Both the position numbers and the translations under genes were made by a program. A DNA stretch of 64,000 nt from Myxococcales bacterium 68-20 (lineage in GTDB: Bacteria > Myxococcota_A > Polyangia > Polyangiales > Polyangiaceae). Of the stretch, positions 1-64,000 are shown one piece after another (positions within the stretch are counted from its first letter, which is position 1; every line of letters starts with the position of its first letter). The stretch covers positions 45,904 to 109,903 of the forward strand of contig MKVQ01000014.1 in NCBI GenBank assembly GCA_001899635.1, given 5' to 3'. Below the pieces are notes generated by a model. That model did not search any database, was not told where the DNA came from, and saw only the letters and a list, made by a program, of their open reading frames with translations.

Positions 1-183
1 AACGACTACACGGGCGCGCGACGTGACGGCATGGCCTCGCATCGCAGCCTGTGGCTCTACAACAAGACCCTCATCAAGTGGATCAGCGAGACGAACGGCA
101 ACGGAAGCTGCCTCATCCCGTCGAGGGCCGATCTCGATCGCTTCGCGAAGGCGTGCATCGACGACTACCCGAACTGCTACTGA
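1..183 (+). CDS. C-terminal end of an unrecognised protein (5' cut by window edge)
   Basis: The frame starting at base 1 is open for 60 codons and stops at TGA 181-183. The visible residues include NDYTGARRDG, LWLYNKTLIKWISE and end in KACIDDYPNCY. There are two cysteines in the last dozen residues and one in NGNGSCLIP, which would fit an exported, disulfide-containing protein, but this is inference. I do not recognise the family. No hairpin follows the stop. The next gene on the same strand begins about 125 bases later. Confidence 0.5.
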   Translation, partial: NDYTGARRDGMASHRSLWLYNKTLIKWISETNGNGSCLIPSRADLDRFAKACIDDYPNCY

Positions 184-307
184 GCCGGTCGCAGGCTCGG
201 TGCGAGAAACACGCAACCGTGGCGTGAAGCGGCCGACTGCTCCGACGCATGAGCTGTCGACCCGACCTGTTGTCGTCGCGCGGCCCATCGCGTAGCCATG
301 AGCCGAG

Positions 308-3300
308 GTGGCCGTGGTGAACGAGGGCGTCGAGCAGATCCTGCGCTCGTATCAGGAGCGGCTCCTGGAGCGCGGTAGGAAGTACGCGGCGGAGGGGCGC
401 GTCACCGATCTCCAGCACGACGACACGAACGTCACTGCGTTCGTCACCGGCACCCAGCGCTATCGAGTCCATCTCCGCCGGGCGGGGAACAGAAAGGCAC
501 AGGCGCGGTGCAGCTGCCCCGCCTACCAGGACGTCGGGCAGTGCAAGCACATCGCTGCGGTGGCGTTGACGTTCTCCACCAGTCGCACGCGCGCTGGCGA
601 GCGCGGCGGGACGAAGACCGAGCCGGTGCCGCGCGTCTTCCAGTCCGTCTACTCGACGTCGATCTTGCTCGCGCGCCTCTCGCTCTACGCCGGGCGCTCG
701 ATCCGGCACGAGAAGGACGATCACTACCTGCCGCTCTCGGACTGGTGGTGGGACGCGATGCACGGGGCGAGCCCGAGCCGGCGAGCGCTCGCGAAGCTGG
801 TCGTCGAGAGCGCGCCGGAGATCGAGGCCACGCTGGGCTCGCTCCGCGCGTGGAGGCCGCTGCCGCTGCTGCCGGCGAGATCGAGCGCGTTCAGCGACGT
901 CTACGACAAGCTCGCGAAGGTCTACGAGGACTGCGCGAAGGTCGTGACGATCGGCGGTGCGCCGCCGGGGCCGCTCGACGATCGACATCCCGGCTTCTCG
1001 TTCACCTACGTCGCGAGGCGGCGTGTGCTCGAGGTCCGGGAGAGACCGACGTCGCTCATGGAGGACGAGCCGCGGGCATTGTCCGTCGTGCTGCCCTTCG
1101 ACGAGCCCGGGCAGCCGATCCGTTTCGAGACCGGCGCGCTCGCGGCGGTGGGCTCCGCCGATGCGTGGGATCTCTTCGCGCTTCGCGAGATGTTGACGGG
1201 GCTCCATGCGCGGACCGATCCGGCGGTCCTGGCGCTCGAGCGCGACCTCGATCGCCCCGTCTGGGACTACGTGCTCGAGCACCTGCTCGTGGGACAGGGC
1301 GGCGACGCGGGCCCGCACGAGTGGAGGTTCACGCTCGTCCCGATGTCCACCGGGCGTCTCCTCGAGATCGTCGCATACGCGCGCAGCGTCGCGGCGGGGG
1401 CGAAGGGGAGGTGGAAGCGAAAGCGCCTCGATGCTCTCCTCGAGGACGAGGGCGTCATGCCGATCGAACGCGAGATCGGCCGCCTCGCGATCCATGAGGG
1501 TAATGGCACGTCGCGGTCCGGCCGCCCGGCGCCGCACTACGTCACTCTGGGGACGCCGCTCGCGTACGATCTCCTCCGCCTCCTCGCCCGCCATCCGCGT
1601 GTGCTCATGAGCGAGCCGCTCCGGGGCAACCCCGATGCCGATCCGCCTGCGGAGATCGTCGCGGGCCTCCTGACGATGACGCTCGACCGAGCGCGCGGAG
1701 GCGCGCTCACGCCGCGCTACCGGGTGGACGGCGAGCCGCTCCGCGTGCCGCTCGAGTCGCTGAGCGGCGATCGCGCCTCGCTCTTTCGCTGGAGCGTGAA
1801 CGAGAGAGAGAGCAGGATCGTCGCCGTCGAGGTCCCGGCGCAGCTCCGCCCGTGGGTCGACCTCTCGATCAAGCTCGGTGACGCGCTCGCATTTCCGCCC
1901 GAGGCCGTGCCGAAGCTCACGAGCGCGACGCAGTCCCTCATGAGCGCGGGGATCGTCGAGCTGCCGCGCGCAGCGCTCGGGGACGAGCTGCCGTACGAGC
2001 CGGCGCCGGTGCTGCGCGTCGAATGGAAGACGGACGGCACGGACCTCCAGGCCGTCGTCGAGGTGATGATCAAGGTGCATCCTCGCGCGCCGTTCGCTCC
2101 GGCTGGGAGCGGCTCGAAGCTCTTCACGTTCGAGGACGGAGACCGGCGCGTCTTCGTCGAGCGCGACCTGGGCCGCGAGCTCCGCATCGCGGGCGACACG
2201 GTCGATGCGATCGACGCGGTGGACGCGTTCGCCTTGAGCTGGGAGCGCGGCGTCGGATCGACCGACAATATCGAGGGCGCGATCGCCCTCGCGGAGTGGC
2301 TCGACGACAACCCGCTCGGCCTCGGGATCGAGGTCAAGGTCGGGCGCCGTCCCGCGGTGCACTCGAAGTTCTCCATGGCGAACCTCGTCGTCCAGCGGAC
2401 GGGGGCGTGGCTTCGCCTCGACGGCTCGTTCGACGTCGCCGGCATCAAGCTCACGCTCGGCGAGATGCTCGAGGCCGCGCGCCTCGCACAGCGGTACGTT
2501 CGCGCCGGAAACGGCGTCTTCCTGGAGCTCTCGAAGGAGGCCATCGTGAAGCTCCGGCCGCTCGCGATGGCGGCTCGTCTCGCTCCTCCAGTGCGCGCGC
2601 TGGCTGGGAGCATCGAGTCGACCGAAGAAGCGGAAGATGCCACGCACATCCACGACGGCTTCGGGGCGCTCCTCGCTCGAGCGAGCGAGCTGTTCGAGAG
2701 CGTGGAGGGGATCGACCTCGACGTGTATCGGCGTCGCTTCGAGAAGCGCGATCGTCGCGGGGCGGTGCGTGTCCCCGCGCTCGAGAACGGCGTGCTGCGC
2801 GACTACCAGCGCGACGGCGTCGTCTGGATGCTCGAGCTCGCGAGCTGGGCGCCGGGCTGCGTCCTCGCGGACGACATGGGCCTCGGCAAGACGGTGCAGA
2901 CGGCTGCCGTGCTTCTGGCGCGAGCCAAGCGAGGACCCGCGCTGATCGTGGCACCGGCGAGCGTCTCGTCGAACTGGGTCGCCGAGCTCGCGCGCTTCGT
3001 GCCGAGCCTGAAGGTGCGCTGGTACAACGAGGACCGAGCCACGCCGTTCGCGGACCTCGGCGCCGGTGACGTGCTCGTCGTCTCCTACGGCCTGCTCCAG
3101 CGAGAGAGCGCGGCGTTCCGCGCGCAACGGTGGGCGACCGTCGTCGTGGACGAAGCGCAATATGTGAAGAACATCGATGCCCAGCGGAGCGACGCCGTGC
3201 GCAACCTCCCGCGCGACTTCACGATCGCGCTCACCGGCACGCCGCTCGAGAACCATCTCGGCGAGCTATTCAGCATCGTCGACATCGCGTTCCCCGGGCT

Positions 3301-4171
3301 CCTCGGCGATGAGGCTTCGTTCCGCGAGCACTTCCGCCGTCCGATCGAGCAGCACCGCGACACCGAGCAGCTCGCGGTGCTCGGGACGCTCCTCGGCCCG
3401 TTCCTCCTCCGGCGGACGCGTGCGAGCGTGCTCGAGGAGCTGCCCGCGCGCGAGGAGATCACCGAGAAGCTCGAGCTGAGCCTTCTGGAGCGGAAGCGCT
3501 ACCTCGCGCTCCGCAACGAGTGCGCGAAAGCGCTCGAGAAGAAGGACCGAGGGACGACGCGCCCGCAGTTCCGGATCGCGCTCCTCGCGGCGCTCATGCG
3601 CCTCCGCCAGATGGCCTGCGATGTCCGGCTCGTCGACCCCGAGTACGACGGTCCCTCGACGAAGATCGCGCGCGTCGTCGAGCTCGCGCGAGAGCTCGCG
3701 GCCGAGGGCAACCGCGCGCTCGTCTTCAGCCAGTTCACCCAGTTCCTCGACAAGGTCCGCCTGGCGCTGAAGGAGGCGGGGCTCTCCGTCGCGATGCTCA
3801 CGGGCGAGACGCCGACGACGGAGCGTCGGGCGATCATCGATGCGTTCCAGGCGGGCGGCCACGACGTCTTCTGCGTCTCGCTTCTCGCCGGAGGTACGGG
3901 GCTGAACCTCACGAAGGCGAGCTACGTCATCCATCTCGATCCATGGTGGAACCCCGCGGCCGAGGAACAGGCGACCGCACGCGCACACCGGATGGGGCAG
4001 ACGAACCCGGTGACGGTCTACCGTCTCGTCGCGCGCGGGACGATCGAGGAGGCCGTGCTCGCGATGCACGCTGACAAGCGCGAGCTCGCGTCGAGCGTGC
4101 TCGAGGGGAAGGGGAACCCCAAGCAGATCTCGTCGGACGAGCTGCTCGAGCTCCTCAGCTTCGACGGCTGA
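308..4171 (+). CDS. SWIM zinc-finger SNF2-family helicase-like ATPase
   Basis: A 1287-residue Snf2/Rad54-type ATPase, a family that translocates on duplex DNA and remodels nucleoprotein rather than unwinding it. A SWIM zinc finger lies near the N-terminus (CSC at 68-70, then CKH with C79 and H81). Residues of about 100-820 are a long family-specific region. The two RecA-like lobes follow: motif I DDMGLGKTVQT near residue 860, motif II DEAQ near 948, motif III LTGTPLENHLGELFS near 980, and in lobe 2 LLAGGTGLNLT with HLDPWWNP and ATARAHRMGQ (motifs V and VI) near 1200-1230. All motifs are intact. The GTG at 308 gives the longest plausible N-terminus; GTG codons at 314 and 317 are alternatives. 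It stands alone; a palindromic hairpin lies about 70 bases after the stop. Its role in repair, replication or transcription cannot be read from context. Confidence 0.93.
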   Translation: MAVVNEGVEQILRSYQERLLERGRKYAAEGRVTDLQHDDTNVTAFVTGTQRYRVHLRRAGNRKAQARCSCPAYQDVGQCKHIAAVALTFSTSRTRAGERGGTKTEPVPRVFQSVYSTSILLARLSLYAGRSIRHEKDDHYLPLSDWWWDAMHGASPSRRALAKLVVESAPEIEATLGSLRAWRPLPLLPARSSAFSDVYDKLAKVYEDCAKVVTIGGAPPGPLDDRHPGFSFTYVARRRVLEVRERPTSLMEDEPRALSVVLPFDEPGQPIRFETGALAAVGSADAWDLFALREMLTGLHARTDPAVLALERDLDRPVWDYVLEHLLVGQGGDAGPHEWRFTLVPMSTGRLLEIVAYARSVAAGAKGRWKRKRLDALLEDEGVMPIEREIGRLAIHEGNGTSRSGRPAPHYVTLGTPLAYDLLRLLARHPRVLMSEPLRGNPDADPPAEIVAGLLTMTLDRARGGALTPRYRVDGEPLRVPLESLSGDRASLFRWSVNERESRIVAVEVPAQLRPWVDLSIKLGDALAFPPEAVPKLTSATQSLMSAGIVELPRAALGDELPYEPAPVLRVEWKTDGTDLQAVVEVMIKVHPRAPFAPAGSGSKLFTFEDGDRRVFVERDLGRELRIAGDTVDAIDAVDAFALSWERGVGSTDNIEGAIALAEWLDDNPLGLGIEVKVGRRPAVHSKFSMANLVVQRTGAWLRLDGSFDVAGIKLTLGEMLEAARLAQRYVRAGNGVFLELSKEAIVKLRPLAMAARLAPPVRALAGSIESTEEAEDATHIHDGFGALLARASELFESVEGIDLDVYRRRFEKRDRRGAVRVPALENGVLRDYQRDGVVWMLELASWAPGCVLADDMGLGKTVQTAAVLLARAKRGPALIVAPASVSSNWVAELARFVPSLKVRWYNEDRATPFADLGAGDVLVVSYGLLQRESAAFRAQRWATVVVDEAQYVKNIDAQRSDAVRNLPRDFTIALTGTPLENHLGELFSIVDIAFPGLLGDEASFREHFRRPIEQHRDTEQLAVLGTLLGPFLLRRTRASVLEELPAREEITEKLELSLLERKRYLALRNECAKALEKKDRGTTRPQFRIALLAALMRLRQMACDVRLVDPEYDGPSTKIARVVELARELAAEGNRALVFSQFTQFLDKVRLALKEAGLSVAMLTGETPTTERRAIIDAFQAGGHDVFCVSLLAGGTGLNLTKASYVIHLDPWWNPAAEEQATARAHRMGQTNPVTVYRLVARGTIEEAVLAMHADKRELASSVLEGKGNPKQISSDELLELLSFDG

Positions 4172-4241
4172 TCCGTCCCACAGAGGTGCGCCTTCGTCGC
4201 GCGTCGAGTTAGGGCTTGCGAGCCACCTGCAGAGGGGGAGC

Positions 4242-4262
4242 TCGAGGGGAGAACCCCCTCGA
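4242..4262. repeat. Palindromic hairpin, copy 1 of a recurring element
   Basis: TCGAGGGG, five bases (agaac), then CCCCTCGA: a perfect 8-bp stem, preceded by GGGAGC. A second copy with the same stem and preceding bases but a different loop lies at 48906-48926. It sits about 70 bases after the SNF2 gene stop and has no T-run, so it is either a weak terminator or a repeated extragenic palindrome. Confidence 0.55.
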
Positions 4263-4309
4263 CGAGACATCGGCATGTCGGATGCAACGTCCGCCTTCCC
4301 GAGGACGTC

Positions 4310-4426
4310 ATGGGACTCGTCGCCGATGCTCGCAAGAACGCTCCGTTCATCGGGGTACTCCTCGCGATCACGATCATGGGGCTCGCGCTCGTCCTCGCGG
4401 TGATCGCGCTGCTCGCGCGCATGTGA
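4310..4426 (+). CDS. Small single-span membrane protein (38 aa)
   Basis: ATG at 4310 opens a 38-codon frame to TGA 4424-4426. A GAGGA ribosome-binding sequence sits five bases upstream. The product has a short charged N-terminus (MGLVADARKNAP) followed by one continuous hydrophobic stretch of about 22 residues (starting FIGVLLAITIMG) and ends LLARM. The charge pattern fits a one-pass inner-membrane miniprotein. I do not recognise a family. The good ribosome-binding site, correct hydrophobic periodicity and GC-rich third positions support it, but nothing confirms expression. Confidence 0.45.
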   Translation: MGLVADARKNAPFIGVLLAITIMGLALVLAVIALLARM

Positions 4427-4442
4427 GGCGCGCGCGCACGGA

Positions 4443-4459
4443 CGACACGTGCCGTGTCG
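4443..4459. promoter_or_regulatory. 17-bp inverted repeat upstream of the roadblock-like gene
   Basis: CGACACG, three bases (tgc), CGTGTCG: a perfect 7-bp inverted repeat in the short gap between the miniprotein gene and the start at 4553. It could be a dimeric repressor operator or a small hairpin. No T-run follows. Confidence 0.3.
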
Positions 4460-4552
4460 CTTGGCTCGAGCGTTCACCTGCGCTGACGCGCCCCGCGGCC
4501 GAGAGGTCGACCTGTGCGGGGCCTACCGCATGGTGCTACGTAGACGTGAGCG

Positions 4553-4957
4553 ATGAGCGAAGATCCGCAGGCCGCGCAGTTCGTCCCGAATGAGAAGCAG
4601 CTCGCGCTGTTTCGTGCGGTCGAGGACATCCACGATCTCACTCGAGCCATCACGGTGCTGCTCGTCGACGAGAACGGCGTCCTCATCGCGGTGTCCGGCG
4701 ACGAGAACGACGTGCCGCCCACGCTTCGAGCCGTCCTCGGCGGCAAGCAGCTCGCCGAAGCAGGCAGCGTGCGTGTCCTCCTCGAGGACGTCGATCTCGC
4801 CGGGTCGCTAGTGAACGTCACGATCTACGATATCGACGGGACGCACGTGCTCGCGATCCTGTTCGACGCCGACGCCGACCTCGACACCGTTCAGGAGGTG
4901 GGCTCCGAGGGGCGTACGATGCTGGCCGAGATCCTCGCCGCTCCGCTCGGGGGCTGA
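4553..4957 (+). CDS. Roadblock/LC7-like domain protein
   Basis: A 134-residue acidic protein. The pattern LLVDENGVLIAVSGDE, then a short helical region, then VNVTIYDIDG and HVLAILFDADADLDTV matches the alternating strands and helices of roadblock/LC7 domains, known as binding partners and regulators of Ras-like GTPases (MglB in myxobacteria). No partner GTPase gene lies next to it. It ends 15 bases before the convergent MCE-protein gene. The assignment rests on fold pattern, not on a diagnostic catalytic motif, so a related PAS- or receiver-like fold is possible. Confidence 0.55.
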   Translation: MSEDPQAAQFVPNEKQLALFRAVEDIHDLTRAITVLLVDENGVLIAVSGDENDVPPTLRAVLGGKQLAEAGSVRVLLEDVDLAGSLVNVTIYDIDGTHVLAILFDADADLDTVQEVGSEGRTMLAEILAAPLGG

Positions 4958-4972
4958 CGCGCGCGGCGCTCG

Positions 4973-6445
4973 TCAACGCCCCGTCGTCGCGCTGCCGGCG
5001 AACGGCAGGATGGACTTCAGGTCTTCGTCCGTGAAGCGGAGCTGCAGGCCGAGGAAGTAGTCGCGGCGGTTGCCGAGGAAGACGTGATCGACACCGCCGA
5101 TGAGCCAGAGGCGGCGAATGAACTCGTAGCCGATCCAGAGTCGATAGCGCGGACGGATCTCCTCGCCGAAGCCGAAGAGGTCCTGGACGATCTCGAAGCG
5201 GTTCGAGAGGAGGTGGGTGTCGAGGCCGATGCCGCCCGTGGACTCCTTGATGCCGAAGCGTCCGGTGAACGGACCGATGCGGCGGGCGAACTGGAGGCTG
5301 AACCGGAACGCGTCGGTGGTCGTCGTCGTGACGGTGCGGTAGTGCGCCGGATCGTTCGGGTTGGTCGTGTCGACGTCGGTCTGCGTGAAGCTCGTCTTGC
5401 CGCGCGGATCGTTGATGAGCTCGATGACGTAGTACTTGTCCTCGCGCGGCTGGAGACGAAGCTCGACGTAGCTCTTCACCGTGTTCGCGAGGAAGTTGTA
5501 GTCGCTGCGGAGGCCGACGATCGTCTGGAGCCGGCGCAGACTGTCGACGTAGTCGTTGACGCCCTCGGCGACGCCCTGGACCTCGTTGATGAGCGCCTCG
5601 TCCTTCGTGAGCTTGCCGATCGTCCCCTCGCCGCGATCGACGCGGCCAGCCACGTTGTCGATGTGAGCAAGCGCGCTCTCGAGGCTCTTCGATGCGCGGT
5701 TGACCCGCTCGATCGTCTGCCGGAGCTCGCCCGACTCACCCTCCTTGCCGCCCTGCGCGGCCATCATCTGCTTCACGTCCTCGGTGATGACCTTGATGTT
5801 GAGGAGGATCTGCTGGAGCTCGGGGCCGCCCTTCGCGGTGATGCGGTCGATGTTCTCGAGCGTGTCCCTGATGACGACGCGGTTCTCCCGGACGGTGAGG
5901 TTGATCGCCTCGGTGGCGTCGGCGAGGTTCTGCAGGATCGCGGCGATGTTCCTCCCGCCCTGCTCGCTGCCGACCGTGTTCGCCAGTTGCTGGGCGACCT
6001 TCTCGACGAGCTCTGCAATGCGTGAGACCTGCGCCTTGAGATCCTCGACCGACGCGGCCTCGGGCATCGTCTCGACCTGGTCGCCGTCCCTCTTGTCCGG
6101 CTCGCCGACGCCCTCGCTGAGCACGACGATGTTCTCGCCGAGCAGCGACGCGCTCTTCACGCCGAGGCGTGCAGTCTGGTGGAGCCTGACGTCGCCATTC
6201 ATGCGGACGTCGACGCGCGCCATGCCGTTCTCGAGCCGGATGTTCTCGACCGAGCCGACCGGGATGCCGGCGATGGTGACGCGCGAGTGCTTCGCGATCC
6301 CGCTCGCGTCCTTCAGGTAGGCGTGGACGACGTAGCCGCCACCGCGGCCCGTGTCCTTGTGGATGGTGCGGTAGACCAGGTAGCCGGCCCCCGCCGTCAC
6401 GACGACGAAGAGGCCGATCTTGGCCGCTTGCGAGACCTTCGCCAT
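4973..6445 (-). CDS. MCE/MlaD-family lipid-transport substrate-binding protein
   Basis: A 490-residue protein. Residues about 8-27 form an N-terminal membrane anchor (KIGLFVVVTAGAGYLVYR). An MCE domain follows at about 35-115, with YLKDASGIAKHSRVTIAGIP, GSVENIRLENG and a stretch ending in LLGENIVVLSEG. The middle (about 140-340) is helical, as in proteins whose helices form a tunnel or bundle across the periplasm. The last 140 residues contain repeated strand-like segments ending in LGLQLRFTDEDLKSILPF, resembling an outer-membrane-barrel tail; this is inference. MCE proteins carry lipids between membranes with an ABC permease and ATPase (MlaE/MlaF), neither of which is adjacent here. The stop is 15 bases from the convergent roadblock-like gene. 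Confidence 0.85.
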   Translation of the reverse strand: MAKVSQAAKIGLFVVVTAGAGYLVYRTIHKDTGRGGGYVVHAYLKDASGIAKHSRVTIAGIPVGSVENIRLENGMARVDVRMNGDVRLHQTARLGVKSASLLGENIVVLSEGVGEPDKRDGDQVETMPEAASVEDLKAQVSRIAELVEKVAQQLANTVGSEQGGRNIAAILQNLADATEAINLTVRENRVVIRDTLENIDRITAKGGPELQQILLNIKVITEDVKQMMAAQGGKEGESGELRQTIERVNRASKSLESALAHIDNVAGRVDRGEGTIGKLTKDEALINEVQGVAEGVNDYVDSLRRLQTIVGLRSDYNFLANTVKSYVELRLQPREDKYYVIELINDPRGKTSFTQTDVDTTNPNDPAHYRTVTTTTTDAFRFSLQFARRIGPFTGRFGIKESTGGIGLDTHLLSNRFEIVQDLFGFGEEIRPRYRLWIGYEFIRRLWLIGGVDHVFLGNRRDYFLGLQLRFTDEDLKSILPFAGSATTGR

Positions 6446-6554
6446 CCTCTTGAGAGGGCGAGGGTAGTCGTTTCGGCCTCAAACTTCACGGCCAAAGGAG
6501 CGGAGCCGTCGGGGACCGCCCGGGTACCCGCGTGCAGACCCGTGGCGCTCGTCG

Positions 6555-7472
6555 TCAGAAGCGGGCGGAGAAGCTCGCCGCCGCGCCGTCCCGGTGCGGA
6601 GCGAGCCCGAACGAGACGAAGTCAGGACGCTGAGCCTCGCGCTGGGGTGACGCTTCCGTCGGTGAGGAGCGGCCTCCGCTCGTCAGGAACAGGACCGCCG
6701 AGACCCCGAGCGAGACGACGCCGACGCCCAGCGCGACGTCGGCGATCGTCAGCTCGGTCTTGATCGAGTCGACCTGCTCCTGGCGGCAGCTCCCGAAGCA
6801 TTCCTTTTCGAGATCGCTCCGCCGGCTCATCCCGTGCAGCGCCAGCACGCCGAAGGTCGCGAGCGCGCCCGCACCGACGCCGCCGAGGACCCATGCCGCC
6901 GTCGGTGGGCCGCTCCGCGGGCGCGAGTCCGGAGCCTCGCTCGGTCCGGCGGCCGGCGTCTTCGCCCAGCTTACCGTGACGACGCGTGCCTTCTCGCCCT
7001 CACGCACGATGATCGTCTGCTCGATCGGCTCCTCTCCCTCGTGCTCGAAGCGAAGGGTGTGGGAGCCCGGGTCGACCGGGATCGACTTCCCGTCGATCGT
7101 GTCGGTCAGGGGCTGGCCGTCCATCGTGACGCGCACGGTGGTCACGTCGTTGCCGTCCGTGCCCTTCGCCGCGAACGCGATCGAGGGGAGGGCGGCCTCC
7201 ACCTCGGTGAGCCAGCGGGTGCAATCCGGCTGCAGGACCGCCGGGCACCGGTCGCTCACGCAGACGAGGAGCGACTCGCGTGCTCGCTTGAGCGCGCCGT
7301 TCTTCCGCTGGATCTGGGCGTTGCGGTAGTTGTCGGCGCAGAACGCCTTGTCGATCGGCTTGTCGGGCTCGCTCGCCGCGGCCGTCGTCGGCATGGCGAA
7401 GGCGAAGATGCTCGCGGCCGCGGAGATGGTGGCAAACGCGCGAAGACGCGATCGGCGCTCGTGACGCTTCAT
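6555..7472 (-). CDS. Exported PEGA-like protein with two C-terminal membrane spans
   Basis: The product (305 residues) begins MKRHERRSRLRAFA with a signal peptide ending near TAAAS. A tetratricopeptide-like helical part with several cysteines follows (AFCADNYRNAQIQRKNG; CVSDRCPAVLQPDCTRW). Next comes a PEGA-like beta region with VRVTMDGQPLTD and IPVDPGSHTLRFEHEG, typical of small surface-layer or kinase-associated domains. Two hydrophobic spans lie near the C-terminus (WVLGGVGAGALATFGVLAL; VALGVGVVSLGVSAVLFLT). An upstream in-frame ATG at 7493 overlaps the kinase stop, but the ATG at 7472 has GAGGAG about seven bases upstream and starts a proper signal peptide, so I chose it. It is probably cotranscribed with and accessory to the kinase gene. 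This kinase-plus-PEGA pairing is frequent in myxobacteria. Confidence 0.75.
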   Translation of the reverse strand: MKRHERRSRLRAFATISAAASIFAFAMPTTAAASEPDKPIDKAFCADNYRNAQIQRKNGALKRARESLLVCVSDRCPAVLQPDCTRWLTEVEAALPSIAFAAKGTDGNDVTTVRVTMDGQPLTDTIDGKSIPVDPGSHTLRFEHEGEEPIEQTIIVREGEKARVVTVSWAKTPAAGPSEAPDSRPRSGPPTAAWVLGGVGAGALATFGVLALHGMSRRSDLEKECFGSCRQEQVDSIKTELTIADVALGVGVVSLGVSAVLFLTSGGRSSPTEASPQREAQRPDFVSFGLAPHRDGAAASFSARF

Positions 7473-7483
7473 CAAGGTTCTCC

Positions 7484-9079
7484 TCACAGGCATTCCGGCT
7501 TGATCTGGCGAAGGCCATCGGGGCCGATGGCAAAGGGGCTCTCGCAGCCCGGCTTCGGTCCGACGTTCGCCGTCGGTGCGCTCGTCGTCTCTGCTCGCGG
7601 CGACGGTGCGGCGTTCGCGGTCTCCCGTGCCGGCACGCGCGCGACCGGAGGTGACGGGACGTACACGACGCGGGGCGGTGACGGCGACGAGGCCGAGGCC
7701 GCTCGCGATCCGGCTCCGGCGTCGGGCGCACGCGGCGGCTCCGTCGCGCTCACGGACGGCTCCGGCGTCGGTTGGACGAGCGGCTGCTGCTCCACCGGCG
7801 TCGCCGCCGGAGCGTCGACCAGTCGTGCCGCCGCGTCGTAGCGCTCGCTCGGGCCCGGAGGATCCCGCCGTGTCAGCGTCCGGACCCCGACCAGCAGCAT
7901 CACCGCCGTGAAGGCGAGCAGCGCTGCGGGCATCGTCCAGCCGCGCTGTGCGGGCGGCGGTATCGGCCGGTCGCTCCCGCGTGAGCCGTCGTCCGGGCGT
8001 GGCGTGAGCGAGACGCTCCCCGTTCGCCGGATCGTCGCCGTGACGACCGGCATGCTCCCCGACGACGCGGGGCGCGCCGTCGCGCTGGTGAGCCGCGCGT
8101 CGAGCTCCGACTGGACGTCGTTCTCGATCCGGCGCATCACGGCAGAGACGCGCTCGATGCGAGTGCCCGCGACCCCGCGGAGCCAGGCGGAGACCTCCCG
8201 CGCGGGCGCAGGCGGCACTGCCGCCTCGAGTGCGACCGCCATCTCGCGCGCAGTGTCGAATCGCTGCGAGGGATCGCCGTCCGTCGCCGTGGCGACGATC
8301 GCATCGAGCGTGACGGGGACGTCGTCACGAATGGTGCTCGGGGCCGGCGGCGGCGCGAGCTCGTTTCGCGCGAGCTTCAAGAACAGGCTGTCGTTCCGCT
8401 CGCCGGCATGACGACGCCGGCCGGCGAGGAGCTCCCAGAGGATGACGCCGACGGCGTAGAGATCGGAGCGTCGATCGGCCAGGCCCCGCACCTGCTCCGG
8501 CGCCATGTACGTGACCTTCCCCTTGACCACACCCTCGCGTGTCTCTTCGGTGTTGATCGCCGCCTTCGCGACGCCGAAGTCGAACACGCGCGCGAGCCCG
8601 TCGACGCCGACGAGGATGTTGTGTGGGGACACGTCGCGATGGACGATGTCGAGCGGCTCGCCCGTGTCGGCGCACGCCTCGTGCGCGGCGTGAAGACCCT
8701 CGAGGACGCCGCAGACGATCGACGAGATCACCGCGAGGGGGATGGGCCGACTGCCTTCGCGCGGCATCAGCGCCTCGAGCGCATCGCCGAGGACGTGTTC
8801 CATGACGAGGAACACCTCGGTCTCGTTCGCGACGACGTCGAGCGTCGAGACTACGTTGGGATGATCGAGACGCGCCGCCAGCCGGGCCTCGTCGAGAAAC
8901 ATCTGCACGAAGTGCGCGTCGGTCGCGTAGCTCGGATGGAGCCGCTTGATGGCGACGAGTCGGGAGAACCCTACCGCGCCATGCAGGCGGCCGAAGTGGA
9001 CCGTGGCCATACCGCCGGAGGCGATCTGGTCGTAGAGGACGTAGCGACCCAGCTCCCGTGGAGTCTCACCGACGCTCAT
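7484..9079 (-). CDS. Membrane-anchored serine/threonine protein kinase
   Basis: A 531-residue Hanks-type kinase. The glycine loop SGGMATVHFG is at about 21-30, the ATP-anchoring lysine at K45 in VAIKRLH, the catalytic loop HRDVSPHN at 147-154, DFG at 167-169 and APE at 193-195. All key catalytic residues are present. HRDVSPHN is the form common in myxobacterial kinases. After the kinase domain come a helical juxtamembrane region, one membrane span near 383-400 (MPAALLAFTAVMLLVGVR) and a Pro/Ala/Ser-rich external tail of about 130 residues with three cysteines near the end. The start has GAGGAGAAG upstream. The following PEGA-like gene starts right after its stop. A 462-base divergent gap precedes it. 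Confidence 0.95.
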   Translation of the reverse strand: MSVGETPRELGRYVLYDQIASGGMATVHFGRLHGAVGFSRLVAIKRLHPSYATDAHFVQMFLDEARLAARLDHPNVVSTLDVVANETEVFLVMEHVLGDALEALMPREGSRPIPLAVISSIVCGVLEGLHAAHEACADTGEPLDIVHRDVSPHNILVGVDGLARVFDFGVAKAAINTEETREGVVKGKVTYMAPEQVRGLADRRSDLYAVGVILWELLAGRRRHAGERNDSLFLKLARNELAPPPAPSTIRDDVPVTLDAIVATATDGDPSQRFDTAREMAVALEAAVPPAPAREVSAWLRGVAGTRIERVSAVMRRIENDVQSELDARLTSATARPASSGSMPVVTATIRRTGSVSLTPRPDDGSRGSDRPIPPPAQRGWTMPAALLAFTAVMLLVGVRTLTRRDPPGPSERYDAAARLVDAPAATPVEQQPLVQPTPEPSVSATEPPRAPDAGAGSRAASASSPSPPRVVYVPSPPVARVPARETANAAPSPRAETTSAPTANVGPKPGCESPFAIGPDGLRQIKPECL

Positions 9080-9541
9080 TGCTTCTCCTCGTGAACTTCA
9101 AACGATATGCGTGCACCGAGATAGGGCAATTGAGAATTAGGTGAGGATCGTGAATTGCTGGGTAGTGCCCGCAGGTGCTGGGCGCGCCCCGCGACGGGTG
9201 TGCTGAGATGTCCCATCGATGACAGCGGGCAGCGGTGACGATCTCGGCTCAGCTACAGCGGGCGGACGGAATGAAGTCGACGTCGCTCAGTCGACCACCT
9301 GCGCGCCGTGCTCTCGTGCTGGGATTCCAGGCGATTGAGCACCCACACAGCCGTGACGGTCGAGCTGAAGTCCGTATCGAGACGGTCGCGCTCGTCTGTC
9401 GACGTCGCGGTTTTCCGCCGTCGGTGTGGTGCGCTGACCTCAGGCGTGAGCCTGGCGCTCGAAACTTGCAGAGGCGCGGGGTCGGTCGGAGTCGAGCTCG
9501 TTGAATTGCGAAGTTCGATATCGAAGGAGGAGACAAGGACG
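9080..9541. other. Divergent intergenic region, promoter-bearing
   Basis: A gap of 462 bases between the divergent kinase and lipoprotein genes. The part nearest the kinase is notably AT-richer than the surroundings and holds an interrupted inverted repeat, GCAATT at 9126-9131 and AATTGC at 9153-9158. This is a plausible control region for the kinase gene. No convincing gene was seen in the remainder. Confidence 0.35.
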
Positions 9542-10513
9542 ATGAACTATTTGCTTCGTACGGTCGCGCCGCGCCTGATGCTTGCCTCGGTCGCTCTTGG
9601 GGCTCTCGCCATCGCCGCCGGCTGCGTGAACGACAGCGGTGGATCGTCGTTGGAGAATGACGACGGGCGCGTTCCGAACAAGCCGAGGACCGACGCGGGC
9701 GCCGTCGACGAGGACAGTGGTGCGGTCGAGCCGAGCGACGCAGGAGCCGATGCGCGCCCCGAGGAGGACGCCTGCGCCGACGAGAGCTGCAATGCTCCGC
9801 CGACGGGGTGCAAGGCGTTCCCCGAGGCGGCGTTCTGCGATGACTTCGACAGCGCCGACGCGCTCTTGCCGACGAAGACGAAGTGGGACTTCATCGAACC
9901 GACGGAGCAGCCGGTGGCCACGCTCTCGACCGTTCGAGCCGTCTCGGCGCCTCACTCCCTCCTTTCGCGCGTGATCGACGGGACCACGCCGGGGGCGAAG
10001 TTCGCGAAGACGGTCACCAAGGCGAACTTCACCGAGGTGACGTGGTCCTACGACGTCTACTTCGACGCGATCGGTGCAGAGGACGGGTTCTTCCTCGACG
10101 ACTTCCAGTTCTCCGACGCTGCCGGTCCGGACTCGTTCGGATTCCGTCTCGTCATGTTCGCCCAGGGGACCGCGATCAAGGAGCTCAAGGTCGAGCACAA
10201 CCAGCAGGTCACCGGTGGCGACTACATCATCGAGCCCGCCTTGCCTGCCGGGGCCATCGAGCTCGGCAAGTGGCATCACTTCCAGCAGAAGGTGAAGTTC
10301 ACGTTCGAGAACGCCGATCCCGCACAGAACAAGGCGGAGTACACGCTCCGGGTCGACGGCGCCACGGAGCCGACGTTCCAGAAGGTGTATCCGGGCGCGA
10401 CGCGCGATCAGATCGCGTTCGCGCGCATCGCCGGCATGCCGCTCGTCTTCAACAAGGAGCGGAGCGCGGGCCTCGCGATCCACTGGGACAACCACGTCCT
10501 CGAGCTGAAATGA
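9542..10513 (+). CDS. Secreted lipoprotein, FCxDFD paralogue A (concanavalin-like)
   Basis: A 323-residue lipoprotein. The signal peptide starts MNYLLRTVAPRLML and ends in a lipobox-like LAIAAGC. An Asp/Ala-rich linker follows to about residue 85, then a globular domain starting FCDDFDSADALLP. The domain has strand-rich stretches such as VTWSYDVYFDA, FGFRLVMFAQG and YTLRVDG, and ends ILW-like with LAIHWDNHVLELK. This resembles concanavalin-like/LamG jelly rolls found in polysaccharide-binding or lyase proteins (inference). The frame is open further upstream, but ATG 9542 has a strong GAAGGAGG and starts the signal peptide. The next gene overlaps its stop (ATGA). Confidence 0.75.
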   Translation: MNYLLRTVAPRLMLASVALGALAIAAGCVNDSGGSSLENDDGRVPNKPRTDAGAVDEDSGAVEPSDAGADARPEEDACADESCNAPPTGCKAFPEAAFCDDFDSADALLPTKTKWDFIEPTEQPVATLSTVRAVSAPHSLLSRVIDGTTPGAKFAKTVTKANFTEVTWSYDVYFDAIGAEDGFFLDDFQFSDAAGPDSFGFRLVMFAQGTAIKELKVEHNQQVTGGDYIIEPALPAGAIELGKWHHFQQKVKFTFENADPAQNKAEYTLRVDGATEPTFQKVYPGATRDQIAFARIAGMPLVFNKERSAGLAIHWDNHVLELK

Positions 10514-11421
10514 TCCAGATTCGGGAGAGTGCGCTTCGTGTCGTGGCGAGCGTGATCCTCGCCGCGACGGCTGCCTGTTCGTTGACGATGGGGTTCGACG
10601 GTTTCGTCGGCCCCGCGGATGGCGACGGCGGGAGCGATCGTGGGGACGACATCTCGACGCTGCCTGGAGCCGGCGACGGAGGTGGCTCCGACGCGAAGCT
10701 CGCGTCCGGAGGTGACGGTGCGACGAACGACGGCGGAGCGGACCCGAACGTCCCGCCCGTCTTCGTCGACGCGGGGACGTTCTGTACCAAGCCGGACAGT
10801 CCGAGCACGTTCTGCGAGGACTTCGACACGTCCGACCTGTCGGCTCGCTGGCTTCGGGAGGGCGTGTTCGGCAAGCTCACGAGCTACTCGCCGAAGTCCG
10901 CTCCGAACGTGTTCCTCGTCGACGTCCCTCCCACGACGACGGGTGGGACGTTCGTGTCGAAGATCACGCGTTCGTTCGACACGTCCGCGACGAGCGTGGT
11001 CCTCGGCTTCGACATCAAGCCGGAGCGCGTGTATCTCGGCTCCTCGTTCTTCATCCTCGCCGCCCTCGAGTGGGCGCGGGGGGACAACAAATACTCGCTC
11101 CGGCTCGTCTACTCGAACGGGAGCGTCCGCCTCGAGGAGTCGAACCTCGTTCCGCCGCCGGACAACAAGGACGCCTACCACCCGTTCTTCAATCTCCCGG
11201 AAGGCAAGTGGTCGCGCGTGACGCTCGACATCATCGCCTCCGGTCAGTCGCCGGGCGCGCAGCTGATGCTCGACGGGGTCGCCGTGGGGACGCGCGAGCC
11301 GCTCTCGCCCACCTCGGGCATGGACCCGCGACCGACGCTGATCCTCGGCGCGGTCTTCGCGGGCAACCCACACACCGGATGGACGCTTCGCTACGACGAC
11401 GTCATGTTGAGCCTCCGTTGA
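10510..11421 (+). CDS. Secreted lipoprotein, FCxDFD paralogue B
   Basis: A 303-residue lipoprotein overlapping the previous gene by ATGA. The signal peptide starts MIQIRESALRVV with a lipobox around ATAACS. A Gly/Asp-rich linker leads to a domain starting FCEDFDTSDLSARWL, parallel to FCDDFDSADALLP in the upstream protein. Strands such as VVLGFDIKPERVYLG and YSLRLVYSNGSVRLEES, and the ending GWTLRYDDVMLSLR (compare IHWDNHVLELK), indicate a duplicated jelly-roll-like domain. It is likely a carbohydrate-binding or carbohydrate-acting surface protein cotranscribed with the GH43-type gene downstream. Exact activity is unknown. Confidence 0.72.
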   Translation: MIQIRESALRVVASVILAATAACSLTMGFDGFVGPADGDGGSDRGDDISTLPGAGDGGGSDAKLASGGDGATNDGGADPNVPPVFVDAGTFCTKPDSPSTFCEDFDTSDLSARWLREGVFGKLTSYSPKSAPNVFLVDVPPTTTGGTFVSKITRSFDTSATSVVLGFDIKPERVYLGSSFFILAALEWARGDNKYSLRLVYSNGSVRLEESNLVPPPDNKDAYHPFFNLPEGKWSRVTLDIIASGQSPGAQLMLDGVAVGTREPLSPTSGMDPRPTLILGAVFAGNPHTGWTLRYDDVMLSLR

Positions 11422-11441
11422 GCATCCGAGCAAAGGAGCGC

Positions 11442-12578
11442 ATGAGCGCGAGCCTTGGTCACGCCAATCGTCTCACCGTCGCATTCTTCGTCACGGCCGG
11501 CATGGGCAGCTGCGTGCCGCCGTCCTGGCAGCCTGGCTCGCGCTCGGACGACGCCGGCGGCCCGATCGTCACGAAGCCCGGCGACGCCGGTGGCGCTCCG
11601 GCGCCCGACTCGTCGTCGCCGCCGCCGCCCGATGGAAGCGTGGAATTGACGTACACGAATCCGGTCTCTCCAGGGGACTTCCCGGATCCGTTCGTCCTCC
11701 GCGACGGGACTCGCTACTACGCGTTCGGGACCAACGTGCCCGGCAAGAACGTCCCCGTCCTCACGTCGACGGACCTGTCGACGTGGACGGAGCTGCCCGA
11801 CGCGCTTCCGGTCCTGCCCGACTGGGCGAGGGCGAATGCCTCGCTCACGTGGGCGCCGTCGGTGCTCCAGCGCGGCAGCACGTTCGTCCTCTACTACACC
11901 GCTCGAAGCATCGCGTCGGGCTTCCAGTGCATCGGCCGTGCGGTCGCGACGAGCCCCGCCGGTCCGTACGTCGATGACTCGAGCGGCCCCTTCGTCTGTC
12001 AGGTCGATGGCGATGACGCGTTCTGCGGATCGATCGATGCGAGTCCGTTCGTGAACGCCAACGGCGATGCGTACCTGCTCTGGAAGAGCGACGAGAACGC
12101 TGCTGCGTGCAAGGGCGACGCGAGGCTCTGGGCCCAGCGCCTCGGCGTGGACGGGCTCTCGCTGCTGGGTAAGCCGACGGAGCTCCTGCGCCGCGAGCTC
12201 GCTTGGGAGACGCCGCTCGTCGAAGGCCCGAGCATGCTTCTACTCGGGGGCGCCTACTACCTGTTCTACTCCGCGGGCTGGTGGGAGAGCTCGAGCTACG
12301 CGATCGGATACGCGGTCTGCGACGGGCCGCTCGGTCCATGCACCAAGAAGACGCTCGACGGGCCGCTCGTGGCGTCGCTCGGCAACACGCTAGGGCCTGG
12401 CGGTCAGGAGTTCTTCACCGATCCGAACGGCAAGACCTGGATGGCCTACCACGGCTGGTCGAGCCCGATCGTCGGCTACGCCAACGGTGGCGCGCGCGCG
12501 CTGCGCATCGACCCGATCGAGGTCGTCGACGGGGTGCCGTCGCTCGCCGGTCCCACCAGCACACCGAGGCCGCTTTGA
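11442..12578 (+). CDS. Glycoside hydrolase family 43-type lipoprotein
   Basis: A 378-residue protein with a lipoprotein signal (VTAGMGSC, Cys about 24), a Pro/Ser/Asp linker, then a five-bladed propeller. GH43 hallmarks are visible: DFPDPFVLRDG with the likely catalytic base at D82, WAPSVLQRG near 137, a GSIDASPF segment near 196 that fits the pKa-modulating aspartate, and LVEGPSML near 259 with the likely acid glutamate. Blade-closing strands such as YYLFYSAGWW also fit. GH43 enzymes cut arabinan, xylan and related side chains; the substrate cannot be told. ATG 11442 has AAAGGAG upstream. It probably forms one transcript with the two FCxDFD lipoproteins. Confidence 0.85.
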   Translation: MSASLGHANRLTVAFFVTAGMGSCVPPSWQPGSRSDDAGGPIVTKPGDAGGAPAPDSSSPPPPDGSVELTYTNPVSPGDFPDPFVLRDGTRYYAFGTNVPGKNVPVLTSTDLSTWTELPDALPVLPDWARANASLTWAPSVLQRGSTFVLYYTARSIASGFQCIGRAVATSPAGPYVDDSSGPFVCQVDGDDAFCGSIDASPFVNANGDAYLLWKSDENAAACKGDARLWAQRLGVDGLSLLGKPTELLRRELAWETPLVEGPSMLLLGGAYYLFYSAGWWESSSYAIGYAVCDGPLGPCTKKTLDGPLVASLGNTLGPGGQEFFTDPNGKTWMAYHGWSSPIVGYANGGARALRIDPIEVVDGVPSLAGPTSTPRPL

Positions 12579-12592
12579 ACGCGAGGTCGCGG

Positions 12593-13105
12593 ATGAGTGA
12601 CGGAGATCGACGCGAGGAGCCGACGACGGTGCCGCCGCCGAGCGGCGCGAAGGACGCGTACAGCGCGCCGACCCGCGTCGGGACGTTGCCCGAGGACGTG
12701 CTCGCGGCGATGCGACAGCACGATGACCAGACGCTCGCGGCCCGCACGCGGAGCGGTACGCAGCGAGCGGCGCGCGTGTCCGCGCCGCCGCCGCTGCCGG
12801 GCTCGACGCCGGCGGGTCCGTCGTTGCCGCGTCCGTCCACTCCGCCGCGGGCGATGCCGTCGAGCCGGCCGTTCGCTCCGCTCACGTTGCCGCCGCCGCC
12901 ACCGGACGAAGCGCTGTCGGAGCTCTGGTCGAACCCTCCGGTGCCGCTCGAGCTGCCAGCGCCGGGACCATGGCAAGAGCACGATCTGTCGGAGGACGTC
13001 CTCTTCGAGCCCGAACGGCGCTTCGTCCTGCTGCGCTCGTTGCTCGTCGTCGTGCTCTTCGCCGTGCTGGGCGGCGCGCTCGCGATCGTGATCCTGTTCG
13101 GCTGA
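12593..13105 (+). CDS. Proline-rich, tail-anchored membrane protein
   Basis: A 170-residue protein whose N-terminal 140 residues are rich in Pro, Ser, Ala and Arg and look disordered (SAPPPLPGSTPAGP; TLPPPPPDEALSELW). It ends with one hydrophobic span, LLRSLLVVVLFAVLGGALAI, and only a few residues after it, so it is probably anchored by its tail with the bulk in the cytoplasm. There is no recognisable domain. It follows the GH43-type gene by 14 bases on the same strand and may belong to the same transcript. Its stop lies 10 bases from the convergent SEC-C gene. Confidence 0.6.
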   Translation: MSDGDRREEPTTVPPPSGAKDAYSAPTRVGTLPEDVLAAMRQHDDQTLAARTRSGTQRAARVSAPPPLPGSTPAGPSLPRPSTPPRAMPSSRPFAPLTLPPPPPDEALSELWSNPPVPLELPAPGPWQEHDLSEDVLFEPERRFVLLRSLLVVVLFAVLGGALAIVILFG

Positions 13106-13119
13106 CGTTCGCGCGTCAG
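13102..13119. terminator. Short palindrome spanning two convergent stop codons
   Basis: CTGACG, six bases (ttcgcg), CGTCAG. The palindrome covers the TGA of the plus-strand gene and the TGA of the minus-strand gene. The stem is only 6 bp and no T-run follows, so termination activity is uncertain. Confidence 0.25.
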
Positions 13120-15206
13120 ACGGCGCGGGCGAGTCGGGCCACGACCTGCTCGAGATCGCGCCGGTGCAGGACCTCGAGGACGTCGAGCGCGCGGTCTTCG
13201 ATCGTGAAGAGCACGCGATGATGGATCCCGGCGCGGGCAGAAAGGACGCCGCGCACCTTCGTGAGCTGCTTCACGCCGCCCCACGCGTTCGGCTTCCCCG
13301 CGGCGAGCGCGGCGACGACGCCGAGGACGCCGTCGGCGGCGTCGGCCGCGAGCTCGGTGACGGCCTTTGATGCGCGGTCCGAGAAGCGCGGGACGAGGAT
13401 CGCGCGCGGAAGGTCCACGGAGGCCGCGTCGTGGACGCCCTCGGGATCGGTGTCCGGCTCGTCCTGCTTCGAAGGCTTCGCGGGCGCGGTCGCCCCGGCG
13501 GCCTCGTCCTCCTCTCGATCGGCGATCTGCCGTCGGAGCTCACGCCGCTCTTCCTGTCCTTCACCGATGATCCGCTGGAGCTCGTCGATCTTCGTCTTGA
13601 GGCGGCGTCGCTCCTCGGCGAGCTCGGCAGACGGCGCAGCGGCCTGCACCTCGGACTTCGTCGCGCGGTGCGGAGGTGCGACGGCGCTGGCGAGCGACTC
13701 GTCGAGCTCGGCGACGCGACGCTGGAGCTTCTCCATCTCGGTGGCGGTCTTGCGTGAGGCCGCGCGCGCCCGGCGGAGGTCCTCCTTCAGCTTCTCGCGC
13801 TTGGCGTCGTCCTTCTTCTGGCCGCGCCGATCCTCGCCGTTGTCGACGAAGCCGTCGTAGACGTCCCACCACGCCTCGAACGGCGAGAGGAGGAGGCGGT
13901 CGCGCGCGTCCTCGATCGTCTCGAGCAGGGCGCGCGAGTCGAGCGCGCGTCCTTCGTGGAGCGCACCGCGGGCGACGTAGATGCCGAGCGCCGGGTACCA
14001 ACGGAGCAGCGCCGACGCGAGCAACATCCCGCGCGCGCCGTCGGCGTCCGACCGGAGCGCGGCCTCCGCCTCGCGTTCGATCCGCTGGAGGAGATCGGAC
14101 GGCGCGCGGAGGCACTCGAGCGCGAACGCTTCACGATCGGCGAGATCGCTCGGCAAGAGCGCGTGCAGCTTCTCCGCGGCTTCGCCCGCGGGCGCGTCGT
14201 AGGCGCCATGGAGCGCATCGAGCACGAGCGACGTGTCGGTGCCGCTCGCGAGGTCCTTGCGGGTCCTCGCCTCGCCGATCATGCGAAGAGCGAGGTCCCA
14301 GTGCCGGAAGTCGACGACGCGCCGGAACGCTTCGACGAACGCCTTTGCGGAGAGCTTTGCCGTCTCGAGCGCGGCGATCTCCGAAGGTCGGAGGAGGGCG
14401 GCCTGGTCGGGGCCGAGCATCGAGGCGTCGAGCCGGGGCACCTCGATGGACGCGGGCGCGGCGTCCTCCGTGAGCGCGTGGCACTTCTTGTACTTCTTGC
14501 CGCTCCCGCACGGGCACGGATCGTTGCGCCCGACGGACGGCGTCTCGTGGCGGACGGTGAACCCGGTGGACACCCGCGCACCGTCGGCATCCGAGAGCGC
14601 GTCGAGCGGCGGAAGGTGCGCGGCTTCGAGCATCTCCTCGATCGTCTTCCGCGCGCGCTTCGCTCGGTTGACGTGTGGAGCTGCGAGCGCCGACAGGTCC
14701 GGATCCTTGATGCGGAGGGCCGCGCCGCCGAGGCAGATCGACGCCTCTTGCTCGAGTCGGTGGCGCGCGAGCCAGCGGCCGCGCGTGAGCAAGGCGACCG
14801 GAATCTTCGGCGCGTCGCCGAGGAGCTCGGCCGCGAGGAGCATGACGAGGCACTCGAGCTCGAGGTCGCCGCGCTTGTCCTCGAGGAAAGCGGCGAGGAG
14901 ATCGAGCGGGGAGCCCTCCGCCGCGAACGCGAGCGGGCCGACGTGATCGAGCGACGAGACCTCGGGGAGCAGCGTCCGGACGAGCTCGGCGGGGAGTCGC
15001 GCGCCTCGGCTCGCCGCGGCGAACGCGAGGACCATCGCCGCGTTCGCTCCGGCGGAGTCGAGCGCTGCCACGGCCGCGTCGCGGGCGAGCTCCGCAGGGA
15101 CGCGCTTCGCGAGATCGGCGACGGCCGAGCGGCTGAGGGGCGTCTTCCGCGCGAGCGCGATGACTTCGGCTGACGTCAGTTTCGGGGCGGGCGAGGGGCG
15201 AGCCAC
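13116..15206 (-). CDS. SEC-C zinc-motif protein with coiled coil and RelE/ParE-like C-terminus
   Basis: A 696-residue protein with an unusual architecture. Residues 1-220 are helical. A SEC-C motif, [13 protein letters not shown], sits at 231-243; SecA and other proteins use it to bind zinc and contact ribosomes or protein substrates. A helical domain spans about 250-450 and a charged coiled coil about 460-570 ([37 protein letters not shown]). Residues about 620-694 match the RelE/ParE toxin fold: [40 protein letters not shown] and DLEQVV correspond to the usual KKL, RvGdYRviY and VhRdd elements. A GTG start with GAAGAG upstream was chosen. It lies 22 bases downstream of the MATE gene on the same strand. 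No separate antitoxin gene is nearby. Confidence 0.75.
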
Positions 15207-15228
15207 AGTCTCTTCATACTACGACTAC

Positions 15229-16698
15229 TCATTCAGCCGGGTGTTCGGTCGGGCGCGTGTCGAACAGCGCGCGCGACTTGAGCCAGCCCCCTCGCGAGTA
15301 GACGACTGCGTACGCGATCGCGCTCACCACGTTGGTGGCGGCGACGCACTGGAAGAGCGAGTGGAGCGAGCCGCCGAAGATGCCGACAATGATGAGGCAG
15401 AGCGGCAGCTCGAACGCGAGGATGACGAGGGCGTCGATGGCGAACGTCGTCCGCGTCGCGCCGGCGCCCGCCATGGCATTGCCGAGGACGATCCCGAGCC
15501 CGAGCGCAAAGTACGAAGGCGCGACGACGTGGAGGTAGTCGAGCCCGATCATCACGGGGGGCGTCTGATTGTCGAAGATGCGCAGGATCGCCTCGCCCCA
15601 GTGGAAAATCGCCGCGACGAGGAGGACGTTGGTGACGACGTCGTAGATGCCGGCGAACCAGCCCGATCGGCGCGCGCGACGCTCCTCGTTCGCGCCGAGG
15701 TTCTGGCCGACGAACGTCTGGGCCGCGTTTCCCCAGCCCATGGCCACGAAGAGCGTCATCGTGTCGAGGCGGAAGACGAGGCCCATCGCCGTCGTCGCGG
15801 TCTGGTCGTCCTTCGTCGTGAAGAAGCGCGCCACGAGCGAGTTGACGAGCAGCATGGCCGAGATGCGGAGCACGAACTGCGCGCTCGAGGGCCACGCGAT
15901 GCCCATGAGCTGCCGGATCTCCGGCCAGTCCGGTGCGCGCTGTCCCTTCGGCGGGAAGACGTCGAAGCGGCGCGCGAGGATGATCACGTTCGGGAGGAGG
16001 ACGATGCAGCGCGCGAGGATCGATGCCCACGCCGCGCCGATCATCCCCATGCGTGGGATGCCGAGCGCAGCGGCGATGTCCGTCGACCAGTGGAGCCAGC
16101 TCGGCGCGGGCCCCGACCCGAAGATGAAGAGGACTGCGAGGACGAGGTTGAGCGCGTTGCCGGCGACGAGGAGCGCGACGGGCGTCTTCGCCGATCCGAG
16201 CGCGCGCTGGATGTTCGTGAGCTGGAGGAGGAAGAAGATCGAGAAGCTCCCCAGCATCGCGACGCGCAGGTACGAGGTCGCGACGTCGGCGACGTCGCCC
16301 TTCGCACCGATGAGGTCGTGGACGATGACACCCGCGCCGAGGCCACCGAGGACGCCGAGCAGCACGCTCAGCGCGCCGATGACGAGGATCGACTGCCACG
16401 CTGCTCGCTGGACCCCGGCTTGATCGCCTCCGCCCTTACGGTTCGAGATCAGGGCCGCGGCCGCCGTCGAGACGCCGAAGCTGATGATCGTGCCGAGCGC
16501 CGCAACCTGGTCGCAGATGCCGATCGCGCCGACCGCAGCGCCGACCTCGTCCTCCGGGAGCTGGGCGATGAGGTAGGCGTCGACGAGGTTGAAGGTCGTC
16601 TGGAGCGCCATGCCGACGGCGAGGGGCGTCCCGAACCGCGCGACCTCCCATGCGAGCGGGCCCCTGAGAATGCGGCTCTCGCCTTTGTCTTCGGTCAT
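15229..16698 (-). CDS. MATE-family efflux transporter
   Basis: A 489-residue, roughly twelve-span membrane protein. The first repeat has LAWEVARFGTPLAVGMALQ with TTFNLVDAYLIAQL, which is the typical MATE N-terminal half (P-x-x-x-x-x-L-Q, then VDxxxI). The second half starts near WPEIRQLMGIAWPSSAQF and has GLVFRLDTMTLFVAMGWGNA and TFVGQNLGA, again typical (GQNxGA). MATE proteins expel drugs or metabolites using sodium or proton gradients. Length is normal. Substrate and coupling ion are not evident. It is on the same strand as the SEC-C gene that follows by 22 bases. Confidence 0.92.
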   Translation of the reverse strand: MTEDKGESRILRGPLAWEVARFGTPLAVGMALQTTFNLVDAYLIAQLPEDEVGAAVGAIGICDQVAALGTIISFGVSTAAAALISNRKGGGDQAGVQRAAWQSILVIGALSVLLGVLGGLGAGVIVHDLIGAKGDVADVATSYLRVAMLGSFSIFFLLQLTNIQRALGSAKTPVALLVAGNALNLVLAVLFIFGSGPAPSWLHWSTDIAAALGIPRMGMIGAAWASILARCIVLLPNVIILARRFDVFPPKGQRAPDWPEIRQLMGIAWPSSAQFVLRISAMLLVNSLVARFFTTKDDQTATTAMGLVFRLDTMTLFVAMGWGNAAQTFVGQNLGANEERRARRSGWFAGIYDVVTNVLLVAAIFHWGEAILRIFDNQTPPVMIGLDYLHVVAPSYFALGLGIVLGNAMAGAGATRTTFAIDALVILAFELPLCLIIVGIFGGSLHSLFQCVAATNVVSAIAYAVVYSRGGWLKSRALFDTRPTEHPAE

Positions 16699-16895
16699 CG
16701 ATTGGCGCCGTCTTTGCCAGGGTTTGGCCCGCGGGTCAAAGCAGTGAAGTGCGGCCCCGAGCCCCCGGCGCGCTCCCTCGGTCGGCCCAAGTGCCCGTTT
16801 TAACCGAGGGACGTCCCCCGCAGACGCTGGCTCGAGTATTTCCGTGGCGGCCCGCGGAGTTGCCTTGGCCCCGGTGCACGGGCTAAGAGAAGGTC

Positions 16896-17957
16896 ATGAG
16901 TGACAAGGACGGCAAGGACCGCCCGGGGGAGGGTCTACCCTCGGAGCCTGCTGCGGCTCCGGTGTCGCCCATGTTCGAACCGCCGTCGCGCCGTGAGGTG
17001 CTGAAGCGGGTCGGGCTTGCCACCGGCGTTCTCGCCGGATCGGCCGTCCTCGGACGCGCCGTCTGGGACAAGGGCGGGTTCGGCGTCGCGGCGGGGCAAG
17101 GCGCGCGGCAGGTCCGCGACTACCGCCTCCGGGACCGTGCGCCCGAGCACGCAGAGCTCGCGATCGCGAAGGGCAAGGAGGGCGAGGCCGTCTCCGCCGA
17201 CGCGCTCGTCCGGCGCGCCGTCGACGCGATGGGCGGCATCAAGCGTTTCGTCAGCCGCGGTGACGTGGTCGTCGTCAAGCCGAACATCGGCTGGGACCGC
17301 ATGCCGATCCACGCCGCGAACACGAACCCCGACGTCGTCGGCGCGGTGGTCCAGCTCGCCTTCGAAGCCGGCGCGAAGCGTGTCGTCGTCGCCGACGGCT
17401 CCTGCAACGATCCGCAACGCTGCTTCCAGCGCTCGGGCATCTGGCGCAAGGCCTATGCGCTCGGGGCGGAGGTCGTGCTCCCGGCGTCGCATCGCTTCCG
17501 TACGACGCGGATGAAGGGCGAGATCCTCGACGAGTGGCCGATCTTCACGACGCTCGTCGACGCCGACAAGGTCATCAACGTCCCGGTCGCGAAGCACCAC
17601 AACCTCGCCAAGTTCACGGCGGCGATGAAGAACTGGTACGGCGTCCTCGGCGGTCGTCGCAATCGGCTCCACCAGAACATCGACGTGTCGATCGCCGACC
17701 TCGCGACGTTCATGCGTCCGACCCTCGTCGTCGTCGACGCGATGCGCGTGCTCATGCGTAACGGCCCCCAGGGCGGCAACATCGACGACACGAAGGTCAT
17801 GAACCAGGTGTTCGCGACCGTCGACCAGGTTGCCGCGGACGCGTACGGCGCGACGCTCATCGGCCAGCACCGCGACAACCTCTCCTTCGTGAAGATGGGC
17901 CACGAGCGCGGCCTCGGCACGATGTACTGGGAGCAGCTCAGGGTGAAGGAGGTCTGA
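16896..17957 (+). CDS. Tat-exported DUF362 protein
   Basis: A 353-residue protein. A twin-arginine signal lies at about residues 28-52 (PSRREVLKRVGLATGVLAGS). The body matches DUF362: GDVVVVKPNIGWDRMP, VVVADGSCNDPQRCF, VINVPVAKHHNLAKFTAAMK with NWYGVLGG, and a C-terminal DQVAADAYGATLIG. DUF362 proteins are usually found with iron-sulfur proteins, and their chemistry is not settled. The start has AGAAGG upstream. The next gene begins one base after the stop and uses the AAGGAGG inside this gene's last codons, so the two are almost certainly one functional pair acting at or outside the inner membrane. Confidence 0.88.
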   Translation: MSDKDGKDRPGEGLPSEPAAAPVSPMFEPPSRREVLKRVGLATGVLAGSAVLGRAVWDKGGFGVAAGQGARQVRDYRLRDRAPEHAELAIAKGKEGEAVSADALVRRAVDAMGGIKRFVSRGDVVVVKPNIGWDRMPIHAANTNPDVVGAVVQLAFEAGAKRVVVADGSCNDPQRCFQRSGIWRKAYALGAEVVLPASHRFRTTRMKGEILDEWPIFTTLVDADKVINVPVAKHHNLAKFTAAMKNWYGVLGGRRNRLHQNIDVSIADLATFMRPTLVVVDAMRVLMRNGPQGGNIDDTKVMNQVFATVDQVAADAYGATLIGQHRDNLSFVKMGHERGLGTMYWEQLRVKEV

Positions 17958-17958
17958 C

Positions 17959-20247
17959 GTGGCCGCCTCGCCGTCGCCGTCCACCTCGCCGACCCGCGCG
18001 CCCGCGCACGCCGGCGTGGCGCTCGATCTCGCGACGATCGAGCGGAGCGGTCATGCGCATGTGCATGCGCACGACCACGACCACGACCACGCGTTCGTCG
18101 AGCCGATCCCGTGGAAGACGGGCGAGGTCGGCGCCGTCTCCCCGCTCGACGTCGACACGAGCTGGACCCCTGCCGCGACCAACGGATCAAAGGTCCGCAG
18201 CTCCACCGAGCGTGAGCCGAAGAAGGCAGGTGGCTGCGGCTCGTCGTGTGGTTGCGCGAGCGCGGCCCCCTCGCCGGCGCCGAAGAAGGCAGGCGGCTGC
18301 GGCTCGTCATGCGGCTGCGCGGGCGGCTCGTCGTACGGCGGCGCGAGCGCTCCCCCGGCGAAGGACGCCGGCGCCATGCAGCGCGCCGCCGCGAGCCGCA
18401 TCGCGGAGCTCGCGAGCATCCTCGGGATCGGCACCCCGCGCGAAGAGGCGCGTGCGGCCGCCGACGGCGATGCCCCGTCGAAGGGCGGCGCTCCGCCGAA
18501 GGGCGCTCCGCCGAAGAAGAAGAAACTCGATCCGAAGCTGCCCGGCTCCGGCATCCCGGCGCGCAAGAGCATCCGGATCCTCGTGTGGGTGAGGCGTGCC
18601 GCACAGGCCGGCTTCTTCTCCCTCTTCATGTTCTTCCTCTTCCAGACGAGCTTCCGGGGGAACTTCGCGGCCAACGCAGACACCCCGGTCCGCCTCCCGT
18701 ACCCAGTGGAGGCGTTCCTCCTCGCCGATCCGTTCGTGACGGCGATGACGCTCGGCGCGACCCATCAGGTCTATCGCGGTCTCCTCTGGTCGGTCGGCCT
18801 GCTCGCGGTCACGCTCGTCTTCGGTCGCGTCTTCTGCGGCTGGATCTGCCCGTTCGGGACGCTCCATCACTTCTTCGGCTGGATCCTCCCGTCGAAAAAG
18901 GGCAGGGGCGCGGCGCGCGTCGAGGCGAACAAGACGCACGGCTACCAGCGCGCGAAGTACTACCTCATGTACGCGTTCCTCCTGGCGTCGCTCGCCGGGA
19001 GCGCCATCGGAGGTCTCTTCGATCCGATCTGCGTCGCGGTCCGCGCGATCGGCCTCGGCGTGATCCCCGGTGTGCAGTACATGGCCGGCCGCGTGCTCGG
19101 CGCCGCGCAGGACGTGCCGGTGCGTCCGGTGCAGCACCTCGCCGACTCGACGCAGGACGCGCTCTCCACCACCGTCTGGCAGTCGCACCAGTTCTACTTC
19201 CACCAGACCTGGCTCATCGTCGCGTTGCTCGTCGCGGTTCTCTTCATGAACCGCTTCATCCCGCGGTTCTGGTGCCGCGTCCTCTGCCCGCTCGGTGCCT
19301 TCCTCGGCGTGTTCGCGCGCTTCGCCCTCTTCGGAATGGAGAAGGACCACGCGAAGTGCACGGACTGCAACCTGTGCCTCGTGAACTGCCAAGGCGCCGA
19401 CAGCCCGCAGGGCGGCGTGAAGTGGCGGCAGGACGAGTGCCACATGTGCCTCAACTGCGAGAGCTCCTGCCCCGAGGACGTGATCAAGTTCCGGTTCCTC
19501 CCGAACCGGAAGAGCCGCATCGGCGTGCCCGACCTCCAGCGCCGCACGCTCCTCGCGAGCGCCGCCGCGGGCGCGGCGTTCATCCCGGCCGCGCGCATCG
19601 CCGACTCGCTCGACGTCAACTACCACTCGAAGGTGATCCGCCCGCCGGGCTCGGTCGAAGAGCGCGCGTTCCTCGAGCGCTGTATCCGCTGCGCCGAGTG
19701 CATGAAGGTGTGCCCGAACAACGCGCTCCATCCGGCGATGTTCGAGGCGGGCGTCGAAGGCCTGTGGACGCCGATCCTCATCGCCCGCATCGGCTACTGC
19801 GAGCATTCCTGCGTCCTCTGCGGTCAGGTCTGTCCGACGGGCGCGATCCAGAAGATCACCGAGAAGGAGAAGCTCGGTCAGGGCGTGCCGCCGGTGAAGA
19901 TCGGCACCGCGTTCTACGACCTCGGCCGCTGCCTCCCGTGGAGCATGGGCACGCCATGCATCGTCTGCGAGGAGTTCTGCCCGACCTCGCCGAAGGCGAT
20001 CTGGGTCGAAGAGGTCGAGGCTCCGATGCGCGACAGCAAGCCGGGGCCGGACGGCACGGAGCCCGCGATGCTGACGGTCAAGCTCCAGCGCCCGCACGTC
20101 GATCCGAGCCTGTGTATCGGCTGCGGCGCCTGCGAGAAGGTCTGTCCCGTCCAGGATCAGCCCGCGGTCTACATCACGAGCGTCGGCGAGAGCCGCTCGA
20201 AGACGAACGTGATCCTGCTCGAGAACACGAACTACAACCAGAGCTGA
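17959..20247 (+). CDS. Fused NapH/NapG-like membrane polyferredoxin with His- and Cys-rich N-terminus
   Basis: A 762-residue protein with five regions. (1) Residues 32-44 form an alternating histidine run (HAHVHAHDHDHDH). (2) Two copies of KKAGGCGSSCGCA lie at about 87-122. (3) A NapH/CcoG-like membrane part follows, about residues 205-460, with the paired motifs VFCGWICPFG and WCRVLCPLGA. (4) A first ferredoxin pair has CTDCNLC (about 466) and CHMCLNC (about 493). (5) An internal Tat-like RRTLLASAAAGAAF near 525 leads into four more cysteine clusters (CIRCAEC, CEHSCVLCGQVC, CIVCEEFC, CIGCGACEKVC) resembling NapG. Separate NapG and NapH proteins feed electrons from quinol to periplasmic reductases; here they are one chain. 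GTG start, one base after the DUF362 stop, with AAGGAGG. The terminal reductase is not in the window. Confidence 0.87.
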   Translation: MAASPSPSTSPTRAPAHAGVALDLATIERSGHAHVHAHDHDHDHAFVEPIPWKTGEVGAVSPLDVDTSWTPAATNGSKVRSSTEREPKKAGGCGSSCGCASAAPSPAPKKAGGCGSSCGCAGGSSYGGASAPPAKDAGAMQRAAASRIAELASILGIGTPREEARAAADGDAPSKGGAPPKGAPPKKKKLDPKLPGSGIPARKSIRILVWVRRAAQAGFFSLFMFFLFQTSFRGNFAANADTPVRLPYPVEAFLLADPFVTAMTLGATHQVYRGLLWSVGLLAVTLVFGRVFCGWICPFGTLHHFFGWILPSKKGRGAARVEANKTHGYQRAKYYLMYAFLLASLAGSAIGGLFDPICVAVRAIGLGVIPGVQYMAGRVLGAAQDVPVRPVQHLADSTQDALSTTVWQSHQFYFHQTWLIVALLVAVLFMNRFIPRFWCRVLCPLGAFLGVFARFALFGMEKDHAKCTDCNLCLVNCQGADSPQGGVKWRQDECHMCLNCESSCPEDVIKFRFLPNRKSRIGVPDLQRRTLLASAAAGAAFIPAARIADSLDVNYHSKVIRPPGSVEERAFLERCIRCAECMKVCPNNALHPAMFEAGVEGLWTPILIARIGYCEHSCVLCGQVCPTGAIQKITEKEKLGQGVPPVKIGTAFYDLGRCLPWSMGTPCIVCEEFCPTSPKAIWVEEVEAPMRDSKPGPDGTEPAMLTVKLQRPHVDPSLCIGCGACEKVCPVQDQPAVYITSVGESRSKTNVILLENTNYNQS
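18217..18321 (+). repeat. Direct repeat of 42 bp inside the polyferredoxin gene
   Basis: Two in-frame near-identical copies, 18217-18258 and 18280-18321, separated by 21 bases. Each encodes PKKAGGCGSSCGCA. The few differences are mostly at third codon positions, which suggests that the peptide is kept by selection. Confidence 0.75.
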
Positions 20248-20281
20248 CGCCGCCGCTCGCGCGAGCCGAGCGAGAGGCGTC
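20246..20281 (+). terminator. Stem-loop at the end of the polyferredoxin gene
   Basis: GACGCC at 20246-20251 pairs with GGCGTC at 20276-20281, with an inner CTCGC/GCGAG pair. The stem begins within the stop codon. No T-run follows, so it may protect the transcript end or terminate weakly. Confidence 0.35.
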
Positions 20282-20440
20282 GGTGGACGACCGCGCGTGG
20301 ACGGGGCGCGCGTTGGAAGGCGGCCGGTGGTCGGCGGCGGGCGAAGAGCTCCGCTGACGCGCCGGTACCTCTCCACGGTGGCCAGCTCGGCGCCCAGGCG
20401 TGGTCTTGTTTAGTGGACTGGTGTTCGCTATGGTGAACGC

Positions 20441-20764
20441 ATGTCCGCGGTCAGCGCGCCTACGCCCCATGCTCCTCGAGCCTCCGTCGATTCGCCGTCG
20501 CTCGTGATCGTGAGCTCGTCCCCGAGCTCGTCTCGGGCGGGCACTTCTGCGTCGGCATCGACCGCCCCGGTCGTCGCGTCCGTCGGTGAGCCGCTGCCGA
20601 CGCTCGACGAGGCGATGCGTACGCACATCGGTCGCGCGCTCGGCCTGACACGCGGACGGATCGAAGGTCGCGGCGGCGCGGCCGACCTGCTCGGCGTCAA
20701 CCCGCACACGCTGCGGGGCAAGATGCGCCGCCTGAAGATCGACTGGAGCGCGTACCGGACCTGA
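20441..20764 (+). CDS. Stand-alone Fis-type helix-turn-helix protein
   Basis: A 107-residue protein. The first 55 residues are Ser/Ala/Pro-rich and probably disordered. The C-terminal 50 form a Fis-family DNA-binding domain like the tail of NtrC-type activators: LTRGRIEGRGGAADLLGVNP then HTLRGKMRRLKIDW. There is no receiver or AAA+ domain. I see no ribosome-binding sequence. A possible promoter (TTGTTT at 20406, TATGGT at 20429, spacing 17) would start the RNA at about the ATG, so the message could be leaderless; this is inference from weak boxes. It is likely a small transcriptional regulator or nucleoid-type protein. Confidence 0.7.
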   Translation: MSAVSAPTPHAPRASVDSPSLVIVSSSPSSSRAGTSASASTAPVVASVGEPLPTLDEAMRTHIGRALGLTRGRIEGRGGAADLLGVNPHTLRGKMRRLKIDWSAYRT

Positions 20765-20866
20765 CGCGGCTGCTCCGATCGGGCGGCTGTCGCGGCCGCT
20801 ATCTCGACGATGCCCGTGGTCGATAGAGCTTCCACATGGCTGCGGTTTGGATCACGATGAACGTGC

Positions 20867-21631
20867 ATGAGGAGGGAGCCCGACGACGCGCGCGGAATTA
20901 CCGCGCCCACGCCGCCGGGAGGCGCCCCGGCGATACCACGTCGTCTGGAAGGCCGTTCGCGGCTCGACTCCGTGCAGCACGATGCGCTCGGAGCGAACGA
21001 TCACGTGTTCCCGAAGGAGGCCGATACCCTGAGGACGCACGAGGTGCCGGTGCTCTCACGACCGGACACGATGCCCGCGCCCGCGGCCGATGCAACTCAA
21101 GAGGTCCCCACCGCGTCGTGGTCGACGTCCGCGCTCGACGACGACCTCGTCGAGGACGACGGCCTCGACGACGATACCCAGACCCAGCTCGATTATTACG
21201 AGCCGTCAGATGAGCCGACGAGCCCGACGCTGTCGCTCGCGAATCGGAGCGATGCGGCGCGTGAGGTCTATCGCCGCTTCCTTGCCAGCGAGTACGCGCC
21301 GGCCCTCGAGCTCGCGAACGATCTCATCGCGCAAGGAGAGGACGATCCGATGCTTGTGACGATCGTGCGCGAGTGCCGCTCGAGCATCGCCGCGCTGTCG
21401 TCTCTGCCTTCTTCCCTCGACGACGGCGCGCCGTGGCCTCGTCCTCTACTGTCCGCACTGGAATCGCGATCGGCGCTTCGTCCCCCGATGCCGTCTCACA
21501 CGGGGATGTTCGACAGGGCGATGACGATCGAAGAGGTCGCCTCCTTGGCCGGCGCGCCGGTGGAGCAGGTCCTCGCGCTGCTCGAGCGCTTCGTCGCGAT
21601 GGGCGTCCTCCCCGCGCGCCCTCCGCGCTGA
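20867..21631 (+). CDS. Unrecognised acidic protein with helical repeat and C-terminal helix pair
   Basis: A 254-residue protein. The first 120 residues are polar and low in complexity, with an acidic run (DDDLVEDDGLDDDTQTQLDY). Residues about 125-165 look like a TPR-type helix pair (AREVYRRFLASEYAPALELA). The end, AMTIEEVASLAGAPVEQVLA with LLERFVAMGVL, resembles a small winged-helix or recruitment module. The start at 20867 has no clear ribosome-binding sequence, so the true N-terminus may differ. It converges on the envelope operon with 10 bases between the stops. Function unknown. Confidence 0.55.
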   Translation: MRREPDDARGITAPTPPGGAPAIPRRLEGRSRLDSVQHDALGANDHVFPKEADTLRTHEVPVLSRPDTMPAPAADATQEVPTASWSTSALDDDLVEDDGLDDDTQTQLDYYEPSDEPTSPTLSLANRSDAAREVYRRFLASEYAPALELANDLIAQGEDDPMLVTIVRECRSSIAALSSLPSSLDDGAPWPRPLLSALESRSALRPPMPSHTGMFDRAMTIEEVASLAGAPVEQVLALLERFVAMGVLPARPPR

Positions 21632-21641
21632 GCGTGCCGGC

Positions 21642-22571
21642 TCACTTCGTCGTGAGCGTGTGCGTCGCGAAGGCCACGCCGCCGCGGGCATCGCGCAGGA
21701 CGACGAAGAGGTGGACCGCTCGCGGCTCGGGCGGTGCGGTCCAGGTGTTGTCGGTCGATGTCTCGAGCTCGTCCTCCGAGCGGCCCGTGCGATCGCTCTC
21801 GAAGGAGCCTGCCGTCGCGAACCAGGAGACGCGCATCGTCTCGCGGTGCTCGGCGAGCGTGCGGGTCGCGAGGTCGTAGACGACGTAACGCTCTGCTGCA
21901 GCAGCGGGCCAGCTCGTGCGGAGTCGGATCGTCGCTCCTGCCGGGATCGCGTCGAGCGCGAGCGGTGCGCCGTCGAGCGTGGCCTCGAGCGGGCCGAGCT
22001 CCGGGTTCGCGTTCGGCACGTAGCGCGCCGCGAAGTCCGTCGTGACGTCGGCGGCGGCGTTGGCGAGCGCGCAGCCGATCCGCTGGAGTCCGAAGGCGAC
22101 CTCGGGCTCCTCATGATCGAACACGGTCACCCGCACCGGCTGGTAGAAGCCGCCCGTGACGTCGGGATCGCGCGGGCGGAGGTCGGCCGACGTGACCTGA
22201 GGCCCGAAGAGCGCGCATGCGTCCGCCGGGATCGCGGCCTCGATCGCCGGGGGACCTTCGGCGAGCGGACGGACGGCGTCACGAAGGCACGCCGCGCTGG
22301 CGGCGCCGTTTTCGGTCAGCAGCTTCGGTGTCGAGCAGAACGCCCAGCTCGCCACCGGCATCGCGAGCGGACCGCTCGGGCTCGCGACGAGGAGCGTCCA
22401 CGAGACGACCTCGCCGGGCTTCGCCTCGGGCGGCTCGCCGCGCACGGCGAGAACCCTCGTGCGTGTGATCGACGACTCGCGATCGCCGAGCTCGGGACGA
22501 CACGCGGAGAACGCGGGCCCGAGGATGAGCAGCGCGAGCGCTGCGATGGCGGAAGCGAGCACGGGGCGCAT
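21642..22571 (-). CDS. Lipoprotein, last gene of the envelope operon
   Basis: A 309-residue protein with a lipoprotein signal (MRPVLASAIAALALLILG, lipobox around AFSAC). The body is mostly beta, with Ig- or fibronectin-like spacing (VVSWTLLVASPSGPLAMPVA; YQPVRVTVFDHEEPEV; AGATIRLRTSWPAAAAERYV), and four cysteines. I do not recognise the family. It overlaps the receptor gene stop by one base (TGATG), so it is translationally coupled and likely an accessory subunit of the receptor, possibly a surface-exposed ligand-binding lipoprotein as with SusD-like partners, although it is not SusD by sequence. Confidence 0.65.
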   Translation of the reverse strand: MRPVLASAIAALALLILGPAFSACRPELGDRESSITRTRVLAVRGEPPEAKPGEVVSWTLLVASPSGPLAMPVASWAFCSTPKLLTENGAASAACLRDAVRPLAEGPPAIEAAIPADACALFGPQVTSADLRPRDPDVTGGFYQPVRVTVFDHEEPEVAFGLQRIGCALANAAADVTTDFAARYVPNANPELGPLEATLDGAPLALDAIPAGATIRLRTSWPAAAAERYVVYDLATRTLAEHRETMRVSWFATAGSFESDRTGRSEDELETSTDNTWTAPPEPRAVHLFVVLRDARGGVAFATHTLTTK

Positions 22572-25258
22572 CAGAGCTCGAGCCTCCCGCCGATGACGGC
22601 GATGAAAGGAAGACCCGTGATGATCCCGCGCCGGCGGAAGTCGGGGGAGTAGGCGATCTCCTCGGCGTTCTCGCGGTTCGTCACGTTCTGGAGGTCGGCG
22701 AACACGAGCGCGCGGACGCCGCGTCCGAGCTCGAACGTGCGATCGACGCGGAGATCGAGCTGCCAGAAGGACGGGATGCGGGTCGTGTTGTGCGCGCCGA
22801 AGACGGGATCGAACCGATCCGAGCGCGCGTCGTATGCGCTCCCGACCACGGGTGTCCGCGGGTTGCCGCTCGCGTAGCGGAAACGCGCGCCGACTCCCCA
22901 GCGGCCGATCTCCTGGCTCAGCACGAGTGAGAAGACGTGCGGCTGGTCGAAGTCGAACGGACGCCAGCTCTCGTCGCCCTCGAAGCGGCGCTCGCTCTTG
23001 CTGATGGCGTACGAGGCCCAACCGAAGAAGCCCTTCCACATCTCCTGCCTGAGCAAGAACTGGACGCCGTAGCTGCGGCCCTCGCCGTTCTGCGTGAGCG
23101 ATCGCGCGCGCAGCGGATTGGTGAGCCGGCTCCGGACGACGAGGTCCTTCATGCGCTTGTCGAACGCGACGACGTCGAAGGTGAGCGAATCGGTGATGCG
23201 CAGCGACTCGCCGGCGGTGACGTGCGTCGATCGGGAGAGCCCGAGGTCGGGCGTGCCGAACACGGCCGACAGATCCTCCGGCTCGGGGGGCTGGTGGTAG
23301 TTGCCGTAGGCGGTCGTGAGCGCGAACCGGCCCGTGACGTCCCAGCGCGCCGAAGCACGCGGGGCGATCGCGGTCTCCATCCTCGAGAACCCGATCGGAG
23401 GGACGTTGCCCGCGGGCGGCAGCTTCTTGCTTCCCTCCATCACGAAGGCGTCGAAGCGGACTCCAGGGGTCAGCGTCACCGGTCCGATGCGGACGTCGGC
23501 GTATGCGTGCGGGCCGACGTCGAGGATGTGCGTCTTCCAGCGATCGACCGCGTATTCGTCGCCGGGGGGCTGTCCGAAGACGGCGATGTCGCCCTCACGC
23601 GGTGGAAGCGTGAGCGAGCCCTCGCGCGACACGCTCGACGCCGTCCCGAGCGCGTCCATCCCGGTGACGAGCGAGACATGCGAGCCGATCTTCGAGCGGA
23701 GCGACGCCCGGATGCCGTAGCGCTCCGATTCGACGTCGAGGCGCGTCGGGGTTGCGCCGAAGCGCTGGACGAGCGAGCTCGTGTCGTGTCCGACGAACGG
23801 CGTGACGATGGTCGTGTCGCCGTTGTCCGCAACGCTCGTGTAGCGCGCATAGGCTCGCCAAAAGCCAGAGCGTGTCGCCTCGACGCGACGCTTCGCCGGG
23901 TCGGGGGAGGGGACGGTGCGATCGAGCTGGTCCGAGGAGACGAGGAAGACGGTGTCGACGCTCTCGCGCTTGCGCAGATCGAACGTGGCCTTGAGCTGCG
24001 CGTCGCGATAGCGCGGGATGGGAAAGAAGTCGCCGACGTCGGGCGCGCTCGTGGCGGCGAGGACGCGGTCGAGCCAGCTGTAGCGGAACGCGCTCCCGAT
24101 CCGGATCTTGTCGGTGATCTCGGTCGATGCGAACGCCGATCCGTCGAGCGTGTCCGCGCCGACGTATCCGTGGGTCCCGCGCGGGAGCGCTCGCGTCTCG
24201 ACGCGGACGAGACCGCCGAGGCCGCGCCCGTACTCCGCGCCGAACGCGCCGGGGACGAGATCGATGCTCGCGACGAGGTCGGAGTTGATGGTCCCGCGGA
24301 GGCCGCTGCCGTGATAGAGCGCCGGCAGATCGACGCCGTCGACGTAAACGCGCGTGTCCTTCGGCGCCGAGCCCCAGACCACGATCTGCCCTGAGGCGAC
24401 GGGTGGGCGCGAGATGCCGGGGAGGTTCTGCACGACCTTGAGCACGTCGCCCTGCGTGCCGGCGACCTTCTTCGCTTGCTCTGCGCGGACCGCGTAGTCG
24501 ACGACCTCGCGTCGCGCACGTGGGGTGCCGCGGACCGAGACCTCCTCGACGTCGTCCGGCGCGGGCTGCCGTGGCGGCGGAGGCCTCGGCACGACGTCGT
24601 AACGGAGGCGCGTCTTCTTGCCGGGCGTGACGGTCTCGCTGAAGCGCGTCGTCGTCCCGTCCGGAGCTTCGACGACGACCTCGTAGCTCCCCGCGGGCAG
24701 ATTGGAGAGGGAGAAGCGTCCGGCATCGTCCGTCGTCGCGCTTCTTGCGATCGAGACAACGCCGCCCGGGCCGCCGCTCACGTTCACCTTCGCGCCGGCG
24801 ATCGGCGCGCCGTTCGAGGCGGCCCGGACCTCGCCTTCCAGCGACGAGAGCTCGGGTGGAGGAGGCGGCGGCTCGGCGGCTTCGATGACGAAGTCGTAGC
24901 GATAGGTGATCTTCGCCGGCGCAGGCTTGTCGTCCACCTCCGCCGGCTCGAACTCGAACCCCGACGCAGCGGCGAGCGCAGCCGCGTCGAAGTCGGCGCC
25001 GGCGCTCTCGGCGACGGCGACGTTCGTCACCTTGCCGGTCGCGCCGATCTCGATCGTGAGGACCACCGAGGCCGAGACCCCGGCCGCCTTCATTGCCGCC
25101 GGATACTCCGTCTCCACGAACTTCACGAGGCGCGGCATCTTCGTGAGCTGCCGTTTCGTGGGCTGTCCGCCGACGTCGGAGCCGCGCTGCTGCGCGAGGG
25201 CCGGCGCGCTCGCGAGGAGCGCCGCGCAGACGATCGCGATGTGGCCGCAGCCGCGCAT
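22571..25258 (-). CDS. TonB-dependent receptor fused to an N-terminal TonB-type domain
   Basis: An 895-residue outer-membrane protein. After a signal peptide ending ASAPALA, residues about 25-135 match the TonB C-terminal domain (EYPAAMKAAGVSASVVLTIE; GKVTNVAVAESAGADFDAAA; FEFEPAEVDDKPAPAKITY). A carboxypeptidase-regulatory-like beta-sandwich follows at about 140-220 (APIAGAKVNVSGG; GRFSLSNLPAGSYEVVVEAP). Then a plug domain with GDVLKVVQNLPGISRPPVAS, TRVYVDGVDLPALYHG and VDLVPG-like IDLVPGAFGAEYGRGLGG, and a long beta-barrel ending in GLPFIAVIGGRLEL. Receptors import ligands using energy passed by TonB. The frame is open upstream, but ATG 25258 starts the signal peptide and lies just after the previous gene. 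The ligand is unknown. Confidence 0.88.
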   Translation of the reverse strand: MRGCGHIAIVCAALLASAPALAQQRGSDVGGQPTKRQLTKMPRLVKFVETEYPAAMKAAGVSASVVLTIEIGATGKVTNVAVAESAGADFDAAALAAASGFEFEPAEVDDKPAPAKITYRYDFVIEAAEPPPPPPELSSLEGEVRAASNGAPIAGAKVNVSGGPGGVVSIARSATTDDAGRFSLSNLPAGSYEVVVEAPDGTTTRFSETVTPGKKTRLRYDVVPRPPPPRQPAPDDVEEVSVRGTPRARREVVDYAVRAEQAKKVAGTQGDVLKVVQNLPGISRPPVASGQIVVWGSAPKDTRVYVDGVDLPALYHGSGLRGTINSDLVASIDLVPGAFGAEYGRGLGGLVRVETRALPRGTHGYVGADTLDGSAFASTEITDKIRIGSAFRYSWLDRVLAATSAPDVGDFFPIPRYRDAQLKATFDLRKRESVDTVFLVSSDQLDRTVPSPDPAKRRVEATRSGFWRAYARYTSVADNGDTTIVTPFVGHDTSSLVQRFGATPTRLDVESERYGIRASLRSKIGSHVSLVTGMDALGTASSVSREGSLTLPPREGDIAVFGQPPGDEYAVDRWKTHILDVGPHAYADVRIGPVTLTPGVRFDAFVMEGSKKLPPAGNVPPIGFSRMETAIAPRASARWDVTGRFALTTAYGNYHQPPEPEDLSAVFGTPDLGLSRSTHVTAGESLRITDSLTFDVVAFDKRMKDLVVRSRLTNPLRARSLTQNGEGRSYGVQFLLRQEMWKGFFGWASYAISKSERRFEGDESWRPFDFDQPHVFSLVLSQEIGRWGVGARFRYASGNPRTPVVGSAYDARSDRFDPVFGAHNTTRIPSFWQLDLRVDRTFELGRGVRALVFADLQNVTNRENAEEIAYSPDFRRRGIITGLPFIAVIGGRLEL

Positions 25259-25269
25259 CCGTCTGGAGC

Positions 25270-26181
25270 TTATTCCCGCTCGCGCACGTCGAGCTCGAGG
25301 GCGAGGACGCCTGCGCCGCGGTTGTGATCGAAGTGGGTGTCGAGCTCGGTGCTCGTTCCCTGCGCCGCTCCGATGCGCTTTCCGTCGAGCAGCGCCTCGA
25401 CGCGCCACGGCGCGCTCGGCGCGCCGCACAGCGAGAACGTATCGACCCGCACGATGTAGCGACCGCTCGGGGGCGTCTCGGTCCACACCACGTTCTCGGA
25501 GCGCTGCCCGTCCTGCACGCACATGGCGTTCGAGTCACGATCGAGGACGCCGCCGTCGGTGGGCGCGTTCGGGTCGACCGGACCGGCGCTCGGCGGCGGA
25601 CGCTGGTACTCGGTGCGGTTGCGTTTGAAGATCTCGATCCCGGTCGGGAGGACGACGTGGAGATCGAGATCCGCAGCGCTGTCCCACGCGAGCGAGATCA
25701 CGAGACGGCCCTCCGGCCGCACTGCTACCGCGATCTCGAGCGGACGCAGCGTCGCGGGGCCGAACCGCCCTTCCGCGTCGACCGCGCGGAGGACGACGTC
25801 GTATCGTCCTGGCGGCGCGTTCGCAGCGAGCGAGAACACCGCGTCGAAGGTCGGCGACGTCGGTGCGGCGGTCAGCGGGGGGCCGGCGGGCACGACCCAG
25901 TAGCCGACGTCCGAGGCCAGCCCGATCGCGATCGCCGTCGCCGCTCGCTCGAGATCGCCCGCGCACGCCTGCTGCGCGACGCCGGCCCGCGCGCGTGCGG
26001 TCACCGTCGCCGATACGATCTTGGGCCCGTCCTCCGCTGCTGGCATCGGCTGGCGGAAGAACTGCGCCCCCTGGACCTGGAGCATCGCATCGCGCCCCTC
26101 GTCGGCGCGCGTCCCCGCGCACGCGGAGAGCGCCGCGAGCACGAGGACGAAGAGCGCAAGGGCGAGAGCGAGGCGTCGCAT
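25270..26181 (-). CDS. DUF2135-like (YfaP-type) lipoprotein
   Basis: A 303-residue lipoprotein: signal MRRLALALALFVLVLAAL, lipobox around LSACAG. The C-terminal half carries RLVISLAWDSAADLDLHVVL, then PTGIEIF, SGRYIVRVDTFSLCG and WRVEALLDG. The W-D-S-x-A-D-L-D-L-H-V pattern is typical of DUF2135/YfaP-like domains, which are beta-sandwiches often fused to or encoded near large surface proteins. An Ig-like segment precedes it. It overlaps the upstream porin stop by one base (TGATG) and sits 11 bases before the receptor gene. It is likely an outer-membrane lipoprotein of the same apparatus. Confidence 0.68.
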   Translation of the reverse strand: MRRLALALALFVLVLAALSACAGTRADEGRDAMLQVQGAQFFRQPMPAAEDGPKIVSATVTARARAGVAQQACAGDLERAATAIAIGLASDVGYWVVPAGPPLTAAPTSPTFDAVFSLAANAPPGRYDVVLRAVDAEGRFGPATLRPLEIAVAVRPEGRLVISLAWDSAADLDLHVVLPTGIEIFKRNRTEYQRPPPSAGPVDPNAPTDGGVLDRDSNAMCVQDGQRSENVVWTETPPSGRYIVRVDTFSLCGAPSAPWRVEALLDGKRIGAAQGTSTELDTHFDHNRGAGVLALELDVRERE

Positions 26182-27662
26182 CAGAAGCGCACCTCGGCGC
26201 GGAGGGTGAACGAGTCGTCGGCGAGCGTGGTCGGGCGTCCGGACGCGTCGCGACCGAGCGCGTTCTGACGATGATCGTACTGCGCGACGAGCCTCCCGTA
26301 GCGCATGCGTCCGGCCGCGCTGAACGACCAGGTCGACATCGACACGTCACGCGGGACGAGCGCGAAGGGCTCCTGCTCGCGCGCGTCGGAGTCCGGGTCG
26401 TAGCGGTCGTACCGCACTCCGACGAGCGCCCAGCGCGTGATCTCCTGGGACGCGCCGAGGTAGTACCCGAGCTGGCGGAGGTCTCGCGAGGCGACGACGG
26501 GGTCGGAGACGTAGAGCCCTCGATCGAGGTTGCTCCCGCGCACGACCTCGGCGCGAAGGTGGAGGTCGCCGAGCGTGGGGATGGCGATCGTCGCGCGGAG
26601 ATCCGCGCCCACGGCGAACCGCTTGAAGCTCGCGGACGGCGTTGCAGGCGAGCCGGGGATGACCTGCAGCTCGGTCGTGTTGTCGACGACGCCGTCCGCG
26701 TTCGAGTCCTGCCACTGAAGGACGTCTTTCGTCGCCGGCAGGCCGCGATGGAAGCCACGGCCGCTGAGCCCCGAGAGACCGCCCTCGAGCTGGATGCCTT
26801 CGGTCAGCGCGGACGCGCCGCCGATGCGGAAGATGAGGTCCTTGCTCTCGTTGGGATCGCGCCCGGGGAACGTCCGTTCGCCGATCGGAGCGCCGTTCAT
26901 GATCGCGAAGGCGTAGCGGACGAAGCGATAGCCGCCGAGGAAGCGAAGCCCGAGATCGAACGACTGCGGGAACAGCGCCGCCGACATCGTGGAACGCTCG
27001 AGCCATGGCCTTTCGCGCTCGGACTCGGGCACCTCGAAGCCGAACGGCGTCCGGAACAGGCCCGCCGTCACCACGAACCACGGCGTGTCGGTCTGCGGAG
27101 CTCCGTTCGTCGCACCCGAGCTCGACGTGCCGTCGTTCCTCCCGGGCTGCCGCGACGGATCGACCGCCCACGGCGCCCGCGGGTACGGGCGCTCGGCGGG
27201 CCACTTGAAGGAGGCCTCGGCGTTGATTGGCCGGAGCTGAAGTTCGTTGATCGTGTTCGCGTCGATCTCGAACGCGCCGTGGAAGTGACCGTAGTCGCGC
27301 TCGGCCCGTAGTCGCGCGCGGCGCAGGAGGAACCGCTTCTCGTTCAGAGGCTGACCGTCCTGCGTGACCTCGTCTTGCGACGACTGCCGGAACAGGACCC
27401 AGTCCGTGTGGACGTAGCCGGACACGACGACCGGCAGCGGCGCGTCGCGGCGTGCGGCCGCCTCTCTCTCGAGGCGCGCGACGCGGGCCTCGAGATCCTC
27501 GCGTGAGGTCTCCGGGGAGGGCATCCCCGGAGCATCACCGTTCGCGCCGGTAGCGGCAGGTGGCGCGGCAGGCTCGGCGAACGCGCTGCTGCTCCACAGC
27601 GAGCCGCAGAGGGCGACGACGGCGTGGCTCGACTTCCTCGCGATCGCGGGCACGAGACCCAC
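26181..27662 (-). CDS. OprO/OprP-like porin
   Basis: A 493-residue outer-membrane protein: signal peptide to about residue 30 (SSSAFAEP), a short coiled-coil stalk (REDLEARVARLEREAA), then a barrel. Matching features for the phosphate-selective porin O/P family are VVVSGYVHTDWVLF, LRRARLRAERDYGHFHGAFE, WFVVTAGLFRTPFGFEVP, SFDLGLRFLGGYRFVRYAFA and a final strand DDSFTLRAEVRF. In Pseudomonas such porins pass phosphate or polyphosphate, but the family has diverged and here the selectivity is unknown. Start GTG 27662 is weakly supported; a GTG at 27653 is an alternative. It overlaps the next gene by one base. Confidence 0.8.
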   Translation of the reverse strand: MGLVPAIARKSSHAVVALCGSLWSSSAFAEPAAPPAATGANGDAPGMPSPETSREDLEARVARLEREAAARRDAPLPVVVSGYVHTDWVLFRQSSQDEVTQDGQPLNEKRFLLRRARLRAERDYGHFHGAFEIDANTINELQLRPINAEASFKWPAERPYPRAPWAVDPSRQPGRNDGTSSSGATNGAPQTDTPWFVVTAGLFRTPFGFEVPESERERPWLERSTMSAALFPQSFDLGLRFLGGYRFVRYAFAIMNGAPIGERTFPGRDPNESKDLIFRIGGASALTEGIQLEGGLSGLSGRGFHRGLPATKDVLQWQDSNADGVVDNTTELQVIPGSPATPSASFKRFAVGADLRATIAIPTLGDLHLRAEVVRGSNLDRGLYVSDPVVASRDLRQLGYYLGASQEITRWALVGVRYDRYDPDSDAREQEPFALVPRDVSMSTWSFSAAGRMRYGRLVAQYDHRQNALGRDASGRPTTLADDSFTLRAEVRF

Positions 27663-27692
27663 TCTACTGCATGGCTCGAAGGGGAAACGTGT

Positions 27693-28019
27693 TCACTCGA
27701 GCGGCGGCAGGCCGCCGTCGGCCAGGAGCTTGGGCAGCGTGGGGTTCTTCGTGATCTTCGTTGCGTTCGTGCACGCGTTGATGATCTCGAAGTGGGTCTT
27801 CGGGTTGTCGAAGCAGTCCTTCGGCGCTCCGTCCGGAAGCGTGCCGGCGTCGAACCCGCCGCCGCTGCCGCTGTCGGTGCTGCCGGGGCCGGCGTCGTTG
27901 CCGCTGTTCGGGGGCGGCTCCTTCACGGCGGACGAGCTGTCGTCGCACGCCGCGTGGGTGAAGCCCGCGAGGATGACGAGCGCGCAGCCGAGGATGCTTG
28001 AATGGACCTTCTTCTTCAT
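27693..28019 (-). CDS. Small Asp/Gly/Ser-rich lipoprotein
   Basis: A 108-residue protein starting MKKKVHSSILGCALVILAG, with a lipobox near THAAC. A low-complexity linker (NSGNDAGPGSTDSGSGGGFD) leads to a short folded part with two cysteines (KDCFDNPKTHFEIINACTN). It lies two bases after the PstS-like gene and 30 before the porin, so it is the second gene of the operon. It may tether to or bridge the binding protein and porin; that is inference. No family recognised. Confidence 0.65.
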   Translation of the reverse strand: MKKKVHSSILGCALVILAGFTHAACDDSSSAVKEPPPNSGNDAGPGSTDSGSGGGFDAGTLPDGAPKDCFDNPKTHFEIINACTNATKITKNPTLPKLLADGGLPPLE

Positions 28020-28021
28020 GG

Positions 28022-29284
28022 CTACTTCGCCTCGCAGAAGCCGAGGCGGCACTTGCCGCCGTTGCAGGGAGCGTCGTTGCCGACGGTGCACGCGGTGCAC
28101 GAGGTCGTCCCTTGCGGGACGTTCTTCTCGAACCAGCAGCTGCAGGGAGCCGGCTCGTCGTAGAGCGAGAGGTCGGCGCCGTCGCCCGATCGCGTCACCT
28201 TCATGGCGCATTCGGGGATGAGACCGCTCTGGACGACCTGGAGCAGCCCGTTGACGTCGTCGCCCACGCGCGTGCCCATGACGAGCTCGTAGATTCGCCG
28301 CGCGTTCGGGTCCGCGATCGTCTGCGTCCCCGGCATGAGCTTCGCGATGTACGGCGTCGGCGACCACGGGAGGTAGTGCCCGTCGCGCACGTTCTGCTTG
28401 TCGAACGAGGCGTTCGTCGAGTCGGGGAAGTAAGCGAACTTCTGCCCGAACGTCTTGAACGCGAGCAGCTTGATGTCGGCGCGCCGCTGATCGTAGAGCT
28501 CCGTGCCGAGGATTCCGAGCGTCGCCTCCGGGGTCGGGCTGTTGACGACCGACGTGATGAGCGCCTCCGACGTGCCCGAATCGGCGGCGGCCTTCATCTG
28601 CCCCGGCAGGAGTCGGATCGCCGACGACATCGTGAGTGTCGTGCTCGCGGTGTTGCCTCGCTTGAAGCGGAGGTTCTGCACCACCCAGGGAGCGGCTTCA
28701 CCGCCGCCTTCCGTGAAGCCGTAGGCGAGGTACCCCTCCTCGGCGGTGATCGCGACCTGGCTGCTGTTCTTGTTCGTGATGAAGCCGTACGCCTGGATCG
28801 GACCGTCGAACACGCCGATGTCGGCGGGCTGCGCGGGCGTCTGTGCGCAGCTCGAGAGGTAAGTCGCGCCGATCCCGAGCGCGATCGGCTCGGCGGGCGG
28901 AGCGTCGGGGACGGTGCAGGTCGGCGCGGCGGCGGCGGGATCGAACGTCGGGCTCGCGGGGATGTACCGCACCGGGCGCGCGGTCGTCCCGTCCACGACC
29001 GTGATCATCTGCGCGTTGGTGAACAGATCGCTCCGGATGTTGCAGGTGGGGCGGTTCCTGTAAAAGATGCGCAGCTTCGTCGACGACTGCATCAGGAGCT
29101 TCCCGAGCTTCTTGACCAGGGGCTCCTGCGTATCGCCGTTCTCGATGTAGATGGCGGGGACATTGTTGTCCTCGTCCGTCAGGGCCGCGCAAGGGTCGCC
29201 GTTGGCTGCCTCGGCGCGCTCGGCGACGACGACGAGTGAGACGGCGAGCGCACAGCCGAGCGCCCGTGAAAGCTCGCTTCGCAT
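28022..29284 (-). CDS. PstS-like periplasmic binding protein with Cys-rich tail
   Basis: A 420-residue exported protein (signal ending ERAEAA). Its core resembles type-2 periplasmic binding proteins of the PstS kind: YIENGDTQEPLVKKLGKLL, GVFDGPIQAYGFITNKN, ATLGILGTELYDQRRADIKL and, near the end, FPDSTNASFDKQNVRDGHYL with PWSPTPYIAKL, the equivalent of the VRDGxYPLxxPLY segment of PstS. The tail is a small Cys-rich domain (CSCWFEKNVPQGTTSCTACT, with four more Cys after it). Classical PstS works with PstCAB; none is here. The start has GGGAGGA. It is the first gene of the operon. Ligand not proven. Confidence 0.68.
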   Translation of the reverse strand: MRSELSRALGCALAVSLVVVAERAEAANGDPCAALTDEDNNVPAIYIENGDTQEPLVKKLGKLLMQSSTKLRIFYRNRPTCNIRSDLFTNAQMITVVDGTTARPVRYIPASPTFDPAAAAPTCTVPDAPPAEPIALGIGATYLSSCAQTPAQPADIGVFDGPIQAYGFITNKNSSQVAITAEEGYLAYGFTEGGGEAAPWVVQNLRFKRGNTASTTLTMSSAIRLLPGQMKAAADSGTSEALITSVVNSPTPEATLGILGTELYDQRRADIKLLAFKTFGQKFAYFPDSTNASFDKQNVRDGHYLPWSPTPYIAKLMPGTQTIADPNARRIYELVMGTRVGDDVNGLLQVVQSGLIPECAMKVTRSGDGADLSLYDEPAPCSCWFEKNVPQGTTSCTACTVGNDAPCNGGKCRLGFCEAK

Positions 29285-29304
29285 GGTTCCTCCCGGGAAT
29301 CGAA

Positions 29305-29395
29305 GTGACGGACGAGGCTGTCACGGGGCGACCTGTGGTGCCCATCACCATTTCGTGACAGTCGATAGATGTAACCAACGTCACACGCATGTGAC
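29305..29395. promoter_or_regulatory. Cluster of five GTGAC/GTCAC half-sites in the divergent promoter region
   Basis: GTGAC occurs at 29305, 29355 and 29391, and GTCAC at 29320 and 29380. Two form a perfect palindrome at 29380-29395 (GTCACA, cgca, TGTGAC). CTGTCAC at 29318-29324 faces GTGACAG at 29355-29361. On the minus strand CTGTCAC is followed, at 11-base spacing, by a weak second repeat TGGTGAT, reminiscent of a Pho box, about 60-75 bases before the operon start. The cluster may control the operon, katE, or both. Confidence 0.45.
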
Positions 29396-29524
29396 CTGTC
29401 GCCTCGAGGGTGTCGTCCTGCCCCGCACGGCGCGCGGTGGTTCGCCCGCTCGTGGCGGCATTCTTCCGTGGCGCTGTTGTTGCTCCGTCCTCGTCACGCG
29501 AGCAGCGAGGAGAACAAGACGCCC

Positions 29525-31639
29525 ATGAGCACGAAGGATGCGGCGCCGAGGACGGCGTCCCCGCATGGCAAGAACGATGATCTCGAGCGGGACCGGACGC
29601 GGTGTGACGGCGCGACGCTGACCACCGATCAAGGGATCGCGATCCCGCACACGGACGACTCCCTGAAGGCGGGCGTCCGCGGCCCGACGCTCCTCGAGGA
29701 CTTCCACTTCCGCGAGAAGATGACCCGCTTCGACCATGAGCGCATCCCCGAGCGTGTCGTGCACGCGCGCGGCTCGGGCGCCCACGGCGTCTTCGAGCTC
29801 TACGAGTCGCTCGCCGATCTGACGACCGCCGAGTTCCTCTGTGACCCGTCGATCGTGACGCCCGTGTTCGTGCGGTTCTCCACGGTGCAGGGCTCGCGCG
29901 GGTCGGCGGACACCGTGCGTGACGTTCGCGGCTTCGCGACGAAGTTCTACACGCGCCAGGGGAACTTCGATCTCGTCGGCAACAACATGCCCGTCTTCTT
30001 CATCCAGGACGGCATCAAGTTCCCGGACTTCGTTCACGCGGTGAAGCCGGAGCCACATCACGAGATGCCTCAGGGCGCGTCCGCCCACGACAGCTTCTGG
30101 GACTTCTGCGGACTCGTCCCCGAGTCGGCTCACATGGTCATGTGGACGATGTCCGACCGGGCCATCCCGCGCAGCTTCGCGAACATGGAGGGCTTCGGCG
30201 TCCACACGTTCCGGCTCATCGACTCCAAGGGCGTCTCGCGCTTCGTGAAGTTCCACTGGAAGCCGCTCGCAGGAGTCTGCTCGCTGGCATGGGACGAGGC
30301 TCAGAAGATCGCGGGCAAGGATTCAGACTTCCACCGGCGCGATCTCTGGGAGTCGATCGCGGCGGGCCACTTCTTCGAGTACGAGCTCGGCATCCAGGTG
30401 ATCGACGAGAAGGTGGCCGAGGGCATCGGCGTCGACCTCCTCGATGTGACGAAGATCATCCCCGAGGAGGTCGTCCCCGTCCGCCGGATCGGCAAGATGA
30501 CGCTCAACCGCAACCCCGACAATTTCTTCGCCGAGACGGAGCAGGTCGCATTCTGCGTCGCCAACGTCGTGCCGGGGATCGGGTTCACCGACGATCCGAT
30601 GATGACCGCCCGCCTGTTCTCGTACCTCGATACGCAGATCACGCGGCTCGGCGGGCCGAACCACGCGCAGCTCCCGATCAACCGCCCGCTCGCGCCGGTC
30701 CACAACACGCAGCAGGACGGCTTCGGCCAGCATCGGATCGCGACGGCGCGCGCCAACTACGTCCCGAACTCGATCGGCGGCGGCTGTCCGTTCGCCGCGA
30801 AAGCCGGCGGCTACGTCCACTTTCCGGAGGTGGTCTCGGGAACGAAGACGCGCGAGCGCTCGCCGAGCTTCGCCGATCACTTCACCCAGGCGGCGATGTT
30901 CTGGAACAGCATGTCGGAGGCCGAGAAGCAGCACATCACCGACGCGTATCGGTTCGAGCTCTCCAAGGTCCTCCGCAAGGCGATTCGCGAGCGGTACGTG
31001 AACGAGGTGCTCGCGAACATCGACGGTGACCTCGCCGCCCAGGTCGCGGCGGCTGTCGGCGTCACGCTCGTCGCGAACGTGAAGACGCCGGCGGCGAAGC
31101 TCACGTCGCCGGCGCTGAGCATGGATTCGTCGAAGCCGAGGTCGATCCGGGGCCGCCGGGTAGCGATCCTCGCGGCCCCGGGAGTCGACGACGGGCAGAT
31201 CGCGGCTGTCGTCACCGAGCTCACGAACGGCGGCGCGATCGGCGAGGTCGTTTCGATCGGCCTCGGGCGCCTCTTCGGGCCCCAAGGTCCGGAGGCCACC
31301 CGTTCGTTCCTCGATACGTCATCGGTGCTCTGGGACGCGGTCTACGTCCCCGGCGGCGCCCAGAGCATCCAGACGCTCCGTGCCGGCGGTGAGGCCGTGC
31401 CGTTCGTCAAAGAGGCGTTCCGCCACGCCAAGCCGATCGGCGCCACGGGGGAGGGAGCCGATCTCGTCGAGGCAGCGATCGCCGAGGACCTCGGCGGTGC
31501 GGCTCCACCGAGGGCGAGCATTCCGGGCCTCGTCCTCGCACGCGCCGGTCTGATCGCGGCGTTCCCGGCCGCGTTCGTCCAGGCGATCAGCGAGCATCGC
31601 TTCTGGGGCCGCTCCTCTCTCGTGCCGCCGCGTAGCTGA
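29525..31639 (+). CDS. katE: Large-subunit catalase (HPII type)
   Basis: A 704-residue heme catalase that converts hydrogen peroxide to water and oxygen. The catalytic His is H80 in RVVHARGSGAHG, the distal Asn is in VGNNMPVFF near 155, and the proximal heme-ligand Tyr is in RLFSYLDTQ near 365. RFSTVQGSRGSADTVRDVRG is the usual catalase segment. The C-terminal 140 residues (RRVAILAAPGVDDGQ; VYVPGGAQSIQTL) form the flavodoxin/DJ-1-like domain that marks the large-subunit class; length is normal. ATG 29525 has GAGGAG upstream and starts the usual N-terminus. It is divergent from the envelope operon and shares its promoter region. Confidence 0.96.
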   Translation: MSTKDAAPRTASPHGKNDDLERDRTRCDGATLTTDQGIAIPHTDDSLKAGVRGPTLLEDFHFREKMTRFDHERIPERVVHARGSGAHGVFELYESLADLTTAEFLCDPSIVTPVFVRFSTVQGSRGSADTVRDVRGFATKFYTRQGNFDLVGNNMPVFFIQDGIKFPDFVHAVKPEPHHEMPQGASAHDSFWDFCGLVPESAHMVMWTMSDRAIPRSFANMEGFGVHTFRLIDSKGVSRFVKFHWKPLAGVCSLAWDEAQKIAGKDSDFHRRDLWESIAAGHFFEYELGIQVIDEKVAEGIGVDLLDVTKIIPEEVVPVRRIGKMTLNRNPDNFFAETEQVAFCVANVVPGIGFTDDPMMTARLFSYLDTQITRLGGPNHAQLPINRPLAPVHNTQQDGFGQHRIATARANYVPNSIGGGCPFAAKAGGYVHFPEVVSGTKTRERSPSFADHFTQAAMFWNSMSEAEKQHITDAYRFELSKVLRKAIRERYVNEVLANIDGDLAAQVAAAVGVTLVANVKTPAAKLTSPALSMDSSKPRSIRGRRVAILAAPGVDDGQIAAVVTELTNGGAIGEVVSIGLGRLFGPQGPEATRSFLDTSSVLWDAVYVPGGAQSIQTLRAGGEAVPFVKEAFRHAKPIGATGEGADLVEAAIAEDLGGAAPPRASIPGLVLARAGLIAAFPAAFVQAISEHRFWGRSSLVPPRS

Positions 31640-31707
31640 TCCCGTCGGTGCGGCGTCATGGCCGGGGCGGGCATGGGGTGTGCGTCTCCTCCCCGGTGAG
31701 GTGACCC

Positions 31708-31884
31708 ATGACCAACGCTGGACCTGGAACGAAAGGGAGCACGCTCCAGGCGCCCGTCGAGTCGAGCGCAGGTGCCGAGCGCGTTCGACTCGCTGAGAGC
31801 GCCGAGGAAGAGCTGGAGCTGGAGTTCTACTACGACGACGAGGAGTCGGAGGCTCCCGAGCCGCGACCGCCCGCGGACTCGTGA
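31708..31884 (+). CDS. Small acidic protein (58 aa), unrecognised
   Basis: ATG 31708 to TGA 31882-31884, preceded by GGTGAGGTGA. The product starts MTNAGPGTKGS, has an acidic core EEELELEFYYDDEESEAPEP and ends RPPADS. No domain. It has strong codon bias and a usable ribosome-binding sequence, but small acidic frames can occur by chance in such DNA. It lies between katE and hemE on the same strand. Confidence 0.4.
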   Translation: MTNAGPGTKGSTLQAPVESSAGAERVRLAESAEEELELEFYYDDEESEAPEPRPPADS

Positions 31885-31981
31885 CCAAGCTGTGCCGCAA
31901 GGTCGGCGCGGCCGAGAGGCCGAGGGGCGAGGGCCGATCCGGCGTGACCGCTCGAACACGCGTGATGATAGGCTCGCGCGC

Positions 31982-33007
31982 ATGAACGATCGGTTCCTGC
32001 GCGCGTGCCGTCGCGAGCCCGTCGACTGCACTCCCGTGTGGATGATGCGGCAGGCGGGGCGCTACATGGCGGAGTATCGGGCTCTTCGGGAGAAGCACAC
32101 GCTTCTCGAGATCTGCAAGACGCCCGAGCTTGCGCTCAAGGTGACGCTCCAGCCGATGAAGCTGAACGTCGACGCCGCGATCCTCTTCGCGGACATCCTC
32201 TTGCCGCTCGAGCCGATGGGGGCGCCCTTCGAGTTCGCGAAGGGCGAAGGCCCCGTCGTTCACTCGCCGATCCGGTCGCACGCGGACGTCGACAAGCTCC
32301 GCGTCATCGAGCCGGAGGAGGGCCTCGGCTACGTGATGGAGGCGATCAAGCTGCTGAAGAAGGAGCTCCCGGTTCCGCTCATCGGCTTTGCCGGCGCTCC
32401 GTTCACGCTCGCCAGCTACCTCGTCGAGGGCGGCAAGAGCCGCGACTTCCTCAAGACGAAGAAGCTGATGTACACGGAGCCCGAGACCTGGAACCTCCTC
32501 ATGAGCAAGCTCTCCGAGGTCGTTCGTAGGTTCCTCCACAAGCAGATCGACGCCGGCGTGGACGCCGTGCAGCTCTTCGACTCGTGGGTCGGTCAGCTCG
32601 GCCCGGCCGACTACGTCGAGTACGTGCAGCCGCACGTCGCCAAGATCCTCCAGGACGTGCAGACGCGCGGCGTCCCCGTGATCCACTTCGGCGTCGGGAC
32701 GCAGTCGCTCCTCCCTGCGATGCGCGACGCCGGCGGGACCGTGCTCGGCCTCGACTGGCGCACGCCCATCGCCGAGACGTGGGCGAAGATCGGCTACGAC
32801 CGCGGGGTCCAGGGCAACATGGATTCGACGGTCCTCTTCGCGCCGCGCGCAGTCGCCTTGAAACACGCCCAGCGCGTCCTCGACGACGCCGGCGGGCGGC
32901 CCGGGCACATCTTCAACCTCGGCCACGGCATCTTGCCGGAGACGCCCGTCGAGACGGTGCAGGCCGTCGTCGACTACGTGCACGAGGCCTCGGCCAAGAA
33001 GAAGTGA
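31982..33007 (+). CDS. hemE: Uroporphyrinogen decarboxylase
   Basis: A 341-residue cytoplasmic enzyme that removes four acetate carboxyls from uroporphyrinogen III to give coproporphyrinogen III in heme synthesis. PVWMMRQAGRYMAEYR (substrate-binding arginines), AILFADILLPLEPMG (catalytic Asp in the FADIL segment) and GFAGAPFTLASYLVEGG are all intact. HFGVGT and GLDWR near the C-terminus also fit. ATG 31982 starts the typical N-terminus. The stop overlaps the hemH start by one base (TGATG), so the hem genes are translationally coupled. Confidence 0.97.
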   Translation: MNDRFLRACRREPVDCTPVWMMRQAGRYMAEYRALREKHTLLEICKTPELALKVTLQPMKLNVDAAILFADILLPLEPMGAPFEFAKGEGPVVHSPIRSHADVDKLRVIEPEEGLGYVMEAIKLLKKELPVPLIGFAGAPFTLASYLVEGGKSRDFLKTKKLMYTEPETWNLLMSKLSEVVRRFLHKQIDAGVDAVQLFDSWVGQLGPADYVEYVQPHVAKILQDVQTRGVPVIHFGVGTQSLLPAMRDAGGTVLGLDWRTPIAETWAKIGYDRGVQGNMDSTVLFAPRAVALKHAQRVLDDAGGRPGHIFNLGHGILPETPVETVQAVVDYVHEASAKKK

Positions 33008-34005
33008 TGACGGCGCCGGCGACAAGCGCTGCGGACACGGCGGTCGTGCTCGTGGCGCACGGCACCGTCGAGTCGCTCGACGACCTGCCGCGGTTCCTCG
33101 CCAACATCCGGCGAGGACACGCGGCGCCGCCCGAGCTCGTGGCCGAGGTGCGCCGCCGGTACGAGGCCATCGGAGGACGTTCTCCGCTCCTCGACATCAC
33201 GCGAGAGGTCGCGCGGAAGCTCGAGAAGGCGCTCGAGCTGAAGGCGCGCGTCGCGATGCGCCTCTTCGAGCCGTACCCGAAGGAGGTCGTCGCGAAGCTC
33301 GCGTCGGAAGGGATCCGCCGCGTCGTGGCGGTCCCGCTCGCGCAGCATTCGGCCGGCGTGTACGGCAGCGCGATGCAGGCCGCGGCGAAGGAGGTCGATC
33401 CTTCGCTCGAGGTCTTCTGCGCCCGGAACTGGGGGCGCACGCCCGAGCTCACGCGTGCGTTCGCCGACACGATCATCGCCGAGCTCGATCGCATCCCTGC
33501 GGGCGAAGCGGAGCAGACCGCGCTCGTCCTCACGGCGCACAGCCTCCCGCGCGCCGTCGTCCAGGCCGGCGACCCTTACGAGCAGGAGGTCCGGGCGAGC
33601 GCCGAGGACGTCGCTGCCGAGGTGCGCGCGCGCGTGGGCGACCGCTTCGCGGAGCACATGGTCGCGTTCCAGAGCCAGGGAATCGGGACCGGAGTCGAAT
33701 GGCTCGGCCCGGACCTCCGCCCGACGCTCGAAGACCTCGCCAAGCGCGGCAAGAAGCACGTCGTCGTCGCGCCGATCGGCTTTCTGGCCGATCATGTGGA
33801 GATCCTCTATGACCTCGATATCGAGGCGAGGGGCTGGTGCGAAGGGGAGCTCGGGATCGTGCTTTATCGAAGCGCTTCGTTGAACGCCGGGGACGGGCTC
33901 GTCGAGGCGCTCTCCGTGGTGGTGCGCGATGTCCTCGCTCGCCCCGGCGACTTCGCCGCGCCGTCGGTGTCCTCTCGCGAAAGCCGACCGAGTAGAGGGG
34001 GATGA
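33007..34005 (+). CDS. hemH: Ferrochelatase
   Basis: A 332-residue enzyme that inserts ferrous iron into protoporphyrin IX. The family pattern is visible: VVLVAHGTVESLDDLPRFL, RRYEAIGGRSPL, VPLAQHSAGVYG, the catalytic His in VLTAHSLP, AFQSQG, and ADHVEILYDLDIEA with the metal-site Glu. Length is normal. Coupled at both ends: TGATG with hemE and ATGA with hemG. The final 25 residues are a variable, Ser/Arg-rich extension. Confidence 0.95.
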   Translation: MTAPATSAADTAVVLVAHGTVESLDDLPRFLANIRRGHAAPPELVAEVRRRYEAIGGRSPLLDITREVARKLEKALELKARVAMRLFEPYPKEVVAKLASEGIRRVVAVPLAQHSAGVYGSAMQAAAKEVDPSLEVFCARNWGRTPELTRAFADTIIAELDRIPAGEAEQTALVLTAHSLPRAVVQAGDPYEQEVRASAEDVAAEVRARVGDRFAEHMVAFQSQGIGTGVEWLGPDLRPTLEDLAKRGKKHVVVAPIGFLADHVEILYDLDIEARGWCEGELGIVLYRSASLNAGDGLVEALSVVVRDVLARPGDFAAPSVSSRESRPSRGG

Positions 34006-35420
34006 AGCGCGTCGTCATCGTCGGTGGAGGCATCACGGGGCTCGCGGCCGCTCATGCGCTCGAGAAGGGGCGGGAGCGCTGCGAGGTCCAGCTCGTCGAG
34101 GCCGGTCCACACCTCGGCGGCAACGTCCAGACGCTCCGCCACAACGGCTTCATCATCGACGCCGGCCCTGACTCCTGGGTGGCGGCGAAGCCTCACGCCA
34201 CGCGCCTCGCGCGCGCAGTCGGCCTCGGCGACGAGCTGATCGGCACCCGCCCGGACACGCGACGCGTCTACATCTTGTGGCAGCGGAGGCTCCATCCCAT
34301 GCCGGAGGGGCTCATCCTCGGCGTGCCGACGGAGGTCCGCTCGCTCGTCGACAGCGAGCTCCTCGGCTGGGACGCGAAGGTCCGTGCCGGTCTCGACCTC
34401 CTGGTCCCGCCGCGTCGGTGGAGCGACGACGACGAGGACGAGAGCATCGACTCGTTCGTGTCGCGCCGGCTCGGCAGCGATGTCGCCGCTCGCATCGCGG
34501 GGCCGCTCCTCGGCGGGATCTTCGCGGGCGATCCGGCCTCGCTCTCCGTGCGCGCCTGTGTCCCGCAGCTCGTCGCGGCCGAGCGCGATCATGGCTCGCT
34601 CGTCGTCGCGATGCGCGCGCTCAGGGCCGAGCGACGCTCTCAGGCCGCCTCCGGCGAGGGCGAGGCCTCGGCGTTCCTCTCGCTCAAACGCGGGGTGGGG
34701 GATCTCGTGCTCAACGTCGCCCACAAGCTACGCGACGCCGAGGTGTTCACGTCGCGCGCCGCCCGGAAGATCGACCGCCTCCCCGAGGGCGATCGCCGTG
34801 GCCGCTGGGTCGTGGAGACGAGCGCGGGCCCGCTTCACGCCGACGAGGTCGTCCTCGCGGTGCCGAGCCACGTCGCGGCGCCGCTCGTCCGTGATCTCGA
34901 TCCGGAGCTCTCCCTGATGTGCGGAGCGACGGACTACGCCTCTGCGGCGACGGTCTTCCTCGCGTACCGGAAGTTCGACGTCCGCCACCCGCTCGACGCC
35001 GTCGGCTTCCTCGTTCCGCGGACGGAGAATCGGCCGATCCTCGCGTGCTCGTTCGTCTCGAGCAAATGGGACCACCGCGCGCCTGCGGGACAGGTCCTCC
35101 TCCGCGTCTTCGTCGGCGGCGCGAACGACGAGCAGATGGTCCACCGCGACGACAAGGAGCTCGTGCGCATCGCGCGCGATCAGATGCTCGATCTCCTCGG
35201 CATCGATCGTCCGCCCATGTTCACGAAGGTGTTCCGCTTCATGCGCTCGAGCCCGCAGCCGCACGTCGGTCACCTGGCGCGCATGCGCCGCCTCCTCGCA
35301 CGCGTGGCTACGCATCACGGCCTCCACATCGGCGGCAACGGCTACATCGGTACGGGCATCCCCGACGCGATCCGCCAGGGCGAAGAGATCGCCGCGCGGA
35401 TCTCGCCGCGGGGCGACTGA
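34002..35420 (+). CDS. hemG: Protoporphyrinogen/coproporphyrinogen oxidase, HemY (FAD) type
   Basis: A 472-residue flavoprotein that oxidises the porphyrinogen to the porphyrin with oxygen as acceptor. The N-terminal FAD fold is VVIVGGGITGLAAAHAL, with GPHLGGNVQT and FIIDAGPDSW next. The C-terminal part has LLARVATHHGLHIGGNGYIG and TGIPDAIRQGEEIA, typical of this class. The order hemE-hemH-hemG places oxidation of protoporphyrinogen next to iron insertion. Overlaps hemH by four bases (ATGA). Whether the substrate is the proto- or copro-form cannot be decided from sequence alone; no coproheme decarboxylase is adjacent. Confidence 0.92.
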   Translation: MKRVVIVGGGITGLAAAHALEKGRERCEVQLVEAGPHLGGNVQTLRHNGFIIDAGPDSWVAAKPHATRLARAVGLGDELIGTRPDTRRVYILWQRRLHPMPEGLILGVPTEVRSLVDSELLGWDAKVRAGLDLLVPPRRWSDDDEDESIDSFVSRRLGSDVAARIAGPLLGGIFAGDPASLSVRACVPQLVAAERDHGSLVVAMRALRAERRSQAASGEGEASAFLSLKRGVGDLVLNVAHKLRDAEVFTSRAARKIDRLPEGDRRGRWVVETSAGPLHADEVVLAVPSHVAAPLVRDLDPELSLMCGATDYASAATVFLAYRKFDVRHPLDAVGFLVPRTENRPILACSFVSSKWDHRAPAGQVLLRVFVGGANDEQMVHRDDKELVRIARDQMLDLLGIDRPPMFTKVFRFMRSSPQPHVGHLARMRRLLARVATHHGLHIGGNGYIGTGIPDAIRQGEEIAARISPRGD

Positions 35421-35461
35421 CCGTAGCTACGAGTGGCTCGCCTCGAAGGGCGAAGCTCGAG

Positions 35462-35881
35462 TCAAAGCCGGCCGAAGGCGGCCTTCGTCGCGGGCTTCAT
35501 CCAATAGATGAGCAGAGGAATCGCCGCGACCGCTGTGCAGCTCGAGAGGCCGAGGCAGATCGCGATGAGACCCACCGTCCAGCCCCAGGGCTTGTAGGGG
35601 ACCAGCGCCGCGACCGCGAACAGGCCGGAGAAGGCGACCACGAGGAGCCCGAGGACGAGGACCGTCGTGCTCTCGGCGACGGTCGGATACCCCTCGACCG
35701 GCACGGCCGGAGTGAGGAACTGACAGAGCGCCAAGAAGGCGATGACGTAGAGGACGACCGTCGCCCCTGCGTAGACGCGGAACCACGTGATGATCGCGGG
35801 GCGCCCGCGTTCGGCCATCGGAGGCTCATAGCCGTAGCCGAACGGGCGCGCTTCGTGGTCCCCGGAGGGGGGCCGCCGCAT
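35462..35881 (-). CDS. Four-span membrane protein, unrecognised
   Basis: A 139-residue protein with about four hydrophobic spans (YAGATVVLYVIAFLALC; TVLVLGLLVVAFSGLFAVAA; WTVGLIAICLGLSSC; TAVAAIPLLIYW). The N-terminal 30 residues are polar; an internal ATG at 35818 is a possible shorter start. It starts three bases after the mutase gene on the same strand and is likely cotranscribed. No function can be named. Confidence 0.65.
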   Translation of the reverse strand: MRRPPSGDHEARPFGYGYEPPMAERGRPAIITWFRVYAGATVVLYVIAFLALCQFLTPAVPVEGYPTVAESTTVLVLGLLVVAFSGLFAVAALVPYKPWGWTVGLIAICLGLSSCTAVAAIPLLIYWMKPATKAAFGRL

Positions 35882-35884
35882 CGA

Positions 35885-37621
35885 TCAGAACTCGGCCGGG
35901 TCGGTGTGCGTCCCGAAGACCTCGCGGAGCACGTCGCAGATTTCCTGCTGCGTGCAGTACGCCTTCGCGGCCTCGATGATCGGCGGCATCAGGTTCGACT
36001 TGTCCTTCGCCGCCTGGCGCACGCTGTCGAGGCACGCCTTCACGCGATCGCCGTCGCGCTTCGCCTTCACGGCGTGGAGGTTCGCGACCTGCTTTTTCTG
36101 GACCTCCTCATCGATCTTGAGGAGCGGGATGTTCGTGGCGGCGGCGTCGTCGGGGTTCTCGTACTTGTTGACGCCGACCATGATGCGCTCGCCGGCCTCG
36201 AGCTGGCGCTGGAAGCGGTACGCGCTCGCGGCGATCTCGCGCTGGGGGTAGCCCTTCTCGATCGCCTCCACGATGCCGCCCATCTCGTCGATCCGCTTGA
36301 TGTACGCGACCGCCTCCTGCTCGAGTCGGTTCGTCAGCTCCTCGACGAAGTAGCTGCCGGCGAGCGGGTCGATCGTGTTCGCGACACCGCTCTCCTCCGC
36401 GATGATCTGCTGCGTGCGGAGCGCGATCGTGACGGACTCTTCGGTCGGCAACGCGTAGGTCTCGTCGAGCGAGTTCGTGTGGAGCGACTGCGTCCCGCCG
36501 AGCACACCCGCGAGCGCCTGCAGCGCGACGCGGACGACGTTGTTATACGGCTGCTGGGCGGTGAGGGAGACGCCCGCCGTCTGCGCGTGCGTCCGGAGCT
36601 TCATGCTCTCGGCCTTCTTCGCGCCGAAGCGCTCCTTCATCAGGCGCGCCCAGAGCCGGCGGCCTGCGCGGAACTTGGCGATCTCCTCGAAGAAGTCGTT
36701 GTGGACGTCCCAGAAGAAGGAGAGGCGCGGGGCGAAGTCGTCGACGTCGAGGCCGCGCTCGAGGCACGACTCGACGTAGCCGATGCCGTCCGCGATCGTG
36801 AAGGCGAGCTCCTGGGCCGCCGTCGCTCCGGCTTCGCGGATGTGATAGCCGCTGATCGAGACGGTGTTCCAGCGCGGCACCTCCTTCGAGCAGAACTCGA
36901 TCATGTCCGTGACGATGCGCATCGCCGGACGGGGAGGAACGAGCCACGCGTGCTGTGCGATGAACTCCTTCAGGCAGTCGTTCTGCACCGTGCCGCCGAT
37001 CTTCGTGCGCGGGATCCCGCGAACGTCGGCGAGCGCGATGTAGAAGGCGAGGAGGACGATCGCCGGACCGTTGATCGTCATCGACGTCGTCACTTCGTCG
37101 AGCGGGATGTCCTGGAAGAGGACCTCCATGTCGCGGAGCGTGTCGACGGCGACGCCGCACATGCCGACCTCGCCGAGTGAGCGCGGCGAGTCGGAGTCGT
37201 ACCCCATGAGGGTGGGGAAATCGAAGGCGGTCGAGAGGCCGGTCTGGCCCTGGGCGAGGAGGTACTTGAAGCGCTCGTTCGTCTGCTCCGGCGTTCCGAA
37301 GCCCGCGAACATGCGCATCGTCCAGAGACGGCTCCGGTACATCGTCGGCTGCACGCCGCGCGTGAAGGGGTACTCGCCCGGGAGGCCGAGGTCCTTCATG
37401 TAGTCGAGCTTCACGTCGACCGGGGTGAGCACATCCGGAACGTCCAGGTCGCCCCAGGTCGAGAAGCGAGCCTTGCGCTCGGGCATCTTCGCGACGCTCT
37501 TCTTCATGGCGCCTTCGCGCCAGGCCTGCGTCGCCGCGCGCAGCGCAGCCAGGTCGCCGGGGACGTCGCCCTCGGCCGTGAACCCGTTGTTTTCCGCAGG
37601 AGTGAGCGCTTTCTGAGCCAT
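35885..37621 (-). CDS. Methylmalonyl-CoA mutase-type large subunit without B12 domain
   Basis: A 578-residue acyl-CoA mutase large chain. [68 protein letters not shown] and [20 protein letters not shown] form the substrate barrel. The cobalamin-binding DxHxxG domain of full-length mutases is missing, so a separate small subunit is required, as in split mutases; none is in the window. Conserved residues around the acyl-CoA site look like methylmalonyl- rather than isobutyryl-type, but this needs alignment. It works in propionate and methylmalonyl metabolism. A small membrane protein gene follows by three bases. Confidence 0.88.
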
Positions 37622-37744
37622 GGTCGAACTCTAGTCCCGACACGTTTTCACTGCCAGCGTGGCTGACGTCGCGCGGCGATCTTCGGCGCGCCGCGCCGCG
37701 TCGCATCCCAGCCTTGAGACGCTGCATCTCGGTACGACCGGTGA

Positions 37745-38092
37745 GCTCGACCAGGAAGACGCCGAACGCGCGCTGCCGCGCGGCCATCGCGCGAGCAATC
37801 GCTCGACGCGCTCGACGGCGCGCGCTGGGCCGCACGCGTCGACGAGCATCGAGCCGCTCGTCGAGCATGGCGTGCGCGTGTCGAACGACGACGTGCGCAA
37901 GACCTGGTTCTCGGATGGAGCATCGGTCGCTCACGCCTCGCGGCGGTGCCGGGATACTCGAATCACCAGAGCGGCTCGGCGCTCGACCTGAACACGAGCG
38001 CTCGCGGCGTCTACAGCTGGCTCGCGAAGCACGGCAAGGCATACGGCTTCCGTCGCACCGTACCTTCCGAGAAGTGGCACTGGGAGCGCTGA
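37745..38092 (+). pseudogene. Decayed M15 (VanY-type) peptidase fragment
   Basis: The frame ending at TGA 38090-38092 encodes LAAVPGYSNHQSGSALDLNT, then GVYSWLAKHGKAYGFRRTVP and SEKWHWER. The zinc motifs SxHxxGxAxD and the final WHWE of D-Ala-D-Ala carboxypeptidases/L,D-peptidases are intact. Upstream in the same frame there are only about 50 Arg/Ala-rich codons after a stop at 37742, with no signal peptide, no typical N-terminal domain and no good start. It is most likely a 5'-deleted or frameshifted remnant. Confidence 0.6.
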
Positions 38093-38168
38093 ACCGCGCG
38101 ACCACGCGCGCCGAGGGGCTGGCGCGCGTGCGAGTGTGTCGGCGTGAACGCTGGCGCCGAGCGCGCCG

Positions 38169-38834
38169 TCAGGCGGCTTCGACCTTCTTCTCGTCGCCCT
38201 TCTCGTCCTTGTTGCCGCGCGCCCTCCACCACTCGACGACCATCGGCATCACCGAGAGGATGACGATGCCGATGACGATGAGCTCGAAGCGCTCCTTCAC
38301 GAAGGGCACCTGACCGAGCAGCCATCCCGATCCCATCATGAGGATGACCCAGGCGACGGCGCCGACGACGTTGTAGACGATGAACCGCTTGTAGTTCATC
38401 GCGCCGGCGCCGGCGACGAACGGGGCGAAGGTGCGGACGATCGGGACGAAGCGGGCGAGGATGATCGTCTTGCCGCCGTACTTCTCGAAGAACTTGTGCG
38501 TCTTCTCGAGGTGCTTCTTGTTGAAGAAGCGCGACTTCTCGCCCTTCATCACGCGCGGGCCGATCGCCTTGCCGATGTGGTAGTTCAGCGTGTCGCCGAC
38601 GATGGCGGCCACGATGAGGCCCACTGCCAGAAGGAGCGGGTCCAAGTAGCCGCGCGATGCGACGGCGCCGGCGGCGAACAGGAGCGAGTCGCCCGGCAAG
38701 AAGGGCATGATGACGAGCCCGGTCTCGACGAACACGATCGCGAATAGGATCGCGTAGGTCGTGTTGCCGTGATCGATCGTGAACTGATCGAGGTTCTTCG
38801 TGAGGCTGCGGAAGATCTCCAGAAGCTCGTGCAT
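38169..38834 (-). CDS. DedA/VTT-family membrane protein
   Basis: A 221-residue DedA protein, probably five or six spans. Hallmarks are FVETGLVIMPFLPGDSLLFA, GDTLNYHIGKAIG and YGGKTIILARFVPIVRTFAP with FVAGAGAM. Members are implicated in lipid-carrier (undecaprenyl phosphate) or phospholipid translocation and proton-linked envelope homeostasis; which applies here is unknown. The C-terminus is Lys/Glu-rich and cytosolic. It stands alone in orientation, following the M15 remnant. Confidence 0.92.
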   Translation of the reverse strand: MHELLEIFRSLTKNLDQFTIDHGNTTYAILFAIVFVETGLVIMPFLPGDSLLFAAGAVASRGYLDPLLLAVGLIVAAIVGDTLNYHIGKAIGPRVMKGEKSRFFNKKHLEKTHKFFEKYGGKTIILARFVPIVRTFAPFVAGAGAMNYKRFIVYNVVGAVAWVILMMGSGWLLGQVPFVKERFELIVIGIVILSVMPMVVEWWRARGNKDEKGDEKKVEAA

Positions 38835-39188
38835 CGCGGGCGAAACGTGTAGACCGCCTCACCGCGTCCGTCGAGCGGAAGATCGGCCCGACCGTCCGGA
38901 GGGGGCGTAGAGCTCCGCAGCACCGCTCGCGGTCTGCCCTCGTAGGCGTGCCCGTGCCCGAACGGCGCAGCAAAAAACGACGGGCAGATCCAACGCCTGG
39001 CACCGTTTCGGCGGAGGCAGCGCGGTTTGCGCTCGAGTCACGCTGCCGAAGAAACGGCGGTGCTGTTCCCGTGCTCGCGCGGCGCGCGAAGTCGTTCTGC
39101 GTCAGCGCCTCCGCCGGGCACAGGCGGATCGCGGACCCAAGAACCCAAGACGGGAGGGGAGCGCGATGGCGCGCTCCCGCTTCGCGGG
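38835..39188. other. Intergenic region with a strong hairpin
   Basis: A gap of 354 bases without a convincing gene. It holds the region upstream of DedA. At its far end, just after the phosphatase stop, is a perfect 9-bp hairpin described separately. Confidence 0.4.
39157..39178 (-). terminator. Hairpin following the PP2C gene
   Basis: GGGAGCGCG, loop ATGG, CGCGCTCCC: a perfect 9-bp GC-rich stem 11 bases beyond the minus-strand phosphatase stop. The downstream side lacks a clear T-run, so it is a probable but not classical terminator. Confidence 0.45.
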
Positions 39189-40064
39189 CTACTTGCTGCG
39201 GACGCCGCCGGGGCCGGGGGACGTGGTCTCGTCGGCCGGATCGGTGGTCGCTTCGCGCTTCGCGCGTGCGGCCGGGCTCTCTTCCGTCGGCGCGTCGAGG
39301 TGATCCTCGATCTTGATGAGCACCGCCGTGACGTTGTCCTCGCCGCCGTGCTCGTTCGCGCGGGCGATGAGCTTCGTGCAAGCGTCGCGGATGTCGGGGT
39401 TCTGGACGACGATCTTCTGGATCTCGTCGTCCGTCACCATGCCCGAAAGGCCGTCGGAGCAGAGGACGTAGACGTCGCCGGGCGTCGGCTCGTCGTGCTG
39501 GAGGTCGACGACGACCTGATCCTGCATTCCGAGAGCGCGGGTGATGACGTTCTTCGGGAGCTCGCTGCGCTGCTCTTCCGTGAGGTCGGGCATCGCGAGC
39601 AGGTAATCGTTGATGAGCGAGTGATCGCGCGTGAGCAGCTGGATCTGGCCGCCGCGGACGCGGTAGCAGCGCGAGTCACCGACGTGGCCGATGTACATTC
39701 GGCCCTTGCGGGGGCTGAACATCGCGCCGACGACGGTCGTGCCCATCCCGTGGTACTCGCGCGAGCGCGTGCTTCGCTCGAAGATCTGCCGGTTGGCGAC
39801 GCGGATACCGGTGAGCAGCCGGTTCTCCTCCTCCGACAGGTTCGTGTCGAAGTGGAACGGCCAAGTCACGTCGTCGTTGGCCGTGGACTTGAAGAACTCA
39901 CTGATCGTCTCGGTCGCGAGCTTCGAGGCGACGTCACCTGCGCGGTGGCCACCCATGCCGTCGGCGACGACGAACAGATCGTATTCCTTGAGGACGACGT
40001 AGGAGTCCTCGTTGTGCTCACGCTGGAGCCCTACGTCGCTTGCCCCCGCTGCGATAGCCCTCAT
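39189..40064 (-). CDS. PP2C-family Ser/Thr protein phosphatase
   Basis: A 291-residue metal-dependent phosphatase. Motifs in order: SDVGLQREHNEDSY, FVVADGMGGHRAGDVAS, GMGTTVVGAMF, MYIGHVGDSRCYRVRGGQ, TRDHSLINDYL, VYVLCSDGLSGMVTDDEI and GGEDNVTAVLI. The aspartates that hold two manganese or magnesium ions are all present. The last 30 residues are a charged tail. A TTG precedes the ATG chosen here (40064). It reverses phosphorylation by Hanks-type kinases such as the one at 7.5-9 kb; no kinase gene is next to it. Confidence 0.94.
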   Translation of the reverse strand: MRAIAAGASDVGLQREHNEDSYVVLKEYDLFVVADGMGGHRAGDVASKLATETISEFFKSTANDDVTWPFHFDTNLSEEENRLLTGIRVANRQIFERSTRSREYHGMGTTVVGAMFSPRKGRMYIGHVGDSRCYRVRGGQIQLLTRDHSLINDYLLAMPDLTEEQRSELPKNVITRALGMQDQVVVDLQHDEPTPGDVYVLCSDGLSGMVTDDEIQKIVVQNPDIRDACTKLIARANEHGGEDNVTAVLIKIEDHLDAPTEESPAARAKREATTDPADETTSPGPGGVRSK

Positions 40065-40191
40065 CAAGCAGACGACTCCGCGTGTGAACCTGGGGCGTTC
40101 CCCAACCCTCGAGGCAGTTCCCGGTGGATGGTGCCTGTCGGTCGACTCACCCTACTGAGGCTCGCCGGTAAGCTCGTGGGTGTCAAGGAGG

Positions 40192-40749
40192 TCATACCTC
40201 CATGATGTCCTTTTCTTTTTGACCGATGATCTGGTCGACGGTCTTCACCGAGTCGGCCACTGTCTCTTCGGTCTTCTTCTTCGCGCGGTCAACGTCATCC
40301 GCGCTGGCCTCTCCGCCCTCGTCCAGCTCGGTGAGCATGTCGAGGGCTTCGTGGCGTGCCTTGCGGATGGTGACCTTGCACTCCTCGCCGTACTTACGGG
40401 CGATCTTCACGAACTCCTTGCGCCGCTCTTCCGTGAGCGGGGGGAGCGGGATGCGGATGAGATCGCCGTCCGTCTGCGGGTTCAGGCCGAGGTCGCTCTC
40501 GCGAAGGGCCTTCTCGACGGCCTTCACCACGGTCTTGTCCCAGGGCTTCACCGTGAGGAGGCGCGGCTCGGGCACGTTGATGTGCGCCATCTGCGCGAGC
40601 GGCGTGATCGCCCCGTAGTAGTCGACCTTGATGTTGTCGAGCAGGTTCGGGTTCGCTCGGCCGGCGCGGAGCTTCGCGAGATCCCGCCTCAGCGCGTCGT
40701 GGGCCTTGGCGATCGAGGTGAGCAACTCTTTGTGAATATCGTCGAGCAT
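40192..40749 (-). CDS. frr: Ribosome recycling factor
   Basis: A 185-residue cytoplasmic protein that, with EF-G, splits the 70S complex after termination. Typical features are LRAGRANPNLLDNIKVDYYG, PEPRLLTVKPWDK, NPQTDGDLIRIPLPPLTEER and the C-terminal helix KVTIRKARHEALDMLTELDE. AGGAAG precedes the ATG. Often frr follows pyrH, but pyrH and tsf are not in this window. Confidence 0.97.
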   Translation of the reverse strand: MLDDIHKELLTSIAKAHDALRRDLAKLRAGRANPNLLDNIKVDYYGAITPLAQMAHINVPEPRLLTVKPWDKTVVKAVEKALRESDLGLNPQTDGDLIRIPLPPLTEERRKEFVKIARKYGEECKVTIRKARHEALDMLTELDEGGEASADDVDRAKKKTEETVADSVKTVDQIIGQKEKDIMEV

Positions 40750-41046
40750 CGGCCGGGCTTCCTTGGGGTCGAGCGGCGCTCCCCAGCAGGAGCGGCTGGC
40801 ACCTTAGCCCGAGGAGCGGGCGGACAGGAAGAGGCGCCTGGCCGAATACGGACGGCGGGCCCGGCCGCCCGCTCGGGCGACCGCGTTTTTTCCGAGCGTG
40901 AGAGCGGGCGCGGCGGCCGCGCCGACCGATCGTTTCGAGCCGGGAAACGCAGGAGCGGAGCCTCGGACTACGGCGCAGCGGTGCAGGGATCCCGGCAAAG
41001 GCGAGTAGGCGGCTCGGATGACGGCGGATGATGCTAGAAAGCCAGC

Positions 41047-42810
41047 GTGAAGTGGGAGAGGTGGCACGCCGTCGCCGCGGCTGCGGCGCTCGTCGCGGTC
41101 GGGTTCGTCGGGTTCGCGAAGTGCGGCGGCTCCTCGCCCCAGACGGACGTGGGCAGCACTGTCGCGGAGCCACCGGCACGGGCGCCCGACGACCTCCTGG
41201 CCGACATCTACGTGTCGTCGCCGAACGCGTCGTGGTCCCGCCTCCAACGCGGAGTGGGGGGCGCGATGGGGATCCTGCCGTCGACGCTCCCGGGGGTGCT
41301 CGTCGCGCTGACGGATCTCGACGTCCGGTTCGTGGACGAGCTCGACGGGACCGCGCCGATGTACGGCGTCGTTGCGGGCGATCCCGCGAATCCGGGCGTC
41401 GCGCTCGCGATGAAGCTCGTCGATGGGCGTCGCGCGCGCGTGGCGCTCGCCGACGGCGACACCTCGCGCTTCACCGCGAAGGAAGCGCCGGGGATGACGC
41501 TGCTCGTCCCGAACGGCGGCGCCTCTGCGGGGAGCTGGGGCGCGAGCTCCAAGTTCGAGCTGGCCATCACGCAGAACGGCTACCTCCTCGTCGCGCGCCA
41601 GGCGGCCGATCTCGCGCGCCTCGGTCCCTACGTCACGCGCACCCTCCCGGCCCGGCCGTCGTCGACGGACGCCGCAGTCGCGATCGAGATCCCAAAGTCC
41701 GCGCTCCGGACCGTCGTCAAGCCGAAGCTCGAGTCGCTCTGGAGCGACGGCAAGTCGTTCCTCCTCACGCAGGACGAGCGGATGCGTGCGGAGCGCGGGC
41801 GTGCGCCGGACTTCGGCGATCCGGCGGCGATCGTGGCGGCGCTCGACTCGATGCTCGGACGCCGGGTCGCCATTCTCGGCGACCTCGAGAAGCTGCGCGT
41901 CGAGCTCGAGATCACCGAGGACGCCGCGGTGTTCACCGCCATGCTCACGCCTCTCGCTTCCGGAGAAGCAGGGCCGGCGCGGCGCTGGGTCGACGGGATG
42001 AAGGTCGGCGACGCGGCGCCGGTCCTCGCGCTGCCCTCCGTCTCTGCGCTGGCGCTGTCGATGCGCGACAGCGAGCCCGACCGTGACGAGCAGGCGAAGG
42101 AGCTCGAGAAGACGCTCACGACGTCGCTCGGTTCCCGCCTCAAGGACCCGGCCAAGCTCCACGACGTGATCGAGGCGATGACGAAGGCGCGCGACGAGTC
42201 GGTCGCATTCGCGGTCGGTCTCGACGATCCCGCTGGGCTCCTCGTCCATTCTCCCGTTCGCGACGCTGCTTCCGCGGACACGGCGATCCGTGGCGCGTTC
42301 GATCTGACGAAGGTCGAGCCGTTCAAGGAGCTCCTTCGCGTTCGCGACGTGACCTCCTCGAGCGAGGAGCTCCCCGGGCTCGGCAAGATCGCCGTCGCGA
42401 TGGTCGCCCGCGAGCCGAAGGACGCGAAGCGGGGCCCCGGCCGCGCGCAGCCGCGCGCCGAAGCGACGGCGCGGGCGGCCGCGAGCCGCGCCGGCGTCGC
42501 GTGGACGACCGATCGAGGCACCCTCGTGCTCGGCGCAGGAGCGGAGCCGCTCGTGACGCTCAAGATGGCCGCGAAGTCCGAGCGCGTGCTCGCCGACGAG
42601 CCGTCGCTGAAGCGATTCGCTGCCGCCATCGGCAACGACGCGACCACCGTGATCGTCGGGCAGCCGCTCCGACTCGATCCGAAGCGCGCGAACCTGCCGA
42701 CCGCGCCGCTCGGGATCGCCGTCGGCCGGAAGGGAGGCGACGCGTTCGTGCGTGTCGACATCTCCGACGCGCTGCTTCGCGAGGCAGCGCGCTGGCAGAT
42801 GGGGTTCTGA
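41047..42810 (+). CDS. Exported or anchored protein of unknown function (DUF3352-like pattern)
   Basis: A 587-residue protein with an N-terminal hydrophobic stretch (WHAVAAAAALVAVGFVGFAK) followed by Cys. Two halves of alternating strands and helices are visible: YVSSPNASWSRLQRGVGGAM, ITQNGYLLVARQAADLARL, then in the second half VEPFKELLRVRDV, AWTTDRGTLVLGAGAEPLV and NDATTVIVGQPLRL. The duplication resembles proteins in which an internally repeated domain checks residuals (DUF3352-like), but I cannot be sure. GTG start. No partner genes. Confidence 0.5.
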   Translation: MKWERWHAVAAAAALVAVGFVGFAKCGGSSPQTDVGSTVAEPPARAPDDLLADIYVSSPNASWSRLQRGVGGAMGILPSTLPGVLVALTDLDVRFVDELDGTAPMYGVVAGDPANPGVALAMKLVDGRRARVALADGDTSRFTAKEAPGMTLLVPNGGASAGSWGASSKFELAITQNGYLLVARQAADLARLGPYVTRTLPARPSSTDAAVAIEIPKSALRTVVKPKLESLWSDGKSFLLTQDERMRAERGRAPDFGDPAAIVAALDSMLGRRVAILGDLEKLRVELEITEDAAVFTAMLTPLASGEAGPARRWVDGMKVGDAAPVLALPSVSALALSMRDSEPDRDEQAKELEKTLTTSLGSRLKDPAKLHDVIEAMTKARDESVAFAVGLDDPAGLLVHSPVRDAASADTAIRGAFDLTKVEPFKELLRVRDVTSSSEELPGLGKIAVAMVAREPKDAKRGPGRAQPRAEATARAAASRAGVAWTTDRGTLVLGAGAEPLVTLKMAAKSERVLADEPSLKRFAAAIGNDATTVIVGQPLRLDPKRANLPTAPLGIAVGRKGGDAFVRVDISDALLREAARWQMGF

Positions 42811-42973
42811 GACTCAGCCGGCTCGCCCGCGACCCGACCACGCTCGCCGGCGACGAGCACGACGCCGCGTGTCGCGAGCGACGCCCGAACGCCGCCTCGC
42901 CAAGACAGCCGTGTACCTTTGGACCGGTGACGGCTCGAGTCGCGCTCACTTCTCGGCCGAATCACGGTGGACC

Positions 42974-44761
42974 CTAGGGGCCTCCCGTCGCGGGGTAGGC
43001 CGACCTCGCCGGCTTGCCGCCGACGCCGGCAGAGTAACCATAGTTCGCGTGAGCGCCCCGCCCCCATACCGTGACGGCAAAAGGACCCTCGCTCGCTGCA
43101 GCATGTCGACCGTAGCCACACGACCCATTGGGAGACGACTGCGCTACGAAAGCCTTCGTCACAGCGAGCTGCGCATATTCGAGCTCGCCCTCGTCGGCGA
43201 CGGGACGCCATCCCGAGATCTCTCCCGCGCACTCCAAGAAGACGGACTTGAAGCCCGAATCCGTCCTCTTCCGCACGATGGTGAGCGACGTATCGGGAAG
43301 CGAGTCGTCAACGTAGAAGTCGGACCGAGCGAGGTACTGATCGGTGGCCACGAGCTCTACGTAGCGGACACCGAGCACGGTGTTGCCATTTCCGCCGATA
43401 CCCGACTCGTTCGAGTCGATGGCAGCATGAAACGGATGCTCGTCGTCCTGGCTTTTCACCGCGAGGGCGCCACCCGCGACGAGGCTCACGACCTGATTGG
43501 CCGAAAGCGTGTCGGGCGCACCATCGGGCTTCGAGGGTGACCACGTGAGAATCGTTCCATCCCGGGCGCCGACGAGCGTGTAGCGCGCGCGCTCTCGAGC
43601 CTCGGGCGCGACCAGGGCGTACTCGTGGCCCCAACGGCTGAACGGAGCGACCTGCACGTGGGCCGCGTCGCACGTAGCCGATCCGGACGAAGTGCTGCAT
43701 TGCGCACCGGCGAAGAGCGCAATGGGTTTGTTCGCGAGGACGAGACTGCCCGCCATCGCACCGTCTTGTGTGATCTGAAGACTGCGCCCGCGATCGATCA
43801 TCGAGCGCACGATCGTTCCTGCCGGTGTCGACGGAAGGCCGCCGCCGCCGGCGAAATCGAAGGACGGCTTGATGTGGATTTCCGTCTCGTCCTCGAAGGC
43901 GACGATTTGCATCGTCCTCGAGCGTCGATCGGCCGGACCCGTCACGGTCGGCATCGAGAGGATGTAATCCTTCGTCGGCGCGGTCGATGGGAATAGGAGC
44001 GTTGCGACGATCGAGCTCGGGTCCTTGCCGTAAGGGAACACGGTGTAGGCCGCGACCGGAAAATCGGTTTCGACGTGGAATGCCTTTTCCCAGCCGGTTC
44101 CATGAACCAGCGGATCGATCTCGAGAGCCGGTGTCACGTCAGGCGGGCAAGACGTGAACGAAGAACCAGAGCCGTCCTTCGCGGCGGCGAGAAAGACGAG
44201 CGCGACTTCTCCGGGCCAAATTGGCCCATCCAGCCTCGTGTAGGCGGTCCCGTCCGTGTGCTTCACGGTGTAGACCGCCTTCGAAATGTCGAGCTTCTCA
44301 CCGCCCCACTCGGCAGAGATCGAAACCGGACGCGACCACGTATTCGTGAGAGCCATGACGAAGCAGGATCCTGCGACGTCCTCGTGGGCATCCGGAGGGA
44401 TCGCGTGAAAGCTGCATCCCGCAGAGCCGTTCACGAGCTCCGCGGCCTGACATGCGTCGACGCAGCGAGCGCGAACGTTGAAAGTGGCGCACGCCTGCTC
44501 CGGAAGACATACCTCCCAGACGGCGTCGTCATGACATCCGTCGAGGACCGACCTCCCATCACGCGCACACGAAAGCCCGCACGGCGGCGACTCCGAGCCG
44601 GGCCCCGGATCCCCGCCCCCGTCGCGCGGGCTCCCGTACGATCCGGACCCTTCGACCTTCCCGCACCCGAGCGGTGCGAGAGACACACACGCCAACATCG
44701 AGAAGACCGCGGCGGCTCCTCGTCGATAGCTTTGCCAAGAACGCGTACGCAGCAGGCTCAC
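42974..44761 (-). CDS. IgGFc-binding-type lipoprotein
   Basis: A 595-residue lipoprotein (signal ending SLAPLGC). A Cys-rich segment (CGLSCARDGRSVLDGCHDDA; CLPEQACATFNVRARCVDAC) precedes the IgGFc-binding N-terminal-like domain: FVMALTNTWSRPVSISAEWG, GPIWPGEVALVFLAAAKDG, MQIVAFEDETEIHIKP, GRSLQITQDGAMAGSLVLAN, GHEYALVAPEARERARYTLV and GARDGTILTWSP. Such proteins are frequent, secreted and of unclear function in myxobacteria. The frame is open far upstream, but GTG 44761 begins a proper signal peptide. Third-position GC is lower than in the neighbours (about 58-60% GC in sampled lines), a sign of transfer. Confidence 0.75.
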   Translation of the reverse strand: MSLLRTRSWQSYRRGAAAVFSMLACVSLAPLGCGKVEGSGSYGSPRDGGGDPGPGSESPPCGLSCARDGRSVLDGCHDDAVWEVCLPEQACATFNVRARCVDACQAAELVNGSAGCSFHAIPPDAHEDVAGSCFVMALTNTWSRPVSISAEWGGEKLDISKAVYTVKHTDGTAYTRLDGPIWPGEVALVFLAAAKDGSGSSFTSCPPDVTPALEIDPLVHGTGWEKAFHVETDFPVAAYTVFPYGKDPSSIVATLLFPSTAPTKDYILSMPTVTGPADRRSRTMQIVAFEDETEIHIKPSFDFAGGGGLPSTPAGTIVRSMIDRGRSLQITQDGAMAGSLVLANKPIALFAGAQCSTSSGSATCDAAHVQVAPFSRWGHEYALVAPEARERARYTLVGARDGTILTWSPSKPDGAPDTLSANQVVSLVAGGALAVKSQDDEHPFHAAIDSNESGIGGNGNTVLGVRYVELVATDQYLARSDFYVDDSLPDTSLTIVRKRTDSGFKSVFLECAGEISGWRPVADEGELEYAQLAVTKAFVAQSSPNGSCGYGRHAAASEGPFAVTVWGRGAHANYGYSAGVGGKPARSAYPATGGP

Positions 44762-44853
44762 GTCGCGGACCCTATCACGATGAACGAGTCGACTATTCGG
44801 CTGTGGGTGAAAGCTGCAGTTCGGGCGCAATGTCGACGGCCCGCCGGTCAGGG

Positions 44854-45672
44854 CTAGGTGGGACGGAGGCGGCGAAAGGCGACCGCGCCTGCGAAGAGGA
44901 GCGCGAGCATCAGTACGATCGCGGCTCCCTCGGGCCACTCGAAGCGGTGAGCGACGACGAAGCCGAGACCGACGCCGACGACGCCGCTCAGCATCGCCCA
45001 GCCCGCGACGCCGGCGAGCGTGCGCCCGAGGACGCGGCCGCCGGCTGCCGGGATCACCAGGAACGCGCTCACGAGCACGACGCCTGCGAGGCGAATCGCG
45101 GCGACGACGACCGCGGCGAGGAGGGCGAGGAGCGCGCTCTCGAGCCAGCCGACCTCGATCCCGCCGAGACGCGCGAGCTCCTCGTCGAACGTCGCGTAGG
45201 CGAGGCGGGTCCACGCGAAGGCCACGAAGGCGACGGTGATCGCCGCGATGCCGAGCACGATCCAGAGATCGTTCGCGCCGACGAGGAGGATGTTTCCGAA
45301 GAGCAGCTGCTCGGGGTCGAACATGTTCTCGGTCCGTCTCGCCTTCTTGAGGAGGACCACCCCGACGGCGAAGCAGACCGCGAAGAGGATCGCCATCGCC
45401 ACGTCGGAGCGGAGGCCGCCTCTCCGCCGCAATGCGCCGATCGCCATCGCGGCCAGGGCGGTGAACGGGATCGCGACCAACAGCGGGGCATGGACCCCGA
45501 GGAACATGCCGAGGGCGATCCCTCCAAAGGCCGCGTGGGACAGGCCATCGCCCAGGTAGGCGAGCCCCCGAGCCGTCACGAGGACGCCGAGGAGCGCCAG
45601 CAAGGCGGAGAGGACGGCCCCTGCGACGAGCGCCCGCTGGAAGATGGGAATCGCCAGGTAGCCGAGATCCAA
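44854..45672 (-). CDS. ZnuB/TroC-type metal ABC transporter permease (orphan)
   Basis: A 272-residue inner-membrane permease with about seven to eight spans. FQRALVAGAVLSALLALLGV, ARGLAYLGDGLSHAAFGGIA, FGNILLVGANDLWIV and LVSAFLVIPAAGGRVLGRTL fit the ABC-3 family that carries zinc or manganese. No matching ATPase (ZnuC) or binding protein (ZnuA) is in the window; upstream is a plus-strand lipoprotein gene and downstream is the IgGFc-like gene. It could pair with subunits encoded elsewhere. Confidence 0.9.
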   Translation of the reverse strand: MDLGYLAIPIFQRALVAGAVLSALLALLGVLVTARGLAYLGDGLSHAAFGGIALGMFLGVHAPLLVAIPFTALAAMAIGALRRRGGLRSDVAMAILFAVCFAVGVVLLKKARRTENMFDPEQLLFGNILLVGANDLWIVLGIAAITVAFVAFAWTRLAYATFDEELARLGGIEVGWLESALLALLAAVVVAAIRLAGVVLVSAFLVIPAAGGRVLGRTLAGVAGWAMLSGVVGVGLGFVVAHRFEWPEGAAIVLMLALLFAGAVAFRRLRPT

Positions 45673-45731
45673 ACTGGAACGAGGCTACCGGTGCTTTCCC
45701 CGACGCGCTACGCTCGGGCCCGAGGTACCGG

Positions 45732-47708
45732 ATGCGCGCTTCTTGGCTTGGTGGGCCTGTGCGGACCCCGATCGATCCCCGTCGGATGGCGCGTGCTCTC
45801 GCGCTCGCATTCATGGGCGTGGTCCTGCTCCTCCTGCTCGCATCCGGGTGCGGTCGCTCGAGCCTCGAGCCGGAGACACTCGACCTCGGAGGCGCCCCCG
45901 CGTGCGGGCCCTCGACGTGTCCGAACGGCTGCTGCGATTCGAAGGGCGTGTGCCGCACGGGACGCGACGTCCGGGCATGTGGCTCGATCGGAGGACGGTG
46001 CTCCGACTGCGTCGCGAACGGCTTCAGCGTCTGTACGAGCTCGCGCGTGTGCGGGCGTGACGATCCGTCGTGCAGCTCGCAGACGTGCCTCGGCTGCTGC
46101 GGGGTCGACGACGGGCGCCTCCGCTGCCTGAGCGGGACCGAGCCGTCCGCCTGCGGTCGCTCCGGGGCGGAGTGCTCCGACTGCGCAGACGAAGGCCGCA
46201 CCTGCGATCCGTCGACCCGCGCCTGCGGCTCGACCCGATGCGATTCGACGAACTGCGATGGCTGTTGCGTCGGCGACAAGTGTCTCCCAGGAACCATCGC
46301 TTCGGCGTGCGGCGCGAAGGGCGCGCAGTGTGATTCGTGCGCAGCCGGCCAGGTCTGTCGCTCGTCCATCGGTGGCGGTGGCCGGTGCGAAGGCACGAGC
46401 ACGTGCGGTCCGCAGAACTGCGGAGGGTGCTGCAACGCCGCCGGCCAGTGCGTGACCGGCAACGACACGACGGCCTGCGGGAAGCAGGGCCAGCAGTGCG
46501 AGGCGTGTGATGCGTCCGAGGTCTGCGTGCCGGACGGCCAGCCGAACGCGCGCACCTGTCAGCCCCAGCAGGCATGCGGGCCGGCGAACTGCGCCGGCTG
46601 CTGCGTCGGCAACCAGTGTGTCACCGCCACGACCCCGCTCGCGTGCGGGAGAAACGGTCAGGCGTGCAAGACGTGTGGTCCGAGCCAGACCTGCGATGCG
46701 CAAGGCCAGTGCGTGAGCGGCAGCGACTGCAACCCGGCGACGTGCAGCGGCTGCTGCGTCGGTGACATCTGCGCGGTCGGAACCCAGCAGACCGCGTGCG
46801 GCGCCGGCGGTGGGCAGTGCCAGAACTGCGCGGGCCAGAACCCGCAACGCGTCTGCCAGTCGGGCACCTGTCAGCTCCCGGCTTGCGGACCGGCGACGTG
46901 TCCGAACGGCTGCTGTTCGGGCAACACCTGTGTCGTCGGCACGCAAGACAACGCCTGCGGACCGACCGGAGGTGCCGCGTGCACCGACTGCACGGCCTCG
47001 AACCAGGTCTGTCAGGGGCGCCAGTGCATCACGCAGTGCGGTCCGTCCAACTGCGCCGGCTGCTGTCGTGCGAACAACACATGTGATCCGCTCGGGAACA
47101 GCAACAGCGCGTGCGGTCAGGGCGGCGCGGCCTGCGCAGATTGCAACGCGTCGGGCTCGTTCTGCAACGGCCTCGTCACGCCGCGCCGCTGCAACAACAA
47201 GCAGACGACGTGTCCGGCGCCGTATGGCTCGTGCCCTGCGGGTGTCACGACGCCGATCATCACGCAGCTCCAGAACGTCTGCTCGGACGCGAACCTCGAC
47301 ACGCTCACGGCGGCTTGCGCCGACGGTCCCAACGCGCCTGCTTGCGTCACGGCAGTCGCTGCGCTTCCGGCGGCTTGCAAGACGTGCCTCGCGCCGTTCA
47401 ATCATCCGTTCTCACAGTTGACCGGGCTCTATGCTTGCGCGGCGTCGTCGGTGTCGAGCCAGTGCCGTCGCGTGATGGGCTGTGCGATCGACTGCGCGGA
47501 GACGAGCTGCGAGCAGTGCTCGTCGGCGTCGGCGAACCAGTGCAACACGCTCGTGAACGGCATTGGTGGCCAGTGCAGCGGGTTCACTGCCGCGGCGACC
47601 TGCGCGAACCCCGCTCTCGCGAGCGGTCTGTGCAGCCAGTTTGCGTACCCGAACTTCGGCGCCTGGCTGCGCGGCGTCGGCGATCAGTTCTGCGGCAACG
47701 GTCCCTGA
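45732..47708 (+). CDS. Lipoprotein with eight tandem Cys-rich repeats
   Basis: A 658-residue protein with a lipoprotein signal (VVLLLLLASGC). Eight repeats of about 45 residues follow, marked by CGPSTCPNGCC, CSSQTCLGCC, CDSTNCDGCC, CGPQNCGGCC, CGPANCAGCC, CNPATCSGCC, CGPATCPNGCC and CGPSNCAGCC. Each continues with ACGxxGxxCxxC and a final CxxxxC, so there are about ten cysteines per repeat, probably disulfides in a secreted rod. The last 170 residues are a different Cys-rich domain (CKTCLAPFNH; GCAIDCAETSCEQC). ATG 45732 has GAGG six bases upstream; ATG 45786 is an alternative. Function unknown; likely surface or matrix structural role. Confidence 0.78.
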   Translation: MRASWLGGPVRTPIDPRRMARALALAFMGVVLLLLLASGCGRSSLEPETLDLGGAPACGPSTCPNGCCDSKGVCRTGRDVRACGSIGGRCSDCVANGFSVCTSSRVCGRDDPSCSSQTCLGCCGVDDGRLRCLSGTEPSACGRSGAECSDCADEGRTCDPSTRACGSTRCDSTNCDGCCVGDKCLPGTIASACGAKGAQCDSCAAGQVCRSSIGGGGRCEGTSTCGPQNCGGCCNAAGQCVTGNDTTACGKQGQQCEACDASEVCVPDGQPNARTCQPQQACGPANCAGCCVGNQCVTATTPLACGRNGQACKTCGPSQTCDAQGQCVSGSDCNPATCSGCCVGDICAVGTQQTACGAGGGQCQNCAGQNPQRVCQSGTCQLPACGPATCPNGCCSGNTCVVGTQDNACGPTGGAACTDCTASNQVCQGRQCITQCGPSNCAGCCRANNTCDPLGNSNSACGQGGAACADCNASGSFCNGLVTPRRCNNKQTTCPAPYGSCPAGVTTPIITQLQNVCSDANLDTLTAACADGPNAPACVTAVAALPAACKTCLAPFNHPFSQLTGLYACAASSVSSQCRRVMGCAIDCAETSCEQCSSASANQCNTLVNGIGGQCSGFTAAATCANPALASGLCSQFAYPNFGAWLRGVGDQFCGNGP

Positions 47709-47745
47709 CCGACCGATGCCGATCTCGAAGGGGTGGTGAGCGCGT

Positions 47746-48873
47746 ATGCCGCGAGCGGGTTACGACAGCGTCGTCCTCCTCACGGGGTTTCCGTCCTTCG
47801 CCGCTCGAAAGATGTGCGAGGAGCTGGTCCGTGGGCCGGATCGCACGCTCGTCCATGCGGTCGTGCGATCGAAGTCGCTGGAGGAAGCGGAGGGCGCGCT
47901 CGATGCGTTGCCCCTCGAGCAGCGACGGCGTGTGGTCCTCGTCGAGGGTGACGCGGCGGCGATGGACTACGGTCTTTCGGGCGCGGAGCTCAGAGCGCTC
48001 ACGCCGGAGATCGACATCATCCACCACATGGCCCAGGTCTCGTACCTGGGCGCGGACCGGAAGCTGGCGCAGCAGGTCAACGTCAACGGCGCGCGAGAGG
48101 CGCTCGAGGTGGCGTCGCAGTGCAAGTCGCTCCGGAACCTCGTCTACCACTCGACGGCCCAGGTCTCCGGAGACCGGACGGGGCTCGTCCTCGAGGACGA
48201 GCTCGACAAGGGCCAGAGCTTCCGGAACGTGGTCGAGGAGACGATCGCGCGGGGCGAACGCATCGTCCGTTCAAGGATGTTGCACAAGCTTCCGATCTCG
48301 ATCGTGAGGCCGACGCTCGTCGTCGGTGACTCGCAGTCGGGCGAGGTCGATCGCTTCGACGGTCTCTACTTCCTGATCCTCTTGATCGTCACGAGCCCGC
48401 CGGACTTCCCGCTCCCGCTGCCGGGCCGAGGTGACACGCTGCTCAACGTCGTTCCGATCGACTACGTCGTCCGCGCGGCGAACGCGATCGGCCGCGATCC
48501 TCGGGCGCCGGGGCGGACGTTCCACATCGGAGATCCGGCGCCGCTCACGGCGAGGCGGGTGTTCGAGCTCGTCGCGACCGCGGGCGGGCGGCGCAGCCCG
48601 CGTGGCTTCATCCCCGCCAACCTGACGAAGGCGCTCCTCCGGACTCCGGGCCTCGATCGCCTGGCGAAGAGCCCGCGCGCGTTCCTCGATGCCCTCGCGA
48701 CGCCCGTCTCGTACAGCTTCGCGAACACCACGGAGCTCCTCGCCGACGGCGACATCCGGTGCCCGCCGTTCGAGAGCTACGTCGACGCTCTCGTCGAATA
48801 CGTGCAGCATCGCCTTCGCGAGAAGCGCGAGCGCGATCGCGAGCCCGTCGAGGTCGAAGACCCGTTCGTGTGA
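47746..48873 (+). CDS. SDR/thioester-reductase-like protein with degenerate active site
   Basis: A 375-residue protein with the fold of the extended SDR family related to fatty acyl-CoA reductases and thioester-reductase domains: VVLLTGFPSFAARKM, LVEGDAAAMDYGLS, IDIIHHMAQVSYLGADRKLA and QQVNVNGAREALEVA. The usual glycine-rich TGxxGxxG is replaced by TGFPSFAA, and the YxxxK catalytic pair is replaced in FRNVVEETIARGE by V and I. It may bind a nucleotide but not act as a reductase. Later segments (ISIVRPTLVVGDSQSGEVDR; LLNVVPIDYVVRAANAIG) fit the family. It lies 37 bases after the Cys-repeat gene. Confidence 0.7.
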   Translation: MPRAGYDSVVLLTGFPSFAARKMCEELVRGPDRTLVHAVVRSKSLEEAEGALDALPLEQRRRVVLVEGDAAAMDYGLSGAELRALTPEIDIIHHMAQVSYLGADRKLAQQVNVNGAREALEVASQCKSLRNLVYHSTAQVSGDRTGLVLEDELDKGQSFRNVVEETIARGERIVRSRMLHKLPISIVRPTLVVGDSQSGEVDRFDGLYFLILLIVTSPPDFPLPLPGRGDTLLNVVPIDYVVRAANAIGRDPRAPGRTFHIGDPAPLTARRVFELVATAGGRRSPRGFIPANLTKALLRTPGLDRLAKSPRAFLDALATPVSYSFANTTELLADGDIRCPPFESYVDALVEYVQHRLREKRERDREPVEVEDPFV

Positions 48874-48878
48874 AGAGC

Positions 48879-48895
48879 CGTCCAAGGATTGGACG
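48879..48895. terminator. Hairpin A between convergent genes
   Basis: CGTCCAA, loop GGA, TTGGACG; a perfect 7-bp stem five bases after the SDR-like gene stop. Confidence 0.4.
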
Positions 48896-48905
48896 ATTCG
48901 GGAGC

Positions 48906-48926
48906 TCGAGGGGGGGAGCCCCTCGA
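48906..48926. repeat. Hairpin B, copy 2 of the recurring palindrome
   Basis: TCGAGGGG, five bases (gggag), CCCCTCGA. The stem and the preceding GGGAGC match the copy at 4242-4262; the loops differ, as expected for a selected or mobile palindrome. Confidence 0.5.
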
Positions 48927-48944
48927 ACAAGAGGACGATGCGAA

Positions 48945-48973
48945 AGAGCTGTCCAGTGTTTCTGGACAGCTCT
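48945..48973 (-). terminator. Strong hairpin C between convergent genes
   Basis: AGAGCTGTCCAG, five-base loop, CTGGACAGCTCT: a perfect 12-bp stem. On the minus strand the stem is followed by a short T-run (CTCTTTCG), so it should terminate the minus-strand gene ending at 49010 and probably acts both ways. Confidence 0.6.
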
Positions 48974-49009
48974 CGAGCGCGGCGCACGGAGCGCGGTGCT
49001 GGAGGCGCC

Positions 49010-49435
49010 TTACTCGTCCCAGCCGTCGTCGAGGTCCTCCGCCGGGAGGACGTCGGTGACGCCGGCAGTGCGTGCCTGCACCTCGGCCGCTTCACGCACC
49101 AGCTTGTGCTGGAGTGCGCTCTGGACCGTCTCCTCCAGGGCCTCCTGGAATGTCCCCTCGTCGGCGTTCGGATCGAGCTGAACGAGGAGGGCGCCGACGG
49201 CAAGGGCACGGTCGGCGAGCGCATCGTGCTCGACCTCGCTTGCGAACGGGACGAGCACGAGGACGACGTGCGGCATCGCCTCGGCGATGCGCTCGCAGGC
49301 GCTCGCGATGTCGTCGCTACGCAGGGTCGTGATCCGCCTGCGTTCGAACGCCGTCACGACGCGGAGCACGTTGATTCCGGTCGCGCCGATGACCAGGGCC
49401 GAGAGCGGTCGTGGGCGGATGAGCGTCGCGTCCAA
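49010..49435 (-). CDS. Degenerate receiver-like protein
   Basis: A 141-residue protein with alternating strands and helices like a CheY receiver: LSALVIGATGINVLRVVTAF, DIASACERIAEAMPHVVLVL, ADRALAVGALLVQLD and FQEALEETVQSALQ. The phosphorylated Asp and its acidic pocket are not visible (VLVPFASE where VLLDxxMP is expected), so it would not take phosphate. The C-terminus is acidic (LPAEDLDDGWDE). The start is probably TTG 49435; the longer frame would run into the divergent gene. Assignment by fold pattern only. Confidence 0.45.
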   Translation of the reverse strand: MDATLIRPRPLSALVIGATGINVLRVVTAFERRRITTLRSDDIASACERIAEAMPHVVLVLVPFASEVEHDALADRALAVGALLVQLDPNADEGTFQEALEETVQSALQHKLVREAAEVQARTAGVTDVLPAEDLDDGWDE

Positions 49436-49486
49436 CGCGCCAAGTCTAGCTGTGCGATGACCGGCTTGTCCGCTAAGAAGGGCGGG

Positions 49487-49750
49487 ATGTCTCTGACGGA
49501 TCGCGCCCTCGTGGGGATCGGCGAGGGAATGATCACCCGGCGCCTGGTCGTCCGCGCCCGGGATGTCGTCTTCGTGAAGGGCGTCGTCGAGGCGCACGAC
49601 GGCCTCGCGCACGTCTTCGCCGAGAGCGGGGGCGACCTCACGATCGCCGCAGCAGTAGGCCGCGAGTCCGAGCTCGACGGGCTCGTGAACGACCTCGCGG
49701 TAGAGCTTGGAGGTATCGCCGGCCCGGACGGGAGCGGGAGCGGTGCCTGA
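49487..49750 (+). CDS. DUF4911-like small protein
   Basis: An 87-residue protein: MSLTDRALVGIGEGMITRRL, RARDVVFVKGVVEAHDGLAH, VFAESGGDLTIAA and LDGLVNDLAVELGG. The R-x-x-D-V-x-F-x-K-x-x-x-E-x-H-x-G-L-A pattern resembles DUF4911. An upstream in-frame ATG at 49457 lacks a ribosome-binding sequence; ATG 49487 has AAGGGCGGG. The stop lies within the next gene, which starts at GTG 49743, so the two are coupled. Confidence 0.5.
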   Translation: MSLTDRALVGIGEGMITRRLVVRARDVVFVKGVVEAHDGLAHVFAESGGDLTIAAAVGRESELDGLVNDLAVELGGIAGPDGSGSGA

Positions 49751-50948
49751 AGCGTTCGACTACGACGTCGCCATCGTCGGTGGAGGCCCGGCAGGATCGA
49801 GTACGGCCCTCCACCTCGTCCGCCACGAGGGCGTTCGGCCCCATCGCATCGTCGTCCTCGACAAGGCGAAGTTTCCCCGGGACAAACCGTGCGCGGGGGC
49901 GGTGAGCCAGCTCGGACTCGACGTGCTCTCGGCGATCGGCGTCGACGTCGCGGTCCCGTGCGTGACGATGGAGGGGGTCCGTGTGCTCCAGGGCGAGACC
50001 GTCGGCGAGACGGTCGATCGCATGGGCATCGTCATCCGGCGGACCGAGTTCGACGCGCACCTGCTCGAGACGGCTCGTTGCGACGGCGTCCACGTGAAGG
50101 ACGGTGAGGGCCTCTCTGCCATCGACCGCTGTGAAGGCAGGCGCAAGGGCTTCGTCCTCACCACGACGCTCGGCGCGAAGGTGCGCGCGCGCTTCGTGGC
50201 GGCGGCCGACGGCGCAGGGAGCACGACGCGAAAGCTCCTCGGCATCCGCGAGCCTGATCGCAAAGGGCATCTCTACGTGCTCGACACCGAGCGGGTGGCC
50301 TTCGACGCGGCGATCGGACGGGGCCTCGTCGACTTCGACCTGACGGTCCTCGAAGACGGCGTCGAGGGCTACTACTGGGACTTCCCGACGATGCTCGACG
50401 GCGCCGTTCAGGTGAGCCGCGGGATCTACCATGCCAACCTGACGCGTCCGGACGCGGCCACGATTCAGGGCAGCGTGAAGGACGTGCTCGGACGCGCGCT
50501 CGCGCGTCGCGGGATCGACATCGCGAAGGTGAAGCTCCGCCCGTTCAGCACGCGTCCGTTCGTCCCGAGGTCGACCGGCTGGGTCAAGGGCGTCCTCCTC
50601 GTGGGCGAGGCGTATGGCATCGACCAGACGACCGGCGAGGGGATCGCGCAGGCGATCGAGATGGGCCGCTTCGCCGCGAGCCATCTCGCCGTCGCCTTCC
50701 GCACGGACAACCCGCGCTTCGACGCGTACGAGCGCGAGGTGCGCACTTCGACGACGGGCCGGCACCTCCTCCAGAGCGCCTGGATGGCGCGGCGTGTCTA
50801 CGGCCGCATCGGCCACCCGGCGCGGCGGTTCCTCCTCCGCTCTGCCGGGGCGAGGGCAGCGGCGATCCGGTGGTATCGAGGAGAGAGCCTGTCGATGTCG
50901 ACCCAGCTTCGTCTCGGCCTCGGTCTCGCCGCATCCGTCTTCGCGTGA
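49743..50948 (+). CDS. Geranylgeranyl-reductase-type FAD oxidoreductase
   Basis: A 401-residue flavoprotein. The FAD site is YDVAIVGGGPAGSSTALHLV, with FPRDKPCAGAVSQLGLDVL, a segment typical of the geranylgeranyl reductase family, and later VGEAYGIDQTTGEGIAQAIE. These enzymes reduce isoprenoid chains or modify quinone- and lipid-like molecules. The substrate is not evident. GTG 49743 overlaps the DUF4911-like gene by eight bases. The C-terminal 60 residues are a family-variable extension. Confidence 0.85.
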   Translation: MPEAFDYDVAIVGGGPAGSSTALHLVRHEGVRPHRIVVLDKAKFPRDKPCAGAVSQLGLDVLSAIGVDVAVPCVTMEGVRVLQGETVGETVDRMGIVIRRTEFDAHLLETARCDGVHVKDGEGLSAIDRCEGRRKGFVLTTTLGAKVRARFVAAADGAGSTTRKLLGIREPDRKGHLYVLDTERVAFDAAIGRGLVDFDLTVLEDGVEGYYWDFPTMLDGAVQVSRGIYHANLTRPDAATIQGSVKDVLGRALARRGIDIAKVKLRPFSTRPFVPRSTGWVKGVLLVGEAYGIDQTTGEGIAQAIEMGRFAASHLAVAFRTDNPRFDAYEREVRTSTTGRHLLQSAWMARRVYGRIGHPARRFLLRSAGARAAAIRWYRGESLSMSTQLRLGLGLAASVFA

Positions 50949-51036
50949 GCGCGACGAGCCGTGGTCGACGCGTCGGTTGCGGTGGCGCGTCGGCCTCGCC
51001 GGTATGCGCCGATGGGTGAGCCGTACGCGCGACGTG

Positions 51037-52161
51037 TCACGGGTGGACGTCGAAGGCGCCGAGCTCGAAGCGCTCGCCGTTGACCAGCGCTTCGACGCGG
51101 TGACGACCCGGGTTCGGCGTGCGCGTGGTGTGGACCGCCAGCGAGACGTACTTGCCGACCTCGGTGCGCTGCTTCGGTGCGAGGTCGAGCCGCGCGATCT
51201 TGAAGACCTTCGGGCTCGACGTCCCGCGTGCCTTCACGAAGTGAACGACGAGATCGACGACGAGTGCCTGCGTCTCGTTCACCCCGCGCGCAGCGGCGAC
51301 GTCGAAGTCCACCCGGACCCGTCCGCCGACGGCAACCTTTGCGGGCGAGAAGCGCGCGTTGGACACGACCACGCGCGGCGCGCCGCCGAACCCGAGGACC
51401 TCGAGCGACCCCTGGTGACCTCGCTTCACCGAAGAGCGAAGCGCGTGCTCGACGAGGGCGCGCCGTTCGGGTGAGGCGCCACGGAGCCAGCGCCGCGCGA
51501 TCGACGCGACGCGGTCGGGATCGCTCTTCGAGAGGTCGTTCAGGTGGTTTGCCACCGAGCGCCGGACCACGGACGCCGGGTCGTCCTTGAGCGCCTCGAG
51601 CAGCGGAAGCACCCGCTCGGGCCGAGCCTCGATCCAGCGAACGCGCGGCGCCCACGGCAGGCGCGGTCGCGTTCCCTCGGACACGAGGCGCCGGACGTGG
51701 GGGCTCTCGTCCTCGACCCACTCCTTCATCACCGCGAGGGTCTCGTCGGGATAGCGCTCGAGGAACGGGCGGATGCTGAACTCGCAGGTGAAGCGGCGAG
51801 TGAGCTCGTGCTGAGCGCGCATCGAGAGGTCGAAGTGTTCGAGGCCGTGCTCGGCCACGAACATCGTGTGGGGCAGGTAGAAGAACGGCGCCATCCCCAC
51901 GCCTTCGAGCTCGTCGCTCACGTGCTCGGCGCCGAGCGAGCGGACGATGACGTCGATCGCCTCGTGATAGGCGACCGGCAGGTGCGCGCGCATCGCCTTC
52001 ATGATGTGCCGGCCGCGATCGAGCAGCTCGAGGTCGTCGAGCCCACGCGTCGCATCGCGTACGAATGCACGCTCCGGGAACGTCGGCGCTGCGGCGGTCA
52101 GCGTTCGCGCCAGCCGCTTCACCAGGTCGGGAGAGAAAAACGTCTTCAGCGCTTCGGCCAT
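51037..52161 (-). CDS. AlkC/AlkD-type DNA alkylation-repair HEAT protein with Ig-like tail
   Basis: A 374-residue protein. The first 245 residues are HEAT-like helices: ALKTFFSPDLVKRLARTL, EFSIRPFLERYPDETLAVMK, EWVEDESPHVRRLVSEGTRP and ASVVRRSVANHLNDLSKSDP. The last 120 are a beta-sandwich (VAVGGRVRVDFDVAAARGVN; FKIARLDLAPKQRTEVGKYV). This HEAT plus Ig-like layout is known for AlkC-type glycosylases that remove alkylated bases. A DNA-glycosylase role is expected but the active residues need alignment to confirm. No partner genes. Confidence 0.75.
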   Translation of the reverse strand: MAEALKTFFSPDLVKRLARTLTAAAPTFPERAFVRDATRGLDDLELLDRGRHIMKAMRAHLPVAYHEAIDVIVRSLGAEHVSDELEGVGMAPFFYLPHTMFVAEHGLEHFDLSMRAQHELTRRFTCEFSIRPFLERYPDETLAVMKEWVEDESPHVRRLVSEGTRPRLPWAPRVRWIEARPERVLPLLEALKDDPASVVRRSVANHLNDLSKSDPDRVASIARRWLRGASPERRALVEHALRSSVKRGHQGSLEVLGFGGAPRVVVSNARFSPAKVAVGGRVRVDFDVAAARGVNETQALVVDLVVHFVKARGTSSPKVFKIARLDLAPKQRTEVGKYVSLAVHTTRTPNPGRHRVEALVNGERFELGAFDVHP

Positions 52162-52325
52162 CGCACGCCAACCCTAAACCGCATCGGATGACCGCGTCGA
52201 TGCCGAGCCGGGGGCCCGACACGGCTCGTTACCGCGGAGCTTGCTCGATGCGATTCACTCCGCTCATCACGTTCGACGCACCTCGGCCGTGAGCTTCGTT
52301 TCGGTCGACCCGAACGCGCAGCGCT

Positions 52326-54413
52326 CTACGCCTCGTCGTCGGTCACGATCTCGGGATGGATCGTGGGAGAGCTCGAGTCGATGTCGAGGATGCTCCCCGT
52401 GTCGTGATGAGAGTCGGGCGGGGGCGGGAAGCTCGAGACGCCGCTGTGGCCGAGCGCGTTCTTGTGATCGAGGAAGCGTAGCGTGCCCGGCCCGCTCGTG
52501 CGCTCGAGGACTGCGCGCAGATCACCCGGCATCGGCGCCTCGATGATCAGTCGTTGCTGCGTGCGCGGATGGAGGAACTCGAGGCGTACGCAGTGGAGGA
52601 ACGTGCGATCGAGCGCGTTCTTCTCCTCGAAGAATCGGTTCGTGGGCGCGTGGCCGTAACGGTCGTCGCCCAGCACCGGATGGCCGATCGCGGCGAGGTG
52701 GCGGCGGATTTGATGGGTACGGCCTTGTTCCGGGACCACGCGGAGCACCGAGTGACCGCTCGCCACCGCGAGGCGGCGGTAGCGGGTGCGCGCGGGGTAC
52801 ATCCTGCCCTCCTCGCGGAGGTCGCGCGTGATCGCTCCCTTGCTCGGCGTCACGCCGCGCGCTCCGGCGACGTAGATCTTTCGTGACGTCTCGGCAGTGA
52901 GGACGGACTGCCATTTGGTCGCGACGTCGGCGCGCTTCGCGAGCATGACGAGGCCGCTCGTCCCGACGTCGATGCGATGGACCGGAACGGCCTCGGTCGC
53001 GCCCGGTAGCTTGCGCGCTCGTGCGATGAGAGAAGAGGCGTACTCGCCCTGCTGCGTCGTCGGCTCGTGCGCGCCCTTGTCGACGATCAGGATCTCCTCG
53101 TCCTCCCACATGACCTTCGGCGTCGCCGGGCCGCTCCGCCGGAGGACCGCGATCGTCTCCACCTCGTCGGTGAGCGGGATCATGTCGAGCGGGCGGAGCG
53201 TCGTGACGCCGTAGCCGAGGCGCGTGAAATGGTCGAGGTCGCGCGCGAGCGTGTCGGGATCGCACGAGACGTACACGACGATCGGGAGGTCGATGCGCAC
53301 GAGGAGCTCGCGCGCCAGTGGGCTCATCCCGCGTCGCGGCGGATTGATGACGGCCGCATCGAACGCCGTCTTCTGCTCGGCGAAGCGGCGGAGCGCCGAT
53401 GCGACGTCGGCTGCCTCGGTGTGGACGGGGAGCTTCGCCTTGCGCGCGGCCTCGTCCACGTGAGCGACCGCGGGCGCGAACGACTCGACGAGGTGGACGT
53501 CCGCCCCGGCGTGGGCGAGGGCGAGGGCGATCGCGCCCGAGCCGCCGTACAGGTCGAGCACCTTCGGCGGGCCGGGTTTGCCCGGCCTGGCGCGGCCGAG
53601 CCCGAGCAGGTCGATCACCGTCGCATGCACGCGCTCGGCTTGTCCGCGATGCGCCTGGATGAACGAGCCGTAGGTCGCTTCGTGGGTGGCGAGGCCGATG
53701 CGGTCCGGGGCCGACGCCACGCCGTGCACGACGGCGGTCTCGGTCCCGAGGATCTGGGGCGACTCTCCCTCGTGGAAGTTGAGCGCGATGCCCGCGATGC
53801 GGGGCTCCTCGGCTGCGAGCAGGCGCGCCGCTGCCTCGATCGGCGCGCGGTCTCGAACGCGATCGCGCTGCACGACGAGGGTCACGAGGATGCGTGCCTC
53901 GGCGCCGTCGCCTGGGCGCACCTCGCGGAGGTCGACGGCGCGCAAGGCCCCGCCTCCGCTCGGATCGAACGGTGCGAGCGGGCCGCCGGCGGCCTCGTCG
54001 CGGACGATGTGCTCGCGGAGCCGAGCCGCGACCGCGGCGACGACCGGCGAGACCACCTGGCAATTCGGGATGTCGACCACCTGGTGGCCGCCGCCCTTCG
54101 CATAGAGCCCGAGCTTGCCGCCCGGCGCGACGATGAGCTTCGCGCGCGTTCGGTACTCGGTGATCGGGTCGGCCGCATGGACGGGCTCGGTGTAGACGAG
54201 CTCGAGCGCCGGATAGCGCGAGACGGACTGCACGACGCGCCCGCGCTTCATGGCGAGCTGCTCTCCGTACGGCAGCGCGATCACCGGGCAGCCGCCGCAG
54301 CGGTCCGCATGCACGCACGACACGCGCTGAAGGTCTTCCGCACGCACGCCGAGACCAGACAGGAGATCGGTTTCTCCAAGTCCAGGGCCGGAACGGGGCG
54401 GGGGCGGGTGCAT
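52326..54413 (-). CDS. RNA m5U methyltransferase fused to an RluA-type pseudouridine synthase
   Basis: A 695-residue two-enzyme protein. The N-terminal half is a RumA/TrmA-like methyltransferase with an iron-sulfur cysteine set (CVHADRCGGC, C33-C42), SAM-binding VLDLYGGSGAIALALAH near 290, AAVINPPRRGM and the catalytic-cysteine motif VYVSCDPDTLARD near 390. The C-terminal half (from about 425) is RluA-type: ILIVDKGAHEPTTQQGE, VHRIDVGTSGLVMLAKRADV with the catalytic Asp near 478, LRVVPEQGRTHQIRRHLAAI and HPVLGDDRYG. It lacks the N-terminal TRAM domain usual in RumA. The reading frame is continuous, so this is not a frameshift artefact. The last 60 residues are a Ser/Pro-rich tail. The target RNA is not evident. 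Confidence 0.88.
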   Translation of the reverse strand: MHPPPPRSGPGLGETDLLSGLGVRAEDLQRVSCVHADRCGGCPVIALPYGEQLAMKRGRVVQSVSRYPALELVYTEPVHAADPITEYRTRAKLIVAPGGKLGLYAKGGGHQVVDIPNCQVVSPVVAAVAARLREHIVRDEAAGGPLAPFDPSGGGALRAVDLREVRPGDGAEARILVTLVVQRDRVRDRAPIEAAARLLAAEEPRIAGIALNFHEGESPQILGTETAVVHGVASAPDRIGLATHEATYGSFIQAHRGQAERVHATVIDLLGLGRARPGKPGPPKVLDLYGGSGAIALALAHAGADVHLVESFAPAVAHVDEAARKAKLPVHTEAADVASALRRFAEQKTAFDAAVINPPRRGMSPLARELLVRIDLPIVVYVSCDPDTLARDLDHFTRLGYGVTTLRPLDMIPLTDEVETIAVLRRSGPATPKVMWEDEEILIVDKGAHEPTTQQGEYASSLIARARKLPGATEAVPVHRIDVGTSGLVMLAKRADVATKWQSVLTAETSRKIYVAGARGVTPSKGAITRDLREEGRMYPARTRYRRLAVASGHSVLRVVPEQGRTHQIRRHLAAIGHPVLGDDRYGHAPTNRFFEEKNALDRTFLHCVRLEFLHPRTQQRLIIEAPMPGDLRAVLERTSGPGTLRFLDHKNALGHSGVSSFPPPPDSHHDTGSILDIDSSSPTIHPEIVTDDEA

Positions 54414-54636
54414 CGGAACGCCCAGGATAGCTCACACACCGGCCGGATGAGCCCCCGTCGTGCATTGATGCGTTTCGAGCCGCCGGTGGTGCTCGGGATG
54501 AGGCGTCGCGGGACGCACCTCGAGGCGTTCGGTCGACCATGCCACCTCCTCCGCCCCTTCTTCGGCCCCGACGAAAGCGCGAAACCGGCCCCGCGGTCCC
54601 GGCATCTATCTCACCGAGCGGGCGGCGATGAGGGGA

Positions 54637-55287
54637 TCAGAACTCGACGCGCGAGGCGATGAAGGTGCCCCACAGCATCGACTGCGGGAACTCGCCGTGC
54701 TGTCCGTCCCGGATGAGAGACGTGACCGTGGCCTCTGCAGCGATCTGACAGCGGCGCGACACGCGCAGCTCGAAGCCGGTGCCGACCTGGCTCGCCACCT
54801 CGATGAGGTGAGGCGTGAGCGGCAGGTAGTTCCTGTCGACACGCCACTGACCGATGCCTGCCTGGAGGAAGGGCGTGAAGCGCGCCGCACTGAGGCGGGC
54901 GCGGCCGACGACCATCCGCGTCGACGCCGAGAGACGCATCTCCTCCACGAGGCTCAGTCGATCGCCGGCGAGCCGCGTCGAGCTCGCCCAGTCACGCGCG
55001 ACGAGCGTGACGCGCGGAGCGACGCCGAACCACGCATTGCCCATGTTCTGCGGGCTCGGATCATCGACCGGAGCAGGACGGCCCGCATACCGAGGTGCGG
55101 TCGTCGGGGAGGTGGGGCGCTCGACGCCGCCGCGGGCGATACGGTCGAGGTCGACGAGGCCCTGAATCCAGTCGACACCGCGGGGCTCGTCCGCGTGCGC
55201 GACGCTCGCGATCGTCGTCGAGGCAACCGTGACGACCGCTGCTGCGGCCAGCTTCAGCCCCATGCTTCTTTGGAATCTACCGTTCAT
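54637..55287 (-). CDS. Small outer-membrane beta-barrel-like protein
   Basis: A 216-residue exported protein with a signal peptide ending ASVAHAD. The mature part has amphipathic strands typical of an eight-strand barrel: NAWFGVAPRVTLVARDWAS, LVEEMRLSASTRMVVGRARL, FTPFLQAGIGQWRVDRNYLP, EVASQVGTGFELRVS and a final strand LWGTFIASRVEF ending in Phe, as is usual for barrels. ATG 55287 gives a signal peptide with a basic start; ATG 55263 is an alternative with AAAGAAG upstream. Stand-alone gene. Confidence 0.68.
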   Translation of the reverse strand: MNGRFQRSMGLKLAAAAVVTVASTTIASVAHADEPRGVDWIQGLVDLDRIARGGVERPTSPTTAPRYAGRPAPVDDPSPQNMGNAWFGVAPRVTLVARDWASSTRLAGDRLSLVEEMRLSASTRMVVGRARLSAARFTPFLQAGIGQWRVDRNYLPLTPHLIEVASQVGTGFELRVSRRCQIAAEATVTSLIRDGQHGEFPQSMLWGTFIASRVEF

Positions 55288-56422
55288 CGAGTGGGCCGGT
55301 CGAGCGCCGATGCATGGGCGCCCGCGGCCGGCATGGGCAGCAAGCGACATGCCGCGACCAAGACGGCCGCCCCGCCCCAGGTAGGACCCAGGTAAGCCCC
55401 TGACAAATAGCGGGCGCGAGCAGCCCTGGAACGGCTCCGAGCAGCGACGGCGCTGACTCACCTACATCGGTTTCGCGATCCGTGTCCTGTCCTCGATCGG
55501 TGAGGAGCGCAGACATCACGTGGGCGCCCGAAGGACCATGTCCGTCCGCGCGCGGCCGTCGACTCCGTCGCGGCCGATGACGCCTCGTGCGCGCGCCCTA
55601 CACCTTGCGATCGCTCCGGAGGCGGCGCGCTCTGCGCGGGCATTCTCCGGCCCACGCGGGGGGCGCGCACCGAGGCGCCGACGATGCACACGCAGCGCGC
55701 CCGGTCGCTTCATCGGCGGCGCGAGACGCGTGCGGGATCGCGAGCGCGTGGAATGGTGCTCGTCGATCGACACCGCCGCGTGGGGCTCGCTTCCGATCGC
55801 GTCGGTGCTCTCAGCGTTTCCCGCTGATCGACGAAGCGGCAGAACGAGCTCGGCATCACGGCGACCGTTGCGGCTCGGTTCGATCACCAGCTGGACCGAC
55901 TGCCGGGGAACGCGCGCGTGGATCTCGAACAAGATGGTCTCAGCGTGGCGGAAGCAGCACGTTGCTCGTTACGACGGTCGCGGTCGTGAAGCTACGCGTG
56001 CGAGGCTCTTCGTTCCGAGCTCGCGGTCGAGTCTGATCGCCGGACGGACGAGACCAACGGAGAAGGGATGAGCGGGCGCGAGCTCCGGCCGACACGTCTT
56101 CCGAACCGAGCCGCGTGCGCGTCGGAGGCCGGCATCGGCGCGCCGGGAATATCGAACGTGCATCGCGCGAGCATCGCAGCCGTTGGGCGTCGCCGAGCAA
56201 GGGAGTGCATCTCGCGATCACGCGCGCCGCGCTCGGCATGAGCGCGAGCGCGCTGGTCTCGCTCCCGCGCTTTCACGCTGCGGCGCTCACCGCATCGTCG
56301 TCGATGCGATCCCGACGTCGTTTCTCGCTGCCGCACGCACGCGATCCTCCGGAGGCGTCGACCCCCCGTGCCGGAGTGTCAGAATCGAGGCGTTGGCTTC
56401 CCGTTCATCGTCTCGCGTCCTG
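55288..56422. other. Long gap of 1.1 kb with no convincing gene
   Basis: No frame on either strand has a good start, a family pattern or uniform codon bias across this stretch. One minus-strand frame (55516-55932, TTG start) has GC-rich third positions in its first 60 codons (LFEIHARVPRQSVQLVIEPS) but becomes Arg/Ala low-complexity; it may be the remnant of a gene. The region carries the upstream side of glgA and of the barrel gene. Confidence 0.35.
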
Positions 56423-57907
56423 ATGATCTCCGCGGAGGTCGAGTCGCTCGCGCGCACGGGCGGGCTCGGTGACGTCGTCGAGGCGTTGTCGCTCGCGCTC
56501 GCGGAGAGCGGCCTCGACGTTCTCGTCGTGACGCCGCGTTACGGCATCACCCGGATGCCGAGCACGACGACGCGCTGGCCGCAGCGCGTCCCGGCGCGGT
56601 GGGGGTGGGGGCCGAACGACGTGAGCTTGCTCGGTGTCGTCGAGCTCGATCCGATCCGCTTTCCCTCCGGCGGCGTTCGCCGGGTGTGCTTGCTCGACGA
56701 GCCGGCGTTGTTCGGGCGTCCGGGCATCTACGGCGATCAGCACGGCGCGTTCGACGACAATGCGCTCCGCTTTGCGGTGATGTCGCGAGGAGGGCTCGAG
56801 GTCGCTGCCCGTGTGTGGTCCGGCGGGCCCGACGTGATCCACGCGCACGACTGGCACGCGGCGTTCGCCGTGATCTACGCGCGGCTCGTGATGGGCGAGC
56901 GCTGGGCGCGGACCCCGTCGGTGTTCACCATCCACAATCTCCAGTTCCAGGGCGTGCTCGACGAGAGCTGGCTCGATCGACTCCACCTCCCGCGTGAGGC
57001 GTATCGCGCGGAAGCGCTCCAGCACGAGGGGCGGGTCAATCTGATGAAGGGCGCGACGGCATATGCCGATCGGATCACGACCGTGAGCCCGACCTACGGG
57101 CGCGAGATCCTCGGGCCCTCGGCGGGCTTCGGCCTCGACCTCCATCTACGGGCACACGCCGTGAAGCTCGTCGGGATCCTGAACGGCATCGACCTTCGCC
57201 TGTGGGATCCGCGTGTGGATCCCATGATCCCCGCGCGCTACGACGAGCACATAGCGAGGCGCCAGCGCGCCGTCGACAAGGCGGCGCTGGCGAAGGAGCT
57301 CGGGCTCGACGCGAGCGACGGCCCGCTCTTCGGTCTCGTCGCGCGCCTGTCGTGGCAGAAGGGGATCGATCTCCTCCTTCCGATCCTCCCCGAGCTCGTG
57401 AATCGAGGGGCGCGCTTCGCCGTCGTAGGGGAGGGCGAGCGCAACCTCGAAGACGAGCTCGTCTACCTCGCCCGGACCCACTCGGGGCGCATCGCCGTGC
57501 GCATCGCCTTCGATCCGCCGCTCTCGCATCGCGTCTATGCCGGTGCCGACTTCTTCGTGGTTCCGTCCCGCTTCGAGCCGTGCGGTCTCACGCAGATGTA
57601 TGCGATGCGCTACGGGGCGATCCCCGTCGTGACGGACGTCGGCGGCCTCCAAGACACCGTGGAGCCGATCCGCGACCAGGGCGGCTCGGAGAGCGGGAAC
57701 GGCATCGTCGCCGCGGAAGTGTCGAGCGACGCGATCCACGCCGCGTGCCTCGCCGCGATGCGCCTCTACGCCGACGCCCCTGCACTCACCCGAGCCGTCG
57801 TGCGTGCGATGCGCCGCGGGGCCACGTTCGGCTGGACCCGTTCGGCGCTCGAATACCGTCGCGTCTACGAGGCCGCCGCCGCCGCCGCCGCCCGCGCGAG
57901 CGCGTGA
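56423..57907 (+). CDS. glgA: Glycogen synthase (ADP-glucose type)
   Basis: A 494-residue GT5 enzyme that adds glucose from ADP-glucose to alpha-1,4-glucan. Features: ISAEVESLARTGGLGDVVEA, VIHAHDWHAAFAVIYARL, FTIHNLQFQGVLDE, TTVSPTYGREIL, LVARLSWQKGIDLLLPILPE and the nucleotide-site FFVVPSRFEPCGLTQMYAMR, then VVTDVGGLQDTV. The common KTGGL is RTGGL here, a conservative change at the ADP-glucose site. ATG 56423 trims part of the first strand (RVLMISAE); TTG 56393 would include it. No glgB, glgC or glgP is adjacent. Confidence 0.92.
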   Translation: MISAEVESLARTGGLGDVVEALSLALAESGLDVLVVTPRYGITRMPSTTTRWPQRVPARWGWGPNDVSLLGVVELDPIRFPSGGVRRVCLLDEPALFGRPGIYGDQHGAFDDNALRFAVMSRGGLEVAARVWSGGPDVIHAHDWHAAFAVIYARLVMGERWARTPSVFTIHNLQFQGVLDESWLDRLHLPREAYRAEALQHEGRVNLMKGATAYADRITTVSPTYGREILGPSAGFGLDLHLRAHAVKLVGILNGIDLRLWDPRVDPMIPARYDEHIARRQRAVDKAALAKELGLDASDGPLFGLVARLSWQKGIDLLLPILPELVNRGARFAVVGEGERNLEDELVYLARTHSGRIAVRIAFDPPLSHRVYAGADFFVVPSRFEPCGLTQMYAMRYGAIPVVTDVGGLQDTVEPIRDQGGSESGNGIVAAEVSSDAIHAACLAAMRLYADAPALTRAVVRAMRRGATFGWTRSALEYRRVYEAAAAAAARASA

Positions 57908-58036
57908 GCGTCGCCTCGTCGGCTGCGCGAGCGTGTGAGCGTCGAGGCCGAAGCGGAGCTCCGAGCGACACGATGCGATGACGAGACGAGACGAGGCGCT
58001 TGCGTCGTGCGCGCTGCGGGAGTCAGCTGCGGCGCG

Positions 58037-58510
58037 ATGAGCCCCAACGAAGTCATCCTCGTCATGCACAGCCTGCTCCGCTGGGGCGTGCTCGCCGCCG
58101 GCCTGGTCGCCTTGATCCGCGCCGTGCTCGGTGCGCGCAGCAAGCGTGCGTGGAGCGCGACCGACACGGGCATGCTGCGCGCGTTCGTCGGCCTCTTCGA
58201 CGTGCAGCTGCTGCTCGGCCTCTTCATGTACTTCGGGACGAGCGCGCTGGGTGCGCGGATGCTCGCGAATCTCGGTGCCGCCGCGATGAAGAGCTCAGTC
58301 CTGCGCTTCTTCGCCGTCGAGCACCTCGTCGGCATGGTCACGGCGGCCATCGTCCTGCATGTCGGAACGGCGCGTGCTCGCCGACTGGGCGATGCTCCCG
58401 CGCGTCAGAAGAGGACGGCGATCGTGGTCGGCATCGCGTTCGCCATCATCTTCTTCTCGATCCCGTGGCCGTTCTTCCCGTACGCGCGCCCGCTGTTCCG
58501 CTTCGAGTGA
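58037..58510 (+). CDS. Four-span membrane protein, unrecognised
   Basis: A 157-residue protein with about four spans: ILVMHSLLRWGVLAAGLVAL, FVGLFDVQLLLGLFMYFGTS, AVEHLVGMVTAAIVLHVGTA and AIVVGIAFAIIFFSIPWPFF. Conserved-looking histidines in the first span (MHSLLRW) and third (EHLVGM, LHVG) could bind heme, as in small cytochrome-b-like proteins; this is inference. The frame is open upstream to 57935, but ATG 58037 removes a polar leader. A nested hairpin follows the stop. Confidence 0.6.
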   Translation: MSPNEVILVMHSLLRWGVLAAGLVALIRAVLGARSKRAWSATDTGMLRAFVGLFDVQLLLGLFMYFGTSALGARMLANLGAAAMKSSVLRFFAVEHLVGMVTAAIVLHVGTARARRLGDAPARQKRTAIVVGIAFAIIFFSIPWPFFPYARPLFRFE

Positions 58511-58513
58511 AGG

Positions 58514-58565
58514 CTCGTTCGCCCTGTGCCGTTCTCGTTCGATGACGAGGACATCGGCGAACGAG
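58514..58565. terminator. Nested hairpin after the membrane protein gene
   Basis: Outer arms CTCGTTCGCC at 58514-58523 and GGCGAACGAG at 58556-58565 are perfect 10-bp complements. Inside, CTCGT at 58534-58538 pairs with ACGAG at 58545-58549. It lies three bases after the stop and about 85 bases before the convergent thioesterase stop. No T-run. Confidence 0.5.
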
Positions 58566-58650
58566 ACGGCGCAGAGCGGACTCGGGGGAGCTCGACGGCT
58601 CCTGCCATCGAGTGCCCGTCCCGCTCGGCCAGGCTTGCCTGCTCCCGGCG

Positions 58651-59130
58651 TCAGGTGTGCGGCGCCAGCCGTGAGCGGCGCCGCGCTTCACCCGCGGCCT
58701 GCGAGGCCTTCACTTCCTCGGTGTCGAGGAGGAGGGGAGGGATCGGCGTGGGGTGGCGGGAATCGTCGATCGCGACGAACGTGAGCCGCGCAGTGACGCA
58801 TGGCCAGCGCCGGCCGGTCGTCGCGTCCTCGCCCTGGACGATGACCTCGATCTCCATCGACGTGCGGAACGTCGCGGTGACGCGCGCCTCGAGCCGGACG
58901 ACCTCGCCGACCCGCACGGGCTGCTCGAACTTCAGATCGTCGACGTACGCGGTGACGGCCATCCGTCCGGAGTGACGCTGGGCGCAGATCGCGGCGCAGA
59001 GGTCCATCCACGCCATGATCTGTCCGCCGAACACACCGCCGAGCGCGTTCGTGTGCTGCGGCAGGACGTACTCGGTCATCTGCGTGATGCTGGCGGATTG
59101 GGGGCGAGCGGCTCGGGGGGCGTCGGTCAT
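58651..59130 (-). CDS. Hot-dog acyl-CoA thioesterase
   Basis: A 159-residue YciA/ACOT-type thioesterase that hydrolyses acyl-CoA. MTEYVLPQHTNALGGVFGGQ with IMAWMDLCAA is the family motif (PxHxNxxGxxFGGxxxxWMD). YVDDLKFEQPVRVGEVVRLE and VIVQGEDATTGRRWPCVTAR follow the hot-dog fold. The catalytic Asn/Asp pair (HTN, WMD) is present. Chain-length preference is unknown. Convergent with the membrane protein gene. Confidence 0.92.
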   Translation of the reverse strand: MTDAPRAARPQSASITQMTEYVLPQHTNALGGVFGGQIMAWMDLCAAICAQRHSGRMAVTAYVDDLKFEQPVRVGEVVRLEARVTATFRTSMEIEVIVQGEDATTGRRWPCVTARLTFVAIDDSRHPTPIPPLLLDTEEVKASQAAGEARRRSRLAPHT

Positions 59131-59261
59131 CTCGCCCGGAAGGCTAGTACGACGCGCCCGAGCGAGGCTACGCCGCGCGGAGCCCTCGCCCGACCCGACG
59201 AGAGAGCTCAGGCGTGCTTGCGAGCGTCCGCGTTCGGGCGCATCCTGGCGCGGGGTCTTCG

Positions 59262-60482
59262 ATGCCGCCGAGCGAGTTTCGGTACTGGGAGAACGAGCGC
59301 CGCGCGTGGGTGCGGCTCGCGCGTGCCGCGGGACGGCTCGTCGGCTTCGATCCCGCGCCGCCGCGTGACGTCATCGAGGCGATTGGGGCGATGTACGAGG
59401 ACGGCGATCGGCTCGCGGATGCGTTCCTCGACGAGGTCACGTCGCCGAAGGAGGCGCGCGCGATGTTCCACGCGGCGGCTGCGAAGGGGATCGCGAGCGT
59501 CGCCGACGCGCCTGCCTCGCTTCGCGCGCTCTTCGCGGACGTCGAGACGCCACCCGATTGGCTCGATCTCGAGCTCGTCGAGCACGGCGCGCGCGTCTTC
59601 CGTCGTTATGGTGCGCACGTGTTCCGGTTCGCCGGCGCGATCACGCTCGCCGGCTATGCGGAGAGCTCGGTCGCCAAGCCGCTCGCGATGACGGGCGGCT
59701 ACGTCGGCGGCACCGCGCGGCGGCGTTTCCTCGAGACGGTGGCGTTCTGGATCGAGGTCTCGGAGCCGAAGGGCCTCGTCCGCGGCGCGCCCGGATGGGT
59801 GACGACCCTGCACGTGCGTCTCGGTCATGCCCTCGTACGGCGCCGGCTGCTCGCGCACCCGTCGTGGGATCGCGCGGCGTGGGGCGTGCCCATCAGCCAG
59901 GCGGACTCGCTCTTCACGCTGATGGGCGGCAGCATCGCCCCCGGGCTCGCGCTTCGAGCAATGGGATTCCGCACCTCGCGCGATGACATCGAGGCGCTCC
60001 TTCACTTCTGGCGCTGGGTCGGACACATCGTCGGCGTGAAGCCGCGCTGGTACCCGAAGAGCCCGGAGGAGGCGGTCAAGCTCGTGTTCGTCGGCTTCGT
60101 GCGCGGCGCCAACCTCTCCGGCGAAGACGGGCGAACGCTCTGCCAGTCGTACGCGAACGCGTTCGCCCCCGACCCGAAGGCGTCGCGCGTGCTCGAGAGC
60201 CTCCGCGCGCGGCTCTCCCACGGAGTCCACCTCGGCTACACGCGCTTCTTCTTGCCGCCGTGGATCTACAGCAAGAACGAGCTGCCGAGCGCCGGGCTCT
60301 GGGCGCTCCATCCGCTCGCGCAGATGCCGCTCGTGTTCGCGCTCGAGAGCCTGCGCCGTACGTCTCCCGCGATCGATGACCTCCTCGACGAGACGCGACG
60401 CCGTCGCCGTCGCGCCTGGCTCGAGCGGCACTCGAAGCGTGCGAATCCGCCGAAACCGCACGCGTCCGCGCACGCGAGCTGA
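59262..60482 (+). CDS. MpaB/DUF2236-family oxygenase-like protein
   Basis: A 406-residue protein of the DUF2236 family, which includes the rubber oxygenase Lcp and the MpaB oxygenase. VFRFAGAITLAGYAESSVAK, TGGYVGGTARRRFLETVAFW, TTLHVRLGHALVRRRLL and WGVPISQADSLFTLMGGS are in the expected order. HVRLGHALVRR carries the conserved His that binds heme b in Lcp. The C-terminal 40 residues are Arg/Lys-rich. ATG 59262 gives the usual N-terminus. The biological substrate is unknown. Confidence 0.82.
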   Translation: MPPSEFRYWENERRAWVRLARAAGRLVGFDPAPPRDVIEAIGAMYEDGDRLADAFLDEVTSPKEARAMFHAAAAKGIASVADAPASLRALFADVETPPDWLDLELVEHGARVFRRYGAHVFRFAGAITLAGYAESSVAKPLAMTGGYVGGTARRRFLETVAFWIEVSEPKGLVRGAPGWVTTLHVRLGHALVRRRLLAHPSWDRAAWGVPISQADSLFTLMGGSIAPGLALRAMGFRTSRDDIEALLHFWRWVGHIVGVKPRWYPKSPEEAVKLVFVGFVRGANLSGEDGRTLCQSYANAFAPDPKASRVLESLRARLSHGVHLGYTRFFLPPWIYSKNELPSAGLWALHPLAQMPLVFALESLRRTSPAIDDLLDETRRRRRRAWLERHSKRANPPKPHASAHAS

Positions 60483-60569
60483 ACGCTCGTTCTCGATGTC
60501 GGACGAAAGGGCTCGAAGAATAGTTCGCGCACCGTGTGACGACCGCGTTCCTCGCTCGACTACCTGGGC

Positions 60570-61163
60570 ATGACGGGAACATTCACCCGGCTTCGTCCGC
60601 TCGCCGGCTGGCTTCCTCTCGTCGGAGTCGTCGGCGGTGCTGCGGCTACGTGGGGGATCTACCTTGGCGGCGGGATCCGCAGCATCTTCGCGTGGCTGGC
60701 GCTCCAGACGCTCGTCCCGCTCGCCGCGCTCCTCCTCGTGATCGCGACGATCGCACGCGCGATCTGGACGCGACGCGGTGTGCCTCGGCTCGGCCTCACG
60801 CTCATCGTCGGTCTCGTCGGTCTCTGGCCGGCGGCCTGGCTCTTCGGCTACGGAGTGATGACCTATCCTTACCGCCTCGCGACGACGAGCCCGTCCGCGA
60901 CTGTGCGCCTCCCGACCGACGCACCGATGCGCGTCCTCTGGTACCTCGCGCCGTTCGTTCCGAGCATCGTCGCGATCTATGCCGGCGCGGCCCAGGTGGC
61001 TCTCTCGCGTCCAGAGCAGGGCGGCTCCCTCGCCATCGTCGGGCTGCTCTTCGGCGCGACCGCCGGCGTGCTCGTCCTCGTCGGATGGCTCAACGTGCGC
61101 GCCGCACGATCGCTCCGGAGACGGATGGTGGCGCTCCCGCCGGAGGACATGAGGCGAGACTGA
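60570..61163 (+). CDS. Five-span membrane protein, unrecognised
   Basis: A 197-residue protein with about five hydrophobic spans: LAGWLPLVGVVGGAAATWGI, LALQTLVPLAALLLVIATIA, LGLTLIVGLVGLWPAAWLFG, LWYLAPFVPSIVAIYAGAAQ and LAIVGLLFGATAGVLVLVGW. A polar loop sits before the fourth span (TTSPSATVRLPTD). No motif names a family. It lies 87 bases after the MpaB-like gene on the same strand. Confidence 0.65.
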   Translation: MTGTFTRLRPLAGWLPLVGVVGGAAATWGIYLGGGIRSIFAWLALQTLVPLAALLLVIATIARAIWTRRGVPRLGLTLIVGLVGLWPAAWLFGYGVMTYPYRLATTSPSATVRLPTDAPMRVLWYLAPFVPSIVAIYAGAAQVALSRPEQGGSLAIVGLLFGATAGVLVLVGWLNVRAARSLRRRMVALPPEDMRRD

Positions 61164-61166
61164 CGA

Positions 61167-61201
61167 CGCCCCGCCGGCGCTCTGGGCGCTGGTACGGGGC
61201 G
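61167..61201. terminator. Two-tier GC hairpin between convergent genes
   Basis: CGCCCCG at 61167-61173 pairs with CGGGGCG at 61195-61201; an inner GCGC at 61177-61180 pairs with GCGC at 61186-61189. It starts three bases after the membrane protein stop and about 30 before the minus-strand stop. No T-run. Confidence 0.45.
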
Positions 61202-61230
61202 CTCGATGATTGTACTCGGGGCGGCCCGGG

Positions 61231-62589
61231 TCAGCGGATGGAGAGTCCGTCGAGCGCGGGCCATTCGTCGGCGAGCGACGGATCGCGTGTCAGCACGAAC
61301 CAACCCATGCGGAAGGCCTTCACGGCGCCTTCGCTTCGGAGGAGAGCCGCGGCGCTCCTCGTACGCGCACGCTCGGTCTTCGCCGTCACGAGATGCGCGA
61401 GGCCGATGCTGCACACGGCGACCACAGCGTCGGCGGCTTCCGAAGGACGGAACGCACGACCGCGGAACGCCGCGCCCGCTACCAGCACGTTGACCAGGTA
61501 CGCGAGCTCTTCGAGCACCGTGCCATAGGCCGTCGGATCGTCGGCGCCGACGTCCTCGAGCGCGCGTCGGAAGAGCGGCGCCTCGGCGAGCGGAGGCGCC
61601 TTCCTTCCTCGTCCCGCGCCGCTCCTGAGCTGGGGCCGCGGACGAATCACCTCTGCCTCCTTGGCTTCTTCGAACGCCTTCGCGGCTTCGAGCGCAAGGA
61701 CGAGACTCTCGAGGCTGTCCTTCGCCTCGCTCGCCTTGCGCGCGTCGCTCTTCGGCGCCGTTCGCGCGAGCTCGCGGAAGTACGCGCGGGTCACCGGATC
61801 CCTCTCGCCCGGCGCGCTCTCTCGCACGTCGACCGTGCGTGCGAGCGCGAGGAAGCTCCGCGCCGAAGCGGGGGCGATGAATCCTTCCGCCGCGCGGCGG
61901 TCCTCCCGATCGCCGGCCACGTCGGCCTCGAGCATGTCCTCCGACGAGAGGACGTCGTAGAGACCACCGTTGTCCTCGATGTACTGCGACGCCATCGAAG
62001 CGCATCGTTCGAGGATGCGCTCCAGCAGCGCGCGATGGCTCTTGTCGAGGGCGAGCAGCACCGTCACGAGCGCGTCCCACCCTTCATGGCGCCGGGCGAT
62101 GATCCGGTAGCGATCGATCTCCTGGTAGAGGCAGCTCTCGAGCGCCTTCTCCGTCAGGTCGCGATCGTCGTCGTACTCCCCTCGATCCGCCATCTCGACG
62201 GCGAGCTCGTCGAGGTCCACGACGAGGGCGTGACGGTGCACCGCCATGATCACGAAGTCTTCGGGAAGCTCCGCCAGCCTGTCGGCCGTGAACTCGTCGC
62301 CGGCTTCGAGGAGGATCTCGAGCCAGAGCGCGAAGCGTTCGTCGTCGAACTTCTCGTCGTCGCCCGGGCGCACACTGCGCCAGAGATCTTCGTCGAACAC
62401 CCGCGCGAGCTGCTCGGTGGTCGCGAGCGCCACGATCTCGCCCGAGTCCTCGAGGCCGACGTGGTCGATCAGCTTCGCGAGCGCGCGCGGCGGAAGATCC
62501 CGTACGGCGCGAACGAGGTCGGGACGATCGAGGACACGCGCGAGAACGCGTCCCGCCCCGGGTGCCGAGTAGCGAGTCATCGACGTCAT
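61231..62589 (-). CDS. DUF6178-like protein
   Basis: A 452-residue helical, acidic cytoplasmic-type protein. LPPRALAKLIDHVGLEDSGE and IVALATTEQLARVFDEDLWR, then FALWLEILLEAGD and EDFVIMAVHRHALVVDLDEL, fit the DUF6178 pattern found in Deltaproteobacteria and myxobacteria. The C-terminal half has AYGTVLEELAYLVNVLVAGA and SIGLAHLVTAKT. Function of the family is unknown. It overlaps the TetR gene upstream by ATGA, so the regulator probably controls it. Confidence 0.68.
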   Translation of the reverse strand: MTSMTRYSAPGAGRVLARVLDRPDLVRAVRDLPPRALAKLIDHVGLEDSGEIVALATTEQLARVFDEDLWRSVRPGDDEKFDDERFALWLEILLEAGDEFTADRLAELPEDFVIMAVHRHALVVDLDELAVEMADRGEYDDDRDLTEKALESCLYQEIDRYRIIARRHEGWDALVTVLLALDKSHRALLERILERCASMASQYIEDNGGLYDVLSSEDMLEADVAGDREDRRAAEGFIAPASARSFLALARTVDVRESAPGERDPVTRAYFRELARTAPKSDARKASEAKDSLESLVLALEAAKAFEEAKEAEVIRPRPQLRSGAGRGRKAPPLAEAPLFRRALEDVGADDPTAYGTVLEELAYLVNVLVAGAAFRGRAFRPSEAADAVVAVCSIGLAHLVTAKTERARTRSAAALLRSEGAVKAFRMGWFVLTRDPSLADEWPALDGLSIR

Positions 62590-63242
62590 GAACGTGTCTC
62601 CTTTCGTCCGCGTGTCGACGGACGCGCGCCTTCGAAGAGCGCCTTCAGTCCTGCGAGGTGGTAGTCCGTCACGTGCGCGACCGCCGCGCGGACGTCCGCT
62701 TCGTCCGCGAGCTCGGCAAGCGCCGCGGCCATCGTGGCGACGAAGCTCCCGTAGATGCGCGTGAGCGCGAAGCGTAGCGTGCCGGTCACGACCGGAGCAG
62801 CGCCGACGGACCGCGCATGGGCGACTGCGAGCTTTACCAGTCGCTCCACGGTCTCTTCCGCGAACGACGCATGCTTCGTCCCCGCGGCTTTCGAGAGCAG
62901 CACGACGACGCGCAGACGATGATCGATGCAGAAGCGAAGCAGCTCCTCGGCGGCCGCGTGGTAGGGCGCGCCGTCCGGGAGCGTGCCGATGTCCGCGATA
63001 CCGGAGAGTGCCTCCACGCGACGCCGCAAGAGGCGCGAGAGCGTATCGACGAACGTGTCCGGGAGGACGGCGTGGAAGAGCTCCTCCTTGTTCGGGAAGT
63101 ACAGGTACACGTTGCCCGTCGCGACGCGAGCCGCTTTCGCGATCTCCGCCATCGTGGCGGGCGCATAGCCCTTGCGCGCGAACACCTCGAGCGCCGCGCC
63201 GCTGATCCGCTCGCGGACCTCTTCCTTCAGAACCTGCGCCAC
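62586..63242 (-). CDS. TetR/AcrR-family transcriptional regulator
   Basis: A 218-residue regulator. The HTH region is ISGAALEVFARKGYAPATMA with EIAKAARVATGNVYLYFPNK and EELFHAVL. The C-terminal domain is helical and would bind a small ligand. GTG 63242 starts the common MAQVLKEEVRERI N-terminus and has GGAG upstream; a longer frame starts at GTG 63284. With the shorter start the palindrome at 63269-63283 lies in the promoter rather than the coding region. It overlaps the DUF6178-like gene by four bases and probably represses its own operon. Confidence 0.88.
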   Translation of the reverse strand: MAQVLKEEVRERISGAALEVFARKGYAPATMAEIAKAARVATGNVYLYFPNKEELFHAVLPDTFVDTLSRLLRRRVEALSGIADIGTLPDGAPYHAAAEELLRFCIDHRLRVVVLLSKAAGTKHASFAEETVERLVKLAVAHARSVGAAPVVTGTLRFALTRIYGSFVATMAAALAELADEADVRAAVAHVTDYHLAGLKALFEGARPSTRGRKETRS

Positions 63243-63268
63243 GCGCTTTCTCGCTCCGGGTTCAATAA

Positions 63269-63283
63269 TGAATGACGCATTCA
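63269..63283. promoter_or_regulatory. Candidate TetR operator
   Basis: TGAATG, ACG, CATTCA: a perfect 6-bp inverted repeat with three-base spacer, in an AT-richer patch 27 bases upstream of the chosen TetR start. The size and position fit an autoregulatory TetR operator. Confidence 0.45.
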
Positions 63284-63356
63284 CTTATGGATCGCGTCAG
63301 CGGTTTCGTCAAGAGCGCCTCCATGCGCTCCCTCTCGAGGCTGGAGCGTCGGGGGC

Positions 63357-63581
63357 GTGCAGGTCGATCCGCCGCGCTGGACGGTTTCGCTCGACGGCCC
63401 GCGCCGAGCGTCGCTGCGGGCCGCGAGCTCGCTGATCGCCGAAGCGGTGCGAGGGGCGGGTGATCACCGGGTTGACGCCCGAGCGCTCGGCGCGCCATGC
63501 TCGCGCCCCTTACCCATGCCCCGCTCGGAGACGAACGCCGAAGTTGCTTGCCGCGCGGCTCGCTCGGGGAGCAGTTCGTGA
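63357..63581 (+). CDS. Possible small protein coupled to a response regulator
   Basis: GTG 63357 opens 74 codons to TGA 63579-63581, overlapping the next GTG by four bases (GTGA). The first 45 codons have GC-rich third positions (start MQVDPPRWTVSLDGPRRASL), which hints at real coding, but there is no ribosome-binding sequence and no family. It could be the 5' leader of the regulator message instead. Confidence 0.25.
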   Translation: MQVDPPRWTVSLDGPRRASLRAASSLIAEAVRGAGDHRVDARALGAPCSRPLPMPRSETNAEVACRAARSGSSS

Positions 63582-64000
63582 GCGAGCAGGCGACGATCCA
63601 AGGTGGCAATGAGCGCCGTGGCGCGTCCGAGCTGCGGCTGCTGGTGGTGGAGGACGACCCGTCGATTGGCTCCTCGCTCGTGGTCGGGCTGAGGCGGGCC
63701 GGATTCCAGATCGAGCTGGCGACCACCGGTGAGCTCGCGCTGCACGCCGCACTGCGGGAGCGCTTCGATCTCGTCGTGCTCGACTTGAACCTTCCGGACC
63801 TCACCGGCTTCGATGTGCTCGACGCGTGGCGTTCGCGCCTGACATGTCCCGTCCTCGTGCTCACCGCACGCGTGGAGCTCCAGGACCGCCTGCGCGCGTT
63901 CGACCTCGGCGCCATCGACTTTCTGCCGAAGCCCTTCTGGATGGAGGAGCTCATCGCCCGCATCCGCCTGAGGCTCCGCGTCGTCGACGAGAGCCAGCGG
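63578..64000 (+). CDS. OmpR-type response regulator, N-terminal part (3' cut by window edge)
   Basis: 141 residues of a receiver domain: LRLLVVEDDPSIGSSLVVGL (acidic pair E-D-D), FDLVVLDLNLPDLTGFDVLD (phosphorylated Asp in VLDLNLPD), VLVLTARVELQDRL (Thr) and GAIDFLPKPFWMEELIARIR (Lys of the KPF motif). All phosphorylation residues are intact. The continuing RLRLRVVDES suggests an attached DNA-binding domain beyond the edge. Start GTG 63578. Confidence 0.9.
   Translation, partial: MSEQATIQGGNERRGASELRLLVVEDDPSIGSSLVVGLRRAGFQIELATTGELALHAALRERFDLVVLDLNLPDLTGFDVLDAWRSRLTCPVLVLTARVELQDRLRAFDLGAIDFLPKPFWMEELIARIRLRLRVVDESQR

Follow-up and report, generated by a model that had tools for sequence, protein, structure and literature searches.

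The stretch of DNA analysed here (hereafter the window: 64,000 nt of Myxococcales bacterium 68-20, assembly GCA_001899635.1, contig MKVQ01000014.1, positions 45,904-109,903 of the forward strand) contains a six-gene operon that, judging from sequence comparison, probably serves to take up an inorganic oxyanion, most likely molybdate (or tungstate), across the outer membrane in a TonB-dependent manner. The operon occupies positions 21642-29284 of the window as six open reading frames arranged head to tail on the minus strand. Starts and stops lie where the original prediction placed them, with intergenic gaps, from gene 1 to gene 6, of 2, 30, -1, 11 and -1 bases. By eye, all six proteins begin with a plausible signal sequence. 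The features are the following:

Gene 1, 28022-29284, minus strand: predicted PstS-fold protein, with a Sec-type signal (by eye), a Cys-rich C-terminal tail and a pocket of class I
Gene 2, 27693-28019, minus strand: small lipoprotein, with lipobox Cys25 (by eye) and a conserved C-terminal segment
Gene 3, 26181-27662, minus strand: probable OprO/P-type porin, on the basis of Porin_O_P in aligned relatives and not in the window protein
Gene 4, 25270-26181, minus strand: lipoprotein, with invariant Cys21 and a DLDLHV motif; no Pfam family above cut-off
Gene 5, 22571-25258, minus strand: TonB-dependent receptor, with N-terminal TonB_C-like and CarboxypepD_reg domains
Gene 6, 21642-22571, minus strand: lipoprotein, with invariant Cys24, predicted to be mostly beta, with an Ig-like C-terminal domain
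Palindrome GTCACATGCGTGTGAC, 29380-29395, no strand: 16 bp, 95 bases to the start codon of gene 1, putative operator

The six proteins

In the window operon, only gene 5 has a Pfam match above the family's own cut-off. The protein of gene 1 matches no Pfam family even at E<=1 and no NCBIfam model, and a phmmer search against the PDB returned a single irrelevant match (E 0.28). A profile search of the PDB retrieved, weakly, five PstS chains, all of them phosphate binders (E 0.25-0.99), and PBP_like_2 (PF12849) matches 3 of 41 aligned gene-1 proteins at E<=0.01 (best 2.3e-6), the window protein not being one of them. After these sequence-only searches had failed, the identity of gene 1 was settled by an AlphaFold (AF2) model built from the alignment (pLDDT 90.1, pTM 0.87). 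PstS entries rank at the top when this model is submitted to Foldseek, and the best VIA-align match is PstS 4lat (Z 25.1, 2.2 Å over 251 residues); the first 35 PDB rows are all phosphate-binding proteins, and the first molybdate binder appears at Z 16.4. According to the model, then, gene 1 has a true PstS fold, and the binding-protein homology on which its initial 'PstS-like' label depended is there. By itself, the modelled fold speaks for the phosphate family and not for ModA. The cysteines of the C-terminal tail are nearly invariant among the 41 aligned sequences.

The three lipoproteins originally announced, genes 2, 4 and 6, each show a lipobox cysteine by eye, and this cysteine is invariant in the 29 aligned gene-4 proteins and the 21 aligned gene-6 proteins. 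Gene 2 adjoins gene 1 in many relatives. The description of gene 3 as an OprO/P-like porin is probable through its relatives, 5 of 31 aligned proteins matching Porin_O_P (PF07396; best 5.7e-8), and not for the window protein, which has no match. The label 'DUF2135-like' attached to gene 4 had to be dropped: DUF2135 matches none of 29 gene-4 proteins at E<=0.01, a threshold at which only PPC is found, in one of them. Gene 5 is a TonB-domain receptor as claimed, with TonB_C, CarboxypepD_reg, Plug (PF07715, 6.6e-9) and TonB-dependent barrel (PF00593, 1.9e-23) matches in Pfam; ahead of the plug stands a TonB-box-like segment, VEEVSVRG, similar in most of 30 aligned rows (by eye). Nothing useful came from searching the PDB with profiles of genes 3, 4 and 6. 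The AF2 model of gene 6 (pLDDT 88.4) has an Ig-like C-terminal part (best Z 8.9 over 97 residues).

Three pocket classes in a co-inherited cassette

Within the order, 57 of 144 genomes have a relative of gene 1, as do, by profile, 33 of 282 genomes within the phylum, the window genome being counted in both. A named collection yielded 141 gene-1 relatives, and the best 79 of these 141 loci were kept. The nearest ones are Labilithrix MAGs (84-86% identity), and cultured hosts include Minicystis rosea, Polyangium, Nannocystis, Sorangium and Pyxidicoccus. Collapsing loci that share an identical 160-residue stretch left 139 non-identical loci, 86 of which have a porin and a receptor nearby on the same strand; the others are solo binders (often with gene 2) or are cut by contig ends. 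Co-occurrence in relatives was the other point on which the original prediction could have fallen, and the same gene order recurs across Myxococcota, a conservation that is more than chance. The prediction had also noted that the usual ABC permease and ATPase are missing. This is true of the operon itself and less so of its surroundings, since mod, cys or pst genes adjoin it in some relatives.

We take the phosphate site of PstS to consist of Thr10, Ser38, Asp56, Arg135 and Ser139-Gly140-Thr141. When aligned to PstS, the window protein has T, T, A, R and A-S-T at these positions: Asp56, Ser139 and Gly140 are changed, the other residues are kept or show Thr for Ser, and the full phosphate site is not retained. 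Gene-1 proteins aligned in this way were sorted by their pockets into class I (n=47), class II (n=30) and class III (n=43); a further 19 loci with truncated or odd pockets remained unclassified ('x') and were excluded from class tests. The window protein falls in class I, with a GDTQ loop, Ala at the Asp56 position and R-x3-AST. Throughout class I (window included), which has a DTQ loop, the Asp56 position is occupied by Ala (34), Ile (7), Asn (5) or Ser (1) and in 0 of 47 cases by Asp, and the Ser139 position is mostly Lys or Ala; Arg135 is kept in 46 of 47, and Ser or Thr occupies the Ser38 position in all 47. Class II has mostly a GGSA loop, Ala at the Ser38 position and no Asp56. Class III is defined by retention of Asp at position 56 and of the SG of R-x3-SGT. 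Class labels being built on pocket residues, class and Asp56 are not independent, while the neighbouring genes considered below are.

All three classes coexist in the window genome, as the class I operon of the window, a class II operon (C40) and a class III operon (C30), together with a solo class III gene (C34). In the gene-1 tree (rows of more than 330 residues only, 99 of 102), the 46 DTQ rows all group in a single clade of 48 (100/100); its other two members are class III rows, L102 and L104, the latter with ExbB-ExbD-TonB. FastTree phylogenies of the porin, the receptor and gene 4 follow the pocket classes of gene 1 with 6, 7 and 6 changes, against shuffled means of 39, 33 and 38, which argues that the cassette is a single evolutionary unit. 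Within Myxococcota it is inherited together as a block.

One part of the cassette differs between classes. Both sister operons of the window genome (L035 and L036) encode ExbB, ExbD and TonB between genes 4 and 5, as do many relatives. ExbB lies between porin and receptor in 19 of 20 class II, 18 of 19 class III (37 of 39 for the two together) and 1 of 8 unclassified loci, and in 0 of 39 class I loci, so that the class of the window is without an energiser of its own. A gap in one assembly is ruled out as the cause, given that all 39 class I loci lack ExbB at this place; one of them, L092, has a TonB-like gene between porin and receptor. Counting those of the two sister operons, the window genome contains 11 matches to the ExbD family.

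Neighbouring genes, control region and choice of substrate

Neighbours were counted within 15.5 kb of each gene-1 locus, and we called molybdate-type any mod gene, Mo-storage gene or HTH-PBP_like regulator linked to mod. Such neighbours occur at 18 of 47 class I loci (Fisher 4e-9), sulfate ABC genes at 5 of 30 class II loci (Fisher 7e-4) and pst genes at 2 of 43 class III loci (Fisher 0.13, not significant by itself); these p values overstate the case because shared ancestry makes the locus counts non-independent. All 25 informative loci agree with their class and none is crossed, an agreement that 0 of 100000 permutations reach. Asp is found at the Asp56 position in 2 of 2 pst-linked and in 0 of 23 mod- or cys-linked loci (p 0.003). 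In PstS, Asp56 accepts a proton from phosphate, and sulfate and molybdate are fully ionised; the observed pattern fits this chemistry. The apparatus for 'an anion or organic ligand' proposed at the outset is partly supported as a whole, its anion part well so.

The molybdate assignments deserve closer description. For 13 of the 18 loci the HTH-PBP_like regulator is the sole marker; it is present near 16 class I loci, in 3 together with mod genes, and its PBP_like part aligns with the C-terminal region of a model for a molybdopterin-biosynthesis protein. Structural Mo genes taken alone are found at 5 of 47 class I loci versus 0 of 73 (p 0.008). Neighbour calls come from small purpose-built models, NCBIfam having confirmed a sample only. 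In that sample, ModA (TIGR01256) is above cut-off at L050, L087, L096 and L103, and ModB (TIGR02141) at the first three; two ModC proteins checked against TIGR02142 match below cut-off, and molybdenum storage protein beta is found at L050 (1.7e-69). CysT, CysW and the sulfate-binding protein Sbp are above cut-off at L062 (genome G030) and in G208, Sbp also in G018 and G049, and CysW also in G018, where it alone falls inside the 15.5 kb limit. PstC is above cut-off at L060 and L136, and PstB at L060. Outside the sample are ModB/ModA of L108, CysT/CysW of G049, PstS of L060, PstB of L136 and all G012 genes.

The arrangement varies: regulator, modABC and operon in one line (L096), regulator-operon-modABC (L087), a divergent layout (L108), binder-mosB-modABC (G072/L050) and a divergent modA (L103). 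These differences argue for repeated association and not for one frozen locus. Molybdate-type neighbours occur in the window's own branch, at L051/L087/L088 (93/83, not starred) and the long-branched L108, and outside it in the earliest-branching class I group (L096, L097/G367, L099, L107), in a Polyangium/Minicystis group and at one Kofleriaceae locus (L103). They are absent from 29 of 47 class I loci, and short contigs are frequent among loci without an informative neighbour, with less than 9 kb on at least one side in 22 of 29 (class I), 17 of 25 (class II) and 32 of 41 (class III). One family (f3) accounts for four of the five sulfate loci, and a distant genome (G208) for the fifth. An unclassified locus, L128, which is the second fragment of a broken class I gene, has a Mo regulator nearby.

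No mod, Mo-storage or regulator gene lies within 15.5 kb of the window locus, and no molybdoenzyme family was found among 10 window proteins scanned at E<=1e-8. The modA of this genome sits next to mosA-mosB on a different contig, the genome has no regulator with a PF12727 match above cut-off, and the closest relatives (same-genus and Labilithrix loci) have no Mo neighbours either. The substrate proposed for the window operon consequently rests on orthology and clade.

Could the receptor instead import a molybdenum chelate (a molybdophore, for example a catecholate), with the PstS-like protein only collecting molybdate released in the periplasm? Bulky ligands are the usual cargo of TonB receptors, and the N-terminal region of gene 5 is similar to that of MxcH, the myxochelin receptor, in a partial match far below cut-off. 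However, the sulfate- and phosphate-linked classes have the same cassette, and we know of no uptake of sulfate or phosphate as such chelates, which leads us to consider this route improbable.

Phosphate uptake, with a class I binder still binding phosphate and the operon in the Pho regulon, appears about as improbable. The fold of gene 1 is nearer to PstS than to ModA, the porin family is named for phosphate, class III keeps a phosphate pocket and has one member lying in a pst-pho cluster, and class I itself keeps Arg135 (46/47) and a Ser or Thr at the Ser38 position (47/47). PhoB-like regulators stand near some loci, class I included; of six tested, five match TIGR02154 PhoB, none at cut-off, and one has no match, and we left them uncounted for this reason and because they accompany class I too. 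Against phosphate, Asp occupies the Asp56 position in 0 of 47 class I loci, and pst genes (PstC/PstA/PstB) are found within 15.5 kb of 0 of 47, nor are there any in the window operon, compared with molybdate-type neighbours at 18 of 47. Phosphate, whose limitation the original prediction proposed as an expression check, is therefore probably the wrong anion for the window copy.

A sensing or adhesion complex, in which binder and TonB-driven receptor would form a surface signalling device with the nearby oxyanion genes as regulatory partners, seems very unlikely: the Ig-like domain of the gene-6 lipoprotein, the TonB_C-like N-terminal domain of the receptor, the existence of solo gene-1 loci without porin or receptor and the discussion, in the excerpted text of PMC2996285, of the Caulobacter receptor Cc0171 as a possible phosphate-starvation sensor are all compatible with it, but porin, receptor and the in-operon ExbB-ExbD-TonB of sister operons make up a transport set, and the cassette adjoins mod, cys and pst importer genes.

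The palindrome GTCACATGCGTGTGAC (29380-29395) is located upstream of gene 1, within the region shared with a divergent catalase-like gene. Nowhere else in the 11.9 Mb genome is there a perfect GTYACA-N2-5-TGTRAC site (0 in the reversed control). With at most one mismatch, the pattern is present upstream of 14 of 46 class I loci, where shuffling gives an expectation of 0.2, and upstream of 1 of 30 class II, 1 of 42 class III and 1 of 16 unclassified loci. Eight relatives have 13 perfect sites genome-wide versus 9 in the reversed control, 4 of the 13 being upstream of a class I operon; three of these genomes (G100, G141 and G080) have no perfect site. As a link to a Mo regulon, the palindrome would be expected in its perfect form upstream of the modA/mos operon of the window genome, and it is absent there, as it is from the mod/mos operons of the eight relatives. 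The mod/mos loci of these nine genomes have sites with one or two mismatches only, and in two genomes none; a few are just before the first gene (window genome) or mosA (G141, G080), and most are elsewhere. We regard the palindrome as an operator candidate that marks the operon and does not show Mo control. A sigma-70 scan of 21400-29600 returned 0 promoters.

Proposed mechanism and relation to known systems

For an operon importing molybdate, what we infer about transport, energisation, location of the binder and substrate is the following. The OprO/P-type porin and the TonB-dependent receptor would form the outer-membrane passage, and the PstS-fold protein would bind the oxyanion and supply affinity and specificity, either presenting it to the receptor at the surface or taking it over in the periplasm. 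The three lipoproteins may hold, organise or cap the assembly (gene 6 with its Ig-like domain). The oxyanion would then be passed to the inner-membrane Mod transporter encoded elsewhere in the window genome. ExbB-ExbD-TonB would have to come from elsewhere; the sister operons of the other two classes encode such sets.

Porins are usually regarded as a passive route for oxyanions across the outer membrane, and TonB dependence is linked to the transport of iron, cobalamin, some other metals and glycans. A PstS/ExbBD/TonB cluster is reported from Bacteroidetes. With the Pst ABC system the operon shares the fold of PstS (Z 25.1 to 4lat, by model) and, in class III relatives, the SD + R-x3-SGT anion site. 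It differs in having no Pst permease or ATPase, in the loss of Asp56 in class I, in the Cys-rich tail and in its TonB receptor and porin partners. The plug and barrel receptor, and ExbB-ExbD-TonB in sister operons, are those of classical TonB-dependent uptake (siderophores, B12, MxcH), whereas the links of the relatives to mineral-oxyanion importers, the extra PstS-fold protein, the OprO/P-type porin and the three lipoproteins are not. The phosphate-selective porins OprO and OprP are related through the Porin_O_P family of gene-3 relatives; the window porin, however, sits in a TonB-receptor operon, and its selectivity is predicted at most from the family.

An extracellular molybdate route is described in the excerpted text of two articles (PMC8602904 and PMC11734730), the former in Pseudomonas aeruginosa, where ModA secreted by the H2-T6SS acts with the metalloproteinase IcmP. 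As far as this text goes, there too an anion-binding and an outer-membrane protein bring in molybdate; here a PstS-type binder, a TonB receptor and a porin are brought together in one operon. In Caulobacter, a possible role in phosphate uptake was suggested for the TonB receptor Cc0171, acting with ElpS, an extracellular lipoprotein; according to the excerpted text, no evidence for uptake was obtained, and no shift in intracellular phosphate was observed (PMC2996285). The likeness to our operon is by description only, and the excerpt describes no PstS-fold partner or porin cassette. Among the top matches in the open-access literature, we found no comparable TonB-dependent uptake, either of molybdate or of sulfate.

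Extending this reading to the whole family, we give about even chances to the view that Myxococcota possess TonB-powered outer-membrane importers for bare mineral oxyanions, in which one binder-porin-receptor cassette has given rise to phosphate, sulfate and molybdate versions. Loss of Asp56 would mark the point at which a protonated anion gave way to fully ionised dianions, and the window operon would be the molybdate version, having lost its own ExbB-ExbD-TonB. If this is true, TonB-dependent uptake would extend to simple mineral anions (to molybdate, sister versions being found next to sulfate and phosphate importers), and functions could be assigned to several protein families of the window that neither Pfam nor NCBIfam names above cut-off. 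It also yields a prediction at the level of a single residue, namely that the Asp56 position would separate the phosphate version from the dianion versions.

Solo loci of gene-1 relatives

Relatives of gene 1, which encodes the PstS-fold protein, occur as solo genes with the canonical pocket at eight loci (L034, L057, L065, L124, L129, L130, L144 and L147). At all eight, a gene-2-like lipoprotein is encoded upstream of gene 1, and porin and receptor are absent; several adjoin genes for a TPR protein and a Ser/Thr kinase, both named by eye.

Flanks of the window operon

Upstream of gene 1, the following were named by eye:

window 29468-31639, divergent from the operon: catalase-like gene
window 31772-37621: genes resembling those for uroporphyrinogen decarboxylase, protoporphyrinogen oxidase and a mutase

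The 16-bp palindrome lies between the catalase-like gene and the operon, and because of this placement it could act for either. The genes of 31772-37621 hold the same position next to the operon in the Labilithrix relatives L037, L074 and L078. Elsewhere in the window (16896-20247), a DUF362 gene adjoins one whose product carries several 4Fe-4S domains and has an N-terminus rich in His and Cys.

Molybdenum storage genes and possible loss of ExbB-ExbD-TonB

L237, G000:C31:47058-50830: modA locus of the window's genome, a single run of a membrane gene that looks ECF-like by eye, then mosA, mosB and modA
L050:8022-9353 (G072:C18): gene-1 ORF whose final segment resembles, by eye, the C-terminal end of a molybdenum storage protein subunit

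Runs like that of L237 are present in several of eight relatives, in some with modB- and modC-like genes downstream (names by eye). In L050, mosB-modABC follows the gene-1 ORF; this arrangement may reflect a gene fusion, the scar of a deletion or a chimera made in assembly. One of 41 gene-1 proteins has an AA_kinase match, which the search output does not assign to the L050 row.

Inside the class-I operon of L092, a TonB-like gene (4486-5202) is found without ExbB or ExbD; this operon possibly represents an intermediate stage in the loss of ExbB-ExbD-TonB.
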